Shown piece after piece: positions 1 to 64,000 of a stretch of 64,000 nucleotides of DNA; positions within the stretch are counted from its first letter, which is position 1; every line of letters starts with the position of its first letter. The stretch comes from Gillisia hiemivivida (GTDB lineage: Bacteria > Bacteroidota > Bacteroidia > Flavobacteriales > Flavobacteriaceae). The notes under the pieces were generated by a model, which saw only the letters and a program-made list of their open reading frames with translations, searched no databases and was not told the DNA's origin. Both the position numbers and the translations under genes were made by a program. The stretch covers positions 1 through 64,000 of the forward strand of contig NZ_VORY01000015.1 in the NCBI RefSeq assembly GCF_007997295.1. Direction: 5' to 3'.

Positions 1-105
1 TCAGCAGAATCATTCAACGCAAAAATAAAAGCCTTTAGAGCACAGTTCAGAGGAGTAAAAAATGTAGAATTCTTCCTCTACAGATTAACCACAATTTTTG
101 CATAA
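1..105 (+). CDS. ISAon1-like transposase, C-terminal end (partial)
   Basis: An open frame runs in from the left edge and ends at a TAA at 103-105, giving 34 residues. It begins SAESFNAKIKAFRAQFRG and ends in FFLYRLTTIFA. This matches, from memory, the conserved end of ISAon1-family (ISL3-like DDE) transposases that are frequent in Bacteroidota. The rest of the element lies outside the window, so it cannot be judged intact. I could not identify its right terminal repeat in the 50 bases that follow. It lies next to tRNA-Phe, in the same orientation as coaX. Confidence 0.7.
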   Translation, partial: SAESFNAKIKAFRAQFRGVKNVEFFLYRLTTIFA

Positions 106-155
106 ACACAACAATTAGTCATGATCCGAAAAAACGCCGTAAAAAACACCGTTCA

Positions 156-195
156 ATAAAAAACCCCCGACTATCTAATTGATTGTCAGGGGTTT
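156..195 (-). terminator. Intrinsic terminator after tRNA-Phe
   Basis: On the minus strand an 11-bp stem (arms 185-195 and 161-171, one G-U pair in the minus-strand RNA) is followed by a run of T. It lies just downstream of tRNA-Phe. The stem pairs perfectly only as minus-strand RNA, which supports its direction. Confidence 0.75.
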
Positions 196-208
196 CGTGA
201 TTTTAAGG

Positions 209-281
209 TGGTGCCTCCAGGAATCGAACCAGGGACACAAGGATTTTCAGTCCTTTGCTCTACCAACTGAGCTAAGGCACC
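209..281 (-). tRNA. tRNA-Phe (anticodon GAA)
   Basis: The reverse complement folds as a 73-nt tRNA. The acceptor stem is GGTGCCT/AGGCACC, followed by D-arm GCTC/GAGC, anticodon loop CTGAAAA on an AAGGA/TCCTT stem, and a T-arm with the GGTTCGATTCC loop. The anticodon GAA reads Phe codons. The discriminator base is A and CCA is not encoded (the next bases are CCT). It has its own -7 box upstream and a terminator downstream. Confidence 0.97.
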
Positions 282-320
282 AGTTGCTCTAAAACTTGCA
301 GTAAGCCTTTCAAGCGGGTG

Positions 321-328
321 CAAATATA
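321..328 (-). promoter_or_regulatory. -7 promoter box of tRNA-Phe
   Basis: The minus strand reads TATATTTG, an exact match to the Bacteroidota -7 consensus TAnnTTTG, about 40 nt upstream of the tRNA 5' end. A convincing -33 element was not assigned. Confidence 0.5.
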
Positions 329-376
329 ATTTCATTTTTATTAACCCACAAAGGAAATTTTAAAAAAATGCTTTTG

Positions 377-384
377 TAACTTCG
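377..384 (+). promoter_or_regulatory. -7-like promoter box of the coaX operon
   Basis: TAACTTCG differs by one base from TAnnTTTG and sits 18 nt before the coaX ATG. It is divergent from the tRNA promoter. Confidence 0.4.
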
Positions 385-402
385 CTTTTTCAATTTTAAT
401 CT

Positions 403-1134
403 ATGAATTTAGTGGTAGATATAGGAAATACGCTTGTGAAAATGGCTGTATTTCAGGGTGATGTGTTAATCAAAAAGAAAACAGCACTCAAACAAAATTT
501 TTTCAAAAATCTTGAAGAATTAGATCAAAGCTTTCCAGATATCAAGGATGTTTTGGTCTCTTCGGTATCAAAAACACCTCCCAAGTGGTTGCAAAAACTC
601 CAGGAAGACTATAAAATGTATGTTTTGGATAACGAGCTGCCTCAGGTATTCTCAAATTTCTATGCGACTCCCAAAACTTTAGGGAATGATAGAATTGCAT
701 TGGTTTCTGCTGCCAGTAAATTGTATCCATCTCAAAACGTTTTAGTAATTGATGCTGGAACCTGTATTACATTCGATATTATAAATAGCAAAAATGAGTA
801 CCTGGGAGGCGCTATTTCTCCTGGTTTGCAAATGCGATATCAGGCAATGAATACGTTTACTGAGAACTTACCGTTATTAGAACCGGAGGAAGATGTAGAT
901 CTGGTTGGAAATACCACTATTAAAAGTATGCAATCTGGTGTGATTTTTGGGATTACATCGGAAATTGATGGGGTAATTTCAATGTATAACTCTCAGTTTA
1001 AAGATTTAACAATAATTTTGACAGGAGGAGACTCACAATTTTTGTGTAAACGATTAAAAAATAGCATCTTTGCGAACTCAAATTTCCTCCTTCAAGGGTT
1101 GAATTACATTTTAGAATTTAATAAATCTCAATGA
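403..1134 (+). CDS. coaX: Type III pantothenate kinase
   Basis: This enzyme phosphorylates pantothenate in the cytoplasm, the first step of CoA synthesis. The 243-aa protein has the ASKHA phosphate loop DIGNT at residues 6-10, the central VIDAGTCITFD motif near 114-124, the GGAISPGL stretch near 136-143, and LTGGDS near 206-211. All are hallmarks of the CoaX family, and the length is usual. The ATG at 403 leaves a short leader behind a -7-like box. The stop overlaps the next start by 4 nt (ATGA), so the downstream outer-membrane gene is probably translationally coupled. This order is familiar from flavobacterial genomes. Confidence 0.96.
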   Translation: MNLVVDIGNTLVKMAVFQGDVLIKKKTALKQNFFKNLEELDQSFPDIKDVLVSSVSKTPPKWLQKLQEDYKMYVLDNELPQVFSNFYATPKTLGNDRIALVSAASKLYPSQNVLVIDAGTCITFDIINSKNEYLGGAISPGLQMRYQAMNTFTENLPLLEPEEDVDLVGNTTIKSMQSGVIFGITSEIDGVISMYNSQFKDLTIILTGGDSQFLCKRLKNSIFANSNFLLQGLNYILEFNKSQ

Positions 1135-2375
1135 TTAAACGATTTATAATAATCGTGGCCTTATTAACTACGGTTGCATCGGCTGCACAAGAAGGAACAT
1201 CATCCCCTTATTCATTTTACGGAATTGGCCTTACCAAGTTCAAAGGTACTGTAGAAAACCAGTCTATGGGGGGAATTCGTATGTTCTCAGATAGTATACA
1301 TTTAAACTTACGAAATCCTGGTTCCTATGGTAGACTTAAATTAACCACCTTCACTGTTGGGGGAAGTCACCAAAGTACAGCGTTAAAAACAGATGATAAA
1401 AGTGAGTCTAGCAGAACAACTTCATTAGACTATTTGGCGATAGGTCTTCCTACTGGGAGATTGAATTTTGGAGTTGGTTTAATTCCATATACTTCTGTAG
1501 GGTATAGAATATTGGAAACCAATGAGCAAACTTCAAATAGGTTTACCGGTCGTGGTGGAATGAATAAAGTTTTCTTAACTGGAGGTTATGCTGTAAACGA
1601 CAATTTAAGTGTTGGACTAGATGTAAATTACAATTTTGGGAATATTCAAAATAAATTTACTACGTTTCAGAGTGGTGTTCAATTGGGCTCTCGACAGATC
1701 AATAGAACGGATCTTCGTGGGTTTAGTTTAAATTTTGGATTGGATTACCAAAGACAATTAAATGAAAAGCTTAAATTATATACTGTTGCTACATATGCTC
1801 CACAGATGGATATTACTGCAGAGAAAATGAGCAATTTAGCTACAGTAACTTTTAGGGCAGACGGAAGTGAATCGGTGATTGAGGAGAACGATATATCATT
1901 TCCGCAAGGAGATCTCTCCTTACCATCAGAATTGACAATTGGTGCTGGAATTGGTGCTAGTAACAAATGGTTCATGGGAGCAGAGTACGGAAGAGTATCT
2001 GCCAGTGATTATAATTTCAATTCTGGAAACTCTTTTGCAGAAGTGCAATATGATAATGCCTCCCAATATAGATTAGGTGGATTTTATATTCCAGAATATA
2101 ATTCTTTAACTAGTTATTTTAGCAGAGTGGTTTATCGCGCAGGTTTGCGTTTTGAAGAAACTGGTCTTAACCTTAGTAATGAGGGGATAAATGAGTTTGG
2201 CATATCTTTTGGAGTAGGGTTACCTGCAGGGCGAAACTTCACAAATGCAAACATAGGGATTGAGTACGGACAGCGCGGTACAACAAATTCCGGTTTAATA
2301 CAGGAGAACTTTTTTAAACTTTCAATAAGTTTGTCTTTAAATGATAAATGGTTCGTGCAACGCAAATTTGATTAA
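1131..2375 (+). CDS. Putative outer-membrane beta-barrel protein
   Basis: The protein has 414 aa with a signal peptide (cut probably after ASAA near residue 19). Many alternating polar/hydrophobic strands follow, rich in Gly, Asn and aromatic residues, and it ends on a KFD tail. It resembles Bacteroidota outer-membrane barrels of the FadL/PorV-like type, but I cannot name a substrate. An early SSPYSFYGIGL segment is typical of the family of uncharacterised proteins found after coaX. It overlaps coaX by 4 nt and is followed 20 nt later by a TPR gene, suggesting one operon. The function is unknown. Confidence 0.8.
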   Translation: MIKRFIIIVALLTTVASAAQEGTSSPYSFYGIGLTKFKGTVENQSMGGIRMFSDSIHLNLRNPGSYGRLKLTTFTVGGSHQSTALKTDDKSESSRTTSLDYLAIGLPTGRLNFGVGLIPYTSVGYRILETNEQTSNRFTGRGGMNKVFLTGGYAVNDNLSVGLDVNYNFGNIQNKFTTFQSGVQLGSRQINRTDLRGFSLNFGLDYQRQLNEKLKLYTVATYAPQMDITAEKMSNLATVTFRADGSESVIEENDISFPQGDLSLPSELTIGAGIGASNKWFMGAEYGRVSASDYNFNSGNSFAEVQYDNASQYRLGGFYIPEYNSLTSYFSRVVYRAGLRFEETGLNLSNEGINEFGISFGVGLPAGRNFTNANIGIEYGQRGTTNSGLIQENFFKLSISLSLNDKWFVQRKFD

Positions 2376-2395
2376 CCACTATAAAAACAAGAAAA

Positions 2396-3769
2396 ATGAA
2401 AACTAAAATTATATTACTATTATCAGGAGTGCTTTTAAGCTCTGGTCTAGTTAACGCTCAATCTAACGTAGACTGTGCTACGAAAGCAGCGTTGGCTTAT
2501 GATGATGCAAAAGCACAAAGGTACGAGCAGGCATATGCTCCCCTAATGGAAGTAAAAGAGAAATGTCCTACTTATAGTTTGGCAACTTTCCAATACTTAG
2601 ATCGTGTTTTAAAAAATAAAATGTCTAAAGCTGAAGGCACAGATAAAACCGCCTTGGTTCAAGAGATGATAGATCTTATGAACGATCGTTTAAAGTATTT
2701 CCCGGCCAAAACAAGTGCAGGTGAAGTGCAAGGTGATATCGCAATGCTTAAGTTTGATAATGGGATAGGAACTAAAAAAGAGCAGTTCGAGGCTTTTGAT
2801 GCGGCTTTCAAAGCAGATCAAGCAAGTTTTACTAGTGCTAGAGCATTGTACGCTTATTTCTCTTTATTAGTAGATCTTCAGGATGAAGGAACAAGAACCT
2901 TAGAAGATGTTTTTGAAAACTACGATGTAGTCATCTCTAAAGTAGAAGTAGAAGAAAATAAAATGGCTGAATTTCTTGCACCGCTTTTAGTTAAGCAAGA
3001 TGCAGGTGAAGAATTAACTGCCAAAGAAAAAGTACTTGTTAGTAACTCTGAAATTAACCTTAAAGCTTATAGTACTGTAAAAAGTAGTATAAATGCCAAA
3101 TTAGGTCAGAGAGCAGATTGTGATAACTTGATTCCTTTATACAACAAAGATTTTGCTGAAAGAAAAACAGATGTAGCCTGGTTAAAGGTGGCCTCTGGAA
3201 GATTGTCTGCTAAAGATTGTACTGAAGATCCTATCTTCTTTAAATTATCTGAAGCATTACACACAGCAGAACCTTCTTCAAAATCTGCCCTTTATTTAGG
3301 ACAGCTAGCAGAAGCTAAAGGAAATGCTTCTCAAGCTTTGAAATACTATAATGAGTCTGCTGAATTGGAAACAAATCCTTCAGATAAATCAAGAGTATAT
3401 ATGAAGTTGGCAGATGGTTATAAGAGAAAAGGTAGTTATGGACAAGCAAGAAATTATTACAATAAAGCACTTGCTGCTAAGCCATCTGCAGGTAGAGCAT
3501 ATCTACAAATTGCAGATATGATTGCGAAAAGCGCAAACAACTGTGGGGAAACCACTTTTGATAAGAGAGCTGTTTATTGGTTAGCTGCAGATTATGCTTC
3601 TAGAGCAGGTCGTGTAGACCCATCTTTAAGTAGTATTGCAAACCAAACGGTTGCAGCTTACAAAGGTAGAGCGCCACAAAAAGCTGACATTTTTCAAGCT
3701 GGAAAAGAAGGTCAAAGCGTGAGAATAGGATGTTGGATTGGAGAAACAGTTAGAGTACCTTCATTGTAA
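2396..3769 (+). CDS. Tetratricopeptide-repeat secreted protein
   Basis: The protein has 457 aa with a signal peptide ending near residue 21 (GLVNAQ). The mature part is largely alpha-helical. Recognisable TPR units lie around residues 290-375, where Ala/Tyr/Gly positions repeat about every 34 residues (for example ALYLGQLAEAKGN and VYMKLADGYKRKG). Four Cys residues near residues 235-280 and 385 could form disulphides. It is probably a periplasmic scaffold. It lies between an outer-membrane protein and lptC in a tight operon, which fits a role in envelope assembly, but no specific partner can be named. Confidence 0.85.
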   Translation: MKTKIILLLSGVLLSSGLVNAQSNVDCATKAALAYDDAKAQRYEQAYAPLMEVKEKCPTYSLATFQYLDRVLKNKMSKAEGTDKTALVQEMIDLMNDRLKYFPAKTSAGEVQGDIAMLKFDNGIGTKKEQFEAFDAAFKADQASFTSARALYAYFSLLVDLQDEGTRTLEDVFENYDVVISKVEVEENKMAEFLAPLLVKQDAGEELTAKEKVLVSNSEINLKAYSTVKSSINAKLGQRADCDNLIPLYNKDFAERKTDVAWLKVASGRLSAKDCTEDPIFFKLSEALHTAEPSSKSALYLGQLAEAKGNASQALKYYNESAELETNPSDKSRVYMKLADGYKRKGSYGQARNYYNKALAAKPSAGRAYLQIADMIAKSANNCGETTFDKRAVYWLAADYASRAGRVDPSLSSIANQTVAAYKGRAPQKADIFQAGKEGQSVRIGCWIGETVRVPSL

Positions 3770-3773
3770 ATCA

Positions 3774-4349
3774 ATGATCACATATAAAAAAATAATTACA
3801 AGCATTGTCACGGCTATCACCGTGACAATGCTTTTTTCATGTGAAGGTAATTTAAACCGTGTAAGAGCTCTAAATTTGCCAGATGAGAACCCGCAAGCAA
3901 TTGGGGTGGGACTAAATTTAAAATACACCGACTCTGGAAGAGTTGTAGCTACTCTTAAAAGTCCGAAAATGCTGGATTTTACAAATATGGAATTTCCCTA
4001 TAGAGAGTTCCCAGATGGAGTACAAGTAGAATTTTTTGATGAAAACAAAAAAAAGAGTACTGTTACTGCAGATTATGGGATCATATATGATGAAACCGGA
4101 CTTATAGATCTTCAGGATAATGTAGTTTTGGTTACCAGTGACAGCACTAAATTAAGAGCAGAACAATTGTTTTGGGATCAAAAAGCGGGATGGATCTTTA
4201 CCGATAAACCCAATACAATTCAGTTTGCGAATGGTGCCCGGAATGATGGGCAAGGTTTTGATTCCGATTTAAAATTCACTAATTTTCGTTCCCGTACTAA
4301 TGTGGGAATTCAAATAATAGAAGAAAAAAAGAATGATGAAGTTTTTTAA
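3774..4349 (+). CDS. lptC: LPS export ABC transporter periplasmic protein LptC
   Basis: LptC passes lipopolysaccharide from the inner-membrane LptBFG complex to LptA. The 191-aa product has an N-terminal hydrophobic segment ending in a lipobox-like LFSC (near residue 21), so it may be lipid-anchored as in other Bacteroidota. A beta-jellyroll-like region follows, with the typical sequences DYGIIYDETGLIDLQDNV and LRAEQLFWDQKAGWIFTDKP. I chose the ATG at 3774, just after the TPR stop codon. An in-frame upstream start at 3738 would run inside the TPR gene and place residues before the signal. Confidence 0.9.
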   Translation: MITYKKIITSIVTAITVTMLFSCEGNLNRVRALNLPDENPQAIGVGLNLKYTDSGRVVATLKSPKMLDFTNMEFPYREFPDGVQVEFFDENKKKSTVTADYGIIYDETGLIDLQDNVVLVTSDSTKLRAEQLFWDQKAGWIFTDKPNTIQFANGARNDGQGFDSDLKFTNFRSRTNVGIQIIEEKKNDEVF

Positions 4350-4524
4350 ATATTTTGAATATGCATATTTATTCATTGCAGCATTTTTTCTTTTCGAAGC
4401 TTTCAGGATTTGGAATGAGGAGCGTAATCGCGCATATCTTTTTATTTTCTTTGTAGTTATTGCCATATTTATGTTCTTTTTCAAAAGGCGTTTTAGGCAG
4501 AAACTGGAAAATGACAAGCATTAA
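4333..4524 (+). CDS. Small two-helix membrane protein
   Basis: The product has 63 aa with two hydrophobic segments, near residues 11-27 and 36-52, separated by a charged loop (FRIWNEERNRAY) and ending in a basic tail. It overlaps the end of lptC by 17 nt and lies 5 nt before the CNNM gene, so it is almost certainly a real operon member. The same small gene is familiar between lptC and the hemolysin-like gene in Flavobacteriia. No function is known. Confidence 0.8.
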   Translation: MMKFFKYFEYAYLFIAAFFLFEAFRIWNEERNRAYLFIFFVVIAIFMFFFKRRFRQKLENDKH

Positions 4525-4529
4525 TTACT

Positions 4530-5819
4530 ATGGAAGTTGAAATTCTAATTATTGTATGTTGTCTTATTCTATCAGCCTTTTTCTCAGGAATGGAAATAGC
4601 ATACATTTCTTCCAATAAGATCTTTATTGAAATTGAAAAAAGGCAGTCGGGTATACTTGCGAATGTCCTTAAAAAATTAACCAGAAAACCTTCAAAATTT
4701 ATTGCTACTATGTTGGTGGGTAATAATATTGCGCTGGTGGTTTATGGTTTTTATATGGGAGATTTAATTATGAGTCTCCTACTCGGTCTCTTACCATCAG
4801 AAAGTGGATTTGTAACCGCTATTGTTACGGATTTTAGTTTAATTACTCAAACTATAATTTCTACACTGGTTATTCTTTTTACAGCAGAATTTCTTCCGAA
4901 GGTGTTCTTTCAAATCTATGCAAACTCTTTTTTAAAGATTTTTGCAATCCCGGCATATTTGTTCTATTTCTTGTTCAGTTTTGTTTCTTCCTTCGTGATC
5001 TGGATCTCAGATGTTATTCTGAAGCGTTTCTTTAAAACCGAAGGAGACGAGGTGCAATTAGCCTTCAGCAAACTAGAACTGGGGAATTTTATAAGTGAGC
5101 AACTGGAAACCGTAGAGTCTGATGGTGAAGTGGATTCAGAAATACAGATCTTTCAAAATGCTTTGGAATTTTCAGATATCAAGTCCCGTGAGGTTATGGT
5201 GCCAAGGACAGAGATCGTGGCGGTAGACCAAAATGTGGAGCCTAAAGATCTGGTGAAAATTTTCACAGAAACCGGTTTGTCTAAGATTCTTGTTTATAAT
5301 GAAACGATAGATGATATCATTGGATACATTCACTCTTTCGAGCTCTTCAAAAAACCTAAAACCCTTAAATCTATTCTTCTTCCTGTAGTTTATGCTCCAG
5401 AAACCATGTGGGTGAAGGATGTACTTAGTATTTTGATCAAGAAAAGGAAAAGTATTGCGGTTGTGATAGATGAATATGGAGGAACCAGTGGAATGATCAC
5501 ACTTGAAGATATTGTAGAAGAATTATTTGGAGAAATAGAAGATGAACATGATTCTGTTATGCTTATAGAAGAAAAACTTGGAGAAGATCATTATAAATTT
5601 TCTGCTAGATTGGAAGTAGATTATCTAAATGAAACCTACAAATTGGATATTCCTGAAGGTGAGAATTATGAAACCCTAGGTGGCTTTATTACCAATCACA
5701 CAGAGGAGATTCCGCAAATAGATGAAGAAGTAAAGATCAATAACTACCACTTTAAGATCCTTGAAGCTACCAACACTAAAATTGAATTGGTGGAGCTTCA
5801 ACTAAAAGACAAAATCTAA
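4530..5819 (+). CDS. CNNM/CorC (HlyC) family transporter, CBS domains
   Basis: This is a membrane protein of 429 aa. The N-terminal DUF21/CNNM domain (about residues 1-190, several helices) is followed by a CBS pair (about 200-325, with SREVMVPRTEIVAVD and GGTSGMITLEDIVEELFGEIEDE) and a CorC/HlyC C-terminal domain (about 340-425). Relatives export Mg2+/Co2+. The older 'hemolysin' label is misleading. The GldE gliding protein belongs to the same superfamily, but there is no gliding-gene context here to support that name. Confidence 0.9.
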   Translation: MEVEILIIVCCLILSAFFSGMEIAYISSNKIFIEIEKRQSGILANVLKKLTRKPSKFIATMLVGNNIALVVYGFYMGDLIMSLLLGLLPSESGFVTAIVTDFSLITQTIISTLVILFTAEFLPKVFFQIYANSFLKIFAIPAYLFYFLFSFVSSFVIWISDVILKRFFKTEGDEVQLAFSKLELGNFISEQLETVESDGEVDSEIQIFQNALEFSDIKSREVMVPRTEIVAVDQNVEPKDLVKIFTETGLSKILVYNETIDDIIGYIHSFELFKKPKTLKSILLPVVYAPETMWVKDVLSILIKKRKSIAVVIDEYGGTSGMITLEDIVEELFGEIEDEHDSVMLIEEKLGEDHYKFSARLEVDYLNETYKLDIPEGENYETLGGFITNHTEEIPQIDEEVKINNYHFKILEATNTKIELVELQLKDKI

Positions 5820-5877
5820 AAAATAAATTGCGTTAATATTTTGCAAATATTAAGTTTTATAATTAGGTTAAAAACAC

Positions 5878-5885
5878 TATTTTCG
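5878..5885 (+). promoter_or_regulatory. -7-like promoter box of ppiD
   Basis: TATTTTCG has one mismatch to TAnnTTTG and lies 31 nt before the ppiD ATG, in a 96-nt gap that separates ppiD from the upstream operon. Confidence 0.35.
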
Positions 5886-5915
5886 CCCACTATATTAGAT
5901 AAATAACAACTACAA

Positions 5916-8042
5916 ATGGCAGTATTAAATAAAATTAGACAACGGTCTGTTTTCCTTATCGTAATTATTGCATTGGCATTATTCTCATTCGTTCTTGCCG
6001 ATGTGATTCGTAATGGAGGCTTAAGCTCACAGAAATCACAAAATGTGGTTGCAACCGTTAATGGAGAAGATATAAGTAGGGAAGATTTTGCCAGACAGGT
6101 AGACGCTTACCAGCAAAACATGGGGCCTAATGCAACTACATCTCAGGTTGTAAATCAGGTTTGGGATCTAAAACTTCGTGAAGTTGTTTTGCAAGAAGAG
6201 TTTGAAAAGCTTGGAATTAATGTTGGAGAAGCTCAGGTTAGACAACTGCTTCGTCTTCAATTGGCTCAAAATCCAAACTTCGTGAACGATGTAGGGATGT
6301 TCGATGAAAACAAATTGCAGGAATATGTAGCTAATTTAAAAGCTACTTCTCCTCAAGCATATGAGCAATGGGTTGCTTACGAGAATTCTATTGCAGAGAA
6401 TGCAAAAGAGAATATCTACTATAATATGGTAAGAGCTGGAATTGGCGCTACCTTATTAGAAGGAGAGCAAGCCTATAGAATGGAGAACGATAACATCGAT
6501 CTTAAATTTGTACAATTACCGTATTCTAGCATTGCAGATACTGAAGTAAGTGTTTCTAAAGATGAAATTAAAGACTACGTTAAGAAGCATTCAGAAAGAT
6601 TTCAGGTAGAGAAAAGCAGAGATATTCAATTTGTCTATTTCCCTGAAGAAGCATCTTCAGAAGATGATTCTGAAGCAAAAGCTGTGGTTACAGGTGTTCT
6701 TAATAGTAGAGTAGAATTTAATTCAGCTTCTAATTCGAATGATACATTACCAAGTTTTACGGAAGCAACTGATGTGGAAACATTTGTTAATCAGAATTCA
6801 GATATTCAATATCAAGATAGAATTTTATTCAAAAGCGATCTAAAAGGATCTTTCGCAGATCAGGTATTTAATTTGAATGAAGGTGAAACTTACGGACCTT
6901 ACAAAGAAGGAGGATACTGGAAAGTAACTAAAATGGTAGAAGCTGTTCAAATTGCAGATTCCGCACAAGCAAGTCATATCATGATCTCTTGGGAAGGTTT
7001 ACCAACTGCCGCTGAAACTTTAAGAACAAAAGAAGAAGCAAAGATTTTAGCAGATAGTATAGCTGGTGTTTTAAGAAAAGATAAAGCTAGTTTTGAAGCT
7101 TTAGCGGCTCAATATTCGGCAGATGCCGCTTCAAAAGATAAAGGTGGAGATCTTGGATTTTTTAGACCTGGTTCTATGATCAAGAACTTCAACGACTATG
7201 TGTTCAATAATAATAAAGGAGATCTCGGGGTTGTAGAGTCTGAGTTTGGATACCATGTAATTTCTATTGAAGACAAAACTGCTGAAGAGCGCGGAGTTAA
7301 ACTTGCAACTATTGCTAGAGAGATCGAGCCTTCAGAAAAATCATTGAATAATCTTTATACTGAAGTTACAAAGTTTGAAATAGCTGCTAAGGACAAGGAC
7401 AAAGATTTTACTGAAGTAGCAAAAACCAATAATTACGAAGTGAAAACCGTAAGAGGTATGAAGGTTTTAGAGGAGAATATCCCTGGAGTTGGTGCACAAA
7501 GAAGAATTGTACAATGGTCTTTTGAGGAAGATGTAAAAGCAGGAGATATTAAAAGATTTGAAGTTCAGGGAGGATATGTTGTTGCCCAAGTTACTGCTGT
7601 TAAAAAGAAAGGCGTAATGTCTGCAGAAGAAGCATCTGCAACAGTATCACCTATTTTGATGAAAGAGAAAAAAGCTGATCTTTTAAAAGAAAAAGCTAAT
7701 GGAGCATCCTTAGCTGAGATCGCAAAAAATAATAATGTAAGTGTTCAAACTGCAAGTGCGATCAACTTAAATAATCCAACACTAGCTGGAGCTGGAAATG
7801 AGCCAGAAGTTGTAGGAGCTGCGTTTTCTTTAGAGCCAGGAGCGGTAAGTAAGCCAATCTCTGGAGATAAAGGAGTTTATGTGGTAGAGATGACGGCAAT
7901 GAATGCAGCACCAGAAATGGATTCTTATAAGAGTTTTGCAATGAGAGAAGCTTCTCAAAGAAGACAAGCAGTAGTTTCTAGAGTTTTCCAAGCATTAAAG
8001 GAAAATGCAGAGATCGAGGATAACAGAGCTCGTTTCTACTAG
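5916..8042 (+). CDS. Periplasmic peptidyl-prolyl isomerase/chaperone, PpiD-SurA type
   Basis: The 708-aa protein has an N-terminal membrane anchor (about residues 12-32, FLIVIIALALFSFVLADVI). A SurA_N/PpiD-like chaperone region follows (about 40-190), and a parvulin (PPIC) domain lies around 345-455, with ASHIMIS and GGDLGFFRPGSM as its typical blocks. The C-terminal region is long and helical. It is expected to help fold outer-membrane and secreted proteins, tethered to the inner membrane facing the periplasm. A strong terminator follows at once. It closes the coaX-lptC cluster. Confidence 0.93.
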   Translation: MAVLNKIRQRSVFLIVIIALALFSFVLADVIRNGGLSSQKSQNVVATVNGEDISREDFARQVDAYQQNMGPNATTSQVVNQVWDLKLREVVLQEEFEKLGINVGEAQVRQLLRLQLAQNPNFVNDVGMFDENKLQEYVANLKATSPQAYEQWVAYENSIAENAKENIYYNMVRAGIGATLLEGEQAYRMENDNIDLKFVQLPYSSIADTEVSVSKDEIKDYVKKHSERFQVEKSRDIQFVYFPEEASSEDDSEAKAVVTGVLNSRVEFNSASNSNDTLPSFTEATDVETFVNQNSDIQYQDRILFKSDLKGSFADQVFNLNEGETYGPYKEGGYWKVTKMVEAVQIADSAQASHIMISWEGLPTAAETLRTKEEAKILADSIAGVLRKDKASFEALAAQYSADAASKDKGGDLGFFRPGSMIKNFNDYVFNNNKGDLGVVESEFGYHVISIEDKTAEERGVKLATIAREIEPSEKSLNNLYTEVTKFEIAAKDKDKDFTEVAKTNNYEVKTVRGMKVLEENIPGVGAQRRIVQWSFEEDVKAGDIKRFEVQGGYVVAQVTAVKKKGVMSAEEASATVSPILMKEKKADLLKEKANGASLAEIAKNNNVSVQTASAINLNNPTLAGAGNEPEVVGAAFSLEPGAVSKPISGDKGVYVVEMTAMNAAPEMDSYKSFAMREASQRRQAVVSRVFQALKENAEIEDNRARFY

Positions 8043-8062
8043 AGATTAAATAATATTTTTAT

Positions 8063-8097
8063 AAAAATGCCCTTGACACTGTTAAGGGCTTTTTTTG
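8063..8097 (+). terminator. Intrinsic terminator after ppiD
   Basis: GCCCTT (8069-8074) pairs with AAGGGC (8084-8089) and is followed by seven T residues. It starts 20 nt after the ppiD stop. Confidence 0.8.
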
Positions 8098-8181
8098 TTT
8101 TAGGAAAGATGTCAAGTGTTCAAATAGTTATCAAATTTATTTGAAGTTTTTTTTTAAAAGACCCTTAAATGAATTAACATA

Positions 8182-8291
8182 GACGTATTTTCTAAGTTGC
8201 TCTGTGTAAGAGACCCTGAAACAAGTTCAGGGTGACGGTGCTAGCTATAACTTCCGTCATGCTGAACTCGTTTCAGCATCTTTCATACGTC
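8182..8291. repeat. Nested palindromic intergenic repeat, about 110 bp
   Basis: Outer arms GACGTAT (8182-8188) and ATACGTC (8285-8291) enclose two smaller palindromes, CCCTGAAACAAGTTCAGGG (8214-8232) and TGCTGAACTCGTTTCAGCA (about 8260-8278). These two are inverted copies of one another. Similar 'CTGAAACAAGTTCAG' palindromes are, from memory, dispersed in many Bacteroidota genomes. The rest of the 405-nt spacer (8043-8447) shows no gene. Confidence 0.7.
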
Positions 8292-8447
8292 AATTTCCTA
8301 AGCTATATAAATTTTTTATCACTGGTCTAATGATGAACTGGGCTTAAAACAATCAGAATCATGGATTAATACGTTCTAATTTGATGTTTACATACAAAAT
8401 AATGGCCCGTTGTTTGATGATAATGCAAAGGATTAACCAAGAATCAT

Positions 8448-8987
8448 ATGAAATTACTTTTACTCTTGTTTTCCTTGCTACTTTTCACTTCCTGTATTCC
8501 ATTGAGAATTGCACCAAATATCAAGGAGGAAAAACTTATAGTCGCTAAAAAATTCAAAAGGTCACTTCCCAGGAAACACTCTTATGTCTTCGAGGACCCT
8601 AAAGATGCAGATGAATTTTATAATTTTATAAACACTAAGTATGTTTTGAATCATGAAAATGTTGAATATAACGTGCCTATTTTAATTAATGGATATGAAT
8701 ATTTTCTTTCTTTTCATGAAGTTGAAATTCAAACGAAAACCATAAACTTAGTCCCAATTATGATTGATGCCGGACTTGAGTCCAAGGGGATTTCTCCATT
8801 ATTGGAAGAGCATCAATTTTCACGAACTGGAAACTGGTATATAGTTCTAACGGTATCAGATTCTAAATTGAACGATTGTTTAGATCCAGAATATGGGGAT
8901 AGAGAAGTGGTTATAAATTATCTTAAAAAGGAGAGATTAGAATATCTGGCTACTACAAATTATTTTGATGCACTATTTAGAAAGTAG
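8448..8987 (+). CDS. Putative lipoprotein of unknown function
   Basis: The product has 179 aa. A short hydrophobic signal ends in a lipobox, LFTSC (Cys at residue 16), so it should be lipid-anchored. The remainder is a mixed alpha/beta sequence with no family I recognise. A notable part is an ILINGYEYFLSFHEVEI stretch. It stands alone between a palindromic repeat and a convergent operon, which suggests an accessory gene. Its expression and function cannot be inferred. Confidence 0.7.
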   Translation: MKLLLLLFSLLLFTSCIPLRIAPNIKEEKLIVAKKFKRSLPRKHSYVFEDPKDADEFYNFINTKYVLNHENVEYNVPILINGYEYFLSFHEVEIQTKTINLVPIMIDAGLESKGISPLLEEHQFSRTGNWYIVLTVSDSKLNDCLDPEYGDREVVINYLKKERLEYLATTNYFDALFRK

Positions 8988-9019
8988 AATGGTTATTGAT
9001 ATTATAACTATAAATTAAT

Positions 9020-9940
9020 TTATAAAGCCATTTCAGTAAATGGAATAATGGTGTTATATCCCTTTTCTCTAAAATAGTTTTTAGCATCCTCTGCGCCTGT
9101 TGCTAATACAAAATCTCCTCCCCATCCTCCAAGACTTTTAATAGCTCCGTCAAAATCTTGAAAAAGATCTGACTTTACTTTTGGAGTATTTATAATTTTA
9201 GAAATAATGGTTTCGTGGATTTCTACTAATAGTTCAAATTCTTTTAATGATCCACAAGTCAGAAACTGGCTGGTTAATCCAGATATCTTGGAGATATTGT
9301 TTTGTAATTCAGCCTTAGACTGATCTCTGTAGTGTCGGATAGAGTCTCTGCTGTTCTGTTTCTGGTTAAGATGCACAAAAAACAACTCCTCTTTGAAAAT
9401 AGGATCGAACTCTACATTCAAAACATTGCTTTTCTCACTGGATAGCTCATACGTAATGGCATTATTGTGTCGTGCAGCGGCAATATCATACCCGCTACCT
9501 CCAAAAGTTACCTGCAATAATTTATATGCGTCTATGTTAAACCACTGTGCTATATTATTTATCAATGTTGAAGAGGTGCCGAGTCCCCAATTCTTCGGAA
9601 AATCTAGATTGGTAGTTATATTAAATCCCTCTGATTCCTGGAGCAGTTTTGGGTTTAATGAATGTGCAGCTTGTAATATTTTTAAGAGAGAGGCTTCTTC
9701 TGAAATAGTTGATAAAGATGAAACAGCGGGTTTTAAGAATAACTCATCAATATTAAAAAAAACCTTAAGCCAAATTTTATTCTCATTATCATAAGCAGTC
9801 CATTGTATTCCACTCTTGTGTGTCTTTTCAACATTTAAACTCTGGCCGTATTTAGTGGGTAGCGCTAATGAAACAGCTCCATCTAAAACAACATATTCTC
9901 CGGTGATCAATAATTTCCCGTTACTTCTAAAAGTAGTCAT
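9020..9940 (-). CDS. GYDIA-family GHMP kinase (mevalonate-pathway type)
   Basis: The 306-aa protein belongs to the GHMP kinase superfamily. The N-terminus SNGKLLITGEYVVLDGAVSLALP is the mevalonate-kinase-like opening, GLGTSSTLI (about residues 117-125) is the ATP-binding glycine/serine loop, and GSGYDIA (about 147-153) is the signature that gives this Bacteroidota family its name. The C-terminal GGWGGDFVLATG matches GHMP motif 3. It probably phosphorylates a mevalonate-pathway intermediate, but the exact substrate is inference. It lies 12 nt downstream of HMG-CoA reductase in one operon, which supports a role in isoprenoid synthesis. Confidence 0.88.
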   Translation of the reverse strand: MTTFRSNGKLLITGEYVVLDGAVSLALPTKYGQSLNVEKTHKSGIQWTAYDNENKIWLKVFFNIDELFLKPAVSSLSTISEEASLLKILQAAHSLNPKLLQESEGFNITTNLDFPKNWGLGTSSTLINNIAQWFNIDAYKLLQVTFGGSGYDIAAARHNNAITYELSSEKSNVLNVEFDPIFKEELFFVHLNQKQNSRDSIRHYRDQSKAELQNNISKISGLTSQFLTCGSLKEFELLVEIHETIISKIINTPKVKSDLFQDFDGAIKSLGGWGGDFVLATGAEDAKNYFREKGYNTIIPFTEMAL

Positions 9941-9952
9941 AAATGCAAAAGC

Positions 9953-11269
9953 TTAATTTCTGATTCGTTCTAATTGTTCTGCAACGGTGCTGTGGGTAAC
10001 CGTGTGTTTTGTGAAATATTGGATAAGCTCCTGCTTTTCAGTTGGAGTTGCCTTCTGAGAATTTAGAATATTCATTAAATGCATTTTCATATGTCCTTGT
10101 TGTATCCCATTTGTTACTAAGGACTTCACAGCGGCAAAATTTTGAGCCAAACCTGCTACTGCTACGATCTCCATTAATTCTCTGGCAGAAGGCTTTTGAA
10201 GAATTTCTAATGCTACTTTTACAAGTGGGTGAAGATTTGTAAGTCCGCCTACTGTTCCTAGAGCTAATGGGATCTCCATCCAGAATTTAAATTCTCCATT
10301 TTCTACACTGGCATGCGTTAAGCTAGTATAAGACCCGTCTTTGCAAGCATAGGCATGAATTCCTGCTTCTACTGCTCTAAAATCATTACCTGTGGCTAAT
10401 ACCACTGCATCTATTCCATTCATGATCCCTTTATTGTGAGTAACCGCGCGATAGGGTTCAACTTCAGCGATCTTAATGGCTGTTAAGAATTTTTCGGCAA
10501 ATACTTCATTAGTTATAGGATTATCATCATATAATTCTGAAACTGGACAAGAAACCTCAACTCTAACTAAACATTCTGGTACATAATTGGAAAGTATACT
10601 CATGATCACTTCCAAGTGTTTTTCTTCAGTATTAAAACCCTGAAAACTCACAGCTTCTTCTTTTAGAGTATCAGCAAATTTTTCTAAACAGGAGTTTATA
10701 AAATTAGCGCCCATAGAATCCTTAGTTTCAAAAGTGCAATGCAACTGGTAATAACCCTCTAGCAACTTGGTCTTGTCTAACAGTTCTATATCTAAAACGC
10801 CACCTCCACGCTTACGCATGTTCTTTGTAATACTACTAACAGAATCTATAAGAGACTCTTTAGAGGCATTAAAGAAATTCTTTAATTTATCTTTATCTCC
10901 ATTAAATACAAAATGAACTTGACCGTTTTTTGTAGTATTTAGAACCTCGACCTTAAACCCACCTCGAGTTTGCCAGAATTTTGCGGCTTTACTAGCGGCG
11001 GCAATTACAGAGCTTTCTTCGGTGGTCATGGGAATTGCCATTAGTTTCCCGTTAATTAAAAAATTAGGGGCTATGCCGAAGGGTAAATAAAAATTACTCA
11101 GGGTGTTTTCCGTAAATTCTTCATGCAGTTGTTGCACTGCATCATCTTCATTCCAGTACTGTTTTAGAATTTTTTTGGAATTCTCGGAATCCTGTAGGTA
11201 TGTTTTTAGCAACCAGTCAATTTTTTCTTCTTTCTTCAATTTAGAAAAACCGGTAATAGGTGTGATCAT
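9953..11269 (-). CDS. Hydroxymethylglutaryl-CoA reductase, class II type
   Basis: This enzyme reduces HMG-CoA to mevalonate in isoprenoid synthesis (or runs in reverse in mevalonate degraders). The 438-aa product starts with the family-typical ISGFSKL-like ITGFSKLKKEEKIDWL. It carries the ENTLSNFYLPFGIAPNF substrate segment, the THNKGIMNGIDAVVLATGND region, and the late GIQQGHMKMHL block with the catalytic His. I chose the ATG at 11269. A longer frame from 11317 would contain the promoter -7 box and place 16 unrelated residues before the conserved start. It is first in an operon with the GYDIA kinase. Confidence 0.92.
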   Translation of the reverse strand: MITPITGFSKLKKEEKIDWLLKTYLQDSENSKKILKQYWNEDDAVQQLHEEFTENTLSNFYLPFGIAPNFLINGKLMAIPMTTEESSVIAAASKAAKFWQTRGGFKVEVLNTTKNGQVHFVFNGDKDKLKNFFNASKESLIDSVSSITKNMRKRGGGVLDIELLDKTKLLEGYYQLHCTFETKDSMGANFINSCLEKFADTLKEEAVSFQGFNTEEKHLEVIMSILSNYVPECLVRVEVSCPVSELYDDNPITNEVFAEKFLTAIKIAEVEPYRAVTHNKGIMNGIDAVVLATGNDFRAVEAGIHAYACKDGSYTSLTHASVENGEFKFWMEIPLALGTVGGLTNLHPLVKVALEILQKPSARELMEIVAVAGLAQNFAAVKSLVTNGIQQGHMKMHLMNILNSQKATPTEKQELIQYFTKHTVTHSTVAEQLERIRN

Positions 11270-11289
11270 TGGATAATAGATTTGTGCTT

Positions 11290-11297
11290 CAAAGATA
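11290..11297 (-). promoter_or_regulatory. -7 promoter box of the HMG-CoA reductase operon
   Basis: The minus strand reads TATCTTTG, an exact TAnnTTTG match, 20 nt before the chosen start. It leaves a leader of roughly 14 nt and argues against the longer open frame. Confidence 0.55.
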
Positions 11298-11459
11298 CAA
11301 TTACTGCACTTATTCAAGAAACAAGTGTCGTCCCAAATAGCAAAATTGGACTTTGGTGATTTTTTAGATTTAACATACCATTAGTATTTAACAACCAAAA
11401 ACAGCGTTTTTTGCTGAATTTTTAGTAAACTTGGCCTACAAAAATTATCTAATACATTT

Positions 11460-13631
11460 ATGAGAATACCAAAATTTGTCCTTACCCTATTTTTGGTGGG
11501 AACTTCTGCGATTTTTGCACAAGAAAAACAAGTTACATTAGAAGATATATGGCGCGGCACCTTTAGCCAGGAAAGACTTGAATCTTTGAAATCTTTAAAT
11601 AACGGAACAGAATATATCGTTCTTAATCAAGATAGAAAAGCTGGATCTTCCAGCATAGATGTTTACGATTATAAGTCTGGAGAGAAAAAGGGGAGTCTTT
11701 TAAACAGTTCAGATCTTTCTGAGTTGTCCGGATTTCAATCTTATGAACTTAGTCAGGATGAGAATATGATCTTATTGGCTACAGATGTAGACCAGATCTA
11801 TCGTCATTCTTCTAAAGGGATCTTTTATATCTACGATGTAAAATCTAAAGAACTAAAGAAGTTGAGTGAAAATAAAGTTCAGGAGCCAACATTTTCTCCT
11901 GATAATTCTAAAGTAGCTTATGTTTTTGAAAATAATCTTTTTGTAAAGGACTTAGCTTCAGGAAAAGAAACTCAGATCACTACAGATGGTAAGAAAAATG
12001 AAGTAATTAATGGAATTACAGACTGGGTCTATGAGGAAGAATTTGCTTTTGTAAGAGGTTTTGATTGGAATGCAGATGGAACAAAAGTGGCATTTTTAAG
12101 ATTTGATGAAATTGATGTTCCCGAATTCTCTATGGATATAATAGGGAAAGATTTATATCCAACAGCAACTACTTTTAAATATCCTAAGGCGGGAGAAGCA
12201 AATGCTATTGTGTCATTACATATGTATGATTTAGCGACAGCGAAAACAAGTGATATCAACTTAGGGGATTATGAGGATTTTTATATTCCAAGAATTAAAT
12301 GGACCAACAATCCTGATGTGTTAAGTGTACAAGTTCTTAACCGTCATCAGAATGATTTGGACCTTATTTTTGTAAATGCAAAAACGAATGAAGTAAAGGT
12401 CGTTTTAAATGAGAAAGATTCAGCCTACGTAGATGTTACCGATAACCTGACCTTTTTAGCTGATAACAGTTTTATCTGGACCAGCGAGAAAGATGGCTAC
12501 AATCATATTTATCATTATGATAAAAATGGAAAGTTGCTGAATAGAATTACAAAAGGAGATTGGGAAGTAACAAATTACTATGGTTTCAATCCTAAATCCA
12601 AGAGAATCTATTTTCAGAGCACAGAAAATGGAAGTGTGAATAGAGATGTGTATTCTATTAAAACAGATGGTTCTAAAAAAACACGTTTAACACAGAAGAC
12701 GGGTACAAATAATGCAGATTTTAGTGCAGATTTCACTTATTTCATAAATACTTATAATAGTACAAGCACTCCAAATGAATATACGCTTCATGATGCGAAG
12801 TCCGGTAAACTGGTAAGAAAGATCAAGGATAATTCAGAATTATTAGAATTAGAGAAAGCCTTTGATTTTTCTCCAAAAGAATTGTCTACCATAGAGATCA
12901 ATGGGAACAATTTGAATATGTGGACTATTAAGCCTTCAGATTTTGATGCAACGAAGAAATATCCGCTTTTAATGTATCAGTATTCTGGACCGGGATCTCA
13001 AACTGTTTCTAACTCTTATTTTGGTGCCAATGATTACTGGTATCAGATGCTTGCAGACCTGGGTTACATCATAGTTTCAGTAGATGGAAGAGGTACAGGA
13101 TTTAAAGGAGCAGCATTTAAAAAAGTAACTCAAAATGAATTGGGTAAATTTGAGTTGGAAGATCAAATTGCAGCAGCTAAGAAATTAGGAGAGCTGGAAT
13201 ATATAGATTCAGAAAGAATAGGGATCTGGGGATGGAGCTTTGGTGGCTTTATGTCTACAAATGCTATTTTAAAAGCAAACGATGTGTTTAAAATGGCAAT
13301 TGCTGTTGCTCCAGTTTCTAGCTGGAGATTTTATGACACTATTTATACTGAAAGATATATGACCACTCCGCAAGAAAATGCTAGTGGATATGATGAAAAT
13401 TCTCCAATTAATCATGTAGATAAATTAAAAGGGAATTATCTTTTGGTTCATGGTTCTGGAGATGATAATGTGCATGTGCAAAATTCTATGAGATTGATCG
13501 AAGCTTTGGTACAAGCTAACAAGCAGTTCGATTGGGCGATCTATCCAGACAGGAATCATGGGATTTACGGTGGAAATACAAGATTGCACTTGTACACTAA
13601 GATGACAAACTTCATTAAAGAAAATTTATAA
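11460..13631 (+). CDS. Dipeptidyl peptidase IV-like S9 serine peptidase
   Basis: This is a secreted or periplasmic peptidase that removes N-terminal dipeptides. The 723-aa protein has a signal peptide (cut near residue 20, IFAQ), an eight-bladed DPPIV_N propeller (about 90-430) and an alpha/beta-hydrolase domain (about 500-723). The nucleophile lies in GWSFGG (Ser593), the acid in GDDNVH (Asp668/669), and His700 in NHGIYGG. WVYEEEF in the propeller matches the Glu pair that binds the free amino terminus in DPP-IV. It lies 29 nt before a peptide transporter, so the pair should liberate and then import small peptides. Confidence 0.95.
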   Translation: MRIPKFVLTLFLVGTSAIFAQEKQVTLEDIWRGTFSQERLESLKSLNNGTEYIVLNQDRKAGSSSIDVYDYKSGEKKGSLLNSSDLSELSGFQSYELSQDENMILLATDVDQIYRHSSKGIFYIYDVKSKELKKLSENKVQEPTFSPDNSKVAYVFENNLFVKDLASGKETQITTDGKKNEVINGITDWVYEEEFAFVRGFDWNADGTKVAFLRFDEIDVPEFSMDIIGKDLYPTATTFKYPKAGEANAIVSLHMYDLATAKTSDINLGDYEDFYIPRIKWTNNPDVLSVQVLNRHQNDLDLIFVNAKTNEVKVVLNEKDSAYVDVTDNLTFLADNSFIWTSEKDGYNHIYHYDKNGKLLNRITKGDWEVTNYYGFNPKSKRIYFQSTENGSVNRDVYSIKTDGSKKTRLTQKTGTNNADFSADFTYFINTYNSTSTPNEYTLHDAKSGKLVRKIKDNSELLELEKAFDFSPKELSTIEINGNNLNMWTIKPSDFDATKKYPLLMYQYSGPGSQTVSNSYFGANDYWYQMLADLGYIIVSVDGRGTGFKGAAFKKVTQNELGKFELEDQIAAAKKLGELEYIDSERIGIWGWSFGGFMSTNAILKANDVFKMAIAVAPVSSWRFYDTIYTERYMTTPQENASGYDENSPINHVDKLKGNYLLVHGSGDDNVHVQNSMRLIEALVQANKQFDWAIYPDRNHGIYGGNTRLHLYTKMTNFIKENL

Positions 13632-13660
13632 TAATCTTACCAATAAACTAATAAAATTTT

Positions 13661-15577
13661 ATGGCAAATACTGCACCTCCGGCGAATCAAAAAGAATTAT
13701 TCGGGCATCCACTAGGATTGTATATTTTATTCTTCACAGAAATGTGGGAGCGTTTTTCCTATTATGGGATGCGCGCTATTCTTGTGCTATATCTAGTAAG
13801 TGCAACAACAGGCGGTAATGCCGGTTTGGGTTGGACATCTACGGAAGCTCTTGCTCTATATGGTTGGTACACCATGTTAGTTTATGTTGTTTCTATTCCG
13901 GGAGGTATTTTAGCCGATAAAGTCTTCGGTCAGAAAAAGGCCGTTTTAATAGGAGGTATTATTCTGGTTTGTGGACATGGAATCCTTGCTGTAGAGGAAA
14001 TGTGGGCATTTTATACTGGTCTTGGTTTAATTATAGCTGGGGTTGGACTTTTAAAACCGAATATTTCTACTATGGTTGGTGGCCTTTACAAAGAAGGTGA
14101 TATCAGGCGTGATAAAGGTTTTACGATTTTCTATATCGGGATCAACCTTGGAGCTTTTCTTTCCAGTTTAATTGTAGGTTATGTAGGTGAAAATATTGGA
14201 TGGCATTACGGATTTGGACTTGCAGGAATTGCAATGGCTTTAGGTCTTCTAGTATATCTTTGGGGGCAAAAATATCTTACTAATGTTGGGAATCTCCTAT
14301 CAAAAGTAGAGCTTGATGAGGGAGCTTCTTTAGGGAATTTATTTAGTGAATTATTTAGATCACCAGTTCAATTGATAATTTCAATTATTTTACTTGGAGC
14401 TTCAATTTGGGGTTGGTTAGAACTAGGCTTTGGATACGGTTTATTATTCCTTTTCTTAACCTTGGTAGTAGCTATGATGCTCATGGTTTATAAAGATCTT
14501 ACCAGTCAGGTAATGAAGGATAGATATGTGGTAATGCTACTCTCTTTTACTTTGGTAATTGTTTTCTGGGGTGCCTTCGAACAAGCGGGTGGTTTAATGA
14601 ATATATATGCCTTAGATAAGACCGATAGGATCTTACCTTTTAGCTTACCCTTGATAGGGAATGAAGTGCCAGCTTCATTCTTTCAATCTTTAAATGCATT
14701 ATTTATCATACTCTTTGGTGTGATTGTCGCTAATTTCTGGGCGAAACGAAAACTAAAGAACAAAGAAGCTTCTTCCATCTTCAAAATGGCAACGGGTGTA
14801 ATTATCATGGGACTTGGGTTTGTATTTATGGCTGCTGCTTCTCAAGAATACGCATCTGATGGTGCAGCAGCAATGTATTGGCTAGTATTGGCCTATTTAC
14901 TTCATACCATTGGAGAACTTTGTTCTTCACCGGTTGCTTTATCATTTATCACTAAACTTGCACCAATGAGATATGCATCTTTAATGATGGGGGTTTATTT
15001 TGCAGCTACTGGTTTGGGAAATAAAGTTGCAGGAGTAATAGGGGAATTTTCACAAGGAGAACCTACGAAAATTGAATTGATTGCATCTAGCGGAGAACTA
15101 AGCCCATTTTTAAATGCTAACGATAGCATCCTGGAAAACAGGGAAAACTTTGAAATAAAGACAAAAATTTATCCAGAAAACGGAGAATTTAAGGCAGTAG
15201 ACCTAAATACAAATGAGTCGGTTTTAGACTTAGTGAAATTCGAAGATGAAAATGGGGAGAATGAGCTCGTCAATCTATTAAAAGAAGAGAATGTAACTCA
15301 GGAAAACCCTTATTATGCTGTATTCAGCTTTAGAAATAATGATGAAGAATTGTCTAATGAACAATTGGATTATTCTGGAATTGTAATAATTGATGAAGTT
15401 CAAACAGAAATGGAGTTTAGAACCTTCTTAGGAATAACCATCTTTACTGTAATCTTTGCGTCTATAGTATTATTCATGCTAAAACCTCTTAAGAGACTTA
15501 CACATGGTGCAGAAGATGATGAAAGAGAATTGCCAGAACAAGAGCAGTATGATCTTGGTGAAAAAGATTTTGTTTAA
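13661..15577 (+). CDS. Peptide MFS transporter (POT/PTR2 family)
   Basis: This is a proton-coupled di/tripeptide importer of the inner membrane with 638 aa. Family motifs are visible: the early FFTEMWERFSYYGMRAIL segment carries the conserved E-x-x-E-R-F-like proton-coupling motif, followed by GGILADKVFGQKK and the FYIGINLGAF signature. A soluble insertion of about 100 residues (near 470-590, acidic) interrupts the last transmembrane part, as in some Bacteroidota members. It is probably co-transcribed with the dipeptidyl peptidase. A decayed tail of a second such transporter follows downstream. Confidence 0.94.
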   Translation: MANTAPPANQKELFGHPLGLYILFFTEMWERFSYYGMRAILVLYLVSATTGGNAGLGWTSTEALALYGWYTMLVYVVSIPGGILADKVFGQKKAVLIGGIILVCGHGILAVEEMWAFYTGLGLIIAGVGLLKPNISTMVGGLYKEGDIRRDKGFTIFYIGINLGAFLSSLIVGYVGENIGWHYGFGLAGIAMALGLLVYLWGQKYLTNVGNLLSKVELDEGASLGNLFSELFRSPVQLIISIILLGASIWGWLELGFGYGLLFLFLTLVVAMMLMVYKDLTSQVMKDRYVVMLLSFTLVIVFWGAFEQAGGLMNIYALDKTDRILPFSLPLIGNEVPASFFQSLNALFIILFGVIVANFWAKRKLKNKEASSIFKMATGVIIMGLGFVFMAAASQEYASDGAAAMYWLVLAYLLHTIGELCSSPVALSFITKLAPMRYASLMMGVYFAATGLGNKVAGVIGEFSQGEPTKIELIASSGELSPFLNANDSILENRENFEIKTKIYPENGEFKAVDLNTNESVLDLVKFEDENGENELVNLLKEENVTQENPYYAVFSFRNNDEELSNEQLDYSGIVIIDEVQTEMEFRTFLGITIFTVIFASIVLFMLKPLKRLTHGAEDDERELPEQEQYDLGEKDFV

Positions 15578-15605
15578 TTAGAATCATAGCTGTTGATAAA
15601 TCTCT

Positions 15606-15695
15606 TTCGGCCTCTTTTAATTGTTCTTTATAGTTATGGCTGCAGCGGGAGTACTAATTATCATGTTGCAGCCATTACTTAAAATGCTGATGTGA
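15606..15695 (+). pseudogene. Remnant of a second peptide transporter gene (3' end)
   Basis: In one frame this spacer translates to a hydrophobic stretch containing MAAAGVLIIMLQPLLKMLM followed by a stop, preceded by FGLF, an in-frame stop and LFFIV. This resembles the last transmembrane helix and end of POT transporters (a GVLIILLxPLLKKLM-like pattern from memory). No longer frame exists. The ATGGCTGCA and TGCAGCCAT stretches also form a 9-bp inverted repeat (15636-15644 and 15667-15675). I infer a deleted tandem copy. The evidence is a short match only. Confidence 0.4.
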
Positions 15696-15802
15696 TGGAT
15701 TAAATAATTCATTTTTGAATGTCTTCGATATTTATTAAATTTAATCCTTACTGAAGATCGAATTCGGAATGGTATTTGAAAATGTGTAGAAAAATAGCAA
15801 AC

Positions 15803-16345
15803 ATGAAATTATTACTTACTGGTTTACTTGTCTTATTGACCTGCACGGGAATTCAAGCGCAGGAGATCAAATGGATGAGTATGAACGAAGCATTGGAAGC
15901 ACAGAAGAAGCAGCCAAAAAAGATCTTGATGGATGCTTATACCACTTGGTGTGGGCCTTGTAAGTTGATGGATAAAAACACCTTTACCAATAAAGATGTG
16001 GTGAATTATGTAAACAAGCATTTCTATCCTGTTAAATTTGATGCAGAGGGGACAGAAGAAGTTGTGTATAAAGATTTCAAGTATACCAATCCTAATTACG
16101 ATCCTAATAGAAAAGGTAGAAATAGTCAGCATTTTTTAGCAAATGCCTTAAAAATTAGTGGATACCCTAGTTTGGTGTTCTTTGATGAAAAATCTAATGT
16201 AATTGCCCCAGTTGTAGGTTATAGAACTCCGGAGCAATTAGAGATCTTTCTTAAGATGATAGCGAATAACGATTATAAAAAATTAACCTCGGCAGATGCT
16301 TGGGGTAAATACGAAAAAGAGTTCAAAGGAACTTTTAAAGATTAA
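15803..16345 (+). CDS. Secreted thioredoxin-fold protein
   Basis: The product has 180 aa with a signal peptide (cut near GIQAQ, residue 20) and a thioredoxin-like fold. The redox motif is WCGPCK, in TTWCGPCKLMDKNTF. The cis-proline region is GYPSLVFFDEK. It should act as a periplasmic thiol reductase or disulphide handling protein. Starts at 15782 (ATG) and 15776 (TTG) are possible, but the ATG at 15803 begins a normal signal peptide. The gene is about 230 nt behind the peptide transporter and probably has its own promoter. A hairpin inside the convergent comEC end could terminate it. Confidence 0.9.
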   Translation: MKLLLTGLLVLLTCTGIQAQEIKWMSMNEALEAQKKQPKKILMDAYTTWCGPCKLMDKNTFTNKDVVNYVNKHFYPVKFDAEGTEEVVYKDFKYTNPNYDPNRKGRNSQHFLANALKISGYPSLVFFDEKSNVIAPVVGYRTPEQLEIFLKMIANNDYKKLTSADAWGKYEKEFKGTFKD

Positions 16346-16445
16346 GTGTTAGTTAGTTATCTTCAGTAGTTTTTATCTTAATAAATTCCCGGTGACTTTG
16401 TCTCTGGGTTTCCGATTTACCTCTCTTTAGGAGAGATCGGAGCTG

Positions 16446-18497
16446 CTATTTTCGGTAGGTCCGGGTGAGGATAGGTTTTATAATAAAAGCTCCCTTTTCG
16501 CCAGTTGCGTGAAAAGGGAGCTTTTTATTTAATGCTGTTTGCCTCCACTTCTCAATAAGGTTTTTGTAGTTACTTCCATCTGCAATAATTTGTTCAGGCT
16601 TTAACTCTAGAATCAGCCTCTCGAGATTTATTTTGGGAGAATTTGTAAGTAAGATAAGCTTCGGATAAAAGTTAGGCAGATCATAAATTCCCAGACTATC
16701 TATTACTAAAATGTCTTTTCCAGCAAATGAATAGATACTTTCAACCCTAGAGCTAGTGTCCACTTTTAGTTTATTTCCAATTTCATAATCATTTATAAAA
16801 GAAGGCTTTTGCTGAATATTGGTAGTGTAATAGTTAAAAGTATTGTTATGGGTTATTCCAATATCTGTGTTTCGTGCTCTATGAAAGATTACAAACTCAT
16901 TTATCGGCTTTTGATATTTCTCATAAATGAAGACAAGTTGAATAAATATTATAGAGCTAAATACGAAGACGATGTTTCTAAAATTATACTTTTTTAGAAG
17001 AAAGGAAATAGAGATTAGAAAAACGAAGAATACAACACAGAGCATCAGCGAAAATGAAATGTCTTTGATGATAAAGGTGTCTTTGGAAGCAATATAGGCT
17101 ACATAATTATTTAAAGCTGAAATCATCCAAGCATAGGTTTTGGATAATAGTATAGGATTTAATCCAATGAGGACAAATAAGATCAAAATGATACCTGCCG
17201 CCAAAATCAATCCCATAAATGGTAGAATAAGAATATTGGAAACAAGAAATAATCCGGGGAACTGATGAAAATAATATAAACTTAAAGGCAATACTCCAAT
17301 TTGCGCAGACAGGGTTACCGAGACTATTTTCCATAGATATCTAAAAAATTTATTTTCAGTGTTTATTATTTTCATAATTGCTGGCTGAAAAACCACAATA
17401 GCGAAAACTGCGGAATAGCTTAGTTGAAACCCGACTTGAAAAAGATAGAAAGGATTAATAAGCAGAAGGATTAGTAGCGAAGCAAATAAAGTGTTCAGAA
17501 TGCTTGTTCTTCTGTTTAATTGCATTCCAATAGCCACGAAGGAGAACATGCTTACAGCGCGTACTACAGAGGGTGAGAGGCCGGCAATCAACGCAAATCC
17601 CCACAGAGAAATTAGTAAGAACAGTGTTTTAGTGGTTTTCCCATATTTCCATCTATCCATGAATTTTAAAGCCCAGTTAAGCATGAATAAGATGATCCCT
17701 ACATGTAACCCAGAAACTGCTAGAATATGTATAACTCCCGCAGCCGCATAGTTCTGCTGAAGCTCGGGAGATAATTCCTGTCTCTGGCCTAATAACAAGG
17801 CTTGGATTACAGCAAGTTCATCTTTGCTGAAGTTTTGCTTTTTAAGATTGAAGATTATCTGGTCTCTTAGTTTTCCGGCATAAGATCTTAGAGATGTTGG
17901 TGAATTATTAAGGGTTTGGAACTGATGATTGGAGATATTAAGTTGCTTGTAAACTCCCAATACCTTCATATACTTACTATAATTGAATTGGTATGGATTT
18001 AAGTTTCCTTTTAAATCTTCAAATCGTCCTATAGTGACAAGACGTTGGCCAATCTTAAGATTGGTTGATAAACTGTCTTTAAATACATTTAAAAGTAATT
18101 TCCCTTCTGCATAGTTTGAGTTTAGCTTAATAAGCTTTAAAATATATCTATCTTGATACATCCCAGGTTTTAAAATTTCCAATACTTCAGCAACAATTAT
18201 AGGAGAACCTTCTTTTAATTCTGTTGGGAAAAAATTTACAATGTGGTCTGGATTATTTTTTGGTAGCTGAGAATAGGAGGTAAGAAACCCTAGATATAAG
18301 AACATTATGAAGACCAAAATTCCAAAAACAGGATTTTGAAGAAAACTTCTTTTTGCTATGAAAAAAGAAATTATGAATGTTAGAAAAAGTACAACGCCAG
18401 TTATTAAAATTATAATTGACGAAAATTCGACATAAAAACCCAATAGTATCCCGACTATTAGAAAAAATGCAAGCCTGATAAGTGTAAAATTATACAA
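16446..18497 (-). CDS. comEC: ComEC/Rec2-family DNA uptake membrane protein
   Basis: This is the inner-membrane channel for single-stranded DNA in natural transformation. The 683-aa protein has N-terminal helices and a DUF4131-like soluble part (about residues 30-190), then the Competence domain (about 220-500) with the signature AVSGLHVGIILFML and LSPSVVRAVSMF. The C-terminal 170 residues end like a metallo-beta-lactamase fold (LKPEQIIADGSNY) but lack the HxHxDH metal motif, so the nuclease part is degenerate or absent. It is last in a minus-strand operon. A perfect 15-bp hairpin lies inside its last codons. Confidence 0.9.
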   Translation of the reverse strand: MYNFTLIRLAFFLIVGILLGFYVEFSSIIILITGVVLFLTFIISFFIAKRSFLQNPVFGILVFIMFLYLGFLTSYSQLPKNNPDHIVNFFPTELKEGSPIIVAEVLEILKPGMYQDRYILKLIKLNSNYAEGKLLLNVFKDSLSTNLKIGQRLVTIGRFEDLKGNLNPYQFNYSKYMKVLGVYKQLNISNHQFQTLNNSPTSLRSYAGKLRDQIIFNLKKQNFSKDELAVIQALLLGQRQELSPELQQNYAAAGVIHILAVSGLHVGIILFMLNWALKFMDRWKYGKTTKTLFLLISLWGFALIAGLSPSVVRAVSMFSFVAIGMQLNRRTSILNTLFASLLILLLINPFYLFQVGFQLSYSAVFAIVVFQPAIMKIINTENKFFRYLWKIVSVTLSAQIGVLPLSLYYFHQFPGLFLVSNILILPFMGLILAAGIILILFVLIGLNPILLSKTYAWMISALNNYVAYIASKDTFIIKDISFSLMLCVVFFVFLISISFLLKKYNFRNIVFVFSSIIFIQLVFIYEKYQKPINEFVIFHRARNTDIGITHNNTFNYYTTNIQQKPSFINDYEIGNKLKVDTSSRVESIYSFAGKDILVIDSLGIYDLPNFYPKLILLTNSPKINLERLILELKPEQIIADGSNYKNLIEKWRQTALNKKLPFHATGEKGAFIIKPILTRTYRK
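16485..16528. terminator. Bidirectional hairpin terminator inside the comEC 3' end
   Basis: AAAAGCTCCCTTTTC and GAAAAGGGAGCTTTT form a perfect 15-bp stem with a 10-nt loop. It lies wholly within the comEC coding region, about 40 nt before its stop. On the plus strand T-rich sequence follows (TTTTTATTT), so it can end the thioredoxin transcript. On the minus strand it is followed by TTTTATTAT. Confidence 0.65.
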
Positions 18498-18537
18498 TCT
18501 TCAAAAAGTCTTAATTACTCTTGAAGATAGTAAATAA

Positions 18538-19104
18538 TTAGATCACTCGTCTTGCCATCACAAAATGGTCGAACCAGTAATTATCTGCTAAAGAAGATAT
18601 TATAACGCCTTTGGAAGACGAAGAGTGGATAAATAAAATATGACCCGGTTGAATCTCTACAACTAATCCCACATGATTTATCACTTTTTTGTTTTTATTG
18701 GTCTCAAAAAATAAGAGATCCCCAATATTTACATCTACTAGAGATAAGCGCTCACCTTCAAGGGACATCGCTCTAGAAGACCTTGGTAGTTCTATGTTTT
18801 CTTTTAAAAATGAGGTGAATACAAGGCCAGAACAATCCATTCCTTTTTCTGTGGTACCTCCATATTTATATTTTGTTCCCTGAAATTTTAGGGCAGTTGT
18901 AGTAATATTATAGACTCTTTTGTCTTTTGGTTCCTCTGAGGCTGGGGCTGTATTTACCTTGTTTTCTGGAGCCTTGTGATAGATAATAACTTCGTTTGCA
19001 TTCAAATTTTGTTGCACTTCAGACCTTTTAGGCTTGGAAGCCCCACAACTGCTAAGTAATAAAGCGAATAGGGAGAAAAACACATAGTAAGATAATCTAC
19101 TCAT
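18538..19104 (-). CDS. NlpC/P60 (C40) cell-wall peptidase lipoprotein
   Basis: The 188-aa lipoprotein (lipobox LLSSC, Cys at residue 20) has a C-terminal NlpC/P60 domain. The nucleophile is in MDCSGLVFTSF, the His in NHVGLVVEI, and a third polar residue in FIHSSSS. It should cleave peptide stems of peptidoglycan in the periplasm. YKYGGTTEKG before the Cys is the usual family lead-in. It begins 9 nt after lpxB ends and lies 40 nt before comEC, so it belongs to the surE-lpxB-comEC operon. Confidence 0.93.
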   Translation of the reverse strand: MSRLSYYVFFSLFALLLSSCGASKPKRSEVQQNLNANEVIIYHKAPENKVNTAPASEEPKDKRVYNITTTALKFQGTKYKYGGTTEKGMDCSGLVFTSFLKENIELPRSSRAMSLEGERLSLVDVNIGDLLFFETNKNKKVINHVGLVVEIQPGHILFIHSSSSKGVIISSLADNYWFDHFVMARRVI

Positions 19105-19113
19105 ATAAAAATG

Positions 19114-20229
19114 CTATTTCTTAATACTCTTATAAATTAGTTGGGCAGTCTTTTCACTGGCTCCTGCGCCCCCTAACTTTCTTTCTAACTCAAAATATGC
19201 CTCAAATATTGTATCCCTGTTCTCTGTATCCAATATTTTAATCAATTCACTTTTTAATTTTTTCGAATTAAAGTCATTCTGAATTAATTCTGTAACTACT
19301 TCTTTATCCATAATCAAATTAACCAACGAAATATAGTCTAAATCCACTACCCTTTTTGCTATCTGATAAGAAATTGTACTTCCTTTATAACAAACGACTT
19401 CCGGTACCTTAAACAAGGCTGTTTCTAAAGTTGCTGTCCCGGATGTCACTAAGGCCGCAGTAGAAAGGCTTAATACATCGTAGGTTCTATTCAGTACTAA
19501 ATGAACATTTTTCTTTTTTATAAAGGGTTTATAAAATTCTGCATCCTGGCTGGGGGCTCCGGCAATAACAAATTGATATTCTTTAAAATCCTCGGTAATA
19601 CTCAACATGGTTTCCAACATCTTGGAGATCTCCTGTTTTCGACTCCCTGGCAACAATGCGATAATCGGTCTTTCGTCTAGTTGATGTTTTTTTCTGAATT
19701 CATCTGGAACAACCAAATCCTTCTTCGCGATTGCATCTAGAAGAGGGTGGCCTACAAAATGTACTGGGAACTGATGCTTTTCTTCATAAAATTCTTTTTC
19801 GAAAGGAAGGATCACATACATTTCATCTACATCTCGTTTTATTGCATTTATCCTATTCTCTTTCCAGGCCCAGATCTGTGGAGAAATATAATATTGTGTA
19901 GAAATATTTAGCTCTTTTGCCCATTTGGCAATACGCATATTAAAGCCGGGATAATCTATAAAAATAATGGTGTCTGGCTTGTATTCCAGAATATCATTTT
20001 TACAAACCTTAATATTCTTTAATATGGTTCTTAGATTTGCAATCACCTCTAAGAATCCCATAAAGGCTAATTCCCTATAGTGCTTTACCAGAGTTCCCCC
20101 AGCTTCTTGCATAAGGTCTCCGCCCCAAAATCTGAATTCAGCTTCTGGATCTGCTTTTTTTAAAGCTAACATCAAATTGGCAGCATGTAGATCTCCGGAA
20201 GCTTCACCTGCAATAAGGTAATATTTCAT
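19114..20229 (-). CDS. lpxB: Lipid-A-disaccharide synthase
   Basis: LpxB joins UDP-diacylglucosamine and lipid X to form the lipid A disaccharide at the inner membrane. The 371-aa protein (usual length) starts MKYYLIAGEASGDLHAANLM, the typical GT19 opening, with FWGGDLMQEAGG following. It carries YISPQIWAWKENR, FEKEFY and HFVGHPLLD, LLPGSRKQEI, and TSGTATLETALF near the sugar-nucleotide site. It stands between a small membrane protein (214 nt upstream) and the NlpC/P60 gene. Confidence 0.97.
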   Translation of the reverse strand: MKYYLIAGEASGDLHAANLMLALKKADPEAEFRFWGGDLMQEAGGTLVKHYRELAFMGFLEVIANLRTILKNIKVCKNDILEYKPDTIIFIDYPGFNMRIAKWAKELNISTQYYISPQIWAWKENRINAIKRDVDEMYVILPFEKEFYEEKHQFPVHFVGHPLLDAIAKKDLVVPDEFRKKHQLDERPIIALLPGSRKQEISKMLETMLSITEDFKEYQFVIAGAPSQDAEFYKPFIKKKNVHLVLNRTYDVLSLSTAALVTSGTATLETALFKVPEVVCYKGSTISYQIAKRVVDLDYISLVNLIMDKEVVTELIQNDFNSKKLKSELIKILDTENRDTIFEAYFELERKLGGAGASEKTAQLIYKSIKK

Positions 20230-20300
20230 TCAAAGGGATTTTAAGTATTGAAAGTTATCAAATTGTTATCTATGTACTCCTTGCTGCTTGTCTATAATAT

Positions 20301-20347
20301 AATTGAAATGTAAAATCGAGCGGAGTCGAGATACTATTATTTCAATT
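20301..20347. repeat. Nested palindromic repeat upstream of lpxB
   Basis: Outer arms AATTGAAAT (20301-20309) and ATTTCAATT (20339-20347) enclose a TCGAGCGGAGTCGAGATA core (20316-20333), itself built on TCGA-N6-TCGA. This core is, from memory, a widely dispersed palindrome in Bacteroidota and other genomes. It lies in the 214-nt gap between lpxB and the small gene 20444-20725, where it could form an mRNA hairpin inside the operon. Confidence 0.6.
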
Positions 20348-20443
20348 CTTTGATAGAAACAAACTCTTTAAATCTTATTAATTTATTTTGAAAAATGAAT
20401 GCCAATTGAACATTTAATCAAATTCCCATATTTTCCGACGCTA

Positions 20444-20725
20444 TCAAATAAATTTGGTAACTGCTATAACCACTGCCGTAAGTACGGTCGCTAAGAGCAC
20501 ACCTCTCGCCTTGTAGAGCAGGTTCTTTTTTATAAAAACAAAAAAGGGGAAAAAATTTAAGATCGCTCCAAGCGCTATAATTTTACCTAAATAATCATTC
20601 TGAAGCGCATCCTGAATTGTAGCCTCCAGATCCATTTTCGAAAATATAAGAATATAAAAGAAAATCCCGGCTGCGTTGGTCAATAATCCAATTAGAAAAC
20701 CAATAAGAACGTGTTTTTTAATCAT
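20444..20725 (-). CDS. Small three-helix membrane protein
   Basis: The product has 93 aa with three hydrophobic segments, near residues 6-28, 45-62 and 74-92. A short charged loop (KMDLEATIQDALQNDYLG) lies between the first two and a basic KKNLLYKARG loop between the last two. The gene overlaps surE by 8 nt, which argues for real, coupled translation. A gene of this size between surE and lpxB is familiar from other Flavobacteriaceae. The function is unknown. Confidence 0.8.
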   Translation of the reverse strand: MIKKHVLIGFLIGLLTNAAGIFFYILIFSKMDLEATIQDALQNDYLGKIIALGAILNFFPFFVFIKKNLLYKARGVLLATVLTAVVIAVTKFI

Positions 20726-21500
20726 TTAGTCCCCAGTCCTTAAGATCTTTAATATAGTGATGTGCAGTAAGGTCAAATTGAACAGGGACTACAGATACAT
20801 AGCCATTTTCTAAGGCCCATTCATCTGTATCCTGCCCACTATCTTCATTCACAAACTTACCGGTCAGCCAATAGTAATCTCTTCCCTGCGGACTAGTTCT
20901 TTTATCGAATTCCTCTACCCAATAGGCTTTGGCTTGCCTACATATTTTGATTCCTTTAATTTCTCTCTCCTTTAGCTTGGGTAAGTTCACATTCAAAACC
21001 ACACCTTTTGGAAGTCCGTTTTTGAGAACTTTTCGTGTAATTGCTTTTACGAATTTCTTGGTAGGTTCAAAGTCGGCACTTAAAGAATAATCCAGTAGTG
21101 AAAATCCAATTGCGGGAATTCCTTCAATCCCAGCTTCTACAGCAGCGCTCATAGTCCCAGAGTAAATCACATTAATGGAGGAATTAGAACCATGGTTTAT
21201 TCCGCTCACGCAGAGATCGGGTTTGCGGTGTAAAATTTCTTGGGTTGCAATTTTCACACAATCTGCTGGGGTCCCAGAGCAACTATATTCTTTATGAGTA
21301 TATTTTTTATTGATTTTAACCTCGTCGCAGTAAAGTGTATCTGTAATAGTAATTGCATGTCCCATCGCACTTTGGGGGCTATCTGGAGCAACAACAATTA
21401 CATCGCCTAATTCTTTCATCACCTCAATCAATGTGCGAATTCCCGGAGCGGTGATTCCATCATCATTTGTGACTAAAATAAGCGGTTTCTCTTTAGACAT
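20718..21500 (-). CDS. surE: 5'/3'-nucleotidase SurE
   Basis: SurE is a metal-dependent phosphatase of nucleoside monophosphates. The 260-aa product opens with PLILVTNDDGITAPGI, in which NDDG supplies the metal ligands. It carries GHAITIT near residue 57, SGTPADCVKIA near 91, SGINHGSN near 109 and YSGTMSAAVEG-like YSGTMSAAVEA near 121. I use the ATG at 21500. A longer frame to 21539 adds 13 hydrophobic residues not seen in the family. It heads the surE-lpxB-comEC operon and is divergent from the protease gene. Confidence 0.95.
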   Translation of the reverse strand: MSKEKPLILVTNDDGITAPGIRTLIEVMKELGDVIVVAPDSPQSAMGHAITITDTLYCDEVKINKKYTHKEYSCSGTPADCVKIATQEILHRKPDLCVSGINHGSNSSINVIYSGTMSAAVEAGIEGIPAIGFSLLDYSLSADFEPTKKFVKAITRKVLKNGLPKGVVLNVNLPKLKEREIKGIKICRQAKAYWVEEFDKRTSPQGRDYYWLTGKFVNEDSGQDTDEWALENGYVSVVPVQFDLTAHHYIKDLKDWGLND

Positions 21501-21626
21501 AAGTAAATATTTTAAGGGTGCTAAAATTATAATTCCCAAAGGAAAGCTTATCTTAGGCGTCTAACAAATTATTTGTGCAAATGATGAGTGTTGGCACAAT
21601 TTTTAGTATATATAGATTGATATTAA

Positions 21627-23783
21627 ATGATGAAATATATTCGCTTTATGAAAAGGAACTATAAATTTTTGGTGTTAGTGTTGCTTATGGCGGCCGCATC
21701 GTGCAGCTTTACTACAAAAACTTTCAATGACCCTAATAAAGATAAATTATTAATAGATCTAATTACCTATGTCCTAGAGAAAGGACATTACGATGCTAAG
21801 ACTATAGACGATGGTTTTTCAAAAGAAGTCTATAAAGATTATTTAGATGCAATAGATCCCTTAAAACGATTTTTCTACGAGAAAGATGTGAAGGAGTTTG
21901 TTGTTTATCAAGATAAGATAGATGATCAGATAAGAGGAAAAGATCTTGCTTTTTTCAATTTAACACACGATAGGTTACTGGAAAGAATGAAAGAAGTGCG
22001 AGGAATTTATAAAGAGATTCTAGCTCAACCTTTTGATTTTTCTGAAGAAGAAGATATCAATACCAACTACGAGGAGATAGATTATATTTCTTCTAGAGCA
22101 GAATTAAAAGAGCGTTGGAGAAAGCAACTAAAATTTAGCACCTTAGGAAATTTTTACAATAGTAAAGAGGATCAGGAAAAAGCATTAGAAAAAGATCCTT
22201 CTTATAAAGTGAAATCTGATGTGGAATTGGAGAAAGAGGCTCGGGAAGCTGTTCTAACATCTATGGACGAGTATTTTGATTTTAGCGAAGAACTAGAGCG
22301 TAAAGATTATTTCTCAGTTTATATTAATGCCATTGTAGAGGAGTTCGATCCGCATACATTTTACTTTGCCCCACAAGATAAAGATAGATTTGACATTGCA
22401 ATGTCTGGGAAACTGGAAGGAATTGGAGCAAGACTACAAAAGAAAAGCGATAACATTACCATCATGGAAGTGATCTCTGGTGGGCCAGCATGGTTAAGTG
22501 ATAAATTAAGCGAAGGGGATATCATTTTGAAGGTAAAACAAGAAGATGAAGAAAATCCAGTAAGTATTGTGGGAATGCGTTTAGATGATGCGGTGAACCT
22601 AATAAAGGGGCCTAAAGATTCTAAGGTTACTTTGACAGTTAAGAAAAAGATGATGGGTAATATTGAAGATATTACGATTACAAGAGATATTGTAGAATTA
22701 GAAGAGACTTATGCAAAATCTGCTTTGGTTAATAAGAACGGAAGAGAATTCGGCCTTATCAACTTGCCTAAATTCTATTTTGATATGGAAAACTATGCAG
22801 ATAGAAATGCAGCTTCAGATGTTGAAAAAGAGATTGTAAGATTGAAAAAAGCGGGAATGGAAGGTCTTGTTTTAGATCTTAGAAACAATGGTGGTGGATC
22901 TCTCAAAACAGTTGTAGATATTGCTGGCTTATTTATTGAAAAAGGCCCTGTAGTTCAGGTGAAAAGTAAGGGGGTAGGTCAGGAAATTTTAGAAGATAAA
23001 GATCCAAGTATACTTTGGGACGGACCTTTAGTAATATTAGTAAATGAGCTATCAGCTTCAGCTTCAGAAATTCTTGCGGCAGCAATGCAAGATTACAAGA
23101 GAGCAATTATTATTGGAAGTAAACAAACTTATGGTAAGGGTACAGTTCAAAATGTAATAGATCTTAATCAAACTGTTAGGAGTAACGAATATGGAGACCT
23201 TGGCGCGTTAAAATTAACCACTCAGAAGTTCTATAGAGTTAATGGAGGTTCTACCCAGTTAGAGGGTGTTAAAAGTGATGTGGTTGTTCCAGACAGATAT
23301 AGCTTTATAGACATAGGTGAGAAAGATTATGAAAACCCATTGCCTTGGGATCAAATAAAAGCTGCCAAATATAAAATCTGGGATGGTTATATAGATTTTG
23401 AAGATGCTATTAAAAACAGTAAAGAGAGAATGACTAACAATGCACAATTAAATCTTATTGCTGAAAATGCAAAGTGGGTAAAAGATCAAAGAGATGAGGA
23501 AACGTATCCTTTGAACTATGCGGCTTATCAAAATCATAGATTGCTTACAGAAAAAGATGCTAAGAGATTCGATGCTATTTCAGATTATACCTCTAACTTA
23601 ACCTATGAGTCTCTTCCTTATGAAGTTGAAATATCTATGACGGATACTATCTTAAGAGAAAAGAGAGACAGATGGCACGAGAGTTTAACTGGAGATGTTT
23701 ATGTAGAAGAGGCTATTAATGTTCTTGAAGACATTAAGGTCAATAACATTAAAAGGGATAAGGTAGCTAACATTAAGAATTAA
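21627..23783 (+). CDS. Carboxy-terminal processing (tail-specific) protease, S41A
   Basis: This periplasmic serine protease of 718 aa is related to Prc/Tsp. A lipobox (AAASC) near residue 27 suggests lipid anchoring. An N-terminal helical region leads into a PDZ domain (about 240-330), the S41 catalytic core and a C-terminal DUF3340-like region (about 570-700). The catalytic Ser is in ELSASASEILAAAMQDY and the Lys in QTYGKGTVQNV. It likely trims lipoproteins and envelope proteins, as Prc does. An ATG at 21648 (MKRNYKF) would give a shorter signal and is a plausible alternative start. Confidence 0.94.
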   Translation: MMKYIRFMKRNYKFLVLVLLMAAASCSFTTKTFNDPNKDKLLIDLITYVLEKGHYDAKTIDDGFSKEVYKDYLDAIDPLKRFFYEKDVKEFVVYQDKIDDQIRGKDLAFFNLTHDRLLERMKEVRGIYKEILAQPFDFSEEEDINTNYEEIDYISSRAELKERWRKQLKFSTLGNFYNSKEDQEKALEKDPSYKVKSDVELEKEAREAVLTSMDEYFDFSEELERKDYFSVYINAIVEEFDPHTFYFAPQDKDRFDIAMSGKLEGIGARLQKKSDNITIMEVISGGPAWLSDKLSEGDIILKVKQEDEENPVSIVGMRLDDAVNLIKGPKDSKVTLTVKKKMMGNIEDITITRDIVELEETYAKSALVNKNGREFGLINLPKFYFDMENYADRNAASDVEKEIVRLKKAGMEGLVLDLRNNGGGSLKTVVDIAGLFIEKGPVVQVKSKGVGQEILEDKDPSILWDGPLVILVNELSASASEILAAAMQDYKRAIIIGSKQTYGKGTVQNVIDLNQTVRSNEYGDLGALKLTTQKFYRVNGGSTQLEGVKSDVVVPDRYSFIDIGEKDYENPLPWDQIKAAKYKIWDGYIDFEDAIKNSKERMTNNAQLNLIAENAKWVKDQRDEETYPLNYAAYQNHRLLTEKDAKRFDAISDYTSNLTYESLPYEVEISMTDTILREKRDRWHESLTGDVYVEEAINVLEDIKVNNIKRDKVANIKN

Positions 23784-23792
23784 AAGTTTATT

Positions 23793-23947
23793 AAGAGTCT
23801 GTTTAAAGAGTTTAATGAGTCAAAAAATTGTAGGATAATCATCCGAAATATTTCTTTTTCTAAGTTTAATTAGTTGAGATATTGAAATAATTCCTGATAC
23901 TACCTTCAAAAGTATGATGTAAATACAAACCTTTTAAACAGGCTCTT
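23793..23947. mobile_element. MITE-like element with TATT target duplication
   Basis: A 155-bp stretch has imperfect terminal inverted repeats, AAGAGTCTGTTTAAAG at the left and CTTTTAAACAGGCTCTT at the right (about 15 of 18 positions pair). It is flanked on both sides by the direct repeat TATT (23789-23792 and 23948-23951). It has no coding capacity. This is the form of a non-autonomous insertion element that duplicated 4 bp on entry, 9 bp after the protease stop. The parent insertion sequence is unknown. Confidence 0.6.
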
Positions 23948-23979
23948 TATTATGTCTGCAACTTTCCTATGAATTTCCT

Positions 23980-24057
23980 ATGAAGAGAAAATATATTTAT
24001 CCGGTTATAATCCTTGCTGTTGCTTTGCTATTGGTTTTAGTAGAAAGATGTAAATAA
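23980..24057 (+). CDS. Possible 25-residue membrane peptide
   Basis: An ATG frame encodes MKRKYIYPVIILAVALLL followed by VLVERCK and a stop: basic start, one hydrophobic helix, short charged end. It lies 30 nt past the MITE-like element, in a 390-nt gap. No ribosome binding site or homologue is known to me, so it may be chance. Confidence 0.25.
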   Translation: MKRKYIYPVIILAVALLLVLVERCK

Positions 24058-24105
24058 AACTATATTTAATCAAGAAGCCTGAGGTAAGACGACTAGTTAC
24101 TTTCC

Positions 24106-24148
24106 GATGATTCGGGAGAAAAATCGAGGAATCCCGAGCCATCAGGAT
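24106..24148. repeat. Degenerate palindrome of the TCCCGA-CCATC type
   Basis: TGATTCGGGA (24108-24117) faces TCCCGAGCCATCA (24132-24144) as an imperfect inverted repeat. The right arm matches a palindrome at 52934-52949 in 14 of 16 bases. It sits between the MITE region and the end of rodA, where it could form a hairpin at the operon end. Confidence 0.45.
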
Positions 24149-24173
24149 GTTGCACTAAACCCTCAATGTAGGA

Positions 24174-25421
24174 TTAAAAGGCCATTCTTTCAGAATCTAG
24201 CTTTATAAAGATAAAGAGTAAGATAGTAAAGCCCCATAAGCCAGAGCCTCCATAGCTAAAGAAAGGAAGTGGTATTCCAACAGTTGGAAAAATCCCTGTT
24301 ACCATTCCTATATTCACCAGAAAGTGAATAAACATAATCCCCACTAGACTGTATCCATACACTCTATGAAATGTAGATTTCTGCCGCTCTGCAAGAAATA
24401 ATAATCTAAAGAGTAGGCCCATAAACAAAAGCACTACTAAAGAGGTTCCTAGAAATCCCCATTCCTCACCAACGGTACTAAATATATAATCTGTGTGCTG
24501 CTCTGGAACAAATTGACCTTTGGTTTGTGTGCCTTCTGTCCAGCCTTTACCTAACCAGCCTCCACTACCAATTGCAATTTCACTCTGATTGGTGTTATAT
24601 CCAATTCCCCTAGCATCTACTTCTTTTCCTAAAACTATATTGAAGCGATCCCTATGGCGTTGTTCAAATACATTCTCAAAGATATAATCTACAGAATAAG
24701 AAAGTGCAACCGCACCTATAATAATCCCTAGTATAACAAGGGGTTTCGGGCGTCTCCTTTTTTTCTGAAGCAAGCTTAGTAAACAAACGACAACGACCGC
24801 AATGGCTACATAAAATGGCCCAAGAACCAAGGTTAATATAAAAACAGTTATTCCAGCAAACCCTAAGAATAGGTAAATTCCAGATAGTCCTTCTCTATAT
24901 AACGGGAATAGAAATGCTGCGTATACCATAGCACTTCCTGCATCTGGTTGAGGTAAAATAATAAGAGCAGGTAAAACGATTATAAAAAATGCCTTAAGCT
25001 GATGTGAGAATAATTTGATATTTGTTTGAATGTCTCCAAGGTAATTTGCGAGTGCCAGCGTAGTACCAACTTTCGCGAATTCTGCTGGCTGAATGCTTAC
25101 TCCGCCAAATACATACCATGAAGTAGCTCCGTTAATGGTCTTTCCGAAGGCAAAGAGCCCTAAAATGGAAACAAGTGTTATTATATAGAAAACACTCGAA
25201 AACTTCATGTAGAACTTAGCCTCAATAGATAATATGATGATGATCATAAATAAACCGAGTATGATCCAAATGGCCTGTTTCCCATAGATCTCGTTGAAAT
25301 CAAAAATCCCGGAAGGAGCATCTCCAAGTGAAGCTGAATATATGTTCATCCACCCAAAGCTTATAAGTAAAAGGTAAATTAATATGGTAATCCAATCAAA
25401 ACTAATAGTGCCTTTCGCCAT
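24174..25421 (-). CDS. rodA: Rod shape-determining glycosyltransferase RodA
   Basis: RodA is the SEDS peptidoglycan polymerase of the elongasome. The 415-aa protein has about ten membrane helices. It carries FGKTINGATSWYVFGGVSIQPAEFAKVG and LPQPDAGSA (the catalytic Asp region). EQHTDYIFSTVGEEWGF and GIPLPFFSYGGSGLWG are also typical SEDS motifs. Its first codon overlaps the last bases of mrdA (25421), and it ends the purH-mre operon. Confidence 0.96.
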   Translation of the reverse strand: MAKGTISFDWITILIYLLLISFGWMNIYSASLGDAPSGIFDFNEIYGKQAIWIILGLFMIIIILSIEAKFYMKFSSVFYIITLVSILGLFAFGKTINGATSWYVFGGVSIQPAEFAKVGTTLALANYLGDIQTNIKLFSHQLKAFFIIVLPALIILPQPDAGSAMVYAAFLFPLYREGLSGIYLFLGFAGITVFILTLVLGPFYVAIAVVVVCLLSLLQKKRRRPKPLVILGIIIGAVALSYSVDYIFENVFEQRHRDRFNIVLGKEVDARGIGYNTNQSEIAIGSGGWLGKGWTEGTQTKGQFVPEQHTDYIFSTVGEEWGFLGTSLVVLLFMGLLFRLLFLAERQKSTFHRVYGYSLVGIMFIHFLVNIGMVTGIFPTVGIPLPFFSYGGSGLWGFTILLFIFIKLDSERMAF

Positions 25422-27289
25422 TATTTATTAATTGAGAAAGGTTCTCCACTAAGTGGCTTTAAGTATTCATCTTCCAAACTATGAGTGAGTACCCAAGTTT
25501 CCATATCTTTTCTAGAAATGCTATTTTTAAGATATTTTTCTATCATTAAACTGGCAATTCTTCCGGCATATCTACCTCCCCAATATCCGTTTTCAACAAA
25601 TACAGCAATGGCAATTTTTGGATTGTCCACCGGCGCAAATGCAATAAATATTGAGTGATCTGTTAGCTGTGTTCTCTTGCCGTTTATTTTGGTAAAATTC
25701 TCAGCAGTTCCAGTTTTTCCAGCTATTTCTATCCCTGGGATTTGTAATGCAGATGCAGTACCAACTTTGTATACTTGGTGCATTCCCTCGATAACCGGAA
25801 TGAAATGCTCACTATCTATAGTGGTAAAGTTTTTCTTAGTATAATCTGGATCGGATATTGATTCACCTTCGATATTTTTTAAAATATGAGGAGTATAGAA
25901 CCAGCCTCTATTGGCAATTGTGGCGGTCATATTTGCTAACTGTATAGGCGTCATTAATACTTCTCCTTGTCCAATAGCATTAGATATAGTTGCGGTTGCA
26001 AACCACTTGTAAGTAGGATATTCGTAGATCTTGTTGTAGTATTCTGAAGTTGGGATTTTACCAGATCTACCTGCGGGCAGATCATAACCTAAGAACTCTC
26101 CTAAACCAAAACTATTTAAATGTTTCGCCCAGGTATCTATACCTTCTTGTGGAGTAGGATATTTTTCTATGATCCTCCTGTAAACGTTAGCAAAATAGGC
26201 ATTACAAGACTGAGCAATTCCCGGGATCATATCTAACGGGCTTGCATGGGCATGACAGCCTAATTTTCTACCTCGTCCATACACATAGCCTCTGTTACAA
26301 GAAAACTTATCGTGAATATCCACAACGTCTTCCTGTAGAGCAATAAGCGCATTGATTGTCTTAAATGGTGAACCTGGAGGGTATTCTGCTAATAGGCCTC
26401 GGTCGTATAAAGGTTTCGAATATGTGTCATTATAAAATTTTGTAAAATTTGCCGACCTTTTTCTGCCCACTAGTAAGGCAGGATCATAGCTAGGAGCCGT
26501 TACAAGTGAAAGGATTTCCCCCGTGGCAGGTTCTATTGCTACAATTCCTCCACGTTTGTTCTCCATCAATTTTTCGCCATATGCTTGCAGCATGGCATCT
26601 ATAGAGAGCGTGACATCTTTTCCTTTTTTTGGTAGAGTATCAAAAATCCCTTCTTTAAATGGTCCAATATCTCTATTAAATCTATCTTTCTGAATGTATT
26701 TTACGCCTTTTATACCTCTAAGCAATTCCTCATACTGACCTTCAACTCCTTGTTTTCCAATTAAATCTCCAGAAATATAATAGGGATTTTCATCAATTAT
26801 TTTATTGTTTACTTCAGCAATATAGCCTAAGACATTGGAACCGTTTTGGGTCTGATAATCCCGTAAAGACCTCTTCTGGATATAAAAGCCTGGATATTTA
26901 CGCATTTTCTCCTGAAGGTAGGCATACTCAGATTTTGTGAGCTGAGGAACAATAATAGAGGGGAGCCTCGGAGAATATATTTTTGCCTTGTCTAGTTTTT
27001 TTGAAAGTTGTTCTGGTGTGAGTTTTAAGATGCTGCAAAATTCTGCAGTGTCAAATGGCTTGATATTTCTTGGGATAGCCATTACGTCATACGAAGGTTG
27101 ATTAGAAACCAACAATTCCCCATTTCTATCAAAAATATAACCTCGCTGAGGATAATCATAAACCACCTTTATTGCATTGTCTTCACTTAAACCGGCGAAA
27201 GAATCATCTACAATCTGCAGATAGAATAATCGGCCTATAAAAATAAAGCCAGTGGTAATAATTATAATGTACAGCAACAGCCTTCTCAT
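25421..27289 (-). CDS. mrdA: Penicillin-binding protein 2 (transpeptidase)
   Basis: This is the elongation-specific transpeptidase that works with RodA. The 622-aa protein has an N-terminal membrane anchor, a PBP dimerisation/pedestal region (about 50-220) and a transpeptidase domain. Its active-site Ser is in PPGSPFKTI (SxxK), the second motif is SCN (AQSCNAYF), and the third is KTG (AGKTGTAEN). The stop overlaps the rodA start, and the start overlaps mreD by 4 nt, so translation is coupled. A Cys pair (CNRGYVYGRGRKLGC) close to the SCN motif is usual in Bacteroidota. Confidence 0.95.
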   Translation of the reverse strand: MRRLLLYIIIITTGFIFIGRLFYLQIVDDSFAGLSEDNAIKVVYDYPQRGYIFDRNGELLVSNQPSYDVMAIPRNIKPFDTAEFCSILKLTPEQLSKKLDKAKIYSPRLPSIIVPQLTKSEYAYLQEKMRKYPGFYIQKRSLRDYQTQNGSNVLGYIAEVNNKIIDENPYYISGDLIGKQGVEGQYEELLRGIKGVKYIQKDRFNRDIGPFKEGIFDTLPKKGKDVTLSIDAMLQAYGEKLMENKRGGIVAIEPATGEILSLVTAPSYDPALLVGRKRSANFTKFYNDTYSKPLYDRGLLAEYPPGSPFKTINALIALQEDVVDIHDKFSCNRGYVYGRGRKLGCHAHASPLDMIPGIAQSCNAYFANVYRRIIEKYPTPQEGIDTWAKHLNSFGLGEFLGYDLPAGRSGKIPTSEYYNKIYEYPTYKWFATATISNAIGQGEVLMTPIQLANMTATIANRGWFYTPHILKNIEGESISDPDYTKKNFTTIDSEHFIPVIEGMHQVYKVGTASALQIPGIEIAGKTGTAENFTKINGKRTQLTDHSIFIAFAPVDNPKIAIAVFVENGYWGGRYAGRIASLMIEKYLKNSISRKDMETWVLTHSLEDEYLKPLSGEPFSINK

Positions 27290-27792
27290 CGTCTTTTCGG
27301 TTTAAATAATGTCAAACTAATTAAGACTAAAAGTATAGTGAAAATACTCGTGAAAACAGTCTTTTTCAGAATTAAATATATATGAGAAAAATTGAACATT
27401 TCCAAAATGAAAAGCAATAAATTATGAAGAACCACCACAAGGATAATATAACTCAGTCGTGCTCCATATGGGGTGTTGGATAATTTTACGGTTTGGTAAT
27501 CGTAACTTATTCCGAAAGAAAACCGCAATATAATAGGGCGGATATATGCTATAAATACAGAAGCCGCGGCATGTATTCCTCCACTATCTTCAAAAGTGTC
27601 TATACTTAGCCCTAACAAAAAAGCTACAAGCATAAATAAACCTTGTGGAGTGTTAAAAGGATAAAGAATTAAAAACAGGATGTATAGATATGGATTTATA
27701 AAACCCAAAAAATTGATATTATTAAGAAGTAAGACTTGCAATAAGACCAAGACCACAAACCGGATGCTATTAGAGATAATTGTATTAGTCAT
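27286..27792 (-). CDS. mreD: Rod shape-determining protein MreD
   Basis: This is a small hydrophobic inner-membrane protein (168 aa, about five helices). Family sequence is poorly conserved, and the identification rests on size, hydropathy and position between mreC and mrdA. It carries FINPYLYILFLILYPF and GLSIDTFEDSGGIHAAAS, a pattern typical of Bacteroidota MreD. It overlaps mreC by 8 nt and mrdA by 4 nt. Confidence 0.9.
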   Translation of the reverse strand: MTNTIISNSIRFVVLVLLQVLLLNNINFLGFINPYLYILFLILYPFNTPQGLFMLVAFLLGLSIDTFEDSGGIHAAASVFIAYIRPIILRFSFGISYDYQTVKLSNTPYGARLSYIILVVVLHNLLLFILEMFNFSHIYLILKKTVFTSIFTILLVLISLTLFKPKRR

Positions 27793-28606
27793 CTATTTCC
27801 TCCAGTTCTTTTATTTCTTTTCTATCCTTATTTACAATAACATACACATGACCAATATTGGTCATGTCATTAAATAATTTGATATCTATTGTGAAATAAC
27901 TTTTATTTTCATCTAACTCAAAACCTACAATATTTCCAATTGGGATACCGCGAGGAAAAATCAAGGATTTCCCACCTGTTATAATAGTGTCACCTTTTTT
28001 AACCGGAGCCAATCTGGGAACATCTATTAACTGTACAATATTGGGGTCTTTTCCATTCCAGATCAAAGACCCGAAGTGATTGGTTTTTTTGAGTTGCGCG
28101 TTTATTTTAGAATCGCTATTGAGAATTGAGATAACTCTGGAGTATTTTCTAGAAACATTATCTATTATTCCTACAATACCTTGACTGGTTACTACTCCTG
28201 ATTCTTGAACTATATTGTCTTTTTCACCTTTGTCCAAAGTGATGTAATTATCTACTTTGGAAAAATTATTATTTATGACTCTTGCTGTTCTAAATTGATA
28301 AACCCCTTCATAGATGGTAGAATCGATAAAAGTTTCCTCGAAAATGGTATCCGGAATATTGGAAAGTTTATTCCTTAATTCATTATTCTCCTCTAAAAGA
28401 CGTTCGTTATACTCTTCCAGGTAAAAATAAGCCTGAATGCTATTCGCTTTTTTATAAATACCACCGGTTATAAAATTGGCAGAGCTTATAAATTTACTTT
28501 TATGAAAAGTATGAGATTGAATTGTTAAAAATATAGATAGGCCAAACAGCAACAGAAATAAAATGTTATTCTTATTGCGGATAAGAAAATTGAAAATCTG
28601 CTGCAT
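27785..28606 (-). CDS. mreC: Rod shape-determining protein MreC
   Basis: MreC is a periplasmic scaffold of the elongasome. The 273-aa protein has a membrane anchor (about residues 14-29), a coiled-coil segment (about 55-85, rich in Glu/Leu/Asn: EEYNERLLEENNELRNKL) and a beta-rich domain with GVVTSQGIVGIIDNV and DTIITGGKSLIFPRGIPIG. Position between mreB and mreD settles the identity. Confidence 0.95.
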   Translation of the reverse strand: MQQIFNFLIRNKNNILFLLLFGLSIFLTIQSHTFHKSKFISSANFITGGIYKKANSIQAYFYLEEYNERLLEENNELRNKLSNIPDTIFEETFIDSTIYEGVYQFRTARVINNNFSKVDNYITLDKGEKDNIVQESGVVTSQGIVGIIDNVSRKYSRVISILNSDSKINAQLKKTNHFGSLIWNGKDPNIVQLIDVPRLAPVKKGDTIITGGKSLIFPRGIPIGNIVGFELDENKSYFTIDIKLFNDMTNIGHVYVIVNKDRKEIKELEEIDD

Positions 28607-28615
28607 GGGTTAATC

Positions 28616-29644
28616 CTACTTTATCAATATTCCTTTGTAACGGCTTAAGTTTTTAAGGCATATTCCAGTTCCTCGAACTACGGCTCTCAAGGGGTCTTCT
28701 GCAATATATACTGGAAGATCTGTTTTTAAAGACAAACGTTTATCTAATCCCCTTAACATAGATCCTCCCCCTGCAAGGTAGATTCCTGTATTGTAAATAT
28801 CGGCAGCTAATTCTGGTGGGGTTTGAGATAAAGTTTCCATCACAGCATCTTCTATTCTTAAAATAGATTTGTCTAATGCCTTAGCGATTTCTCTATAAGA
28901 TATTTGAACCTGTTTAGGTTTCCCAGTAAGTAGATCTCTACCTTGAACATTCATTTCCTCTGGTGGGATCTCAAGATCTTCAGTAGCAGCACCTATTTGA
29001 ATTTTTATTTTTTCAGCAGTACGCTCCCCAACATATAAGTTATGTTGTGTGCGCATAAAATAAACAATATCATTTGTGAACACATCTCCCGCGATTTTCA
29101 CAGATTTATCGCAAACAATCCCTCCAAGAGCAATCACTGCAATCTCGGTTGTCCCACCTCCTATATCCACAATCATATTTCCTTTTGGTTGCATGATATC
29201 TATTCCAATACCTATCGCTGCAGCCATTGGCTCATGAATAAGATAAACTTCCTTTCCGTTAACACGTTCTGCACTTTCTTTTACCGCGCGCATTTCAACC
29301 TCTGTAATCCCAGATGGGATACAAATTACCATTCTAAGAGCAGGAGTGAACCATTTTTTCTTTAATGCCGGAATTTCTTTGATAAACATGTTTATCATTT
29401 GTTCACTGGCGTCAAAATCGGCAATTACTCCATCTTTTAAGGGTCTAATTGTTTTAATGTTCTCATGGGTCTTCCCTTGCATCATTGCAGCTTCTTTACC
29501 TACGGCTATAATTTTTCCGGTGGTTCTGTCTCTGGCAACAATAGATGGGCTATCCACTACTACTTTATCGTTGTGGATTACCAAAGTATTGGCGGTTCCT
29601 AAATCTATTGCTATTTCTTCAATGAGAAAATCAAAAAATCCCAT
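28616..29644 (-). CDS. mreB: Rod shape-determining actin homologue MreB
   Basis: MreB forms actin-like filaments that guide cell-wall synthesis in rods. The 342-aa product has phosphate-1 motif IDLGTANTL at residues 13-21, the NMIVDIGGGTTEIAVIALGGIV block, EPMAAAIGIG, and the adenosine motif AGGGSMLRGLD. Length and motifs are standard. It follows purH by 35 nt, an arrangement seen in other flavobacteria. Confidence 0.98.
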   Translation of the reverse strand: MGFFDFLIEEIAIDLGTANTLVIHNDKVVVDSPSIVARDRTTGKIIAVGKEAAMMQGKTHENIKTIRPLKDGVIADFDASEQMINMFIKEIPALKKKWFTPALRMVICIPSGITEVEMRAVKESAERVNGKEVYLIHEPMAAAIGIGIDIMQPKGNMIVDIGGGTTEIAVIALGGIVCDKSVKIAGDVFTNDIVYFMRTQHNLYVGERTAEKIKIQIGAATEDLEIPPEEMNVQGRDLLTGKPKQVQISYREIAKALDKSILRIEDAVMETLSQTPPELAADIYNTGIYLAGGGSMLRGLDKRLSLKTDLPVYIAEDPLRAVVRGTGICLKNLSRYKGILIK

Positions 29645-29679
29645 ATTTCTTTTGTTGAGGTTAGGTAAATGTAATAAAA

Positions 29680-31206
29680 TTAATGTTTAAAATGGCGCGT
29701 ACCAGTCATTACCATAGCCATATTATGTTGGTTACAATAATCTATGCTTAATTGATCTTTAATAGAGCCTCCAGGCTGTATTACTGCGGTAATTCCTGCA
29801 TTATCTGCAATCTCTACACAATCTGGAAAAGGAAAAAAAGCATCACTTGCCATCACCGATCCTTTGAGATCGAAATTAAACGACTTTGCTTTTTCAATAC
29901 TATGCGTTAAAGCATCTACTCTAGAGGTCTGCCCGGTTCCGCTTGCTAGTAATTGTTTGTTTTTTGCTAAAACGATGGTGTTGGATTTGGTGTGTTTGCA
30001 AATTTTAGATGCAAATATCAAATCCTTTAACTCGTTAGAAGTGGGTTTATTGTTTGTAGCATCCGTTAAATCTGCCTCAGAATCTGTCTTAAAGTCTTTA
30101 TCTTGAACCAAAACCCCATTTAAACAAGTTCTCACTAGTTTCTGCGGTAATTCCTGTTCTTTCTGAATTAGAATAATTCTGTTCTTTTTCCCTTTTAAAG
30201 CTTCAAGTGCTTCTGAAGAAAAAGAAGGAGCGATCACTACTTCGCAAAATAACTTATGAATTTCTTCTGCAGTTGCTTTATCAATTTCAGTGTTGCTAAT
30301 TAGAACTCCTCCAAAAGCTGAAACAGGGTCTCCCGCTAAAGCATCCTTATAAGCTTGTAAAATAGTATCTCTTTGAGCTAATCCACAGGCATTATTATGT
30401 TTTAAAATGGCAAATGTTGGAGCGTCATTCTTGAATTCATTCATCAAATTCACAGCAGCATCTACATCCAGTAAATTATTATATGATAATTCCTTTCCGT
30501 GTAACTGATTGAATATAGCTTCAAAATCTCCAAAGAAGGTTCCTTTTTGATGTGGGTTTTCCCCATATCTTAATTCTTTTCCTTTATTGAAACTTTGTTT
30601 GAAAGTGTTGTCTTCAGAGTTAAAGAAATTGAAGATTGCAGTATCATAATGAGATGATACTTGGAAAGATTTTCCCGCGAATTTCTTTCTGTCCTCCTGT
30701 GAAGTAGTTCCGTTATTTTCTGATAAAAGCTCTAAAAACTCTGAGTAATCATCTACAGAAGAAACACAAAGTACATCATTAAAATTCTTAGCTGCAGCTC
30801 GAATAAGAGAAATCCCTCCTATATCGATCTTTTCAATAATATCTGCCTCAGATGCTCCTGAAGCTACTGTTTTTTCAAAAGGATAAAGATCCACAATCAC
30901 AATGTCAATTTGTGGAATTTCAAATTCCTTCATTTCTGCAACATCACCTTCATTATCCTGTCTGTTAAGAATCCCACCAAAAACTTTAGGGTGCAAAGTT
31001 TTAACTCGACCTCCTAAAATTGAGGGGTAAGAAGTTAGATCTTCTACAGGAATAACAGCGGTCCCTAGATCTTTAATGAATTTTTCTGTACCACCAGTTG
31101 AATAAATAGTAATTCCAAGTTCATCCATTTTCTTAACTATGGGTGCCAATCCATCTTTACTGAATACCGAAATTAAAGCAGATTTCGCCGTTTTTAAATT
31201 GCTCAT
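29680..31206 (-). CDS. purH: Bifunctional AICAR transformylase / IMP cyclohydrolase
   Basis: PurH performs the last two steps of de novo IMP synthesis. The 508-aa protein has an N-terminal MGS-like IMP cyclohydrolase domain (SVFSKDGLAPIVKKM, STGGTEKFI, GGRVKTLHPKVFGGIL) and a C-terminal AICARFT domain (ELRYGENPHQKG, KHNNACGLA, SDAFFPFPD, IQPGGSIKDQ). It stands 35 nt before mreB and is probably transcribed with the rod-shape genes, coupling purine supply and wall growth only by position. Confidence 0.98.
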   Translation of the reverse strand: MSNLKTAKSALISVFSKDGLAPIVKKMDELGITIYSTGGTEKFIKDLGTAVIPVEDLTSYPSILGGRVKTLHPKVFGGILNRQDNEGDVAEMKEFEIPQIDIVIVDLYPFEKTVASGASEADIIEKIDIGGISLIRAAAKNFNDVLCVSSVDDYSEFLELLSENNGTTSQEDRKKFAGKSFQVSSHYDTAIFNFFNSEDNTFKQSFNKGKELRYGENPHQKGTFFGDFEAIFNQLHGKELSYNNLLDVDAAVNLMNEFKNDAPTFAILKHNNACGLAQRDTILQAYKDALAGDPVSAFGGVLISNTEIDKATAEEIHKLFCEVVIAPSFSSEALEALKGKKNRIILIQKEQELPQKLVRTCLNGVLVQDKDFKTDSEADLTDATNNKPTSNELKDLIFASKICKHTKSNTIVLAKNKQLLASGTGQTSRVDALTHSIEKAKSFNFDLKGSVMASDAFFPFPDCVEIADNAGITAVIQPGGSIKDQLSIDYCNQHNMAMVMTGTRHFKH

Positions 31207-31228
31207 TGTGTTGTGTTTGTTAAGCTTG

Positions 31229-31236
31229 CAAAAGTA
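31229..31236 (-). promoter_or_regulatory. -7 promoter box of purH-mre
   Basis: The minus strand reads TACTTTTG, an exact TAnnTTTG match, 22 nt before the purH start. It is the likely start of a transcript that could run to rodA. Confidence 0.5.
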
Positions 31237-31349
31237 ATTAAATCGCTATTAATTATATAGTTCTAAAGTTTTATTTCTTAAAAAAAATGTAACGAAAATA
31301 TACACTAGACGTCTTATCTTTAATCTTTGTAAAAACACCCGGTTTTTCT

Positions 31350-32603
31350 ATGCTAATATATTTAAGGCTATTAACAGAAAGTTTTAATTTCGCTGTCAGT
31401 GCGTTAATAAACAATAAACTACGCACCTTCCTTTCTTTGTTAGGGGTGACCATTGGTATATTTTCTATTATTGCAGTTCTTGCTGCAGTAGATTCCCTGG
31501 AGCGAGAAATAAAAGGAAGCTTAAGCTCCTTAGATAATAGCACCATCATGGTAATGCGTTTCAAATTTGGACCTTCGGAGATCCCTCGTTGGAAAAGAGA
31601 ACAATTTCCAGATGTTTCTTATGATGAATATCAATACTTAGAAAAAAATCTTCCAGATGTAGAAGCTATAGATTACGCTTTGAATGTAGGTAGAGAAACT
31701 ATCAAATTCGAAGAAAAAACGGTTTCTCAGGTAGAGGTTGGAGCTGTTACTCATAATTATTATCAAATTGAAGCGCTACAGCTGGCGGAGGGGAGATTTT
31801 TTAATGAGGCAGAATCTGTTAGTGGGACCCATGTAATTATTTTAGGTCATGAAATTGCCCAGAATTTATTTGGACAAAGAGAAGCCTTGAGAAAAGAAAT
31901 TAGAATGTATGGGCAAAGATTTATTGTAATTGGAGTTCTCAAAAAGGAAGGAGCTGGATTGTTTGGAGGTTCTAAAGATACTTCTGTATTCTTACCTGTA
32001 AATGTTATTAGACGAATTTATGGGGATAATAATAAAGCTGCTTTTCCTCAAATACTTATTAAGCCAAATGAAGGCGTAGATAATGCTGAATTTATCGCAG
32101 TGCTAACTCAGAAGTTGAGAAATTACAGAGCTTTAAAGCCAGATGAGATTAGTAATTTCTTTGTGAATCAGCTTCAAGGTTTTGCAGACCTTATAGATAA
32201 TATTACGGGACAACTTAATCTAATGGGGCTGGTTATAAGTGGATTTTCATTATTGGTTGGGGGCTTCGGGATTGCGAACATCATGTTTGTAAGTGTAAAA
32301 GAACGAACCAATTTAATAGGAATTCAAAAATCCTTAGGAGCCAAGAATAGGTTTATTTTGTTCCAATTCTTATTTGAAGCCGTGATACTAGCAATAATTG
32401 GCGGATTAATAGGATTGTTCCTGGTATGGATAGTTTCAATATTGGCTTCGCAATTTACAGGGGATTTTGAATTTGTCTTGTCCCCATGGAATATGTTTAT
32501 AGGAACCATGGTTTCAGCAGTTATTGGATTGATTTCAGGAATAATACCTGCGATCGCTGCTTCCAAACTAGATCCTGTAGAGGCAATTAGGACGGGAATG
32601 TAA
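31350..32603 (+). CDS. MacB/FtsX-type ABC transporter permease
   Basis: The inner-membrane permease has 417 aa. A first helix near residues 30-48 (LSLLGVTIGIFSIIAVLAAV) is followed by a periplasmic MacB_PCD domain (about 50-250) and an FtsX domain of three helices (about 280-410: SLLVGGFGIANIMFVSVKERTNLIGIQKSLGA). The C-terminus SKLDPVEAIRTGM is typical. No ATPase gene is adjacent, so its partner must lie elsewhere. In Bacteroidota such permeases often export lipoprotein or peptide substrates, but none can be named here. Confidence 0.92.
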   Translation: MLIYLRLLTESFNFAVSALINNKLRTFLSLLGVTIGIFSIIAVLAAVDSLEREIKGSLSSLDNSTIMVMRFKFGPSEIPRWKREQFPDVSYDEYQYLEKNLPDVEAIDYALNVGRETIKFEEKTVSQVEVGAVTHNYYQIEALQLAEGRFFNEAESVSGTHVIILGHEIAQNLFGQREALRKEIRMYGQRFIVIGVLKKEGAGLFGGSKDTSVFLPVNVIRRIYGDNNKAAFPQILIKPNEGVDNAEFIAVLTQKLRNYRALKPDEISNFFVNQLQGFADLIDNITGQLNLMGLVISGFSLLVGGFGIANIMFVSVKERTNLIGIQKSLGAKNRFILFQFLFEAVILAIIGGLIGLFLVWIVSILASQFTGDFEFVLSPWNMFIGTMVSAVIGLISGIIPAIAASKLDPVEAIRTGM

Positions 32604-32612
32604 TCCCCATTG

Positions 32613-32637
32613 CCCTTTGGGATATTTCCCCAAAGGG
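32613..32637. repeat. Palindrome after the ABC permease
   Basis: CCCTTTGGG (32613-32621) pairs with CCCAAAGGG (32629-32637), ten bases after the permease stop. Neither strand carries a T-tract next to the stem, so it looks like a palindromic repeat rather than a standard terminator. Confidence 0.5.
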
Positions 32638-32734
32638 AAAAATTAACGGTAAAGAAGGACTCTAAAGCGGTCAATGCTATTTAGGCATGGACAATGGACA
32701 AATTTGAAACTTCAAACCTTAAATTTTGAATAGT

Positions 32735-33193
32735 TTATCCTAAAATTTTCGCAATTTCTTCATTAACAAACTCTAAGAACAATTCGTCTTCTTTAGAAAA
32801 TGGATCTGCGGTATGAGAATCTATATCTATTTGCCCAATATTTTCTCCATTAACGAATAAAGGCACAACGATCTCTGCTTTTACATAAATACTGCAGGCA
32901 ATATAATTGTCTTGAGCTTTGACGTCTGGTACAACAAAGTTCTTGTTGGTAACAGCTACTTGCCCACAAATTCCTTTTCCAAATGGAATAATTAGGTGAT
33001 CTGTAGGTTCTCCAGCAAAAGCCCTCAATTTGAGCTCGTTCTTATCTCCATTTTTAAAATAGAATCCTACCCAATCGTAGTATGGAATATTTTTTTCTAA
33101 TAATTCGCAAACTTCTGTAAGCCTGTGGTCTACAGAAAGATTTTTGGATTCTATAATAGAAAGAACCTGAGGTTTTAATTTTTGAAAAGGCAT
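32735..33193 (-). CDS. GAF-domain protein, free methionine-R-sulfoxide reductase type
   Basis: The 152-aa protein is a single GAF domain of the fRMsr (MsrC) group, which reduces free methionine-R-sulfoxide in the cytoplasm. IPFGKGICGQVA and DNYIACSIYVKAEIVVPLF carry two of the three conserved Cys. The position of the first (usual sequence near GxxAC) reads EPTDHL, so that Cys is absent. VGFYFKN at the start is typical. Activity should depend on the remaining pair, but this is inference. It is divergent from exosortase F. Confidence 0.85.
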   Translation of the reverse strand: MPFQKLKPQVLSIIESKNLSVDHRLTEVCELLEKNIPYYDWVGFYFKNGDKNELKLRAFAGEPTDHLIIPFGKGICGQVAVTNKNFVVPDVKAQDNYIACSIYVKAEIVVPLFVNGENIGQIDIDSHTADPFSKEDELFLEFVNEEIAKILG

Positions 33194-33209
33194 GTTGCTG
33201 ATTTTTGTT

Positions 33210-33217
33210 CAAAAGTA
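33210..33217 (-). promoter_or_regulatory. -7 promoter box of the GAF protein gene
   Basis: The minus strand reads TACTTTTG, an exact TAnnTTTG match, 16 nt before the start. It is divergent from the exosortase F promoter 40 bp away. Confidence 0.5.
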
Positions 33218-33254
33218 TTAAAAAGTATTAGTACAGTCACCTATGTATTTTCTA

Positions 33255-33262
33255 TAAATTTG
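33255..33262 (+). promoter_or_regulatory. -7 promoter box of exosortase F
   Basis: TAAATTTG matches TAnnTTTG exactly and ends 18 nt before the TTG start. With the in-frame stop at 33278-33280 it supports that start. Confidence 0.5.
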
Positions 33263-33280
33263 TTAAAATCAAGTTTTTAA

Positions 33281-33838
33281 TTGCTTCAACTATTTAAAAA
33301 ATATAGATCGGTTTTACAGTTCATTCTCATTTTTATGGGAAGCTATTTTATATTCTCGATTTTATACAATTTATATCTCTCTTTTTTTGAAGCTTCTAGC
33401 TACTATCCCGACTTTTTTACGCATTTAGTGGCCTTGCAAAGTGAATCTGTGATCGAATCTTTTGGCTATACCTCAAAGACAATGATTCATCCAAATGAGC
33501 CTTCCCTGCAATTATTTGTCAATGATGTATTTCTTGCAAGGATCGTAGAGGGTTGTAATTCTATAAGTATCATTATATTGTTCACCTCTTTTATACTTTC
33601 CTTTTTCGCCAAGTTTAAAATAAGCTTCCTTTATATTTTTACAGGAGCAGTGATCATTTATATCGCGAATATTTTAAGAATTGTTATCTTGGCTATTGGA
33701 ATTTATGAATACCCACAATACACAAGCTTCTTGCACACCATTGTTTTTCCGCTCATAATTTACGGGACTGTATTTATTTTGTGGGTTTTTTGGGTTCGGT
33801 TATTTTCTAAAAACACAGTAGATGAAAAAGCGGTATAA
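33281..33838 (+). CDS. xrtF: Exosortase F (XrtF), TTG start
   Basis: This is a polytopic membrane cysteine protease/transpeptidase that processes proteins with a C-terminal sorting signal. The 185-aa product shows the exosortase triad: Cys92 in VEGCNSI, Arg133 in NILRIVIL and His152 in FLHTIVFPL. The start is TTG: an in-frame TAA directly precedes it, and the next ATG (codon 19) would remove the conserved MLQLFKKYRSVLQFIL opening. A -7 box lies 18 nt upstream. It overlaps its partner gene by 17 nt. Confidence 0.92.
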   Translation: MLQLFKKYRSVLQFILIFMGSYFIFSILYNLYLSFFEASSYYPDFFTHLVALQSESVIESFGYTSKTMIHPNEPSLQLFVNDVFLARIVEGCNSISIIILFTSFILSFFAKFKISFLYIFTGAVIIYIANILRIVILAIGIYEYPQYTSFLHTIVFPLIIYGTVFILWVFWVRLFSKNTVDEKAV

Positions 33839-34268
33839 AATTATTATGATCTCTTTGCTTGTTACCTTACTAGTAATGGTGCGCTATTTTGAGAATCAAT
33901 TATTTTATGACCCGTTATTAAAATTCTATGAGGCAGACTATTTGAATCACTCATTTCCATATTTTGAGACCGGGAAATTGTTTTTTAATGTCCTTTTAAG
34001 GTATTCAATCAATTCTATTATTTCGTTGGGGATACTATATGTTACTTTTTTTGATAAAAATATTTTAGAATTCTCGGTTTATCTTTTTTCGATCTTTTTT
34101 GTAATATGTTTTACTGTGTTTGTTGTCTTGATTTTTGAAATAGAAAGCCAAAACTTTTTAGCACTCTTTTATGTTAGAAGGTTTTTGATCCATCCAATTT
34201 TTGTTCTAATATTAATGCCAGCATTCTATTATTACAGGCGCAAAAATGGCCATAAACTCAAAAGTTAA
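33822..34268 (+). CDS. Exosortase F system-associated membrane protein
   Basis: The product has 148 aa with about four hydrophobic segments. The conserved family opening RYFENQLFYDPLLKFYEADYLN follows the first helix (residues 8-20), and a basic tail ends the protein (RRKNGHKLKS). It always accompanies XrtF in Flavobacteriaceae, and here its start lies inside xrtF, so both are co-translated. Its exact role in sorting is unknown. Confidence 0.9.
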   Translation: MKKRYKIIMISLLVTLLVMVRYFENQLFYDPLLKFYEADYLNHSFPYFETGKLFFNVLLRYSINSIISLGILYVTFFDKNILEFSVYLFSIFFVICFTVFVVLIFEIESQNFLALFYVRRFLIHPIFVLILMPAFYYYRRKNGHKLKS

Positions 34269-34280
34269 TCCTGAAAACTT

Positions 34281-34302
34281 GAAAGTTAGAGATACAACTT
34301 TC
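34281..34302. promoter_or_regulatory. Possible operator, inverted repeat before the copper operon
   Basis: GAAAGTT (34281-34287) and AACTTTC (34296-34302) form a 7-bp inverted repeat with an 8-nt spacer. It lies directly upstream of a -7 box, where the -33 region would be. A metal regulator could bind here, but no binding is shown. Confidence 0.3.
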
Positions 34303-34305
34303 TGT

Positions 34306-34313
34306 TACATTTG
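34306..34313 (+). promoter_or_regulatory. -7 promoter box of the RND operon
   Basis: TACATTTG matches TAnnTTTG exactly, 80 nt before the HYC_CC_PP start. A second exact match (TATATTTG, 34380-34387) lies only 6 nt before that start and is less likely to be used. Confidence 0.4.
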
Positions 34314-34393
34314 TATAAGCTGTTATAATCTATGCTTGCTGATTAAGAGGTAAGTATATCAATTATAACAATTATTGTTTATATTTGTTTGTA

Positions 34394-34810
34394 ATGAAAA
34401 AAGGTATCCAGAAATTTTCTTCTTTGATTCTAGCGCTATTAGTGCTGGTTTCCACCTTTTCCTTTACTATCGAAAAACATTTCTGTGGAGATTTATTGGT
34501 AGATCAAGCTGTGTTTTCTAAAGTTAAAGATTGTGGGATGAGTTCCCATAATATGGATGCTATGATGGTTTCAGGAATGCTTACAGATTCTTGCTGTACT
34601 AATACACATCTTGCCATAGAAGGTCAAGACGAGTTAAAGATCTCTTTTGATAAATTAAGTCTGGATCAGCAAGTTTTTGTTTCAGCCTTTACTATTTCTT
34701 TCATTGAACTTTTTGAAAGTTCTCCAGAACAGATAATTCCTTTTAAAGATTATTCCCCACCCCTACTGGTCACAGATATCCATTTGATGGACCAGGTATT
34801 CCTTATCTGA
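34394..34810 (+). CDS. HYC_CC_PP family small secreted protein
   Basis: The product has 138 aa with a signal-like hydrophobic start (residues 9-24), then HFCGD, a DSCCT pair and a late SPPLL. This order (His-x-Cys, Cys-Cys, Pro-Pro) defines the HYC_CC_PP family, seen next to metal-resistance genes in Bacteroidota. It probably binds copper or a related metal in the periplasm, which is inferred from the Cys/His pattern and from its position as the first gene before the RND pump. I use the ATG at 34394. A TTG nine bases earlier is in frame. Confidence 0.8.
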   Translation: MKKGIQKFSSLILALLVLVSTFSFTIEKHFCGDLLVDQAVFSKVKDCGMSSHNMDAMMVSGMLTDSCCTNTHLAIEGQDELKISFDKLSLDQQVFVSAFTISFIELFESSPEQIIPFKDYSPPLLVTDIHLMDQVFLI

Positions 34811-34933
34811 TTTTAAATAATTTTTATCGAACTAACTACAAGAGTAGTCAGTTTGAGCTATGTCGTAGTCTGATCTTTATCATTCTTCTTCGACCAAAAA
34901 CTTAGTTTTTTGAAAATTATTTAAAGTAAACCC

Positions 34934-37900
34934 ATGTTTAATAAACTTATAAAATATTTCCTCTACAATAGATTAGTAACAATACTATTGTTGCTTTCTC
35001 TGGTAGGATGGGGATTGGTCACTGCTCCATTCGATTGGGATACTGGATTTTTGCCTAAAGATTCGGTTCCCGTAGATGCCATTCCAGATATCGGTGAAAA
35101 CCAGCAAATTGTATTCACAGATTGGCCGGGGAGATCTCCGCAGGATATCGAAGATCAGATCACCTATCCCATGACCTCTACATTATTGGGGATCTCCGGA
35201 GTGAAATCTATTCGTAGTACTTCGATGTTCGGATTTTCTACCATCTACATTATTTTTGAAGAGGATGTAGAATTCTATTGGTCCAGAACCCGGGTATTAG
35301 AAAAATTGAATTCGCTCCCAACAGATCTGCTTCCATCAGGTGTGCAACCAACTTTAGGTCCAGATGCAACTGGACTGGGGCAAGTGTATTGGTATACGCT
35401 GGAAGGTCGCGATCCAGAAGGTAATGTTACCGGTGGCTGGGATCTTAATGAATTGAGATCTATCCAGGATTATTATGTGAAGCTTGGATTAAGTGGAACT
35501 TCAGGAGTCTCAGAAGTGGCATCTGTAGGAGGCTATGTTCAGGAGTATCAGATAGATGTAGATCCAGATGCTTTAAAGGCATATAATATTGGAATTGATC
35601 AGGTGATGATGGCTGTGAAGAATTCCAATAGGGATATTGGCGCCAAAACCATGGAGATCAATAAAGTTGAATATCTGGTTCGTGGATTGGGATATATCGA
35701 GTCTGTTGAGGACATCGAAAATTCAGTAGTTCTTGCCAATGATAATAACACTCCTGTTCTGATTAAAGATCTTGGGGTGGTAAGCTTGGGGCCTGCAGAA
35801 CGCCGTGGAATCTTGGATAAAGGAGGAGCAGAGGTTGTTGGAGGAGTAGTTGTTGCCAGATATGGTTCCAATCCGCTTCAAGTAATTAAGAATACCAAAG
35901 AGAAGATCAAGGAAATATCTGTAGGTCTGCCTCAAAAAACATTGGCCGATGGAACTATAAGCAAGCTTACCATTGTTCCTTTTTATGATCGTACACAATT
36001 AATTGGAGAAACAATAGGAACTCTTGAGAGTGCCCTTTCGCATGAAATTTTAATAAGTATCATTGTAATTATTGTATTGGTCCTAAATCTTAGAGCCTCC
36101 ATCTTAATTTCCAGTTTATTGCCTATTGGGGTGCTAATGACTTTTATTGCCATGCGTTATTTTGGGGTAGATGCTAATGTGGTTGCATTATCTGGAATAG
36201 CTATTTCTATTGGGGTCATGGTGGATGTCGGAATTATTTTTGTTGAGAATATTATTCGGCACTTGGAGATGAAAAAGAATGCGGGAGCCCGAGATAATAA
36301 ATTATTGCAGGTAATTCATAAAGCAACCTTAGAGGTAGCCCCAGCTGTTACAACTGCCTTAGCAACTACTATTGTAAGTTTCTTGCCGGTCTTTTTTATG
36401 GAACATGCAGAAGGGAAGCTATTTAGACCATTGGCATTCACCAAAACTTTTGCCTTGGGAGCAGCATTTATTATTGGGATATTAATATTACCAATGATCA
36501 CTTTTTTCTTTTTCAACATAAAAGTTCAGAAGAAAAAAGTGGTAAGGATTTGGAATATAGTTTTAATAGTTACTGGCCTTTTCTTAGCGATCTATTTCAG
36601 TTTTTGGTTACCATTAGCATTAGTAGTAATAGGAACATTAAGATTATTCGAGGATAAAAATCCAGAGTTTTTAGGAAAGTATTCCAACTTAATCACCGTA
36701 ATAGTGATCCTTGCGGTAACCTTGTTTTTCTTAGCGGAAGAATGGGTGCCACTTGGACATCAAACATCTGTTATTTCAAACTATTTCTTTGTAATTGTAC
36801 TGCTTGCCATTACTCTTTTTATCCTCATGGGTATAGTGAAATATTACCAAGTGATTCTTAACTGGTGCCTATTAAATAAAGGGAAATTTCTTATTCTTCC
36901 ATTAATGACCATTTTATTTGGAATCATGATCTGGTTAGGATTTCCAAAGGTTTTTGGTTTTGCTGCAACCGGTTTTGACAAGGTAGGCTGGAACGTGAGA
37001 AGTACTTCTGTTTGGAGCGGAATGTCTCATACGTTTCCGGGAGTAGGGAAAGAGTTCATGCCTTCATTAAATGAAGGGAGTTTTTTACTGATGCCTACTG
37101 CAATGCCTCATGTTGGGATAGAAGCTTCCAAAGAGATTATGCAAAAACTCGATATAGCAATTACTGACATTCCCGAAGTTGATGTTGCTGTTGGAAAGTT
37201 AGGGCGAATAGAAAGCGCACTGGATCCTGCGCCAATCTCTATGTATGAGACTATCATTAATTATAAACCTGAATTTATTCTTACTGAAAAGGGCAAACCA
37301 GTGGCCTTTAAAGTTGATGATGATAATAAATTCATATTAAGATCTGGAGATAGCTTAACCAATGAAGAAGCCTTAGAAGGCAGGACAGAAAGGGAAGATC
37401 TAATTGAAGATGAGGATGGTGATTATTATAGGAATTGGCGCTCTCATATTAAAAGTCCAGATGATATTTGGGAAGAAATAGTAAAACGAACCAATATTCC
37501 GGGAGTGACCTCTGCCCCTAAATTACAACCAATAGAAACCAGATTGGTGATGCTACAAACCGGGATGCGGGCTCCAATGGGAATAAAGGTTTACGGGCCA
37601 GACCTTCAAACAATTCAGGATTTCGGAATTGAACTGGAGGAATTGTTAAAGCAAGTACCTTCTGTAAAGGCTGAAGCAGTTTTTGCAGATAGAACCGTTG
37701 GGAAACCCTATTTAGAAATTGATATTGATAGAAACGCCATTGCCAGATATGGCTTAAGTATTGAAGACGTGCAGCAAAGCTTGGAAACTTCCATTGGCGG
37801 AATGGAGATCACCACTACCGTGGAAGGTCGAGAGCGATATCCTGTTAGAGTACGTTATCCAAGAGAGTTACGGGATGACCCGGAAAGCCTCAAAAAAATC

Positions 37901-38800
37901 TTAGTGCCTACAAATAGCGGTGCTCAAATTCCACTAGGTGAATTAGCCGAATTAAAATATACCAGAGGTCCACAAATGATAAAAAGTGAGGATACTTTTT
38001 TGGTGGGCTATGTGCTTTTTGACAAAAGAGATGGTTTCGCTGAGGTGAATGTAGTAGATGATGCCCAAAAATTTTTGCAGGACAAAATAGATGCCGGAAC
38101 GCTGAAAGTTCCTGCAGGTGTGAGTTATAAATTTTCAGGGAATTATGAGAATCAGGTAAGAGCGGTAAAACGATTGGCAATTGTGATCCCGATAAGTTTG
38201 ATCTTGATCTTTATGTTACTTTATTTTCAATTTAAAACCATAATCGCGTCTGCAATTCACTTTTCAGGAGTATTTGTGGCTTTTGCGGGAGGATTTATAA
38301 TGATCTGGCTTTACGGTCAAACTTGGTTTATGGACTTTGCCATTTCTGGGATGAATATGCGGGACTTGTTTCAGATGGGAGATATCAATTTAAGCGTTGC
38401 AGTTTGGGTGGGGTTCATTGCCTTATTCGGAATCGCAACCGATGATGGTGTTTTAATGGGAACTTATATTCACCAAGTGTTCGAAAGGAAAAAACCTAAA
38501 ACGGTAGAGGCAGTTCGGGCAGCTGTGATGGAAGCAGGATTAAAAAGAGTGCGTCCTGCTATGATGACCACTGCAGTAACAATTATTGCTCTCTTCCCTG
38601 TTCTAACATCTACCGGAAAAGGATCTGATATTATGGTGCCTATGGCAATTCCAATAGTTGGTGGAATGATCATCCAGATCATGACCATTTTTGTGGTTCC
38701 TGTGCTTCAAGCATATTGGAGAGAAACGGTGGTAAGTTCCCCTTCTAACTCCCCCGAAGGTGGAGAATTAGCTCCTGATAATCTGAAACCTAAACAATAA
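34934..38800 (+). CDS. CusA/CzcA-type heavy-metal efflux RND transporter
   Basis: This is the inner-membrane pump of a tripartite efflux system, probably for Cu(I)/Ag(I). It has 1288 aa against about 1050 for CusA. TM1 begins near residue 10 and the VDAIPDIGENQQIVFTDWPG porter start is typical. Later blocks are GVMVDVGIIFVENI, FGIATDDGVLMGTYI and MRPAMMT-like VRPAMMTTAVTIIALFP. The extra length comes from added hydrophobic segments (about 530-650), an acidic periplasmic insertion (about 775-850), and a C-terminal tail SSPSNSPEGGELAPD that looks repeat-derived. TolC and CusB partners follow directly. Confidence 0.94.
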   Translation: MFNKLIKYFLYNRLVTILLLLSLVGWGLVTAPFDWDTGFLPKDSVPVDAIPDIGENQQIVFTDWPGRSPQDIEDQITYPMTSTLLGISGVKSIRSTSMFGFSTIYIIFEEDVEFYWSRTRVLEKLNSLPTDLLPSGVQPTLGPDATGLGQVYWYTLEGRDPEGNVTGGWDLNELRSIQDYYVKLGLSGTSGVSEVASVGGYVQEYQIDVDPDALKAYNIGIDQVMMAVKNSNRDIGAKTMEINKVEYLVRGLGYIESVEDIENSVVLANDNNTPVLIKDLGVVSLGPAERRGILDKGGAEVVGGVVVARYGSNPLQVIKNTKEKIKEISVGLPQKTLADGTISKLTIVPFYDRTQLIGETIGTLESALSHEILISIIVIIVLVLNLRASILISSLLPIGVLMTFIAMRYFGVDANVVALSGIAISIGVMVDVGIIFVENIIRHLEMKKNAGARDNKLLQVIHKATLEVAPAVTTALATTIVSFLPVFFMEHAEGKLFRPLAFTKTFALGAAFIIGILILPMITFFFFNIKVQKKKVVRIWNIVLIVTGLFLAIYFSFWLPLALVVIGTLRLFEDKNPEFLGKYSNLITVIVILAVTLFFLAEEWVPLGHQTSVISNYFFVIVLLAITLFILMGIVKYYQVILNWCLLNKGKFLILPLMTILFGIMIWLGFPKVFGFAATGFDKVGWNVRSTSVWSGMSHTFPGVGKEFMPSLNEGSFLLMPTAMPHVGIEASKEIMQKLDIAITDIPEVDVAVGKLGRIESALDPAPISMYETIINYKPEFILTEKGKPVAFKVDDDNKFILRSGDSLTNEEALEGRTEREDLIEDEDGDYYRNWRSHIKSPDDIWEEIVKRTNIPGVTSAPKLQPIETRLVMLQTGMRAPMGIKVYGPDLQTIQDFGIELEELLKQVPSVKAEAVFADRTVGKPYLEIDIDRNAIARYGLSIEDVQQSLETSIGGMEITTTVEGRERYPVRVRYPRELRDDPESLKKILVPTNSGAQIPLGELAELKYTRGPQMIKSEDTFLVGYVLFDKRDGFAEVNVVDDAQKFLQDKIDAGTLKVPAGVSYKFSGNYENQVRAVKRLAIVIPISLILIFMLLYFQFKTIIASAIHFSGVFVAFAGGFIMIWLYGQTWFMDFAISGMNMRDLFQMGDINLSVAVWVGFIALFGIATDDGVLMGTYIHQVFERKKPKTVEAVRAAVMEAGLKRVRPAMMTTAVTIIALFPVLTSTGKGSDIMVPMAIPIVGGMIIQIMTIFVVPVLQAYWRETVVSSPSNSPEGGELAPDNLKPKQ
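38736..38780. repeat. Palindromic repeat read as the end of the RND pump
   Basis: The stretch holding CCTTCTAACTCCCCCGAAGG, followed by TGGAG, contains two nested arm pairs, CCTTC/GAAGG and CTCC/GGAG. It encodes SPSNSPEGGEL, a low-complexity tail beyond the last helix of the pump. Comparable 'CTCCCCCGAAGGxGGAG' palindromes are, from memory, common between genes in Flavobacteriaceae. Confidence 0.45.
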
Positions 38801-38808
38801 AGAAACAG

Positions 38809-40110
38809 ATGATGAAAAAATCTATATCAAAATATTTTCAAAAGCGATTTCCAGGGATGAAATTTCTGCTTCTTTTGCTCCCACTTTGGGGCATGGGGGG
38901 ATACTCGCAAACATTGGACACTTACTTAGAAATAGCAGTTAAGAACAATCCTAAGTTGAAATCTTCTTATGCCCAGTTTGAAGCTGCAATGAGAAATTCC
39001 CCACAGGTATCAAGTTTGCCAGATCCAACTCTAACTATGAGCGGTCTGGGAAGAATGATAGAAACCAGAGTAGGAGCTCAGGAGGCAAGATTCAATTTAA
39101 TGCAGATGTTTCCCTGGTTTGGTACTTTGGAAGCAAAAGAAAATGCCGCCAACTTAATGGCCGAAGCGAAATTTCAAAAATTCCTTGACTTAAAAAATCA
39201 GCTGATCTATGATGTAAAATCGGTATATGCTGAATTGTACACAATTTCAGAAACTATACAGATTAAAGAGGAGAATCTTGAAATTCTTGAATCTTACAGG
39301 GAATTATCCTTAAGCCGATTCAAAAGTGGCGATGGTGCTATGGTAAATGTGGTTAAGGTAGATATAGATAAAGATGCTGCTATTACAGAGATTGAGCTTA
39401 TGAATGAAATGCTGATTCCTGTAAGCACTAAATTCAATTTACTTTTAAATAGAGATCTTCAAGAAACCATATTTGTTCAGGATACTTTAAAACTTTCAGG
39501 ACTTCCTATGGAGATAAATTCAGAAGATAATCTGGAATCGCATCCTTTATTGAAGGCAATAGAAAAGGAAAAGGCATCTTATATAGCAGAACAAACCGTA
39601 GCAGAGAAGCAAGGAATGCCAAATATTGGTATTGGGGTAGATTATTCAATCATTTCTAAAAGAACAGATGCTAGTCCTGAAGGGAATGGTCAAGATGCTA
39701 TCATGCCTATGGTCTCTATAAGTCTGCCTATTTTCAGAAAAAAATATAAAGCTTCAAGAGAGCAAGCAGAATTCTTAGTATCAAGTAGTATAAGTGAGCG
39801 AGAAGCTATGAGAAATGAGCTGCAAAGTATGCTGGCAATGACTATTTATGAATATCATAAATCTGAAAAACTGATTGAGCTATACAATAGGCAACTGCTT
39901 AGTTCCGGCCAAGCCAATAAATTATATATCTCTGCTTTTAGCAACGCCACAGGAGATTTCGAAGAAGTTTTAAGAATGAATCAAGATATATTGTTGCTTA
40001 AAACTCAAAAAATAGAAGCTATTAAAAACGGATTTATCGCTGGTGCAAAGTTAGATTACTTGTTTTCTGGCGATGTAAATTCAAATTCAGAAATTAATAA
40101 AACTCCATAA
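38809..40110 (+). CDS. TolC-family outer-membrane efflux protein
   Basis: This is the outer-membrane channel of the RND system (CusC role). The 433-aa protein has a signal peptide (residues about 12-34, GYSQ), two outer-membrane-efflux repeats of long helices with beta strands, and the typical LPDPTLTMSGLG and FPWFGTLEAKENAA segments. The latter is common in copper-type members of Bacteroidota. It begins 8 nt after the pump gene, so the two are coupled. Confidence 0.92.
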   Translation: MMKKSISKYFQKRFPGMKFLLLLLPLWGMGGYSQTLDTYLEIAVKNNPKLKSSYAQFEAAMRNSPQVSSLPDPTLTMSGLGRMIETRVGAQEARFNLMQMFPWFGTLEAKENAANLMAEAKFQKFLDLKNQLIYDVKSVYAELYTISETIQIKEENLEILESYRELSLSRFKSGDGAMVNVVKVDIDKDAAITEIELMNEMLIPVSTKFNLLLNRDLQETIFVQDTLKLSGLPMEINSEDNLESHPLLKAIEKEKASYIAEQTVAEKQGMPNIGIGVDYSIISKRTDASPEGNGQDAIMPMVSISLPIFRKKYKASREQAEFLVSSSISEREAMRNELQSMLAMTIYEYHKSEKLIELYNRQLLSSGQANKLYISAFSNATGDFEEVLRMNQDILLLKTQKIEAIKNGFIAGAKLDYLFSGDVNSNSEINKTP

Positions 40111-40120
40111 TCTTATTAAG

Positions 40121-41842
40121 ATGGAAAACAAAAAAATAATACTTATCGTAATTGCAACTCTAATTATTGGAGCTGGTATTGGTTGGATCTTAAAACCTTC
40201 AAACTCTAATTCTGAGGACAAGGAAATCCATGATCACCTTGGGGAAACCGCAGACCAGATTTGGACCTGCTCTATGCATCCGCAAATCAGACAATCTGAG
40301 CCAGGAAATTGCCCTATTTGTGGGATGGAACTTATTCCTTTAAAAAGCGATAATCTAGAATCTGAAAACTATACAATGAGTGAAGACGCCATGAAATTGG
40401 CAAACATCACTACAATGACGGTAGGAAAGGGAAGTGCTAACAAGGAATTGAGACTGAACGGGAAAGTACAAGTAGATGAGCGAAATGCGTATTCTCAATC
40501 TACCCACATCCCGGGGAGAATAGAACAACTTTCAATAAATTTTACCGGAGAGAAAGTTAGCAGAGGTCAAACCCTGGCTACTGTATACTCACCACAATTG
40601 GTAACTGCGCAAGAGGAATTGCTGCAAGCTGAAAGTATTAAAGAGAGTCAGCCGGAGTTGTTCGCAGCAGCAAAGGAAAAGCTGAGAAACTGGAAGATCG
40701 GCGATTCACAGATCAACAGGATCTTATCTACCGGAAAAGCAATTCAGCGATTTCCAATTAGCGCAGATGTAAATGGAATTGTTACAGAAAAAATGGTAGA
40801 TCTTGGGGATTATGTAGAACGTGGAATGCCAATTTATGAGATCTCCGACCTTTCCAAGGTTTGGGTGCTTTTCGATCTTTATGAAAGCGACCTGAACTGG
40901 GTAAAAGAAGGAAGTAAGATCACTTACACCATAAATTCATTACCGGGGGAAACTTTTGAAGGAAAAATAAGTTTTATAGATCCTTTGATAAATAGCCAAA
41001 CCAGAGTAGCTTCTGCTCGAGTTGAGGTTAATAATAAAGAAGGGAAGTTAAAACCTGAAATGTTTGCTTCTGGAGTAGTGGTAAATGACATCTCTGGAAA
41101 AGAAACCCAAGAAATAGTCATCCCAAAGTCTGCAGTATTGTGGACAGGAAAGCGATCTGTGGTTTATATAAAAGAAACTCTAGGAGATAGAGCTGAATTT
41201 ATTTTAAGAGAAGTTGTTTTGGGCCCTGCTTTAGGGGATTCTTATATAGTGACTGAAGGTTTGCTAGCAGGTGACGAAATAGTTAGCAACGGTACTTTTA
41301 CGGTAGATGCTTCGGTACAGTTGTCTGGAAGGCCTAGCATGATGAACCCAAAAATAGATACAGATAAAGAGGATGCCTTTATTAAAGTTGCTATTTCAGA
41401 AAAAGAAAAACAGGAATTTGAAGCTGTTTTGTCTAATTATTTAAAGTTTAAAGACGCACTTGTAGAAGACGATTTTTCTTCAGCAAAAAAGTTAAATACA
41501 AAAATGGGTGATCAAATAAAGAGCATCAATAAATCACAATTTAACAGCCAAGTTGGAAAGATCTGGGAAAGTTTTCAGAAGGAATTGCTAGCCTCTACAA
41601 ATACAATGGCTTCTGCCAAAGAGATTAAGGAGATGAGGAACAGTTTTGATGAGTTTTCAGAAACAATGATTGGAATGGTTAAAACCTTTCAGTTAAACAA
41701 TAAAGAACTTTATGTGTTGCATTGTCCTATGGCAGATAATAATAAGGGAGCCGATTGGTTGAGTGCTTCTTCAGAAGTTAAAAATCCTTTTTACGGTAGC
41801 GCTATGATAACCTGCGGGGAATTAAAAACTACAATAAAATGA
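40121..41842 (+). CDS. CusB-like RND periplasmic adaptor with metal-binding and DUF3347 domains
   Basis: The 573-aa protein links pump and channel. After a membrane anchor (residues 5-24) comes a heavy-metal-binding module (about 48-73, WTCSMHPQIRQ to CPICGMELIP), then the HlyD/CusB adaptor (about 95-400: barrel-sandwich, hairpin and beta barrel). A C-terminal DUF3347 domain (about 420-573) carries CPM at 535-537 and the late NPFYGSAMITCG. Both ends thus carry Cys/Met ligand sets. The same DUF3347 motif recurs in two separate lipoproteins of this island. The last codons overlap a 43-residue gene by 4 nt. Confidence 0.93.
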   Translation: MENKKIILIVIATLIIGAGIGWILKPSNSNSEDKEIHDHLGETADQIWTCSMHPQIRQSEPGNCPICGMELIPLKSDNLESENYTMSEDAMKLANITTMTVGKGSANKELRLNGKVQVDERNAYSQSTHIPGRIEQLSINFTGEKVSRGQTLATVYSPQLVTAQEELLQAESIKESQPELFAAAKEKLRNWKIGDSQINRILSTGKAIQRFPISADVNGIVTEKMVDLGDYVERGMPIYEISDLSKVWVLFDLYESDLNWVKEGSKITYTINSLPGETFEGKISFIDPLINSQTRVASARVEVNNKEGKLKPEMFASGVVVNDISGKETQEIVIPKSAVLWTGKRSVVYIKETLGDRAEFILREVVLGPALGDSYIVTEGLLAGDEIVSNGTFTVDASVQLSGRPSMMNPKIDTDKEDAFIKVAISEKEKQEFEAVLSNYLKFKDALVEDDFSSAKKLNTKMGDQIKSINKSQFNSQVGKIWESFQKELLASTNTMASAKEIKEMRNSFDEFSETMIGMVKTFQLNNKELYVLHCPMADNNKGADWLSASSEVKNPFYGSAMITCGELKTTIK

Positions 41843-41970
41843 AAAAGTGTTGTCAAGTAGGGAATGTGAAACCAGAATCGGTATATAAAAAATGGAGTGT
41901 CAGATTGGTCTATGGAATAGTTTCATTCATCTTAATATTCTTAGCAATAAATCAAGTACTAAACTTTTAA
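41839..41970 (+). CDS. Small one-helix protein with Cys-Cys start, 43 aa
   Basis: The ATG overlaps the adaptor stop (ATGA). The product starts MKKCCQVGNVKPESVYKKW, followed by a hydrophobic helix of about 20 residues (LVYGIVSFILIFLAI) and a short end NQVLNF. The adjacent Cys pair on the basic, probably cytoplasmic, side could bind a soft metal. The gene is 10 nt before the DUF2911 gene. It is not a family I can name. The overlap and the operon position make it likely to be translated. Confidence 0.6.
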   Translation: MKKCCQVGNVKPESVYKKWSVRLVYGIVSFILIFLAINQVLNF

Positions 41971-41980
41971 AGATAAAATC

Positions 41981-42562
41981 ATGAAAAAAACAATTATAAC
42001 AAGCTGTATTGCCCTAATTAGTTTAGGTGCTTTTTCACAAAATGAGCATTCAAATCATAATATGAATTCTGAAACTAAACAGGAATCGACAACTCCTAAA
42101 AAAGTATTGAGTCCCCACACAAGTGCGATGGCGATGGTTGGAGATGCGCATGTGCATATAGATTATTCTTCTCCAAGTGTTAGAAACAGAATGGTTTTTG
42201 GAGGTTTGGTTGGCTTTAACACCGTATGGCAAGCAGGGGCTCATAAAGCAACTTGGATAGAAACGAACAAAGCATTGAAGATAGGTGGTAAAGTTTTGCC
42301 CGCCGGGAAATATGGATTTTTCGTAGTTCCGGGAAAAGAGTCTTGGAAAGTGATGTTCAATTCTAACTGGGATCAGCATGGTAAGGATGAGTATAGTGAA
42401 GCAGAAGACATACTAGTCACAAATGTTAAGCTTAATAAATTAGAGAAAATCCAAGAATCGCTTGTTTATCATGTAAAGAAAAAGAAAGAGAATATGGGTG
42501 TGATTTCTTTGGCTTGGGAGACTTCTCAGATTGAGATCCCATTCGAAGTTCTTCAAAAGTAA
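41981..42562 (+). CDS. DUF2911 secreted protein
   Basis: The 193-aa protein has a signal peptide (cut near residue 19, GAFSQ), a short His/Asn/Met-rich linker (NEHSNHNMNSE) and a DUF2911 domain recognisable by HVHIDYSSPSVRNRMVFGGLV, WQAGAHKATWIE, LPAGKYGFFVVPG and WKVMFNSNWDQHG. The function of the family is not known. The His-rich linker and the position behind the metal pump suggest a periplasmic role in metal stress. It is likely in the RND operon. Confidence 0.88.
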   Translation: MKKTIITSCIALISLGAFSQNEHSNHNMNSETKQESTTPKKVLSPHTSAMAMVGDAHVHIDYSSPSVRNRMVFGGLVGFNTVWQAGAHKATWIETNKALKIGGKVLPAGKYGFFVVPGKESWKVMFNSNWDQHGKDEYSEAEDILVTNVKLNKLEKIQESLVYHVKKKKENMGVISLAWETSQIEIPFEVLQK

Positions 42563-42600
42563 AATTTTTAAAAGAGAGATTTTAATAAATACTAGCACTC

Positions 42601-43170
42601 ATGACCAAAGAATACTACATAAAAAATATGGTTTGCGACCGCTGTATAAAAGTGGTGAGAAATGAATTAAATGCTAGTGGAGTAAATACTTTGGAAGTTG
42701 TTTTAGGAAGAGTGATAATAGATACCGAGGACGAAATTTCTGATGAGCAGAAATTGAATCAGGTTCTAGTCGAGAATGGTTTTATACTTATTAGCAGCCC
42801 TGAATCAATACTATCTGAAGCTGTTAAAATCGAATTGATCAACCTATTGGAGAATCTGCCTCTTAAAATTGAAGGGACTCTATCCAACTTACTTTCGGCT
42901 CATCTTAATTCTGATTACTCCAAGATCAGCAAGATATTTTCGATTACTGAAAAGATCACTATTGAGAAGTATTTTATAAAACTGAAGATTGAAAAAGTAA
43001 AGGAATTAGTCCAGTCTCAGGAGTATAATTTCACAGAGATAAGTCAGCTTTTAGATTATAATAATATGAATTATTTATCTCGTCAGTTTAAGAATGAAAC
43101 AGGCATGAGTTTGACAGAATATAAAGGCTTAAATGAGGATTTTAGGAATTCTTTAGACCAAATAATATAG
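42601..43170 (+). CDS. HMA-like/AraC hybrid transcription regulator, first copy
   Basis: The 189-aa protein is built from two halves. Residues about 1-65 resemble an HMA metal-binding domain (IKNMVCDRCIKVVRNEL, with the Cys12-x-x-Cys15 pair in the place of the usual CxxC loop). Residues about 105-185 are an AraC-type helix-turn-helix (FTEISQLLDYNNMNYLSRQFKNETGMSLTEYK). The first DNA-binding helix pair is less canonical (YFIKLKIEKVKELV). I infer that Cu(I) or a similar ion binding to the Cys pair controls DNA binding. A close paralogue lies at 52264-52830. Confidence 0.82.
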   Translation: MTKEYYIKNMVCDRCIKVVRNELNASGVNTLEVVLGRVIIDTEDEISDEQKLNQVLVENGFILISSPESILSEAVKIELINLLENLPLKIEGTLSNLLSAHLNSDYSKISKIFSITEKITIEKYFIKLKIEKVKELVQSQEYNFTEISQLLDYNNMNYLSRQFKNETGMSLTEYKGLNEDFRNSLDQII

Positions 43171-43244
43171 ATAGTACCCAAAATATTAACAACTTAAGAG
43201 GCAGTTTTACAATACTTTAGTGTGATAACCAGAAACTAACCAAT

Positions 43245-43733
43245 ATGAATTCACAAGAAAAAGGTCAACACGAAATGAAAGGAAATAATTACGCTAAGTT
43301 TTTCCTGATGCTTGGTTTATCCTTTCTGGCTATGTATATCACAATGTACTTAAACACTTATGCAATTGATCATGTGTATTTCAGTCTCACAAGATTTTAT
43401 ATGAGCTGTTTAGGAATATCTGCAATGGCGGTTATAATGCTATCTCTTATGCTAAACATGTATACAAACAAGAAAAAGAACATTGCGATCTATGTAGGGA
43501 GCTTGGTGCTATTTTTAGGTGCATTAGGATTGGTAAGGGCTCAAAGTCCAATTATTGGGGATGTGCTTTGGATGAAAGCGATGATCCCACACCATTCCAT
43601 TGCAATTTTAACGAGTGAGCGTGCAGCTATATCAGATCCAGAGGTGAAGAAATTGGCAGAAGACATTATAAAAGCCCAAAAAAGGGAAATAACTGAAATG
43701 AAAAGAATGATCGAAAGATTGGAGAATGAATAA
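43245..43733 (+). CDS. DUF305 membrane protein
   Basis: The 162-aa protein has three to four hydrophobic segments (about 19-39, 46-66, 80-98) and a C-terminal DUF305 part with MKAMIPHHSIAILTSERAAISDPEVKKLAEDIIKAQKREI. The conserved MIPHHS and the Met/His residues suggest a metal-binding role. DUF305 proteins are commonly found with copper genes. It has a 74-nt gap behind the regulator and a TACTTTAG box in that gap. Confidence 0.85.
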   Translation: MNSQEKGQHEMKGNNYAKFFLMLGLSFLAMYITMYLNTYAIDHVYFSLTRFYMSCLGISAMAVIMLSLMLNMYTNKKKNIAIYVGSLVLFLGALGLVRAQSPIIGDVLWMKAMIPHHSIAILTSERAAISDPEVKKLAEDIIKAQKREITEMKRMIERLENE

Positions 43734-43882
43734 ATATTAATAGCATCTGTAAAAATTAGATTGGTCACACATGCTATCTCCATCGAAATCTAAATATCGA
43801 TGTTGTTTTTTATACAAAAACCTTGACTTACTTAAGTTAATAATCTGGAACTTTAGAATAGTCATTTTAAGTAAAGAATAAT

Positions 43883-46285
43883 ATGAAATTGAAAATACAC
43901 CTATTTATTCTAGCCCTAATTACAGGAGCTTCAGGATATTGTCAGAATGAACTGGAAGCTTCGGTGGAAGGAAATGTTAATAATCTTCCGGTAAAGGAAT
44001 ATAAAATCACGATAAATCAGGAGTCTGTAAATAAAGCAGGAAAAGAGGTAATGGGAATGACCATAAATGGAAGTATTCCCGGTCCGACCCTCGAATTTAC
44101 CGAAGGGGAATATGCTGTGATCTATGTGGAAAATAAAATGGATGTGGAAACCTCCATTCACTGGCACGGCATGTTACTACCTAATTTTTATGATGGTGTC
44201 CCTTATCTTACCACACCACCCATTATGCCGGGAACAACGTTTAAATATGAATTCGAAATTAAACAGCATGGTACTTATTGGTATCATTCGCATACCATGT
44301 TGCAGGAACAAAGCGGGGTGTATGGTTCTTTATTGATAAATCCAAAAGAAAAGCTACTGGATTATGATAAAGATCTGGTACTGTTGCTCTCAGACTGGAC
44401 TAATGAAAAACCCAAGAATGTCCTTAGATTCCTGAAAAGGGGAACCGAATGGTACAATATCAAAAAAGGAACGGCAACTCCTCTTAACCAGGTAATTGCA
44501 AGAGGTGCTTTGGGCGCACAAGTCGATTTTTGGAGACAGCGAATGGAAGGGGCAGATATTGCTGATATATACTATCCTGCATTTTTAATAAATGGAGAAG
44601 AAAAAATAGAATACCCTGAGTTTAAACCCGGTGAAAAGGTAAGGCTAAGGATAATAGATGGTGCAGCATCAACTTCCTTTTGGATGACTTTTGGAGGTAA
44701 TATGCCTACGTTGGTTTCTGCTGATGGGAAAGATGTGGTACCGGTTCAAAAAAATAAAACTTTTATTGCTGTTGCTGAAACTTATGATTTTATCGTGACC
44801 ATCCCCGATGATGGGAAAATAGAATTCAAAATTATGGCACAGGATGGTTCGGGTACTGCCTCTGCTTTTCTTGGCACCGGGAGAATACTTCCGGCGCCCG
44901 AAGTAGCAAGACCCGACAAGATAGGGATGATGCAGAAAATGGCCAAGATGAAAATGAAAATGGGTGCTCCTGCTTTGCAATTTAATCCTAGTAACCCAGA
45001 TCCTTATAAACTCAAGGAAAAATGGGGAATGAAAATGGATGGGATGGACCATGGTGATATGAAGATGAAGAAAGATTCCTCTAAGACAGGGATGGACCAT
45101 TCCAAAATGGATCGCTCTAAGATGGAAATGAAAAAAGATTCCACGATGTCTGGAATGGATGATTCGAAAATGGAAATGAAGAAGGATACCATGAAAATGG
45201 TTAATTCTCCTACAGAAAATATGTCGATGGATGGGATGAAAGATATGAAAATGGAAGAATCTGATGGCATGAGTATGTTTTCAGAATATAATTATGATTA
45301 TTTGAAATCTCCTGAAAAGACAAGTTATGACGAAGATATTCCTGTCACTGAAATTCTATTGAATTTAACGGGGAATATGGCTCGCTACATCTGGAGTTTC
45401 AATGGGGTGCCTTTAGCTGAATCAGATAAGATAAAAATTAAAGGCGATGAGGTTACCCGCATCACTTTTAATAATCTTACGATGATGCACCACCCTTTGC
45501 ACCTTCATGGACATTTTTTCAGGGTAATAAATGAGAACGGGGAATATTCACCCTTAAAACACACGGTTAATGTGCCGCCCATGAAGGAGGTAACTATTGA
45601 ATTTTATGGAAATGAGTATGGAGACTGGTTTTTCCATTGCCACATTTTGTATCACTTGGATTCAGGTATGGCAAGAGTTATAAGTTATGATACTAAAAGG
45701 GATGAACGAATGAAACGTTATCCAGTAAGCAATCTTATAAGAGAAACCAATAAATTTTATACCTGGGGGATGGTAGATGCTGCATCCCACATGACAGAAT
45801 TAAATGTGGTGAGTTCCAATATCAGGAATCAATTTACTGCCCTGGCTGAATACGGATGGAATGAAAATATTGAAGCAGAATTCACCTATGAATATTATTT
45901 AAATGACTGGGTGCGACTGTTTGGTGGTGTGAATGTAGAGAATGAAATGGAAAACAGTATAGAAGAACTCAGTACCACGGCTATTGGGGGTATTCGGTAT
46001 TTTACTCCTTATATGTTTGCCCTCGACCTTCGTGTAGATAATAAGTTGAGGCCTCAAATAAGCCTGGCTCGGGAAATCATGATCTTTCCACGATTGGTAT
46101 TATTTGGGGAATATGAATTTCAGGCAGATTTTGGATGGGTAGATGAGCTTCCTGAAGGTGATAATTTTGAAAAAGAAGAGACCTGGAGCACAGGGCTCGA
46201 ATATTTTATATCTAAAAATTTCTCTTTAATGGGGAGCTATGATAACAGATTTGGTGCCGGTGGTGGATTATCTATAAGGTTTTAA
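43883..46285 (+). CDS. Multicopper oxidase fused to a CopB-like outer-membrane barrel
   Basis: The 800-aa protein has a signal peptide and CopA-type cupredoxin domains. Copper ligands are visible in all four blocks: HWHG (His93, His95), HSH (135, 137), HPLHLHGH (537-544) and HCHILYHLDSGM (585-596, with axial Met596). A Met/Lys/Asp-rich insertion lies at about 350-466. From about residue 620 a stretch of about 180 residues looks like a CopB (PF05275-type) barrel ending in F. The joined CopA-CopB arrangement suggests periplasmic Cu(I) oxidation at the outer membrane. The downstream APC gene starts 3 nt after the stop. Confidence 0.88.
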   Translation: MKLKIHLFILALITGASGYCQNELEASVEGNVNNLPVKEYKITINQESVNKAGKEVMGMTINGSIPGPTLEFTEGEYAVIYVENKMDVETSIHWHGMLLPNFYDGVPYLTTPPIMPGTTFKYEFEIKQHGTYWYHSHTMLQEQSGVYGSLLINPKEKLLDYDKDLVLLLSDWTNEKPKNVLRFLKRGTEWYNIKKGTATPLNQVIARGALGAQVDFWRQRMEGADIADIYYPAFLINGEEKIEYPEFKPGEKVRLRIIDGAASTSFWMTFGGNMPTLVSADGKDVVPVQKNKTFIAVAETYDFIVTIPDDGKIEFKIMAQDGSGTASAFLGTGRILPAPEVARPDKIGMMQKMAKMKMKMGAPALQFNPSNPDPYKLKEKWGMKMDGMDHGDMKMKKDSSKTGMDHSKMDRSKMEMKKDSTMSGMDDSKMEMKKDTMKMVNSPTENMSMDGMKDMKMEESDGMSMFSEYNYDYLKSPEKTSYDEDIPVTEILLNLTGNMARYIWSFNGVPLAESDKIKIKGDEVTRITFNNLTMMHHPLHLHGHFFRVINENGEYSPLKHTVNVPPMKEVTIEFYGNEYGDWFFHCHILYHLDSGMARVISYDTKRDERMKRYPVSNLIRETNKFYTWGMVDAASHMTELNVVSSNIRNQFTALAEYGWNENIEAEFTYEYYLNDWVRLFGGVNVENEMENSIEELSTTAIGGIRYFTPYMFALDLRVDNKLRPQISLAREIMIFPRLVLFGEYEFQADFGWVDELPEGDNFEKEETWSTGLEYFISKNFSLMGSYDNRFGAGGGLSIRF

Positions 46286-46288
46286 TAA

Positions 46289-47590
46289 ATGGTGAAATAT
46301 AAAAAGAATAGTCTTAGTCTAATTGGTGCTATTTCCATGGGTACCAATGTAATGATTGGTGCTGGAATCTTTGCATTATTGGGCCAGGTAGCTGAACTTT
46401 CAGGTAAATATTTCCCCATTGCTTTTATGGTGGGAGGTATTATATCTGGCTTTAGCGCTTATTCTTATATTAAAATGTCTAATTCCTTTCCCTCGGCGGG
46501 AGGCATTGCTATGTATCTGGAAAAAGCATATGGAAAGGGAATTATTACAGCCTTCGCGGCATTATTAATGACCTTTTCTATGATTATTAATGAAAGCCTT
46601 GTCGCCCGTACTTTTGGAACTTATACCCTACAGTTGTTCGATGTGAATGACAATAAATTTTTAGTACCTGCTCTGGGGGTAGGGCTTCTTATTTTAGCTT
46701 TTTTAATTAATATTCTTGGGAATAAGGTGATTGGAAAATCATCCCTCATTATGGCAGTTCTTAAGACTGGAGGATTGTTGATTTTTGCCGGCGGGGCGAT
46801 TTATGCTTCTGGTTTTGTAGTAACAGATTTAGTTCCAAGTGGTGCACCTCAAAATGGGGTAATGGAATATTTGGGTGCATTGGCCTTATCTATTTTGGCT
46901 TATAAAGGTTTTACTACTATTACAAATAGTGGTGGTGAAATAGTAGACCCTCACAAGAATGTGAGTAAAACGATTATTATTTCCTTGTCAATTTGTGCAG
47001 TGGTATACCTTCTGGTTTCGTGGGGTGTTACTTCAAACCTTTCCATTCCGGAAATCGTAGAAGCGAAAAATTACTCCCTTGCTGAAGCTTCAAAACCATT
47101 ATTTGGGAAATTTGGCTTGTGGTTTACTGTAGGGATTGCAATAATAGCAACCGCATCTGGTGTGATAGCTAGTATTTTTGCCGTTTCCAGGATGACTACT
47201 ATGTTAACGGATATGAAATTGATCCCACATAGCCATTTTGGTATGACGGGAAGTGTGCAAAAGCATATGTTGGTATATGTTGTTGTGATTGCTATTATCC
47301 TAACCATCTTTTTTGACCTAACAAGAATTGCCTCCCTAGGCGCTATTTATTATTTAGTAATGGATATCATCGTTCATTGGGGCGTTTTAAGAAACTTAAA
47401 AAATAAGATCGATTTTAAGCCTTGGATTGTGATATGTGCCCTTGTTCTGGATATTGTGGTGCTTTTTGCTTTTGTATGGATTAAAATTGAAAATGATCCA
47501 ATACTAATTGGGATAGCCCTAGGTTCTATTTTGCTTATTTTTTTCGGTGAAAAATGGTTTCTAAATCACAAAACTGTAGAAACAGAGTAG
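46289..47590 (+). CDS. APC-family permease
   Basis: The 433-aa protein has about twelve helices. The start SLSLIGAISMGTNVMIGAGIFALLGQ carries the family GxGIF-type motif, and the region VGGIISGFSAYSYIKM to FPSAGGIAMYLEKAYG is typical of amino-acid permeases (APC superfamily). It follows the oxidase by 3 nt, so the pair is co-translated. A role in metal handling is not known for the family. It may import an amino acid ligand or thiol precursor, but the substrate cannot be read from sequence. Confidence 0.88.
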   Translation: MVKYKKNSLSLIGAISMGTNVMIGAGIFALLGQVAELSGKYFPIAFMVGGIISGFSAYSYIKMSNSFPSAGGIAMYLEKAYGKGIITAFAALLMTFSMIINESLVARTFGTYTLQLFDVNDNKFLVPALGVGLLILAFLINILGNKVIGKSSLIMAVLKTGGLLIFAGGAIYASGFVVTDLVPSGAPQNGVMEYLGALALSILAYKGFTTITNSGGEIVDPHKNVSKTIIISLSICAVVYLLVSWGVTSNLSIPEIVEAKNYSLAEASKPLFGKFGLWFTVGIAIIATASGVIASIFAVSRMTTMLTDMKLIPHSHFGMTGSVQKHMLVYVVVIAIILTIFFDLTRIASLGAIYYLVMDIIVHWGVLRNLKNKIDFKPWIVICALVLDIVVLFAFVWIKIENDPILIGIALGSILLIFFGEKWFLNHKTVETE

Positions 47591-47828
47591 GCATCTTAGT
47601 GTAAGTTGGGGAATAATTTATTTTTTTTAACCTAATGAATTACCTTAGAGTATAACTAGGCTTGTGAAAATAATATGATGGATAGATGATAATGAAACAA
47701 GGCATGATCTTGAAATGATGAAATTGATATTAGTTAATATGAAGGATGAACTGAGATGACGAAACTTTTGGAAAAGGATACAAGGAGAATAAGAACATTT
47801 AGAAACATAAACATTAAATAAATCAACT

Positions 47829-48215
47829 ATGAATTATTATTTTAATAAAACAGTTAAAGGGAATTTTGAAGAAATCATAGAGAAAGTTTCCAAAGAATTA
47901 GAGAAAGAAGGATTCGGTGTCTTAACCGATATCGATATTAAAGCTACTTTTAAAAAGAAGCTGGATGTAGATTTTCAGAATTATAGAATTTTGGGTGCCT
48001 GTAATGCCCCTTATGCACATAAGGCTTTAACAGCGGAAGATAAGGTAGGAACTATGCTGCCATGTAATGTAATTGTGCAGCAACTCGATGGCAATTCTAT
48101 TGAAATTGCAGCCGTTAATCCATTAGCTTCTATGCAAGCTATTGAGAATTCAGAATTAAAAGATATAGCAGAAGAAATTACGAAAAAATTAAAAAAGGTT
48201 ATCAGTAATATTTAA
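47829..48215 (+). CDS. DUF302 domain protein
   Basis: The 128-aa protein has no signal peptide and is a single DUF302 domain. The characteristic FEEIIEKVSKELEKEGFGVLTDIDIKATFKKKL opening is followed by YRILGACNAPYAHKAL and MLPCNVIVQQL. Two Cys residues lie in those blocks. It is often found with metal or sulphur genes. The 238-nt gap before it shows no other gene, so it should have its own promoter. It is followed 10 nt later by a DUF3347 lipoprotein. Confidence 0.88.
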   Translation: MNYYFNKTVKGNFEEIIEKVSKELEKEGFGVLTDIDIKATFKKKLDVDFQNYRILGACNAPYAHKALTAEDKVGTMLPCNVIVQQLDGNSIEIAAVNPLASMQAIENSELKDIAEEITKKLKKVISNI

Positions 48216-48225
48216 AAGAAAACAA

Positions 48226-48843
48226 ATGAAAAAATCAAAATCAATATTAGGAGTAATGCTACTGGCAATAATAGCTTTCACCTTGACATCATGCCGAGAT
48301 TCTAAGAAAGAAGATGATCACGAAATGGATCAAGACGATATGGAGATGGAACATGATAATATGGAAATGAATAATTCCTCAATGAATTCATCTGATAATA
48401 TGGCAATTGATCAAGATAAATCTGCAACCGATATTATTATTGTGAACTATTTAGAGCTTAAAAATGCTTTGGTTGCAGATAATACGGAAGAAGCGAAAAC
48501 TTTTGGGGCTGTTCTAGCAAATTTATTTGCTGAATTTGACAAATCAGCTTATTCATCAGAACAAAATAAAGAACTTACAGACATTATTGAAGATGCAAAA
48601 GAACATGCAGAACATATTGCGGAAAATACGATTGACCATCAAAGAGAACATTTCGAGATTCTAAGTAAAGATGTGGCCGACTTGATTGCAATCACGGGAA
48701 CCTCAAAAAAACTGTTTCAAGCTTATTGTCCAATGTTCAACGATGGAAAAGGAGCAATTTGGTTAAGTGAATTTAAGGAGATTAAAAACCCTTATTATGG
48801 TAGTAAAATGCTTACGTGTGGAACTGTACAAAAAGAGATCTAA
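48226..48843 (+). CDS. DUF3347 lipoprotein, Met/Asp-rich linker
   Basis: The 205-aa lipoprotein (LTSC lipobox, residues about 20-23) has an acidic Met-rich linker (about 28-65, repeated DMEMEHDNMEM pattern) that could bind metal. A DUF3347 domain follows. Near the end is the shared motif CPMFNDGKGAIWLSEFKEIK, then NPYYGSKMLTCG. In RND adaptors this domain sits at the C-terminus, whereas here it is free and membrane-anchored, so it may deliver metal to the pump. That delivery is inference. Confidence 0.85.
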   Translation: MKKSKSILGVMLLAIIAFTLTSCRDSKKEDDHEMDQDDMEMEHDNMEMNNSSMNSSDNMAIDQDKSATDIIIVNYLELKNALVADNTEEAKTFGAVLANLFAEFDKSAYSSEQNKELTDIIEDAKEHAEHIAENTIDHQREHFEILSKDVADLIAITGTSKKLFQAYCPMFNDGKGAIWLSEFKEIKNPYYGSKMLTCGTVQKEI

Positions 48844-49299
48844 GTGATCAGAATTTTGAAAATAATTGCAATTGTTGCTTTGGTTGCGCTAATAGGAATC
48901 CAATTTATTCCTACTACTCGTAACCAAAGTGATGTTGTACCTGTAACAGATTTTATTGCAACTTACAATCCGCCAAAGGAAGTAGAAAGCATGTTACGCA
49001 CATCTTGTTATGATTGCCATAGCAACAACACTAAATATCCATGGTATAATAAGATTCAACCTTTGGCCATGCTTTTAGAAGATCATATAAAGCATGGAAG
49101 TGAAGAGTTAAATTTTAGTGAGTTTGGAGATTATTCTGATAGACGAAAGAAAAGTAAATTAAAATCTTTTATTAGGCAGGTAGAACAGGATGAAATGCCG
49201 TTGGAATCCTACACATTAATTCACAGAGATGCCAAAATTTCCAAGTCTGAAAAGAAATTAGTGTTAAACTGGATAAATAAAGTACTTGATAGTATTTAA
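48844..49299 (+). CDS. Haem-binding-domain protein (cytochrome-like), GTG start
   Basis: The 151-aa protein has an N-terminal anchor (about residues 5-21) and a Haem_bd domain with the single c-type haem motif CYDCHS (near residue 57), then PWYNKIQPLAMLLEDHIKHG. The start is GTG: the frame begins with VIRILKI directly after the DUF3347 stop, and the next ATG would remove the anchor and much of the domain. Adjacent to metal-handling lipoproteins, it may pass electrons to a periplasmic copper redox reaction. That role is inferred from context. Confidence 0.87.
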   Translation: MIRILKIIAIVALVALIGIQFIPTTRNQSDVVPVTDFIATYNPPKEVESMLRTSCYDCHSNNTKYPWYNKIQPLAMLLEDHIKHGSEELNFSEFGDYSDRRKKSKLKSFIRQVEQDEMPLESYTLIHRDAKISKSEKKLVLNWINKVLDSI

Positions 49300-49468
49300 T
49301 GTGAATTGCTAAGAGATTTGCTGGAAAGGGCAGAAGAATGAAATTTCTTTCAATCAGTTGATCTTATTTCTCAAATAAAACTTCAAATATTCATGTAAGT
49401 GGCGTTAGTCCTCAATTAAACTAATAAAAGTATTTTCATCTTTATAATCAATAAATTCAATATTTGAA

Positions 49469-50032
49469 ATGAAAAAAACTACTCGTATTTTTAAACAGCA
49501 TCTATTCTTACTATTATCACTCATTATAATTTTAGGAATCTATAGCTGCAAGGAAGAAACCAAGGATACCAGCTCAGAGGTAATGCCAATGGAAATTGAA
49601 GCGGTAGAGGTAGATGTAGAAAAGGAAAAGAATGAGGTAATAGCTCATATGAAGAAATATAAAGATGCCTTTCAAAATCTTTCCACAGAAGGGACTATGG
49701 AATTGTTCTCTGAAGATTCGCAGGTTTTTGAATCTGGTGGGGCTGAAGGTACTTATGCAAATTATATAGAAAATCACATTGGGCCAGAACTGAGTCATTT
49801 TAATAGTTTCACCTTTTCAGATTATACTATAGATGCTCAAATAGATCTTCCTTATGCGTTTACTGCAGAAACCTATATCTACACCCTAGATCTAAAGCCT
49901 AATAAGGAGAAAAATAGAAAGGCACAAATTATTAGTAAAAAGGGAGTAGCAACTTCTGTTCTTAAAAAAGTAGATGGATCTTGGAAAATTTTAAAGACAC
50001 ATTCCTCTTCTAGAAATTATACTCCAAATTAG
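49469..50032 (+). CDS. NTF2-like (DUF4440/SnoaL-type) lipoprotein
   Basis: The 187-aa protein has a lipobox (IYSC, near residue 28), a Glu/Val-rich linker and an NTF2-fold domain: KYKDAFQNLSTEGTMELFSEDSQVFESGG, then a strand-rich part ending KKVDGSWKILKTHSSSR. The fold is a cone-shaped small-molecule pocket used for many purposes. It stands alone in the copper island with its own 170-nt upstream gap. No catalytic residues can be assigned. Confidence 0.82.
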   Translation: MKKTTRIFKQHLFLLLSLIIILGIYSCKEETKDTSSEVMPMEIEAVEVDVEKEKNEVIAHMKKYKDAFQNLSTEGTMELFSEDSQVFESGGAEGTYANYIENHIGPELSHFNSFTFSDYTIDAQIDLPYAFTAETYIYTLDLKPNKEKNRKAQIISKKGVATSVLKKVDGSWKILKTHSSSRNYTPN

Positions 50033-50133
50033 CCCTACAAAATTGTAATAAGACATACCGGACAAAAAAAGGAAATGTAATGTGAAAGGAAATGAGTTTA
50101 AATATTATTAATGACTAACTAAAATTTAAAATT

Positions 50134-50685
50134 ATGAAAAATGTATTTCGAGTATCAATGGTAGCAATTCTAAGTTTACTAGCAGTAAGCTGTGGAACTA
50201 CGCAAACAGCATCTGAAGCTTTGGCAGAAAATGAATTTAGAAATGAAGTTTATAAAGAAATAGCTACAGATCAAACCAAATTTAAGGATTTCATGCAAGT
50301 TGTTCATAATTCAGCTGAGGGTGATAAATGGCTTATGAAAGATCATATGCAAATGATGGAGGATGGCAAAATGATGAAAGTTATGAAAGCCAATCCTGAG
50401 ATGCAGGAAAAAATGAAGAAAATGATGCAGGATAAAATGGAGAAGGATCCGGAAATGCAGAAGAAGATGATGGATAAAATGAAGGCTAAAATGATGGAAG
50501 ATCCTTCTATGAAAGAAGCTATGATGCAAAATATGCATGCTGAAATGAAGGCGAACCCGGAGATGGCTGAAAAGATGATGGATAAAATGATCCAATTCTT
50601 ACATGAGAATCCAGAAATGATGGATAAAATGCAAGCTAAAATGAAAGCCCATCAGGCTGAAATGAAAAATAACAAAAAGCAGTAG
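50134..50685 (+). CDS. Met-rich repeat lipoprotein
   Basis: The 183-aa lipoprotein (lipobox VSC, residues about 20-22) has a mature part extraordinarily rich in Met and Lys. From about residue 85 to 170 a unit of about 20 residues recurs: NPEM, DPEM, DPSM, NPEM, NPEM, each followed by a run such as QEKMKKMM or AEKMMDKM. The spaced Met residues on predicted helices could bind several Cu(I) ions, as in other periplasmic copper sponges. No known family beyond low-complexity Met-rich proteins. Confidence 0.8.
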   Translation: MKNVFRVSMVAILSLLAVSCGTTQTASEALAENEFRNEVYKEIATDQTKFKDFMQVVHNSAEGDKWLMKDHMQMMEDGKMMKVMKANPEMQEKMKKMMQDKMEKDPEMQKKMMDKMKAKMMEDPSMKEAMMQNMHAEMKANPEMAEKMMDKMIQFLHENPEMMDKMQAKMKAHQAEMKNNKKQ

Positions 50686-50734
50686 TTGAGATTCAATTAC
50701 TTATTCATCTAATTTATTTATTAGGAATAGTAGG

Positions 50735-50783
50735 AAAGATGAAGTGTTCCGGGATATATTTCCTGGGGACTTCATCTTTTATA
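50735..50783 (+). terminator. Intrinsic terminator after the Met-rich lipoprotein
   Basis: AAAGATGAAGT (50735-50745) pairs with ACTTCATCTTT (50769-50779), followed by a short T stretch. It is placed 50 nt after the stop, and the loop is long, so it is only moderately convincing. Confidence 0.5.
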
Positions 50784-50885
50784 ATGAATTAATTTTGGTG
50801 AAAAGCACAAAGTATATGAGACATTTCGCACTCGCTCTTTATCGCTAAGGACTATTTAAATCCTAAATAAATAAATTAATATATA

Positions 50886-51620
50886 ATGGTAAACAGACAC
50901 ACCGCTAAAAAAATCAGAAAAACACACCGGTATCTGGGTTTATTTATCGGGATTCAGTTTTTAATGTGGACAATTAGTGGTTTGTATTTTAGCTGGACAG
51001 ATATAGACGAAATTCATGGAGATCAGTTTCTTAAAGCAAACGTAGAAGAAGCTAGTTTTAGTAATCTAATAAGTCCTTCTCAGCTTCAGTTAAATTCAGA
51101 AATAACATCTTTAGAATTAATGGAGATTGGTAAAAGACCCTTTTATTGGGTAAATGAAACTAGCCTTTTTAATGCTATAAGCGGAACAAAGCTTAAAGGA
51201 ATATCTCAAGAAGATGCATTAGCCGTGGCAAATAAGCATGTTTTAAAGGAGCTGGAGGTTTCAAATATCGAAAAAATAAATGATACAGATAAGCATCATG
51301 AATACAGAGGGAAGCCATTGCCTGCTTATGTGATCTCTTATAAGTCTTGGGAAAATATTAAGGCATATGTTGCTGTAGAAAATGGTAAATTTGAAAGTAT
51401 AAGACATCGGGATTGGCGTTGGTTCGATTTTTTATGGATGACGCATACTATGGATTATGAAGCAAGAGATGATTTTAATAACTTACTTTTGCGTTCGTTT
51501 TCTGTGCTAGGGTTATTAACAGTTTTAAGTGGATTTACCCTATGGTTTACCTCGTCACCAAGTATTAGAAAAGTTTTGAATAAAAATAAAAAGAAGAAAA
51601 GAAATGAAAAAGCAAATTAG
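50886..51620 (+). CDS. PepSY domain membrane protein
   Basis: The 244-aa protein opens KIRKTHRYLGLFIGIQFLMWTISGLYFSW, a PepSY-associated TM segment (helix about 15-36). A periplasmic PepSY-type region follows, then a second C-terminal helix (about 205-225, LGLLTVLSGFTLWF). Relatives act in metal uptake or reduction (PepSY_TM/PiuB-like), but the substrate is unknown. HDTD-like His/Asp residues (NDTDKHHEYRG) may contact metal. The last bases overlap the next gene by 17 nt. Confidence 0.83.
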   Translation: MVNRHTAKKIRKTHRYLGLFIGIQFLMWTISGLYFSWTDIDEIHGDQFLKANVEEASFSNLISPSQLQLNSEITSLELMEIGKRPFYWVNETSLFNAISGTKLKGISQEDALAVANKHVLKELEVSNIEKINDTDKHHEYRGKPLPAYVISYKSWENIKAYVAVENGKFESIRHRDWRWFDFLWMTHTMDYEARDDFNNLLLRSFSVLGLLTVLSGFTLWFTSSPSIRKVLNKNKKKKRNEKAN

Positions 51621-52200
51621 AAACGGTTTTATGATAGCTGCTATGGTAGCAAGTTTTGGATTTTATTCCTGTGGAGATAACAAGAATAAAAACGAAGAAA
51701 CCACGACAGTAATGGATGAAGAGATGAATTCTGAAGGCCAAGCAGATTCTACAGAAATATTAAATGTGGAAGAAGTGATAAATGTTCAGTTCAAGGAAAC
51801 TACCACTCAAGCAGCTTTCGAGCATTATATTGGAGTGAAATCGGCATTAGTAGCATCAGATAATACTGAAGCACAGAAGCATGCTAACATGTTGTTGGAA
51901 AGTTTAAAAGAAGTTAAGGCAGAGCAAACTTTATTGGATGCTACTAAACAATTAGCAGAAGCAACAGACATTAATAAACAACGTGAAGCTTTTTCAAAGA
52001 TCACTAATGGAATGGAAGTGGTCTTAACTGGATCAGTTTCTTCTGGAGAGATCTATAAGCAATTTTGCCCTATGGCTTTTGAAGGAAAAGGTGATTACTG
52101 GTATTCTTCTTCTTCAGAAATTAGAAACCCCTATTTTGGTGATAAAATGCTAAAATGTGGCCGAGTTGAGGAAGTTATTAATAACCAAGCAACTAATTAG
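51604..52200 (+). CDS. DUF3347 lipoprotein, second copy
   Basis: The 198-aa lipoprotein (lipobox FYSC, near residue 23) has an acidic Asn/Glu linker and a DUF3347 domain, with FCPMAFEGKGDYWYSSSSEI, then RNPYFGDKMLKCG near the C-terminus. It is a paralogue of the domain at 48226-48843 and of the C-terminus of the RND adaptor, which share this spacing. It overlaps the PepSY gene by 17 nt, so the two are co-translated. A hairpin (52209-52252) follows and separates it from the regulator. Confidence 0.85.
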   Translation: MKKQIRNGFMIAAMVASFGFYSCGDNKNKNEETTTVMDEEMNSEGQADSTEILNVEEVINVQFKETTTQAAFEHYIGVKSALVASDNTEAQKHANMLLESLKEVKAEQTLLDATKQLAEATDINKQREAFSKITNGMEVVLTGSVSSGEIYKQFCPMAFEGKGDYWYSSSSEIRNPYFGDKMLKCGRVEEVINNQATN

Positions 52201-52208
52201 TTAACATT

Positions 52209-52252
52209 AAACTGAGCTTGTCAATTTCACAATACTGGCAAGCTCAAGTTTA
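52209..52252 (+). terminator. Hairpin before the second HMA/AraC regulator
   Basis: GAGCTTG (52214-52220) pairs with CAAGCTC (52239-52245), with flanking A and T bases extending the stem. The tail TAAATTTTAT is weakly T-rich. It ends 11 nt before the regulator start, so it may reduce readthrough from the DUF3347 gene. Confidence 0.4.
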
Positions 52253-52263
52253 AATTTTATAAC

Positions 52264-52830
52264 ATGGAAATTGACGTTTTACATATTAAAAACATGGTCT
52301 GTGATCGCTGTATCCATGCAGTTCGTGACATCTTAGACCGCAATAATATCTCCTATAGAACTATTACATTAGGAACTATTGAGCTTAGCACACCCATCAA
52401 TTCAATTGAGACAGAAAATCTTCAGAAGGAATTTAAAAAGCTTGGCTTTGAAGTTATTTCAGAAAAAAATCAACGTATAGTAAAGCAGATCAAGGCGATC
52501 ATCTTAAATGATATTTTTCAGGAAAAGCTTAAGAATAATCAAAACTTATCGGTGACCTTGAGTAATCAACTTCATTTCGATTACAGCCATTTAAGTTCTA
52601 TATTTTCTAAGACTGAGGGGAAAAGTATTCAGACTTATCAAAATGAACTCAAGGTAGAGCGCATAAAAGAATTGCTGGAATATGATGAACTCAGCATCAC
52701 CGAAATTGCGGATACATTAGGTTTTGGAAGTGCCGCTTATCTTTCTACTCAATTTAAAAAGATTACTGGATTTACTCCTTCTCATTATAAAACTTCTAAA
52801 AAGATCAGAAATACACTGGACACCTTTTAA
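52264..52830 (+). CDS. HMA-like/AraC hybrid transcription regulator, second copy
   Basis: The 188-aa protein matches the first copy in layout. An N-terminal HMA-like half carries IKNMVCDRCIHAVRDIL (Cys13-x-x-Cys16), and the C-terminal half has a full AraC DNA-binding region (VERIKELLEYDELSITEIADTLGFGSAAYLSTQFKKITGFTPSHYK). The second helix-turn-helix here is more canonical than in the first copy. Presumably it senses Cu(I) and controls neighbouring genes. Two such regulators 9.7 kb apart in one island may respond to different metal levels or targets. Confidence 0.85.
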   Translation: MEIDVLHIKNMVCDRCIHAVRDILDRNNISYRTITLGTIELSTPINSIETENLQKEFKKLGFEVISEKNQRIVKQIKAIILNDIFQEKLKNNQNLSVTLSNQLHFDYSHLSSIFSKTEGKSIQTYQNELKVERIKELLEYDELSITEIADTLGFGSAAYLSTQFKKITGFTPSHYKTSKKIRNTLDTF

Positions 52831-52849
52831 TCCCTCATTGAGGGTTTAA

Positions 52850-52904
52850 CCCGCCTGACCGGCTGGGCAGTTTCTCCGAGGCCTGCCCGATACGTTCAGG
52901 CGGG
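52850..52904. repeat. GC-rich inverted repeat, shared with 61906-61928
   Basis: CCCGCCTGA (52850-52858) and TCAGGCGGG (52896-52904) are perfect inverted arms. The sub-stretch CCTGCCCGATACG, completed by TTCAGGCGGG (52882-52904), matches 61906-61928 in 21 of 23 bases. The base composition is much richer in G and C than the surroundings, suggesting an inserted dispersed element. Confidence 0.6.
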
Positions 52905-52933
52905 CTTGCCTCGAACTTTTAAAAGGATTTTCC

Positions 52934-52949
52934 TCCCGAACCATCGGGA
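52934..52949. repeat. TCCCGA-CCA-TCGGGA palindrome
   Basis: TCCCGA (52934-52939) and TCGGGA (52944-52949) pair around AACC. It resembles the right arm of the degenerate palindrome at 24132-24147 and lies next to the GC-rich repeat. Confidence 0.5.
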
Positions 52950-53042
52950 CATACCACGTGGGCTTGCCCCGAGGTTCTTGATTTTCCTATATTTTCATAA
53001 AATCTTACCATAATATTAAAAGTCTTTAGTTTTTATAATAGT

Positions 53043-53050
53043 TAACTTTG
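53043..53050 (+). promoter_or_regulatory. -7 promoter box of the Cys-rich storage protein
   Basis: TAACTTTG matches TAnnTTTG exactly and ends 24 nt before the ATG at 53075. The TTG at 53048 is part of this box, so it is not a start codon. Confidence 0.5.
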
Positions 53051-53074
53051 AATAGAAACTTAAAAACCAGAGTT

Positions 53075-53395
53075 ATGAGAAATGAAAAATTGATTCATGC
53101 ATTAGGAAACTGTATTAACCACTGTAATTATTGTGCAGATGCTTGCCTAGATGAAGACAATGTGAAAATGATGGTAGACTGCATTAGAGTAGACCGGGCT
53201 TGTGCAGAAGCCTGTGCGGCTTTAAGTCAAATTCTGGCAACTAACTATAAAGATGTCCAAGGTCTAGTAGATTATTGTAAACAGGTTTGCAAGTCATGTG
53301 CAGAGGAATGTGAGAAACATGACACACAACATTGTAAAGATTGTGCACAAGCATGTCGCGAATGTGAAAAAGCATGCGAGGCCTATGCCGCTTAA
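53075..53395 (+). CDS. Four-helix-bundle copper-storage protein (Csp, DUF326-like)
   Basis: The 106-aa protein contains about 16 Cys residues spaced along four predicted helices (for example Cys13, 17, 20, 24, 36, 43 and 47, then clusters from about 68 to 101). This is the signature of Csp proteins, which hold many Cu(I) ions inside a bundle of Cys-lined helices. It has no signal peptide, so it is the cytosolic type. I use the ATG at 53075; the TTG at 53048 lies in the promoter box. It is followed 65 nt later by the copper ATPase. Confidence 0.9.
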
Positions 53396-53460
53396 TAAAA
53401 ATTATTAATTTAATTAGTTTAAAACCTGGATTCGTCTGGGTTTTCTTGAATTTAGAAGAC

Positions 53461-56178
53461 ATGAAACATAAGTATAAAATTTCTGGAATGACCTGTAATG
53501 GTTGCAGAACCCATGTAGAAAACACGTTAAAGGATATAAAAGGTGTTTCTAACGCATCTGTAGATTTGGAAAAAGCTGAAGCAGAAATAGAAATGGATAC
53601 TCACGTTGAACTGAGTCAGTTTCAAAAAGCTTTAAAAGTAGATGGAGGAGGTTATGAGATACATGAACCAGGAAAAATCATGAGTCATACTTATGATATT
53701 ACAGGAATGACTTGTAATGGCTGTAGTACACATGTGGAAAAGGTTCTAAACGCTGTAGAAGGAGTCTCTAAAGCCATAGTAGATCTTGAAAAGAAGGAAG
53801 CCGTTGTAGAAATGGAATCTCACATTAAGATTCAAAAATTTCAAGAGGTATTAGAGAAAGAAGGAGGAACCTATCAGATTTATCCTCACGGAAAAGCTCC
53901 AAATGCAAAGGAGAATGGGTCTTCTAAAACCAATGAAAAAGGAACAGGAACTTTTTATTGCCCGATGCACTGTGAAGGGGATAAGACCTATAATGAACCT
54001 GGAGACTGTCCAGTTTGCGGGATGGATCTTGTAGAAGAAATGAGTTTAAAATCATCAGCTGCACAGTATACGTGTCCAATGCACCCAGAGATCGTAAGAG
54101 ATGAGCCTGGAGATTGCCCCATTTGCGGAATGGACCTAGTGCCAATGAAAGCAGATGTTTCTGCGGAAGCAAAAACTTACATGAAGCTACTCAAAAAATT
54201 TAAGCTCGCAGTACTCTTTACCCTTCCAATCTTTTTGATCGCGATGTCTGAAATGATTCCGGGAAACCCGCTTTATGATTGGTTGGATATGAAAACCTGG
54301 AATTGGATCCAGTTAGGCCTTTCCATTCCTGTAGTATTTTATGCTACTTGGATGTTTTTTGAAAGAGCTTATAAATCTATAATCACTTGGAACCTTAATA
54401 TGTTCACCTTAATTGGAATAGGTGCAGGTGTGGCTTGGGTTTTTAGTGTATTTGGATTGCTTTTCCCCGGCCTTTTTCCAGATCAGTTTAAAACCGATGC
54501 TGGTACGGTGCATATTTATTTAGAAGCGGCTACCGTTATTTTAACGCTGGTGCTTTTGGGTCAGCTATTAGAAGCCAGAGCCCACAGTAGAACGAATAGC
54601 GCTATAAAAGAACTTTTAAAACTCGCTCCAAATAAAGCTTATAAGATTGTTGATGGAGTAGAAAAAGAAGTGCCTACAGATCAAATTATGGTGGGCGATC
54701 TCTTACGTGTAAAACCAGGAGACAAAATTCCTGTAGATGGAACAATTGAAAAGGGTCAGAGTAGCCTAGATGAATCTATGATTACAGGTGAGCCTATTCC
54801 AGTAGATAAGGTTGAAGGTGATAAAGTGAGTTCTGGAACTATCAATGGGAACCAAAGCTTTACCATGAAAGCCGAAAAAGTTGGAAACGAAACTTTACTG
54901 GCTCAAATTATAAAAATGGTGAATGATGCCAGTAGATCGCAAGCGCCAATTCAAAAATTAGCCGATAGAATTTCAGGTTATTTTGTGCCTATTGTAGTGT
55001 TGATCTCTGTGATCACCTTCGTTATTTGGGCAATCTATGGTCCAGAACCTTCGTATGCTTATGCCATGATAAACGCTATTGCAGTCTTAATAATTGCATG
55101 CCCTTGCGCTCTGGGACTAGCCACACCAATGTCTGTGATGGTTGGTGTTGGGAAAGGCGCACAAAATGGAGTGCTTATTAAAAATGCTGAGGCTTTAGAG
55201 CAAATGGATAAAGTAGATGTGCTTATTATTGATAAAACTGGAACAATTACTGAAGGAAAGCCTTCAGTAGAAAAAGTAGTTTCATTAGAATCTTCTTATT
55301 CTGAAGATGAGGTTTTAAGATTTGTAGGCTCTGTGAACTCAATGAGCGAACATCCACTCGCCCAGGCAACAGTAAATTTCGCGAAAGATAAAAATGTGAG
55401 TTTAATTGAAGCAGTCAATTTTAATTCGGTTACTGGAAAAGGGGTGACTGGGGAAATTGATGGAAAAAAAGTTGCTATTGGAAATGATAAGTTGATGGTT
55501 GAGGAGAATGCAGAGATAACTTCAGAATTTAAAAGTCAGGTTGAGAGCGAACAAGAGCAGGGTAAAACAGTTTCTTATGTTGCAGTAAACCATGAAATTG
55601 TGGGATATATTACCATCACCGATCCTATTAAAAAAACCAGTGCCCAAGCTATAAAGGAATTGATGGATGATGGGATAGAGGTTATTATGTTGACAGGAGA
55701 TAACAAAAAGACAGCTCAGGCTGTAGCAGATAAACTTCATCTATCTGGGTTTAAAGCGGGAATGTTACCTGAAGATAAATTGAATGAAGTGAAAAAACTC
55801 CAAGATCAAGGAAAATTAGTTGCCATGGCAGGCGATGGGATTAACGATGCACCTGCTTTAGCTAAATCTAATGTAGGAATTGCCATGGGAACGGGAACCG
55901 ATGTAGCTATAGAAAGCGCAAAGATCACTTTGGTAAAAGGAGATCTGCAAGGAGTTGTAAAGGCAAAAAGATTAAGTGAAAAGGTGATGAGAAACATCAA
56001 ACAGAATTTATTTTTTGCACTTATCTACAATACTTTAGGAGTTCCGGTTGCTGCCGGGGTACTTTATCCCTTTTTTGGATTGCTGTTATCCCCAATGATC
56101 GCAGCATTAGCAATGAGCTTTAGTTCAGTCTCTGTTATTGCAAATGCGTTGAGGTTAAAAAATGCAACAATAGATTAG
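53461..56178 (+). CDS. copA: Copper-translocating P1B-type ATPase with four N-terminal metal-binding modules
   Basis: The 905-aa pump moves Cu(I) from the cytoplasm out across the inner membrane. Two HMA domains have CxxC loops at Cys12/15 and Cys85/88. Two short heavy-metal-binding modules follow at about 166-195 and 202-232 (FYCPMH and YTCPMHPE, each ending CGMDLV). Then come eight helices, TGEP (actuator), CPC (Cys547-Cys549), the phosphorylation motif DKTGT (Asp591), SEHPLAQ and GDGIND (791-796). The ATG at 53461 starts the first HMA domain; an earlier frame start at 53374 would overlap the Csp gene. Confidence 0.95.
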
Positions 56179-56195
56179 AATAAACGATTAGGATT

Positions 56196-56335
56196 ATGCA
56201 AAATTTTTTAAGTAAATGGGGAGAAGCTGCATACACTAGTGCCGGCTTTTCTGGATGGCTTTATGGGCCTTTGCGTTAGGTTATGTTATAAGCAGTTGTA
56301 TTCAGGTTTTTGTAACCGAAAAGATGAAAGCTTAA
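56196..56335 (+). pseudogene. Frameshifted, truncated permease remnant
   Basis: An ATG frame reads MQNFLSKWGEAAYTSAGF and then stops after a shift. In the next frame the continuation FWMALWAFALGYVISSCIQV then FVTEKMKA ends in TAA. Joined by a one-base shift near 56250, this is the first membrane helix of a YraQ/DUF318-type permease, a family often found next to copper ATPases. The rest of the roughly 400-residue gene is missing. The remnant is 17 nt after the ATPase stop. Confidence 0.6.
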
Positions 56336-56356
56336 TTAATAACTATAGTATAATAT

Positions 56357-56384
56357 AAAAGCCACCTCATTTTATGAGGTGGCT
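56357..56384 (-). terminator. Hairpin with minus-strand T-tract
   Basis: AGCCACCTCAT and ATGAGGTGGCT form an 11-bp stem (56360-56384), followed on the minus strand by TTTTATATTATA. It lies downstream of the Spy-like gene and could be the second of two terminators. Confidence 0.6.
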
Positions 56385-56485
56385 ATGTAGGGTAGAATAA
56401 TCTAGAATATGAAATAAATTTTATATTCTATACTGGTTAGACTCATAGTTTTAAAAAAGGTTTAAAATTGAATACATTTTAAAAT

Positions 56486-56516
56486 TCAAAAACCCACTAA
56501 AATAATTTAGTGGGTT
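56486..56516 (-). terminator. Intrinsic terminator of the Spy-like gene
   Basis: AACCCACTAAA (56491-56501) pairs with TTTAGTGGGTT (56506-56516), giving an 11-bp stem. On the minus strand it is followed by TTTTTGAATTTT. It lies about 140 nt beyond the stop at 56653, with no gene between. Confidence 0.65.
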
Positions 56517-56652
56517 CTAAACAATGAATGCAAATTTTAAATATTTGCAATTGGCTTTTTAAATTGTCGAAGCTTTTGTCAATTAATTACAGATTAATTA
56601 GTTAAACATTTAATTTTCTGTAAAAACCTTAAAAACATATGTGATACTATGG

Positions 56653-57174
56653 TTAATATTCTGATCCATCATCGTCATGATCTTTTTTATTCCCTTTCAT
56701 TTTCGACTTGTCCTTGTGCATCATCATTTTTTCCTTATCCATTTTCATCTCTTCATTGTGCATAACTTCCCATCTTGCGAACTGCTTATCATCAAGAATT
56801 TCTCTTATATCTTCTTTGAAGTCATCCTGGATTTTCATCCTCTGTTCATGCATTTCGGCTTTTTCTTGTGGCATATCCTCTGCATCTTCTTCGGTCATTT
56901 CTGCTCTGTGACCTGCCTTCAACTCCTTCATGCTTTCCCATCTTTTCTGTTGAGCTTTTTTTAAGTCTGCTTTTTGTTCCGCATTCAAACTCAATTTAGC
57001 AGCCATTTTATCAGAATACATAGTGGCGTCTTCATCATGAGACTTCATTTCCATATGTTTCATTTCTTTATGCTCCATATGATCTTTGTCTTTATCCTTA
57101 TGCACTTTTTCTACCTGTGCAAAAGCTGCAAAGGAGGACATTAGCATTATTAATACTAAACTTATTTTTTTCAT
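56653..57174 (-). CDS. Spy/CpxP-like Met/His/Lys-rich secreted protein
   Basis: The 173-aa protein has a signal peptide (cut near residue 20, AFAQ), then a charged stretch rich in His, Met and Asp (HKDKDKDHMEHKEMKHMEM). LSLNAEQKADLKKAQQKRWE follows, similar to the LTxxQ helix motif of Spy and CpxP. Later segments repeat Met/Glu/Lys. It is probably a periplasmic chaperone or copper-binding protein induced by envelope stress, as inferred from composition and the neighbouring copper genes. It is transcribed opposite to the ATPase. Confidence 0.8.
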   Translation of the reverse strand: MKKISLVLIMLMSSFAAFAQVEKVHKDKDKDHMEHKEMKHMEMKSHDEDATMYSDKMAAKLSLNAEQKADLKKAQQKRWESMKELKAGHRAEMTEEDAEDMPQEKAEMHEQRMKIQDDFKEDIREILDDKQFARWEVMHNEEMKMDKEKMMMHKDKSKMKGNKKDHDDDGSEY

Positions 57175-57245
57175 GATTTAAATTATTAATTAATACTTAA
57201 ACATCTAAAAATAAGCAATTTATGAATTGTTAAATATGTTTTAAC

Positions 57246-57278
57246 ACAAAAAAACGGTTGCTGTTAAAGCAACCGTTT
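57246..57278 (-). terminator. Intrinsic terminator of the zinc metalloprotease gene
   Basis: AAACGGTTGC (57252-57261) pairs with GCAACCGTTT (57269-57278), and the minus strand continues with a run of T. It lies 26 nt beyond the stop at 57304. Confidence 0.8.
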
Positions 57279-57303
57279 CAAATCTTAAAATTTTAAAAGA
57301 AAA

Positions 57304-59790
57304 TTAGCCTTTTGCAATAGGATTTAGGATTAGATCAATTCTTTCCAAAGCATCCATTAAATGATAACGGGTTAACTGATCATTAGATCTTCCTACCGCG
57401 TTTCTAATGTTACGCTGTAAAGTAACCAGTTCTCCTCTTACTACAGGTCTAATGTCACTCTGGGCAACATCAACACTCGTTCCGCGGCTAAATCGGCTGT
57501 TTTGTTGTTCCTGTGTCATTAAGTAATCCATTCTGTTTATATATGCACGTTGAAGGTTTCTACGGTAGGTGCTAATTTCACCACCTTTTCTAAGTTCGCT
57601 CCAAACTCCGTTTCTAAGTTCGCTCATCATATCTAGAAGACCATAAGCTTCTCTTCCGTTTATCTCACTGTTTTCAATAAGCCTTGCCATTCTTCCGAAG
57701 TCTAGCAAATTGTTTAAAGTTCTTTCCTGAGTACCTCTTAAACGCTCTACATTTCCATCAAATTCAATCTTATTAAAGATATCCTGATCAATAAGCCATT
57801 CCGGGGTAGAGAACAATTCATCCTGAAGGAATTTCATTGCTACCTTTTGCTTATCTGCTGTTACGTGAAAATATACAGCTCCATCCTGATCATAGGTCTT
57901 GGTGAATTTTTTCACACCGCCGATATTTGCTGCAACGTGACCCATGTAACGGTTGTACTGTCCTAAAACCTGTCCATACATAGTCTCTAAATCATCATAA
58001 TCTTTACCGTCTTCTGCAGTCCATTCAATAAGATTAGGAATTATTCTTTTAAGATTCTTTATTCCGTATTGACTGGCAAGTACAGCGTCGTCACCAAGAT
58101 CTTCGGTTTGTGAAGTAGGATCAATGACACCTCTTTGCTGGGCTCCAAAACGGTAGATAGGATCATCAGCCTTTTCCAAGATCCATTGATCCAAAATTGG
58201 TTTTTCTTCTACTCCCTTTTTTTCTAGTAAAGGCTTATAACCCCACATAATTGCATATTTATCATATGGCCCTACTTCCGGCATTAAAGCAACGTCTCCA
58301 TCTTCAGGTTGCGCGATATAATTAAAACGGGCATAATCCATTATAGAAGGTGCAGTACCATATTTTTTAGTGAATTCCGGATCTCTTAAATCTTCTACAG
58401 AATATGCAACACTGCTTCCCATATTATGTGGAAGACCTAATGTGTGTCCAACCTCGTGAGAAGACACAAATCTGATAAGTCGACCCATTACTTCATCTTT
58501 AAAAGCCACACCTTGTGCTTCTGGATTTATAGCAGCTGTTTGCACAAAGAACCAGTTTCTTAAAAGAGTCATTACGTTATGGTACCAGTTAATATCCGAT
58601 TCCAATATTTCTCCGGAACGAGGATCACTCACATGAGGACCATTTGCATTAGGAATTGGAGAAGCTAAATATCTTACTACAGAATATCTTGCATCTTCAG
58701 GGCTCCAATCTGGATCCTCTTCTTTTGTTGGAGGATCTTTTGCTATAATGGCATTTTTAAAGCCGGCAGCTTCAAAAGCAACTTGCCAATCTTCTATACC
58801 TTCTTTAATAAATGGAATCCACTGTTTTGGAGTGGCTCTATCTATATAATAAACAATTTGTTTCTTAGGCTCAACCAGTTCTCCGTTCTTGAATTTCTCA
58901 AGATCTTCATCTTTTACCTCAAGTCTCCAACGATCTAGGTAACGAACAGTTTCACTTTTTTGAGCTTCTAGTCCGTAATCCACTTGCCCGGTTGTAAACC
59001 AGCCAACTCTTTCATCATAATATCTTCTTTCCATAGGCACCTTAGGAAGAAGGATCATGGAGTTGCTCATTTTTACTGAAATTGAAGCAGTACTTGAATT
59101 AGAAGGTGGTTCAGATGAATTATACGTTTTTACATGACGCACTTCAATATTTTCAGGATAACTTCTAATAGTATCTATATAAGATCTACTTTCATCAAGA
59201 CGGGTGATTTTGTAATTTTTACGACTTCTCTCAGGAAATCCTAGAGCCTGAACGTCTTTATTAAAAAGATCGGTTACTTTTATTACCGTGGAATTGCTTA
59301 AAGAGTCTTTGTGCAGAGCTTCAATTTCGAAAGAATAAAGTATGGGCTCAAAGTTGGAATTTACCACTGCCTCATGAATCGGAAGAGAATCTGCGGCATA
59401 AACATCGTGGGAAACTACCCTCAATAAAACGCTTTTGTCTTTTTTCTCCCAGCGTAAAACCTGCTCATTCTGTTTCCCGCCACCAAAACCAATACCAGCG
59501 GCAGTTTGGGCTATACGAGTAACCATAAGCATTTCCCGATTAAAGAGACTGTCAGGAATTTCGTAAAAGTAATTGTCTTCTACTTTGTGGATTGTAAATA
59601 AACCTTTGTCAGATTTAGCTTCTTTGGTAATTACCTTGTCATAAGGTTTAATACCATTTTTGTCTTTAGATTCCGATTTTGCTGCTGTTTGCGCCGATGC
59701 CTTTTTGTCTTTAGGCTGAAAAACGGCACAACCGGAAACAGAGATTGACAAGGCTATCAATAATAGCTTGTGGGAGAACTGTTTGGTCAT
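57304..59790 (-). CDS. Zinc-dependent metalloprotease (DUF5117/DUF4953 family)
   Basis: The 828-aa lipoprotein-like protein (lipobox near VSGC, residue 21) carries DUF5118/DUF5117 regions (about 50-380) and a DUF4953 metallopeptidase part. The zinc motif is HEVGHTLGLPHN (about residue 440), with an ASxMDY-like SIMDYARFNY Met-turn after it. The family is abundant in Bacteroidota, and the physiological substrate is not known. It lies just outside the copper island, upstream of the Spy-like gene, and has a strong terminator of its own. Confidence 0.92.
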   Translation of the reverse strand: MTKQFSHKLLLIALSISVSGCAVFQPKDKKASAQTAAKSESKDKNGIKPYDKVITKEAKSDKGLFTIHKVEDNYFYEIPDSLFNREMLMVTRIAQTAAGIGFGGGKQNEQVLRWEKKDKSVLLRVVSHDVYAADSLPIHEAVVNSNFEPILYSFEIEALHKDSLSNSTVIKVTDLFNKDVQALGFPERSRKNYKITRLDESRSYIDTIRSYPENIEVRHVKTYNSSEPPSNSSTASISVKMSNSMILLPKVPMERRYYDERVGWFTTGQVDYGLEAQKSETVRYLDRWRLEVKDEDLEKFKNGELVEPKKQIVYYIDRATPKQWIPFIKEGIEDWQVAFEAAGFKNAIIAKDPPTKEEDPDWSPEDARYSVVRYLASPIPNANGPHVSDPRSGEILESDINWYHNVMTLLRNWFFVQTAAINPEAQGVAFKDEVMGRLIRFVSSHEVGHTLGLPHNMGSSVAYSVEDLRDPEFTKKYGTAPSIMDYARFNYIAQPEDGDVALMPEVGPYDKYAIMWGYKPLLEKKGVEEKPILDQWILEKADDPIYRFGAQQRGVIDPTSQTEDLGDDAVLASQYGIKNLKRIIPNLIEWTAEDGKDYDDLETMYGQVLGQYNRYMGHVAANIGGVKKFTKTYDQDGAVYFHVTADKQKVAMKFLQDELFSTPEWLIDQDIFNKIEFDGNVERLRGTQERTLNNLLDFGRMARLIENSEINGREAYGLLDMMSELRNGVWSELRKGGEISTYRRNLQRAYINRMDYLMTQEQQNSRFSRGTSVDVAQSDIRPVVRGELVTLQRNIRNAVGRSNDQLTRYHLMDALERIDLILNPIAKG

Positions 59791-59853
59791 GTAAGATTTT
59801 TTAATTTAATAATTTTGAATATAAGAAGTAGAATAACTTTAGGGAAATTTAAA

Positions 59854-59880
59854 ACGAAAAAAGACTACCTCTTGGTAGCC
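59854..59880 (-). terminator. Intrinsic terminator of lysS
   Basis: On the minus strand GGCTACC (from 59880) pairs with GGTAGTC, including a G-U pair, followed by a run of T. It lies about 60 nt beyond the lysS stop. Confidence 0.75.
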
Positions 59881-59942
59881 TTTAGACTGAAATATTTTGA
59901 AAAGGTTTAATTTATTCAGAAAAAAACTGAAAAATTAACATT

Positions 59943-61643
59943 TTAGAACCATTTTTCTACTTCTTCTAACTGAAGCGCAGCAATGGTTAATTTATTTTTC
60001 TTTCTTAAACCGTTTAATTTTTGATGCACTTGTGTTGCCTTGTTCTCTTTAAGTTTTGTCACACTTAAAAATTCGTGCATCACAACATCTACCCATTCCT
60101 GTGGCACTCCAATTTTAATAAAATCTTCAGGTTTTGGAACTATCGCTTTCTTTTCCGGTTTCATTTGAGGGAAGAAAAGCACTTCTTGTATAGATTGATT
60201 GTTAGTGAGGTACATGATTAATCTGTCCATTCCAATACCCATTCCAGATGTTGGAGGCATTCCATACTCTAAGGCGCGTAAAAAATCATAATCTATAACG
60301 CCTGTAGCTTCATCATCTCCTTTTTTAGCCAATTCTATTTGATGCTCAAAGCGCTCACGTTGATCTATAGGGTCGTTTAATTCAGAATAAGCATTAGCTA
60401 TTTCTTTTCCACAAACCATTAATTCAAAACGTTCCGTTAATTCCGGATTATCTCTATGCTCTTTACATAGAGGGCTCATTTCTTTTGGGTAATCTGTAAT
60501 GTAGGTTGGCTGGATATAATTACCCTCACATTTTTCACCAAAAATCTCATCTATAAGCTTCCCTTTACCCATAGTATCATCAACATCAACTCCAAGATCT
60601 TTGGCGGCCTGACGTATTTCAGATTCACTCTTTCCGGTAATATCAAAACCAGTAAAATGTTTAATGGAATCTGCCATAGTTACTCTTGCATACGGTGCTT
60701 TGAAATCTATTTCATGTTTCCCGAAAGTGGCTTTTGTTGTTCCGTTCACAGCTATTGCACAATGTTCTAATAGTCGCTCACAGAATTCCATCATCCAATT
60801 GTAATCTTTGTAAGCAACATAGATCTCCATGGCTGTAAACTCAGGATTATGCGTTCTATCCATTCCTTCATTTCTGAAGTTTTTTGAGAACTCATAAACC
60901 CCATCAAAACCACCTACGATCAATCTTTTAAGATATAATTCGTTCGCAATTCGCATATAAAGTGGCATATCCAATGCATTGTGATGCGTCATAAATGGTC
61001 TTGCCGCCGCTCCTCCCGGAATTGGCTGAAGTACCGGAGTTTCAACTTCAAAATAACCTGCGTCATTAAAGAAATTACGCATGGCATTGAAAAGTTTGGT
61101 TCTTTTTACAAAAACCTCTTTCACTTTAGGATTCACTACAAGATCTGCATAACGCTGCCTATAACGTTGCTCCGGATCATTAAATTCATCAAAAATATGA
61201 CCTTCTTTATCTGTTTTAGGAAGTGGTAATGGACGCAATGCTTTACTAAGCAATGAGAATTCTTTTACCATGATCGTCTTTTCTCCAACTTGTGTAGTAA
61301 AAAGCTCTCCGTGGATCCCTATAAAATCACCGATATCCAGTAATTTTTTATATACGTCGTTGTATTTACTTTTATCTTCATCAGGACAAATTTCATCTCT
61401 ATTGAAATATACCTGGATCTTTCCTGTAGAATCCTGGATATCTGCAAAAGATGCCTTTCCTTGAATTCTTCTGGACATTAATCGTCCTGCAACTACTACC
61501 TTCTTGCCTTCTTCAAAATTAGATTTGATCTTGGCACTTGTATGATCTACCGGAAACAGATCTGCCGGATAAGGATTGATGCCTAATTTTCTAAGAGAAG
61601 CTAATTTTTCCCTTCTTACAATTTCTTGTTCAGATAGCTGCAT
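59943..61643 (-). CDS. lysS: Lysyl-tRNA synthetase, class II
   Basis: This cytoplasmic enzyme charges tRNA-Lys. The 566-aa protein has an N-terminal OB-fold (about 55-150, VVVAGRLMSRRIQGKASFADIQD) and a class II catalytic core. Motif 2 is near FSKNFRNEGMDRTHNPEFTAMEIYVAY, and motif 3 is MPPTSGMGIGMDRLIMYLT. The C-terminal extension of about 65 residues after motif 3 is usual in Bacteroidota (PKPEDFIKIGVPQEWVDVV). An exact -7 box lies 44 nt upstream. Confidence 0.97.
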   Translation of the reverse strand: MQLSEQEIVRREKLASLRKLGINPYPADLFPVDHTSAKIKSNFEEGKKVVVAGRLMSRRIQGKASFADIQDSTGKIQVYFNRDEICPDEDKSKYNDVYKKLLDIGDFIGIHGELFTTQVGEKTIMVKEFSLLSKALRPLPLPKTDKEGHIFDEFNDPEQRYRQRYADLVVNPKVKEVFVKRTKLFNAMRNFFNDAGYFEVETPVLQPIPGGAAARPFMTHHNALDMPLYMRIANELYLKRLIVGGFDGVYEFSKNFRNEGMDRTHNPEFTAMEIYVAYKDYNWMMEFCERLLEHCAIAVNGTTKATFGKHEIDFKAPYARVTMADSIKHFTGFDITGKSESEIRQAAKDLGVDVDDTMGKGKLIDEIFGEKCEGNYIQPTYITDYPKEMSPLCKEHRDNPELTERFELMVCGKEIANAYSELNDPIDQRERFEHQIELAKKGDDEATGVIDYDFLRALEYGMPPTSGMGIGMDRLIMYLTNNQSIQEVLFFPQMKPEKKAIVPKPEDFIKIGVPQEWVDVVMHEFLSVTKLKENKATQVHQKLNGLRKKNKLTIAALQLEEVEKWF

Positions 61644-61686
61644 GATGTCTTTTAATTTGTGTCTTATCTTCAGGGATAAGAAGTTG

Positions 61687-61694
61687 CAAATATA
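61687..61694 (-). promoter_or_regulatory. -7 promoter box of lysS
   Basis: The minus strand reads TATATTTG, an exact TAnnTTTG match, 44 nt before the lysS start. Confidence 0.55.
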
Positions 61695-61792
61695 ATGACA
61701 TTCACTTAACTAGTCAATTTGAAAATCATATCATTTAGAAAGAATCACTGCTATCTGAAAGTTGGTTTTTTTACTCCTTTTTTGTAGAATAT

Positions 61793-61859
61793 GTGCTGAA
61801 ATTCCCGAGATTCAGGAGCGACGATTTTTTCAATCGTTGTTCCGCGGGAATTTCAGCAC
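61793..61859. repeat. Large hairpin repeat between lysS and the YqaE gene
   Basis: GTGCTGAAATTCCCG (61793-61807) and CGGGAATTTCAGCAC (61845-61859) are perfect 15-bp inverted arms. An inner pair around ACGATT/AATCGT (near 61821-61835) extends the stem partly. Open frames across it (about 61762-62029) are artefacts of the repeat in my view. The 542-nt gap 61644-62185 otherwise holds only the smaller repeat at 61906 and the two promoters. Confidence 0.65.
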
Positions 61860-61905
61860 GGTTTTTGGTTTTTTTGCCAAAAAATTCCTTAAAAAAGGCG
61901 TCTTT

Positions 61906-61928
61906 CCTGCCCGAAATGTTCAGGCGGG
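61906..61928. repeat. GC-rich repeat copy (relative at 52882-52904)
   Basis: CCTGCCCGAAATG, completed by TTCAGGCGGG, differs from the copy at 52882-52904 in two of 23 bases. It stands about 50 bp after the large hairpin, so both may be parts of one composite dispersed element. Confidence 0.6.
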
Positions 61929-62149
61929 TTCTTTGCTTCGTTTCTGATTGCTTCCGACGAGTGAAGCGAGAGGAAAGTACAGCAAAAGAAACCGAAGGTT
62001 CACGAACTCCATTAAAAAAGAAACAGTGAGCTAAATGAAGGGCAGATAAAAAAAGACAATGGGGTTAAGATTATTAGTCCAAAACATAAGTGACAAGTTT
62101 TTCTGTGACAAAGAATAAAAAGGAGATATTTTCAGCAATTATTAATTGG

Positions 62150-62157
62150 TATCTTTG
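62150..62157 (+). promoter_or_regulatory. -7 promoter box of the yqaE-lipB pair
   Basis: TATCTTTG matches TAnnTTTG exactly and ends 28 nt before the ATG at 62186. The broader string TTGGTATCTTTGCC is characteristic of flavobacterial promoters. Confidence 0.55.
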
Positions 62158-62185
62158 CCCTATTAAGATTAAAAAAGAAGGATTA

Positions 62186-62344
62186 ATGAGTGTTTGGAGA
62201 GTTATTCTATCGGTGTTGTTTCCCCCATTGGCAGTATATGACAAAGGATGTGGATCTATTTTAATTGTGCTCATTCTAACTTTACTTGGTTGGATTCCAG
62301 GAGTGATTGCAGCCTTAATTATTTTAAACAAAGGGAAACAATGA
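62186..62344 (+). CDS. YqaE/Pmp3-family small membrane protein
   Basis: The 52-aa peptide has two hydrophobic helices, with the family blocks ILSVLFPPLAVYDKGCGS and LTLLGWIPGVIAALIIL. Pmp3-type peptides affect membrane potential in yeast, while the bacterial role is unsettled. The ATG at 62186 follows a -7 box; upstream in-frame codons from 62090 lie in the spacer and promoter and are not coding. The stop overlaps the lipB start by 4 nt. Confidence 0.88.
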   Translation: MSVWRVILSVLFPPLAVYDKGCGSILIVLILTLLGWIPGVIAALIILNKGKQ

Positions 62345-63042
62345 ACAAATTGGTAGAGGTTCAAGATCTTGGATTAAAAGATTATAAAGAAACTTGGGAA
62401 TATCAGGAGCAGTTATTTCAATCTATTGTAGACCTAAAGATCAGGAATAGGAGAGAAGAACTTTCTCTGGAAACCCCAAATTATTTGTTGATGGTAGAGC
62501 ATCCTCATGTGTATACTATGGGCAAAAGTGGCGATCTTGAGCACTTATTACTCACCGAAGATCAGCTTGAAGAGAAGAATGCCAAATATTATAAGATAAA
62601 CCGTGGTGGAGATATTACCTATCATGGCCCAGGACAACTAGTGGGATATCCAATTTTGGATCTCGACAATTTTTTTACAGATATACATAAATATCTGCGT
62701 TTTTTAGAGGAAGTCATTATTCTAACTTTAAAGGAATACGGATTAAAACCAGATAGAAGTCCAGGTGAAACAGGAGTTTGGTTGGATGTAGGAACGCCAT
62801 TTGCCAGAAAGATCTGTGCACTGGGAGTTCGTGCCAGCCGCTGGGTAACTATGCATGGTTTTGCACTGAATATAAATGCAGATCTTGGTTATTTCGATAA
62901 TATAATTCCCTGCGGAATTCGGGGAAAATCCGTTACTTCTTTAAATGTAGAGTTAGGAGTAAGGAAAGTTGATCTTGCTGAAGTTGAAAAAAAACTATTA
63001 CAGCATTTTTCTACTGTTTTTGAAGCACAGCTTAAAGCATAA
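62341..63042 (+). CDS. lipB: Lipoyl(octanoyl) transferase LipB
   Basis: LipB transfers octanoate from acyl carrier protein to the lipoyl domains of dehydrogenase complexes. The 233-aa product carries VEHPHVYTMGKSGD, the signature RGGDITYHGPGQLVGYPILDL, RKICALGVRASRWVTMHGFALN and FDNIIPCGIRGKSVTSL with the catalytic Cys. The ATG at 62341 overlaps the end of the YqaE gene by 4 nt. A longer frame starting at 62248 would overlap that gene wholly and is not used. Confidence 0.96.
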   Translation: MNKLVEVQDLGLKDYKETWEYQEQLFQSIVDLKIRNRREELSLETPNYLLMVEHPHVYTMGKSGDLEHLLLTEDQLEEKNAKYYKINRGGDITYHGPGQLVGYPILDLDNFFTDIHKYLRFLEEVIILTLKEYGLKPDRSPGETGVWLDVGTPFARKICALGVRASRWVTMHGFALNINADLGYFDNIIPCGIRGKSVTSLNVELGVRKVDLAEVEKKLLQHFSTVFEAQLKA

Positions 63043-63051
63043 AATTAATTT

Positions 63052-63735
63052 TTACTTATTAAAAGCCGTGAGCAGACTACTGCTTGTTAGTTTTCCGTTC
63101 CCATTATAGTCTTCCTGCTTTACCATCCCTACACCTTTGGAAAGCCATTGTTTAGCAGTACCACTCTTAGTCATGCCCATTTTAAACTCTGAAGTATAGG
63201 TTATTACTACGCAATCAAAAGTGCCAGCAGGTGTAGTAACAGATTCTTTTCCAGTGACACTTCTGTCTTTCATAGCCACATTCATTTTCATATTCATTCC
63301 GCCCATATTCATGGTCATTTCCATATTGGAATCGGGGAGTTTATCACCCACACTTAAATTATTTGGGATTTCAATATCATTTCCAGTGATCTCAAAATCC
63401 ATGTCATTGTATTGTTCAAATAACTGCGGACTCATCATAGACTTAAAATCTATAGAGATCTTATCTCCTTTGCAACTTACATCATAATCTGATGTAGCGA
63501 TTAGTTCCCCTTTTTCATCTTTTACAGTAGAAGAGATTTTGGCTATTTTTGCGCCGTTTTCATTACGTACATCAGTAATTTTATAATCTACTATAGCAAC
63601 TGGCCTATCTTTTTTATCGTAAGAAGTGATTTGTGAAGAGATGCCCTCTTCCATGGCAAAATAAGTATTACAGTCTTGTGCAAAGCCGAAAAAAGCACTT
63701 ATAGCCGTCAGGTATATTAATAAAAAAGTTCTCAT
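63052..63735 (-). CDS. TapB-like (DUF3108-type) secreted protein
   Basis: The 227-aa protein has a signal peptide (cut near residue 19, GFAQ) and a beta-rich body. Its C-terminal half (VTGKESVTTPAGTFDCVVITYTSEFKMG, then AKQWLSKGVGMVKQEDYNGNGKL) matches the TapB/DUF3108-like pattern. A Met/Gly-rich stretch lies in the middle (MEMTMNMGGMNMKMNV). The function is unknown. It is convergent with lipB, 9 nt from its stop. The last 265 nt of the window beyond its start (63736-64000) show no gene or clear repeat. Confidence 0.8.
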   Translation of the reverse strand: MRTFLLIYLTAISAFFGFAQDCNTYFAMEEGISSQITSYDKKDRPVAIVDYKITDVRNENGAKIAKISSTVKDEKGELIATSDYDVSCKGDKISIDFKSMMSPQLFEQYNDMDFEITGNDIEIPNNLSVGDKLPDSNMEMTMNMGGMNMKMNVAMKDRSVTGKESVTTPAGTFDCVVITYTSEFKMGMTKSGTAKQWLSKGVGMVKQEDYNGNGKLTSSSLLTAFNK

Positions 63736-64000
63736 AATGCTAAGTTTAGTTAGTATATAATTAGTTATTTGAGGGGAGTATGATGGGGAATTGTAAAGAC
63801 TTCAGAAAACAGCCAATTGAATGAAGCTTAATAAATGGGGAATGTTTTTGATATTAACTATTAACTATCTATAAGTCAATTTATTGAATAGATATAAAAT
63901 TAAACTAAATCATGAAAAATAGCAAAATTTATAATAATTTTTTCGTCTATCCGTTTTGAGTCCAATAACCAATTATCATCTTTGAAATTGTCACGTCACA

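Follow-up and report, generated by a model that had tools for sequence, protein, structure and literature searches.

The window, a stretch of 64,000 nucleotides from a Flavobacteriaceae-like genome, carries on its forward strand a copper block that extends from about 34.4 to 56.2 kb, as read from the open reading frame (ORF) list together with Pfam and NCBIfam matches. The first part of the block comprises, in order, a gene for an HYC_CC_PP family protein (34385-34810, +; NCBIfam NF047658), genes for a CusA-like RND pump, a TolC-like outer membrane factor and a CusB-like adaptor with HMBD and DUF3347 domains (34934-41842, +), a DUF2911 gene, a gene for a small AraC-type regulator, hereafter regulator 1 (42601-43170, +; 189 residues, ATG start), and a gene for a DUF305/CopM-like protein (43245-43733, +), assigned by Pfam and by an NCBIfam CopM match below cut-off. 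The second part continues with a multicopper-oxidase-like protein (43883-46285, +), a transporter, two DUF3347 proteins, a haem-binding protein, a second regulator (regulator 2; 52264-52830, +; 188 residues, ATG start), a Csp1-like protein and a CopA-like P1B ATPase with two N-terminal HMA domains (53374-56178, +). The residues of this ATPase match those of the copper ATPases of relatives, and its true start probably lies downstream of the listed start at 53374. CusA, TolC, oxidase and CopA are named in the window by resemblance, while the domains of the CusB-like adaptor were assigned by Pfam.

Since only 38 bases separate the end of the DUF2911 gene from the start of regulator 1, and 74 bases separate its end from the DUF305 gene, regulator 1 is probably part of a long operon. 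Upstream of regulator 2, a strong terminator-like hairpin (52207-52253, +; RNA folding energy -19.8 kcal/mol, z -6.6) lies between the DUF3347 gene and the regulator, and may represent either a terminator or a means of attenuating the regulator 2 gene. Hairpin-like inverted repeats were also seen by eye upstream of the nearest relatives of regulator 2 (loci L009 and L010). The block contains three copies of DUF3347 (40121-41842, 48226-48843 and 51604-52200), one of them fused to the CusB-like adaptor, and by reading each copy ends with a CP(M)...CG-like cysteine pattern. The Csp1-like protein (53048-53395), a four-helix, cysteine-rich protein that adjoins the CopA-like ATPase, matches NCBIfam TIGR04401 at 2e-12, below the cut-off, and is a possible cytosolic copper store; a homologue was found nearby in one of 80 related loci (the best 80 of 510).

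The original prediction that regulator 1 joins an HMA-like domain with a CDRC metal site to an AraC helix-turn-helix (HTH) is borne out by a family profile, by AlphaFold2 modelling, by Foldseek and by Pfam HTH_18. HTH_18 scores above its cut-off of 33.6 bits in both regulators (4.7e-9 and 36.9 bits for regulator 1; 3.3e-17 and 63 bits for regulator 2), and neither protein has a cupin or AraC_binding family match in Pfam at E<=1, in agreement with the claim that no sugar-binding cupin is present. Both regulators miss the Pfam HMA cut-off (regulator 1 scores 14.7 bits against 24.8 and regulator 2 is not listed), and because the single-sequence scores fall below this cut-off we name the domain HMA-like and not a member of Pfam HMA. 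Across the family, 26 of 52 members have an HMA match at E<=1, the best being 1.8e-4. A profile built from 52 homologues matches HMA chains with higher significance (ATP7B, 7xuk, 4.3e-8; CopA of the B. subtilis type, 1p6t, 1.3e-6; CopZ, 6ff2, 2.6e-4), along with other copper ATPase domains; these metal-domain matches fall in its N-terminal third, at profile positions 3-74, and the C-terminal half matches AraC-type DNA-binding domains (3lsg, 3.1e-13).

The AlphaFold2 model of regulator 1 (mean pLDDT 92.9, pTM 0.86) contains strands at residues 2-8, 30-34, 37-41 and 62-64 and helices at 13-25 and 45-58, which DSSP resolves as a beta-alpha-beta-beta-alpha-beta domain over residues 2-64 (42604-42792, +). 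A long linker helix follows at residues 67-84 (42799-42852, +), leading to the helices of the AraC-type double HTH at residues 98-175 (42892-43125, +). The ferredoxin-like fold whose lack in residues 1-65 was to have counted against the prediction is thus present, and the model of regulator 2 (mean pLDDT 89.3, pTM 0.70) has the same N-terminal part and the same arrangement. Foldseek searches with the regulator 1 model returned AraC-type DNA-binding domains at the top (3mkl, TMt 0.80-0.81; also 1bl0 and others) as well as the copper chaperones CopZ (6ff2, TMt 0.77; 2qif, 0.75) and Atox1 (1fee, 0.70), with MerP and ZiaA domains lower in the list; the chaperone E-values are weak (0.014-0.03) because just one third of the chain aligns. 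The fusion of an HMA-like to an AraC domain is therefore real, as judged from sequence profiles and structural models. The two regulators share only 35-36% identity and fall in separate parts of the family tree, so the view that their common build is no chance fusion was right and even understated, as proteins of this build are found widely across the phylum.

Both regulators carry MVCDRC, a sequence of the MxCxxC type, in the first loop of the HMA-like domain. The CDRC of regulator 1 (42634-42645, +) supplies C12 and C15, the sole two cysteines in its translation, and the counterpart in regulator 2 is at residues 13-16 (52300-52311, +); a DNA pattern located both motifs. In 52 aligned family proteins N9, V11, C12, R14, C15, G36, G60 and F61 are invariant; these members were picked for a CxxC motif, so that the invariance of C12 and C15 is partly by construction. 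Likewise, C12, R14 and C15 formed part of the pattern by which a larger set of 136 CxRC proteins and 26 proteins of a sister clade was selected. F61 was not part of that pattern, and is phenylalanine in 135 of the 136 CxRC proteins.

HMA-AraC regulators constitute a family that is spread through the Bacteroidota and that the annotations seen do not set apart. With regulator 2 as the query, matches at 1e-10 were obtained in 51 of 100 genomes of the taxonomic family and in 145 of 296 genomes of the phylum, a minority of them to the AraC part only. The DNA motif encoding KNMVCxRC is present in 124 of the 296 sampled phylum genomes, including 57 of the 73 from the window's class, and a reversed control gave no matches. 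Of 99 class genomes sampled evenly over families, 27 have the exact motif, which is therefore not universal in the class. The closest named relative of the window protein among the matches listed belongs to a Gillisia metagenome-assembled genome (MAG) and is 86% identical to it across residues 1-145. On plasmids of Spirosoma and Mucilaginibacter the gene sits in copper or metal islands; the plasmid records seen label the proteins simply as AraC or helix-turn-helix regulators, which makes the sensor half easy to overlook. Two further family members come from records outside the phylum: that of L099, labelled as a MAG of the gammaproteobacterium Algicola, is likely to be mislabelled or contaminated because its protein groups among those of Allomuricauda in the tree, and that of L145, labelled as the alphaproteobacterium Amaricoccus, may reflect transfer or contamination. 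A viral origin was dropped, as two scans of viral contigs, which would detect close relatives only, revealed no relatives of either regulator.

To assess the genomic context of the family, we counted copper markers, defined as tblastn matches to the CopA, CusA, CusB, DUF3347 or multicopper oxidase proteins of the window, in loci picked by motif pattern (the best 80 of 510, of which 65 exceed 15 kb). Markers were present in 59 of these 65 long loci compared with 1 of 20 random 20-kb stretches (Fisher p 8e-13) and with 2 of 13 loci of other AraC genes (p 1e-7); of the latter two, L204 itself holds an HMA-AraC gene and L201 has a weak ATPase match (28% identity). A set of 58 loci found by BLAST and not picked by motif comprises 54 that encode CxRC and 4 that encode SxRC, and a copper marker lies within 1.5 kb in 46 of the 54 as opposed to none of the 4. 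At the level of whole genomes, a copper ATPase is encoded in 123 of the 124 motif-bearing genomes of the phylum, against 155 of the 172 without the motif.

The SxRC proteins belong to a sister clade that reads KYMVSxRC. It forms a single group of 26 rows nested within the CxRC proteins, with support of 100/98, in a tree of 87 of 163 sequences (all 25 SxRC, both window proteins and 60 random CxRC) in which the loop columns were kept. In this clade N9 is replaced by tyrosine in 25 of 26 proteins, C12 by serine in 25 of 26 and F61 by leucine or methionine in all 26. Among 20 loci of the clade chosen by BLAST (L210-L229), copper markers occur in 3, each a weak CopA or CusA match, compared with the 59 of 65 for the named long loci (p 3e-10). 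Of the 19 loci examined, 10 have response-regulator or kinase relatives no more than five genes away. This joint loss of the metal ligand, the facing aromatic residue and the copper neighbours is as expected if the loop is the copper site. Since the cysteine-lacking proteins form one clade, the comparison counts as about one event, strong as an argument but weak in numbers. Within the clade, L220 again has a cysteine at position 12. Several loci hold two copies of the gene, and clade members are also found at L026, L029, L030 and L037. At L215 a diverged second copy (approximately 8473-9135) reads KYMVCLRD, with the first cysteine present and the second gone, the opposite of the change in the main part of the clade.

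As originally proposed, the regulators do not resemble the familiar cytosolic copper sensors: no CueR, CsoR or CopY family appears in the Pfam or NCBIfam lists of either protein at E<=1 (for regulator 2, the best 25 of 31 NCBIfam matches). In none of the 99 class genomes did a CueR or CopY model exceed its cut-off, whereas control genomes do score; matches below the cut-off at E<=1e-15 numbered five for CueR and one for CopY. CsoR-family genes are present in 84 of the 296 phylum genomes and in 4 of the 73 from the window's class. An apparent mutual exclusion between the motif and CsoR over the whole sample (p 5e-15) was set aside, because it derives from one family whose 64 genomes all have CsoR-family genes and none the motif, and p becomes 0.10 when that family is removed.

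The assignment to copper is well supported by the controlled genome context, by a clade in which two loop residues and the copper neighbours were lost together, and by the failure to find CueR or CopY in the class sample. The proposal of a one-component copper sensor holds in its copper assignment as far as comparative analysis can tell, but not as a peculiarity of the window cluster, given that the family extends across the phylum. Our main reading, to which we give a probability of roughly three in four, is that HMA-AraC acts in the cytosol as a one-component regulator that responds to Cu(I) and controls copper export, and that it is a putative transcriptional activator. Cytosolic Cu(I) would bind to the HMA-like domain at C12 and C15 in the MVCxRC loop, and M10 and F61, the latter predicted to sit in the loop facing the metal site, would shape the metal loop, as residues of this kind do in CopZ. 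Loading with Cu(I) would then alter the position of the HMA-like domain and linker helix relative to the AraC double HTH, a putative allosteric step, whereupon the double HTH would switch on the neighbouring copper-export genes. Members of the AraC family are mostly activators, and for this reason activation is favoured over derepression. The likely targets are the CopA-type ATPase, the Cus-like pump, the multicopper oxidase and the regulator's own operon.

A variant that stays within the copper reading treats the HMA-like domain as a docking site, which would accept Cu(I) from, or bind to, either the HMA domains of CopA or a chaperone resembling CopZ; the regulator would in this way read the loading state of the export machinery. 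Chaperones with a ferredoxin-like fold and a CxxC loop pass Cu(I) among themselves, and both features recur here. Gene order, which counts in favour of the main reading as well, points the same way: an ATPase with the Cu(I) signature was found in 45 of the 80 named loci (the best 80 of 510), with none detected in the other 35, and the nearest such ATPase is downstream on the same strand in all 45 loci and within 3 kb in 37. Moreover, the CopA-like protein of the window has two N-terminal HMA domains, and a free HMA protein is encoded nearby in one annotated plasmid locus. We regard docking as a credible refinement, though an unlikely one as it stands, and retain direct sensing of Cu(I) as the preferred reading.

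It is considerably less probable that the regulators respond to another soft metal or to a thiol or redox signal (Ag, Hg, Zn, Cd or disulfide stress), with copper genes being just part of the regulon. HMA CxxC loops bind several soft metals, arsenic genes also occur in one plasmid locus, and the second cysteine is kept in each of the 20 cysteine-lacking loci (18 read SxRC by pattern, L215 reads KHMVSLRC by reading and L220 has cysteine 12). Six of the 65 long loci lack any copper marker and have mixed neighbours: L082 has a cation-efflux-like gene (by resemblance), by reading, a Met/His-rich exported protein is encoded downstream in L126 and L138, and an exported protein with CxxC upstream in L131, while nothing metal-like was recognised by reading among the neighbours of L104 and L130. 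Against this possibility, and in favour of the main copper reading, ATPases bearing the full Cu(I) signature (CPC, NX6YNX4P and MXXSS) are encoded in 42 of the 65 named long loci (from the best 80 of 510), as compared with 0 of 20 random stretches, 1 of 13 AraC loci and 0 of the 20 sister-clade loci, and the DUF3347, multicopper oxidase and Csp1-like neighbours also point to copper. That the HMA-like domain is a mere dimerisation or stability module, with regulation constitutive or set by expression level, is very improbable: ferredoxin-like folds often dimerise and AraC relatives such as MarA act without a sensor domain, but the loop residues are conserved, and C12, F61 and N9 change together in the clade that left the copper clusters.

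With regard to the promoters on which a Cu(I)-responsive regulator would act, direct and inverted repeats were sought in the intergenic regions of the window. A perfect inverted repeat, GAAAGTT-N8-AACTTTC (34281-34302), stands directly before a -7-like element, TACATTTG (to 34313), upstream of the HYC_CC_PP gene. It is a candidate site in the genome of the window, but was rejected as an operator of the family, since it is not intact upstream of 20 HYC_CC_PP relatives, where the best match has 4 to 6 mismatches. A motif search of 17 intergenic regions recovered hardly anything apart from the -7 box TAnnTTTG, with no conserved operator beyond this Bacteroidota element. When the spacing of repeats was analysed statistically in sets of 21 and 135 upstream regions, the peaks were only modest, and some fell at multiples of three, a pattern that coding DNA would produce. 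Pairs of TGTTAA spaced 19-21 bp apart recur, by eye, upstream of HYC_CC_PP genes in several marine flavobacteria; given their variable spacing and the relatedness of the promoters, we make no claim for them.

Each half of the protein has known counterparts. CueR (of the MerR family), CsoR and CopY are, like HMA-AraC, cytosolic one-component regulators of copA-type genes that use cysteine ligands, but their folds differ in both halves. The N-terminal domain shares the ferredoxin-like fold and MxCxxC loop of CopZ, Atox1 and the N-terminal HMA domains of CopA, differing from these in its fusion to a DNA-binding domain, in the CxRC sequence and in the asparagine before the methionine. As in HMA domains of the CopZ type, an aromatic residue follows the glycine of the facing loop (GF here, GY in CopZ). 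The C-terminal double HTH is common, by Pfam and fold, to AraC/XylS family members such as AraC, MarA, Rns and GadX, whereas the sensor half is HMA-like in place of the sugar-binding cupin of AraC. The archaeal CopT/CopR proteins also combine a metallochaperone-like metal domain (TRASH) with an HTH in one protein, although the metal domain, the HTH and the domain of life are all different. YbtA, an AraC-type regulator of the yersiniabactin genes, is needed for a copper response but acts through a Cu(II)-siderophore complex, and the accessible text of the article describes it with an AraC-type ligand-binding domain and does not mention an HMA domain for it (PMC8725597).

In the open-access literature, to the extent of the text available, we found no description of an HMA-AraC regulator. 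A survey of copper signalling in marine bacteria lists, in the portion available, only two-component and ECF homologues for the Bacteroidota, few of which were sampled, and no known one-component copper sensor (PMC10141476). A sensor family missing from the model set of that survey would explain the gap. Judging from the sequence comparisons and structural models, HMA-AraC is probably a copper sensor of a kind that the Bacteroidota seemed to lack. A broader and more tentative proposal, which we rate at slightly below even odds, is that in much of the Bacteroidota the cytosolic copper sensor would be not CueR, CsoR or CopY but this AraC regulator, which would have captured the domain of a copper chaperone and be loaded by exchanging Cu(I) directly with the CopZ/CopA HMA network under its control. 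In one branch the first of the metal cysteines would then have disappeared along with the aromatic residue of the loop, while the second cysteine stayed; this branch would have departed from the copper clusters and turned to another signal, perhaps thiol or redox, beside response-regulator and kinase genes. This cysteine-lacking clade offers a ready contrast for dissecting how a chaperone fold was turned into a switch.
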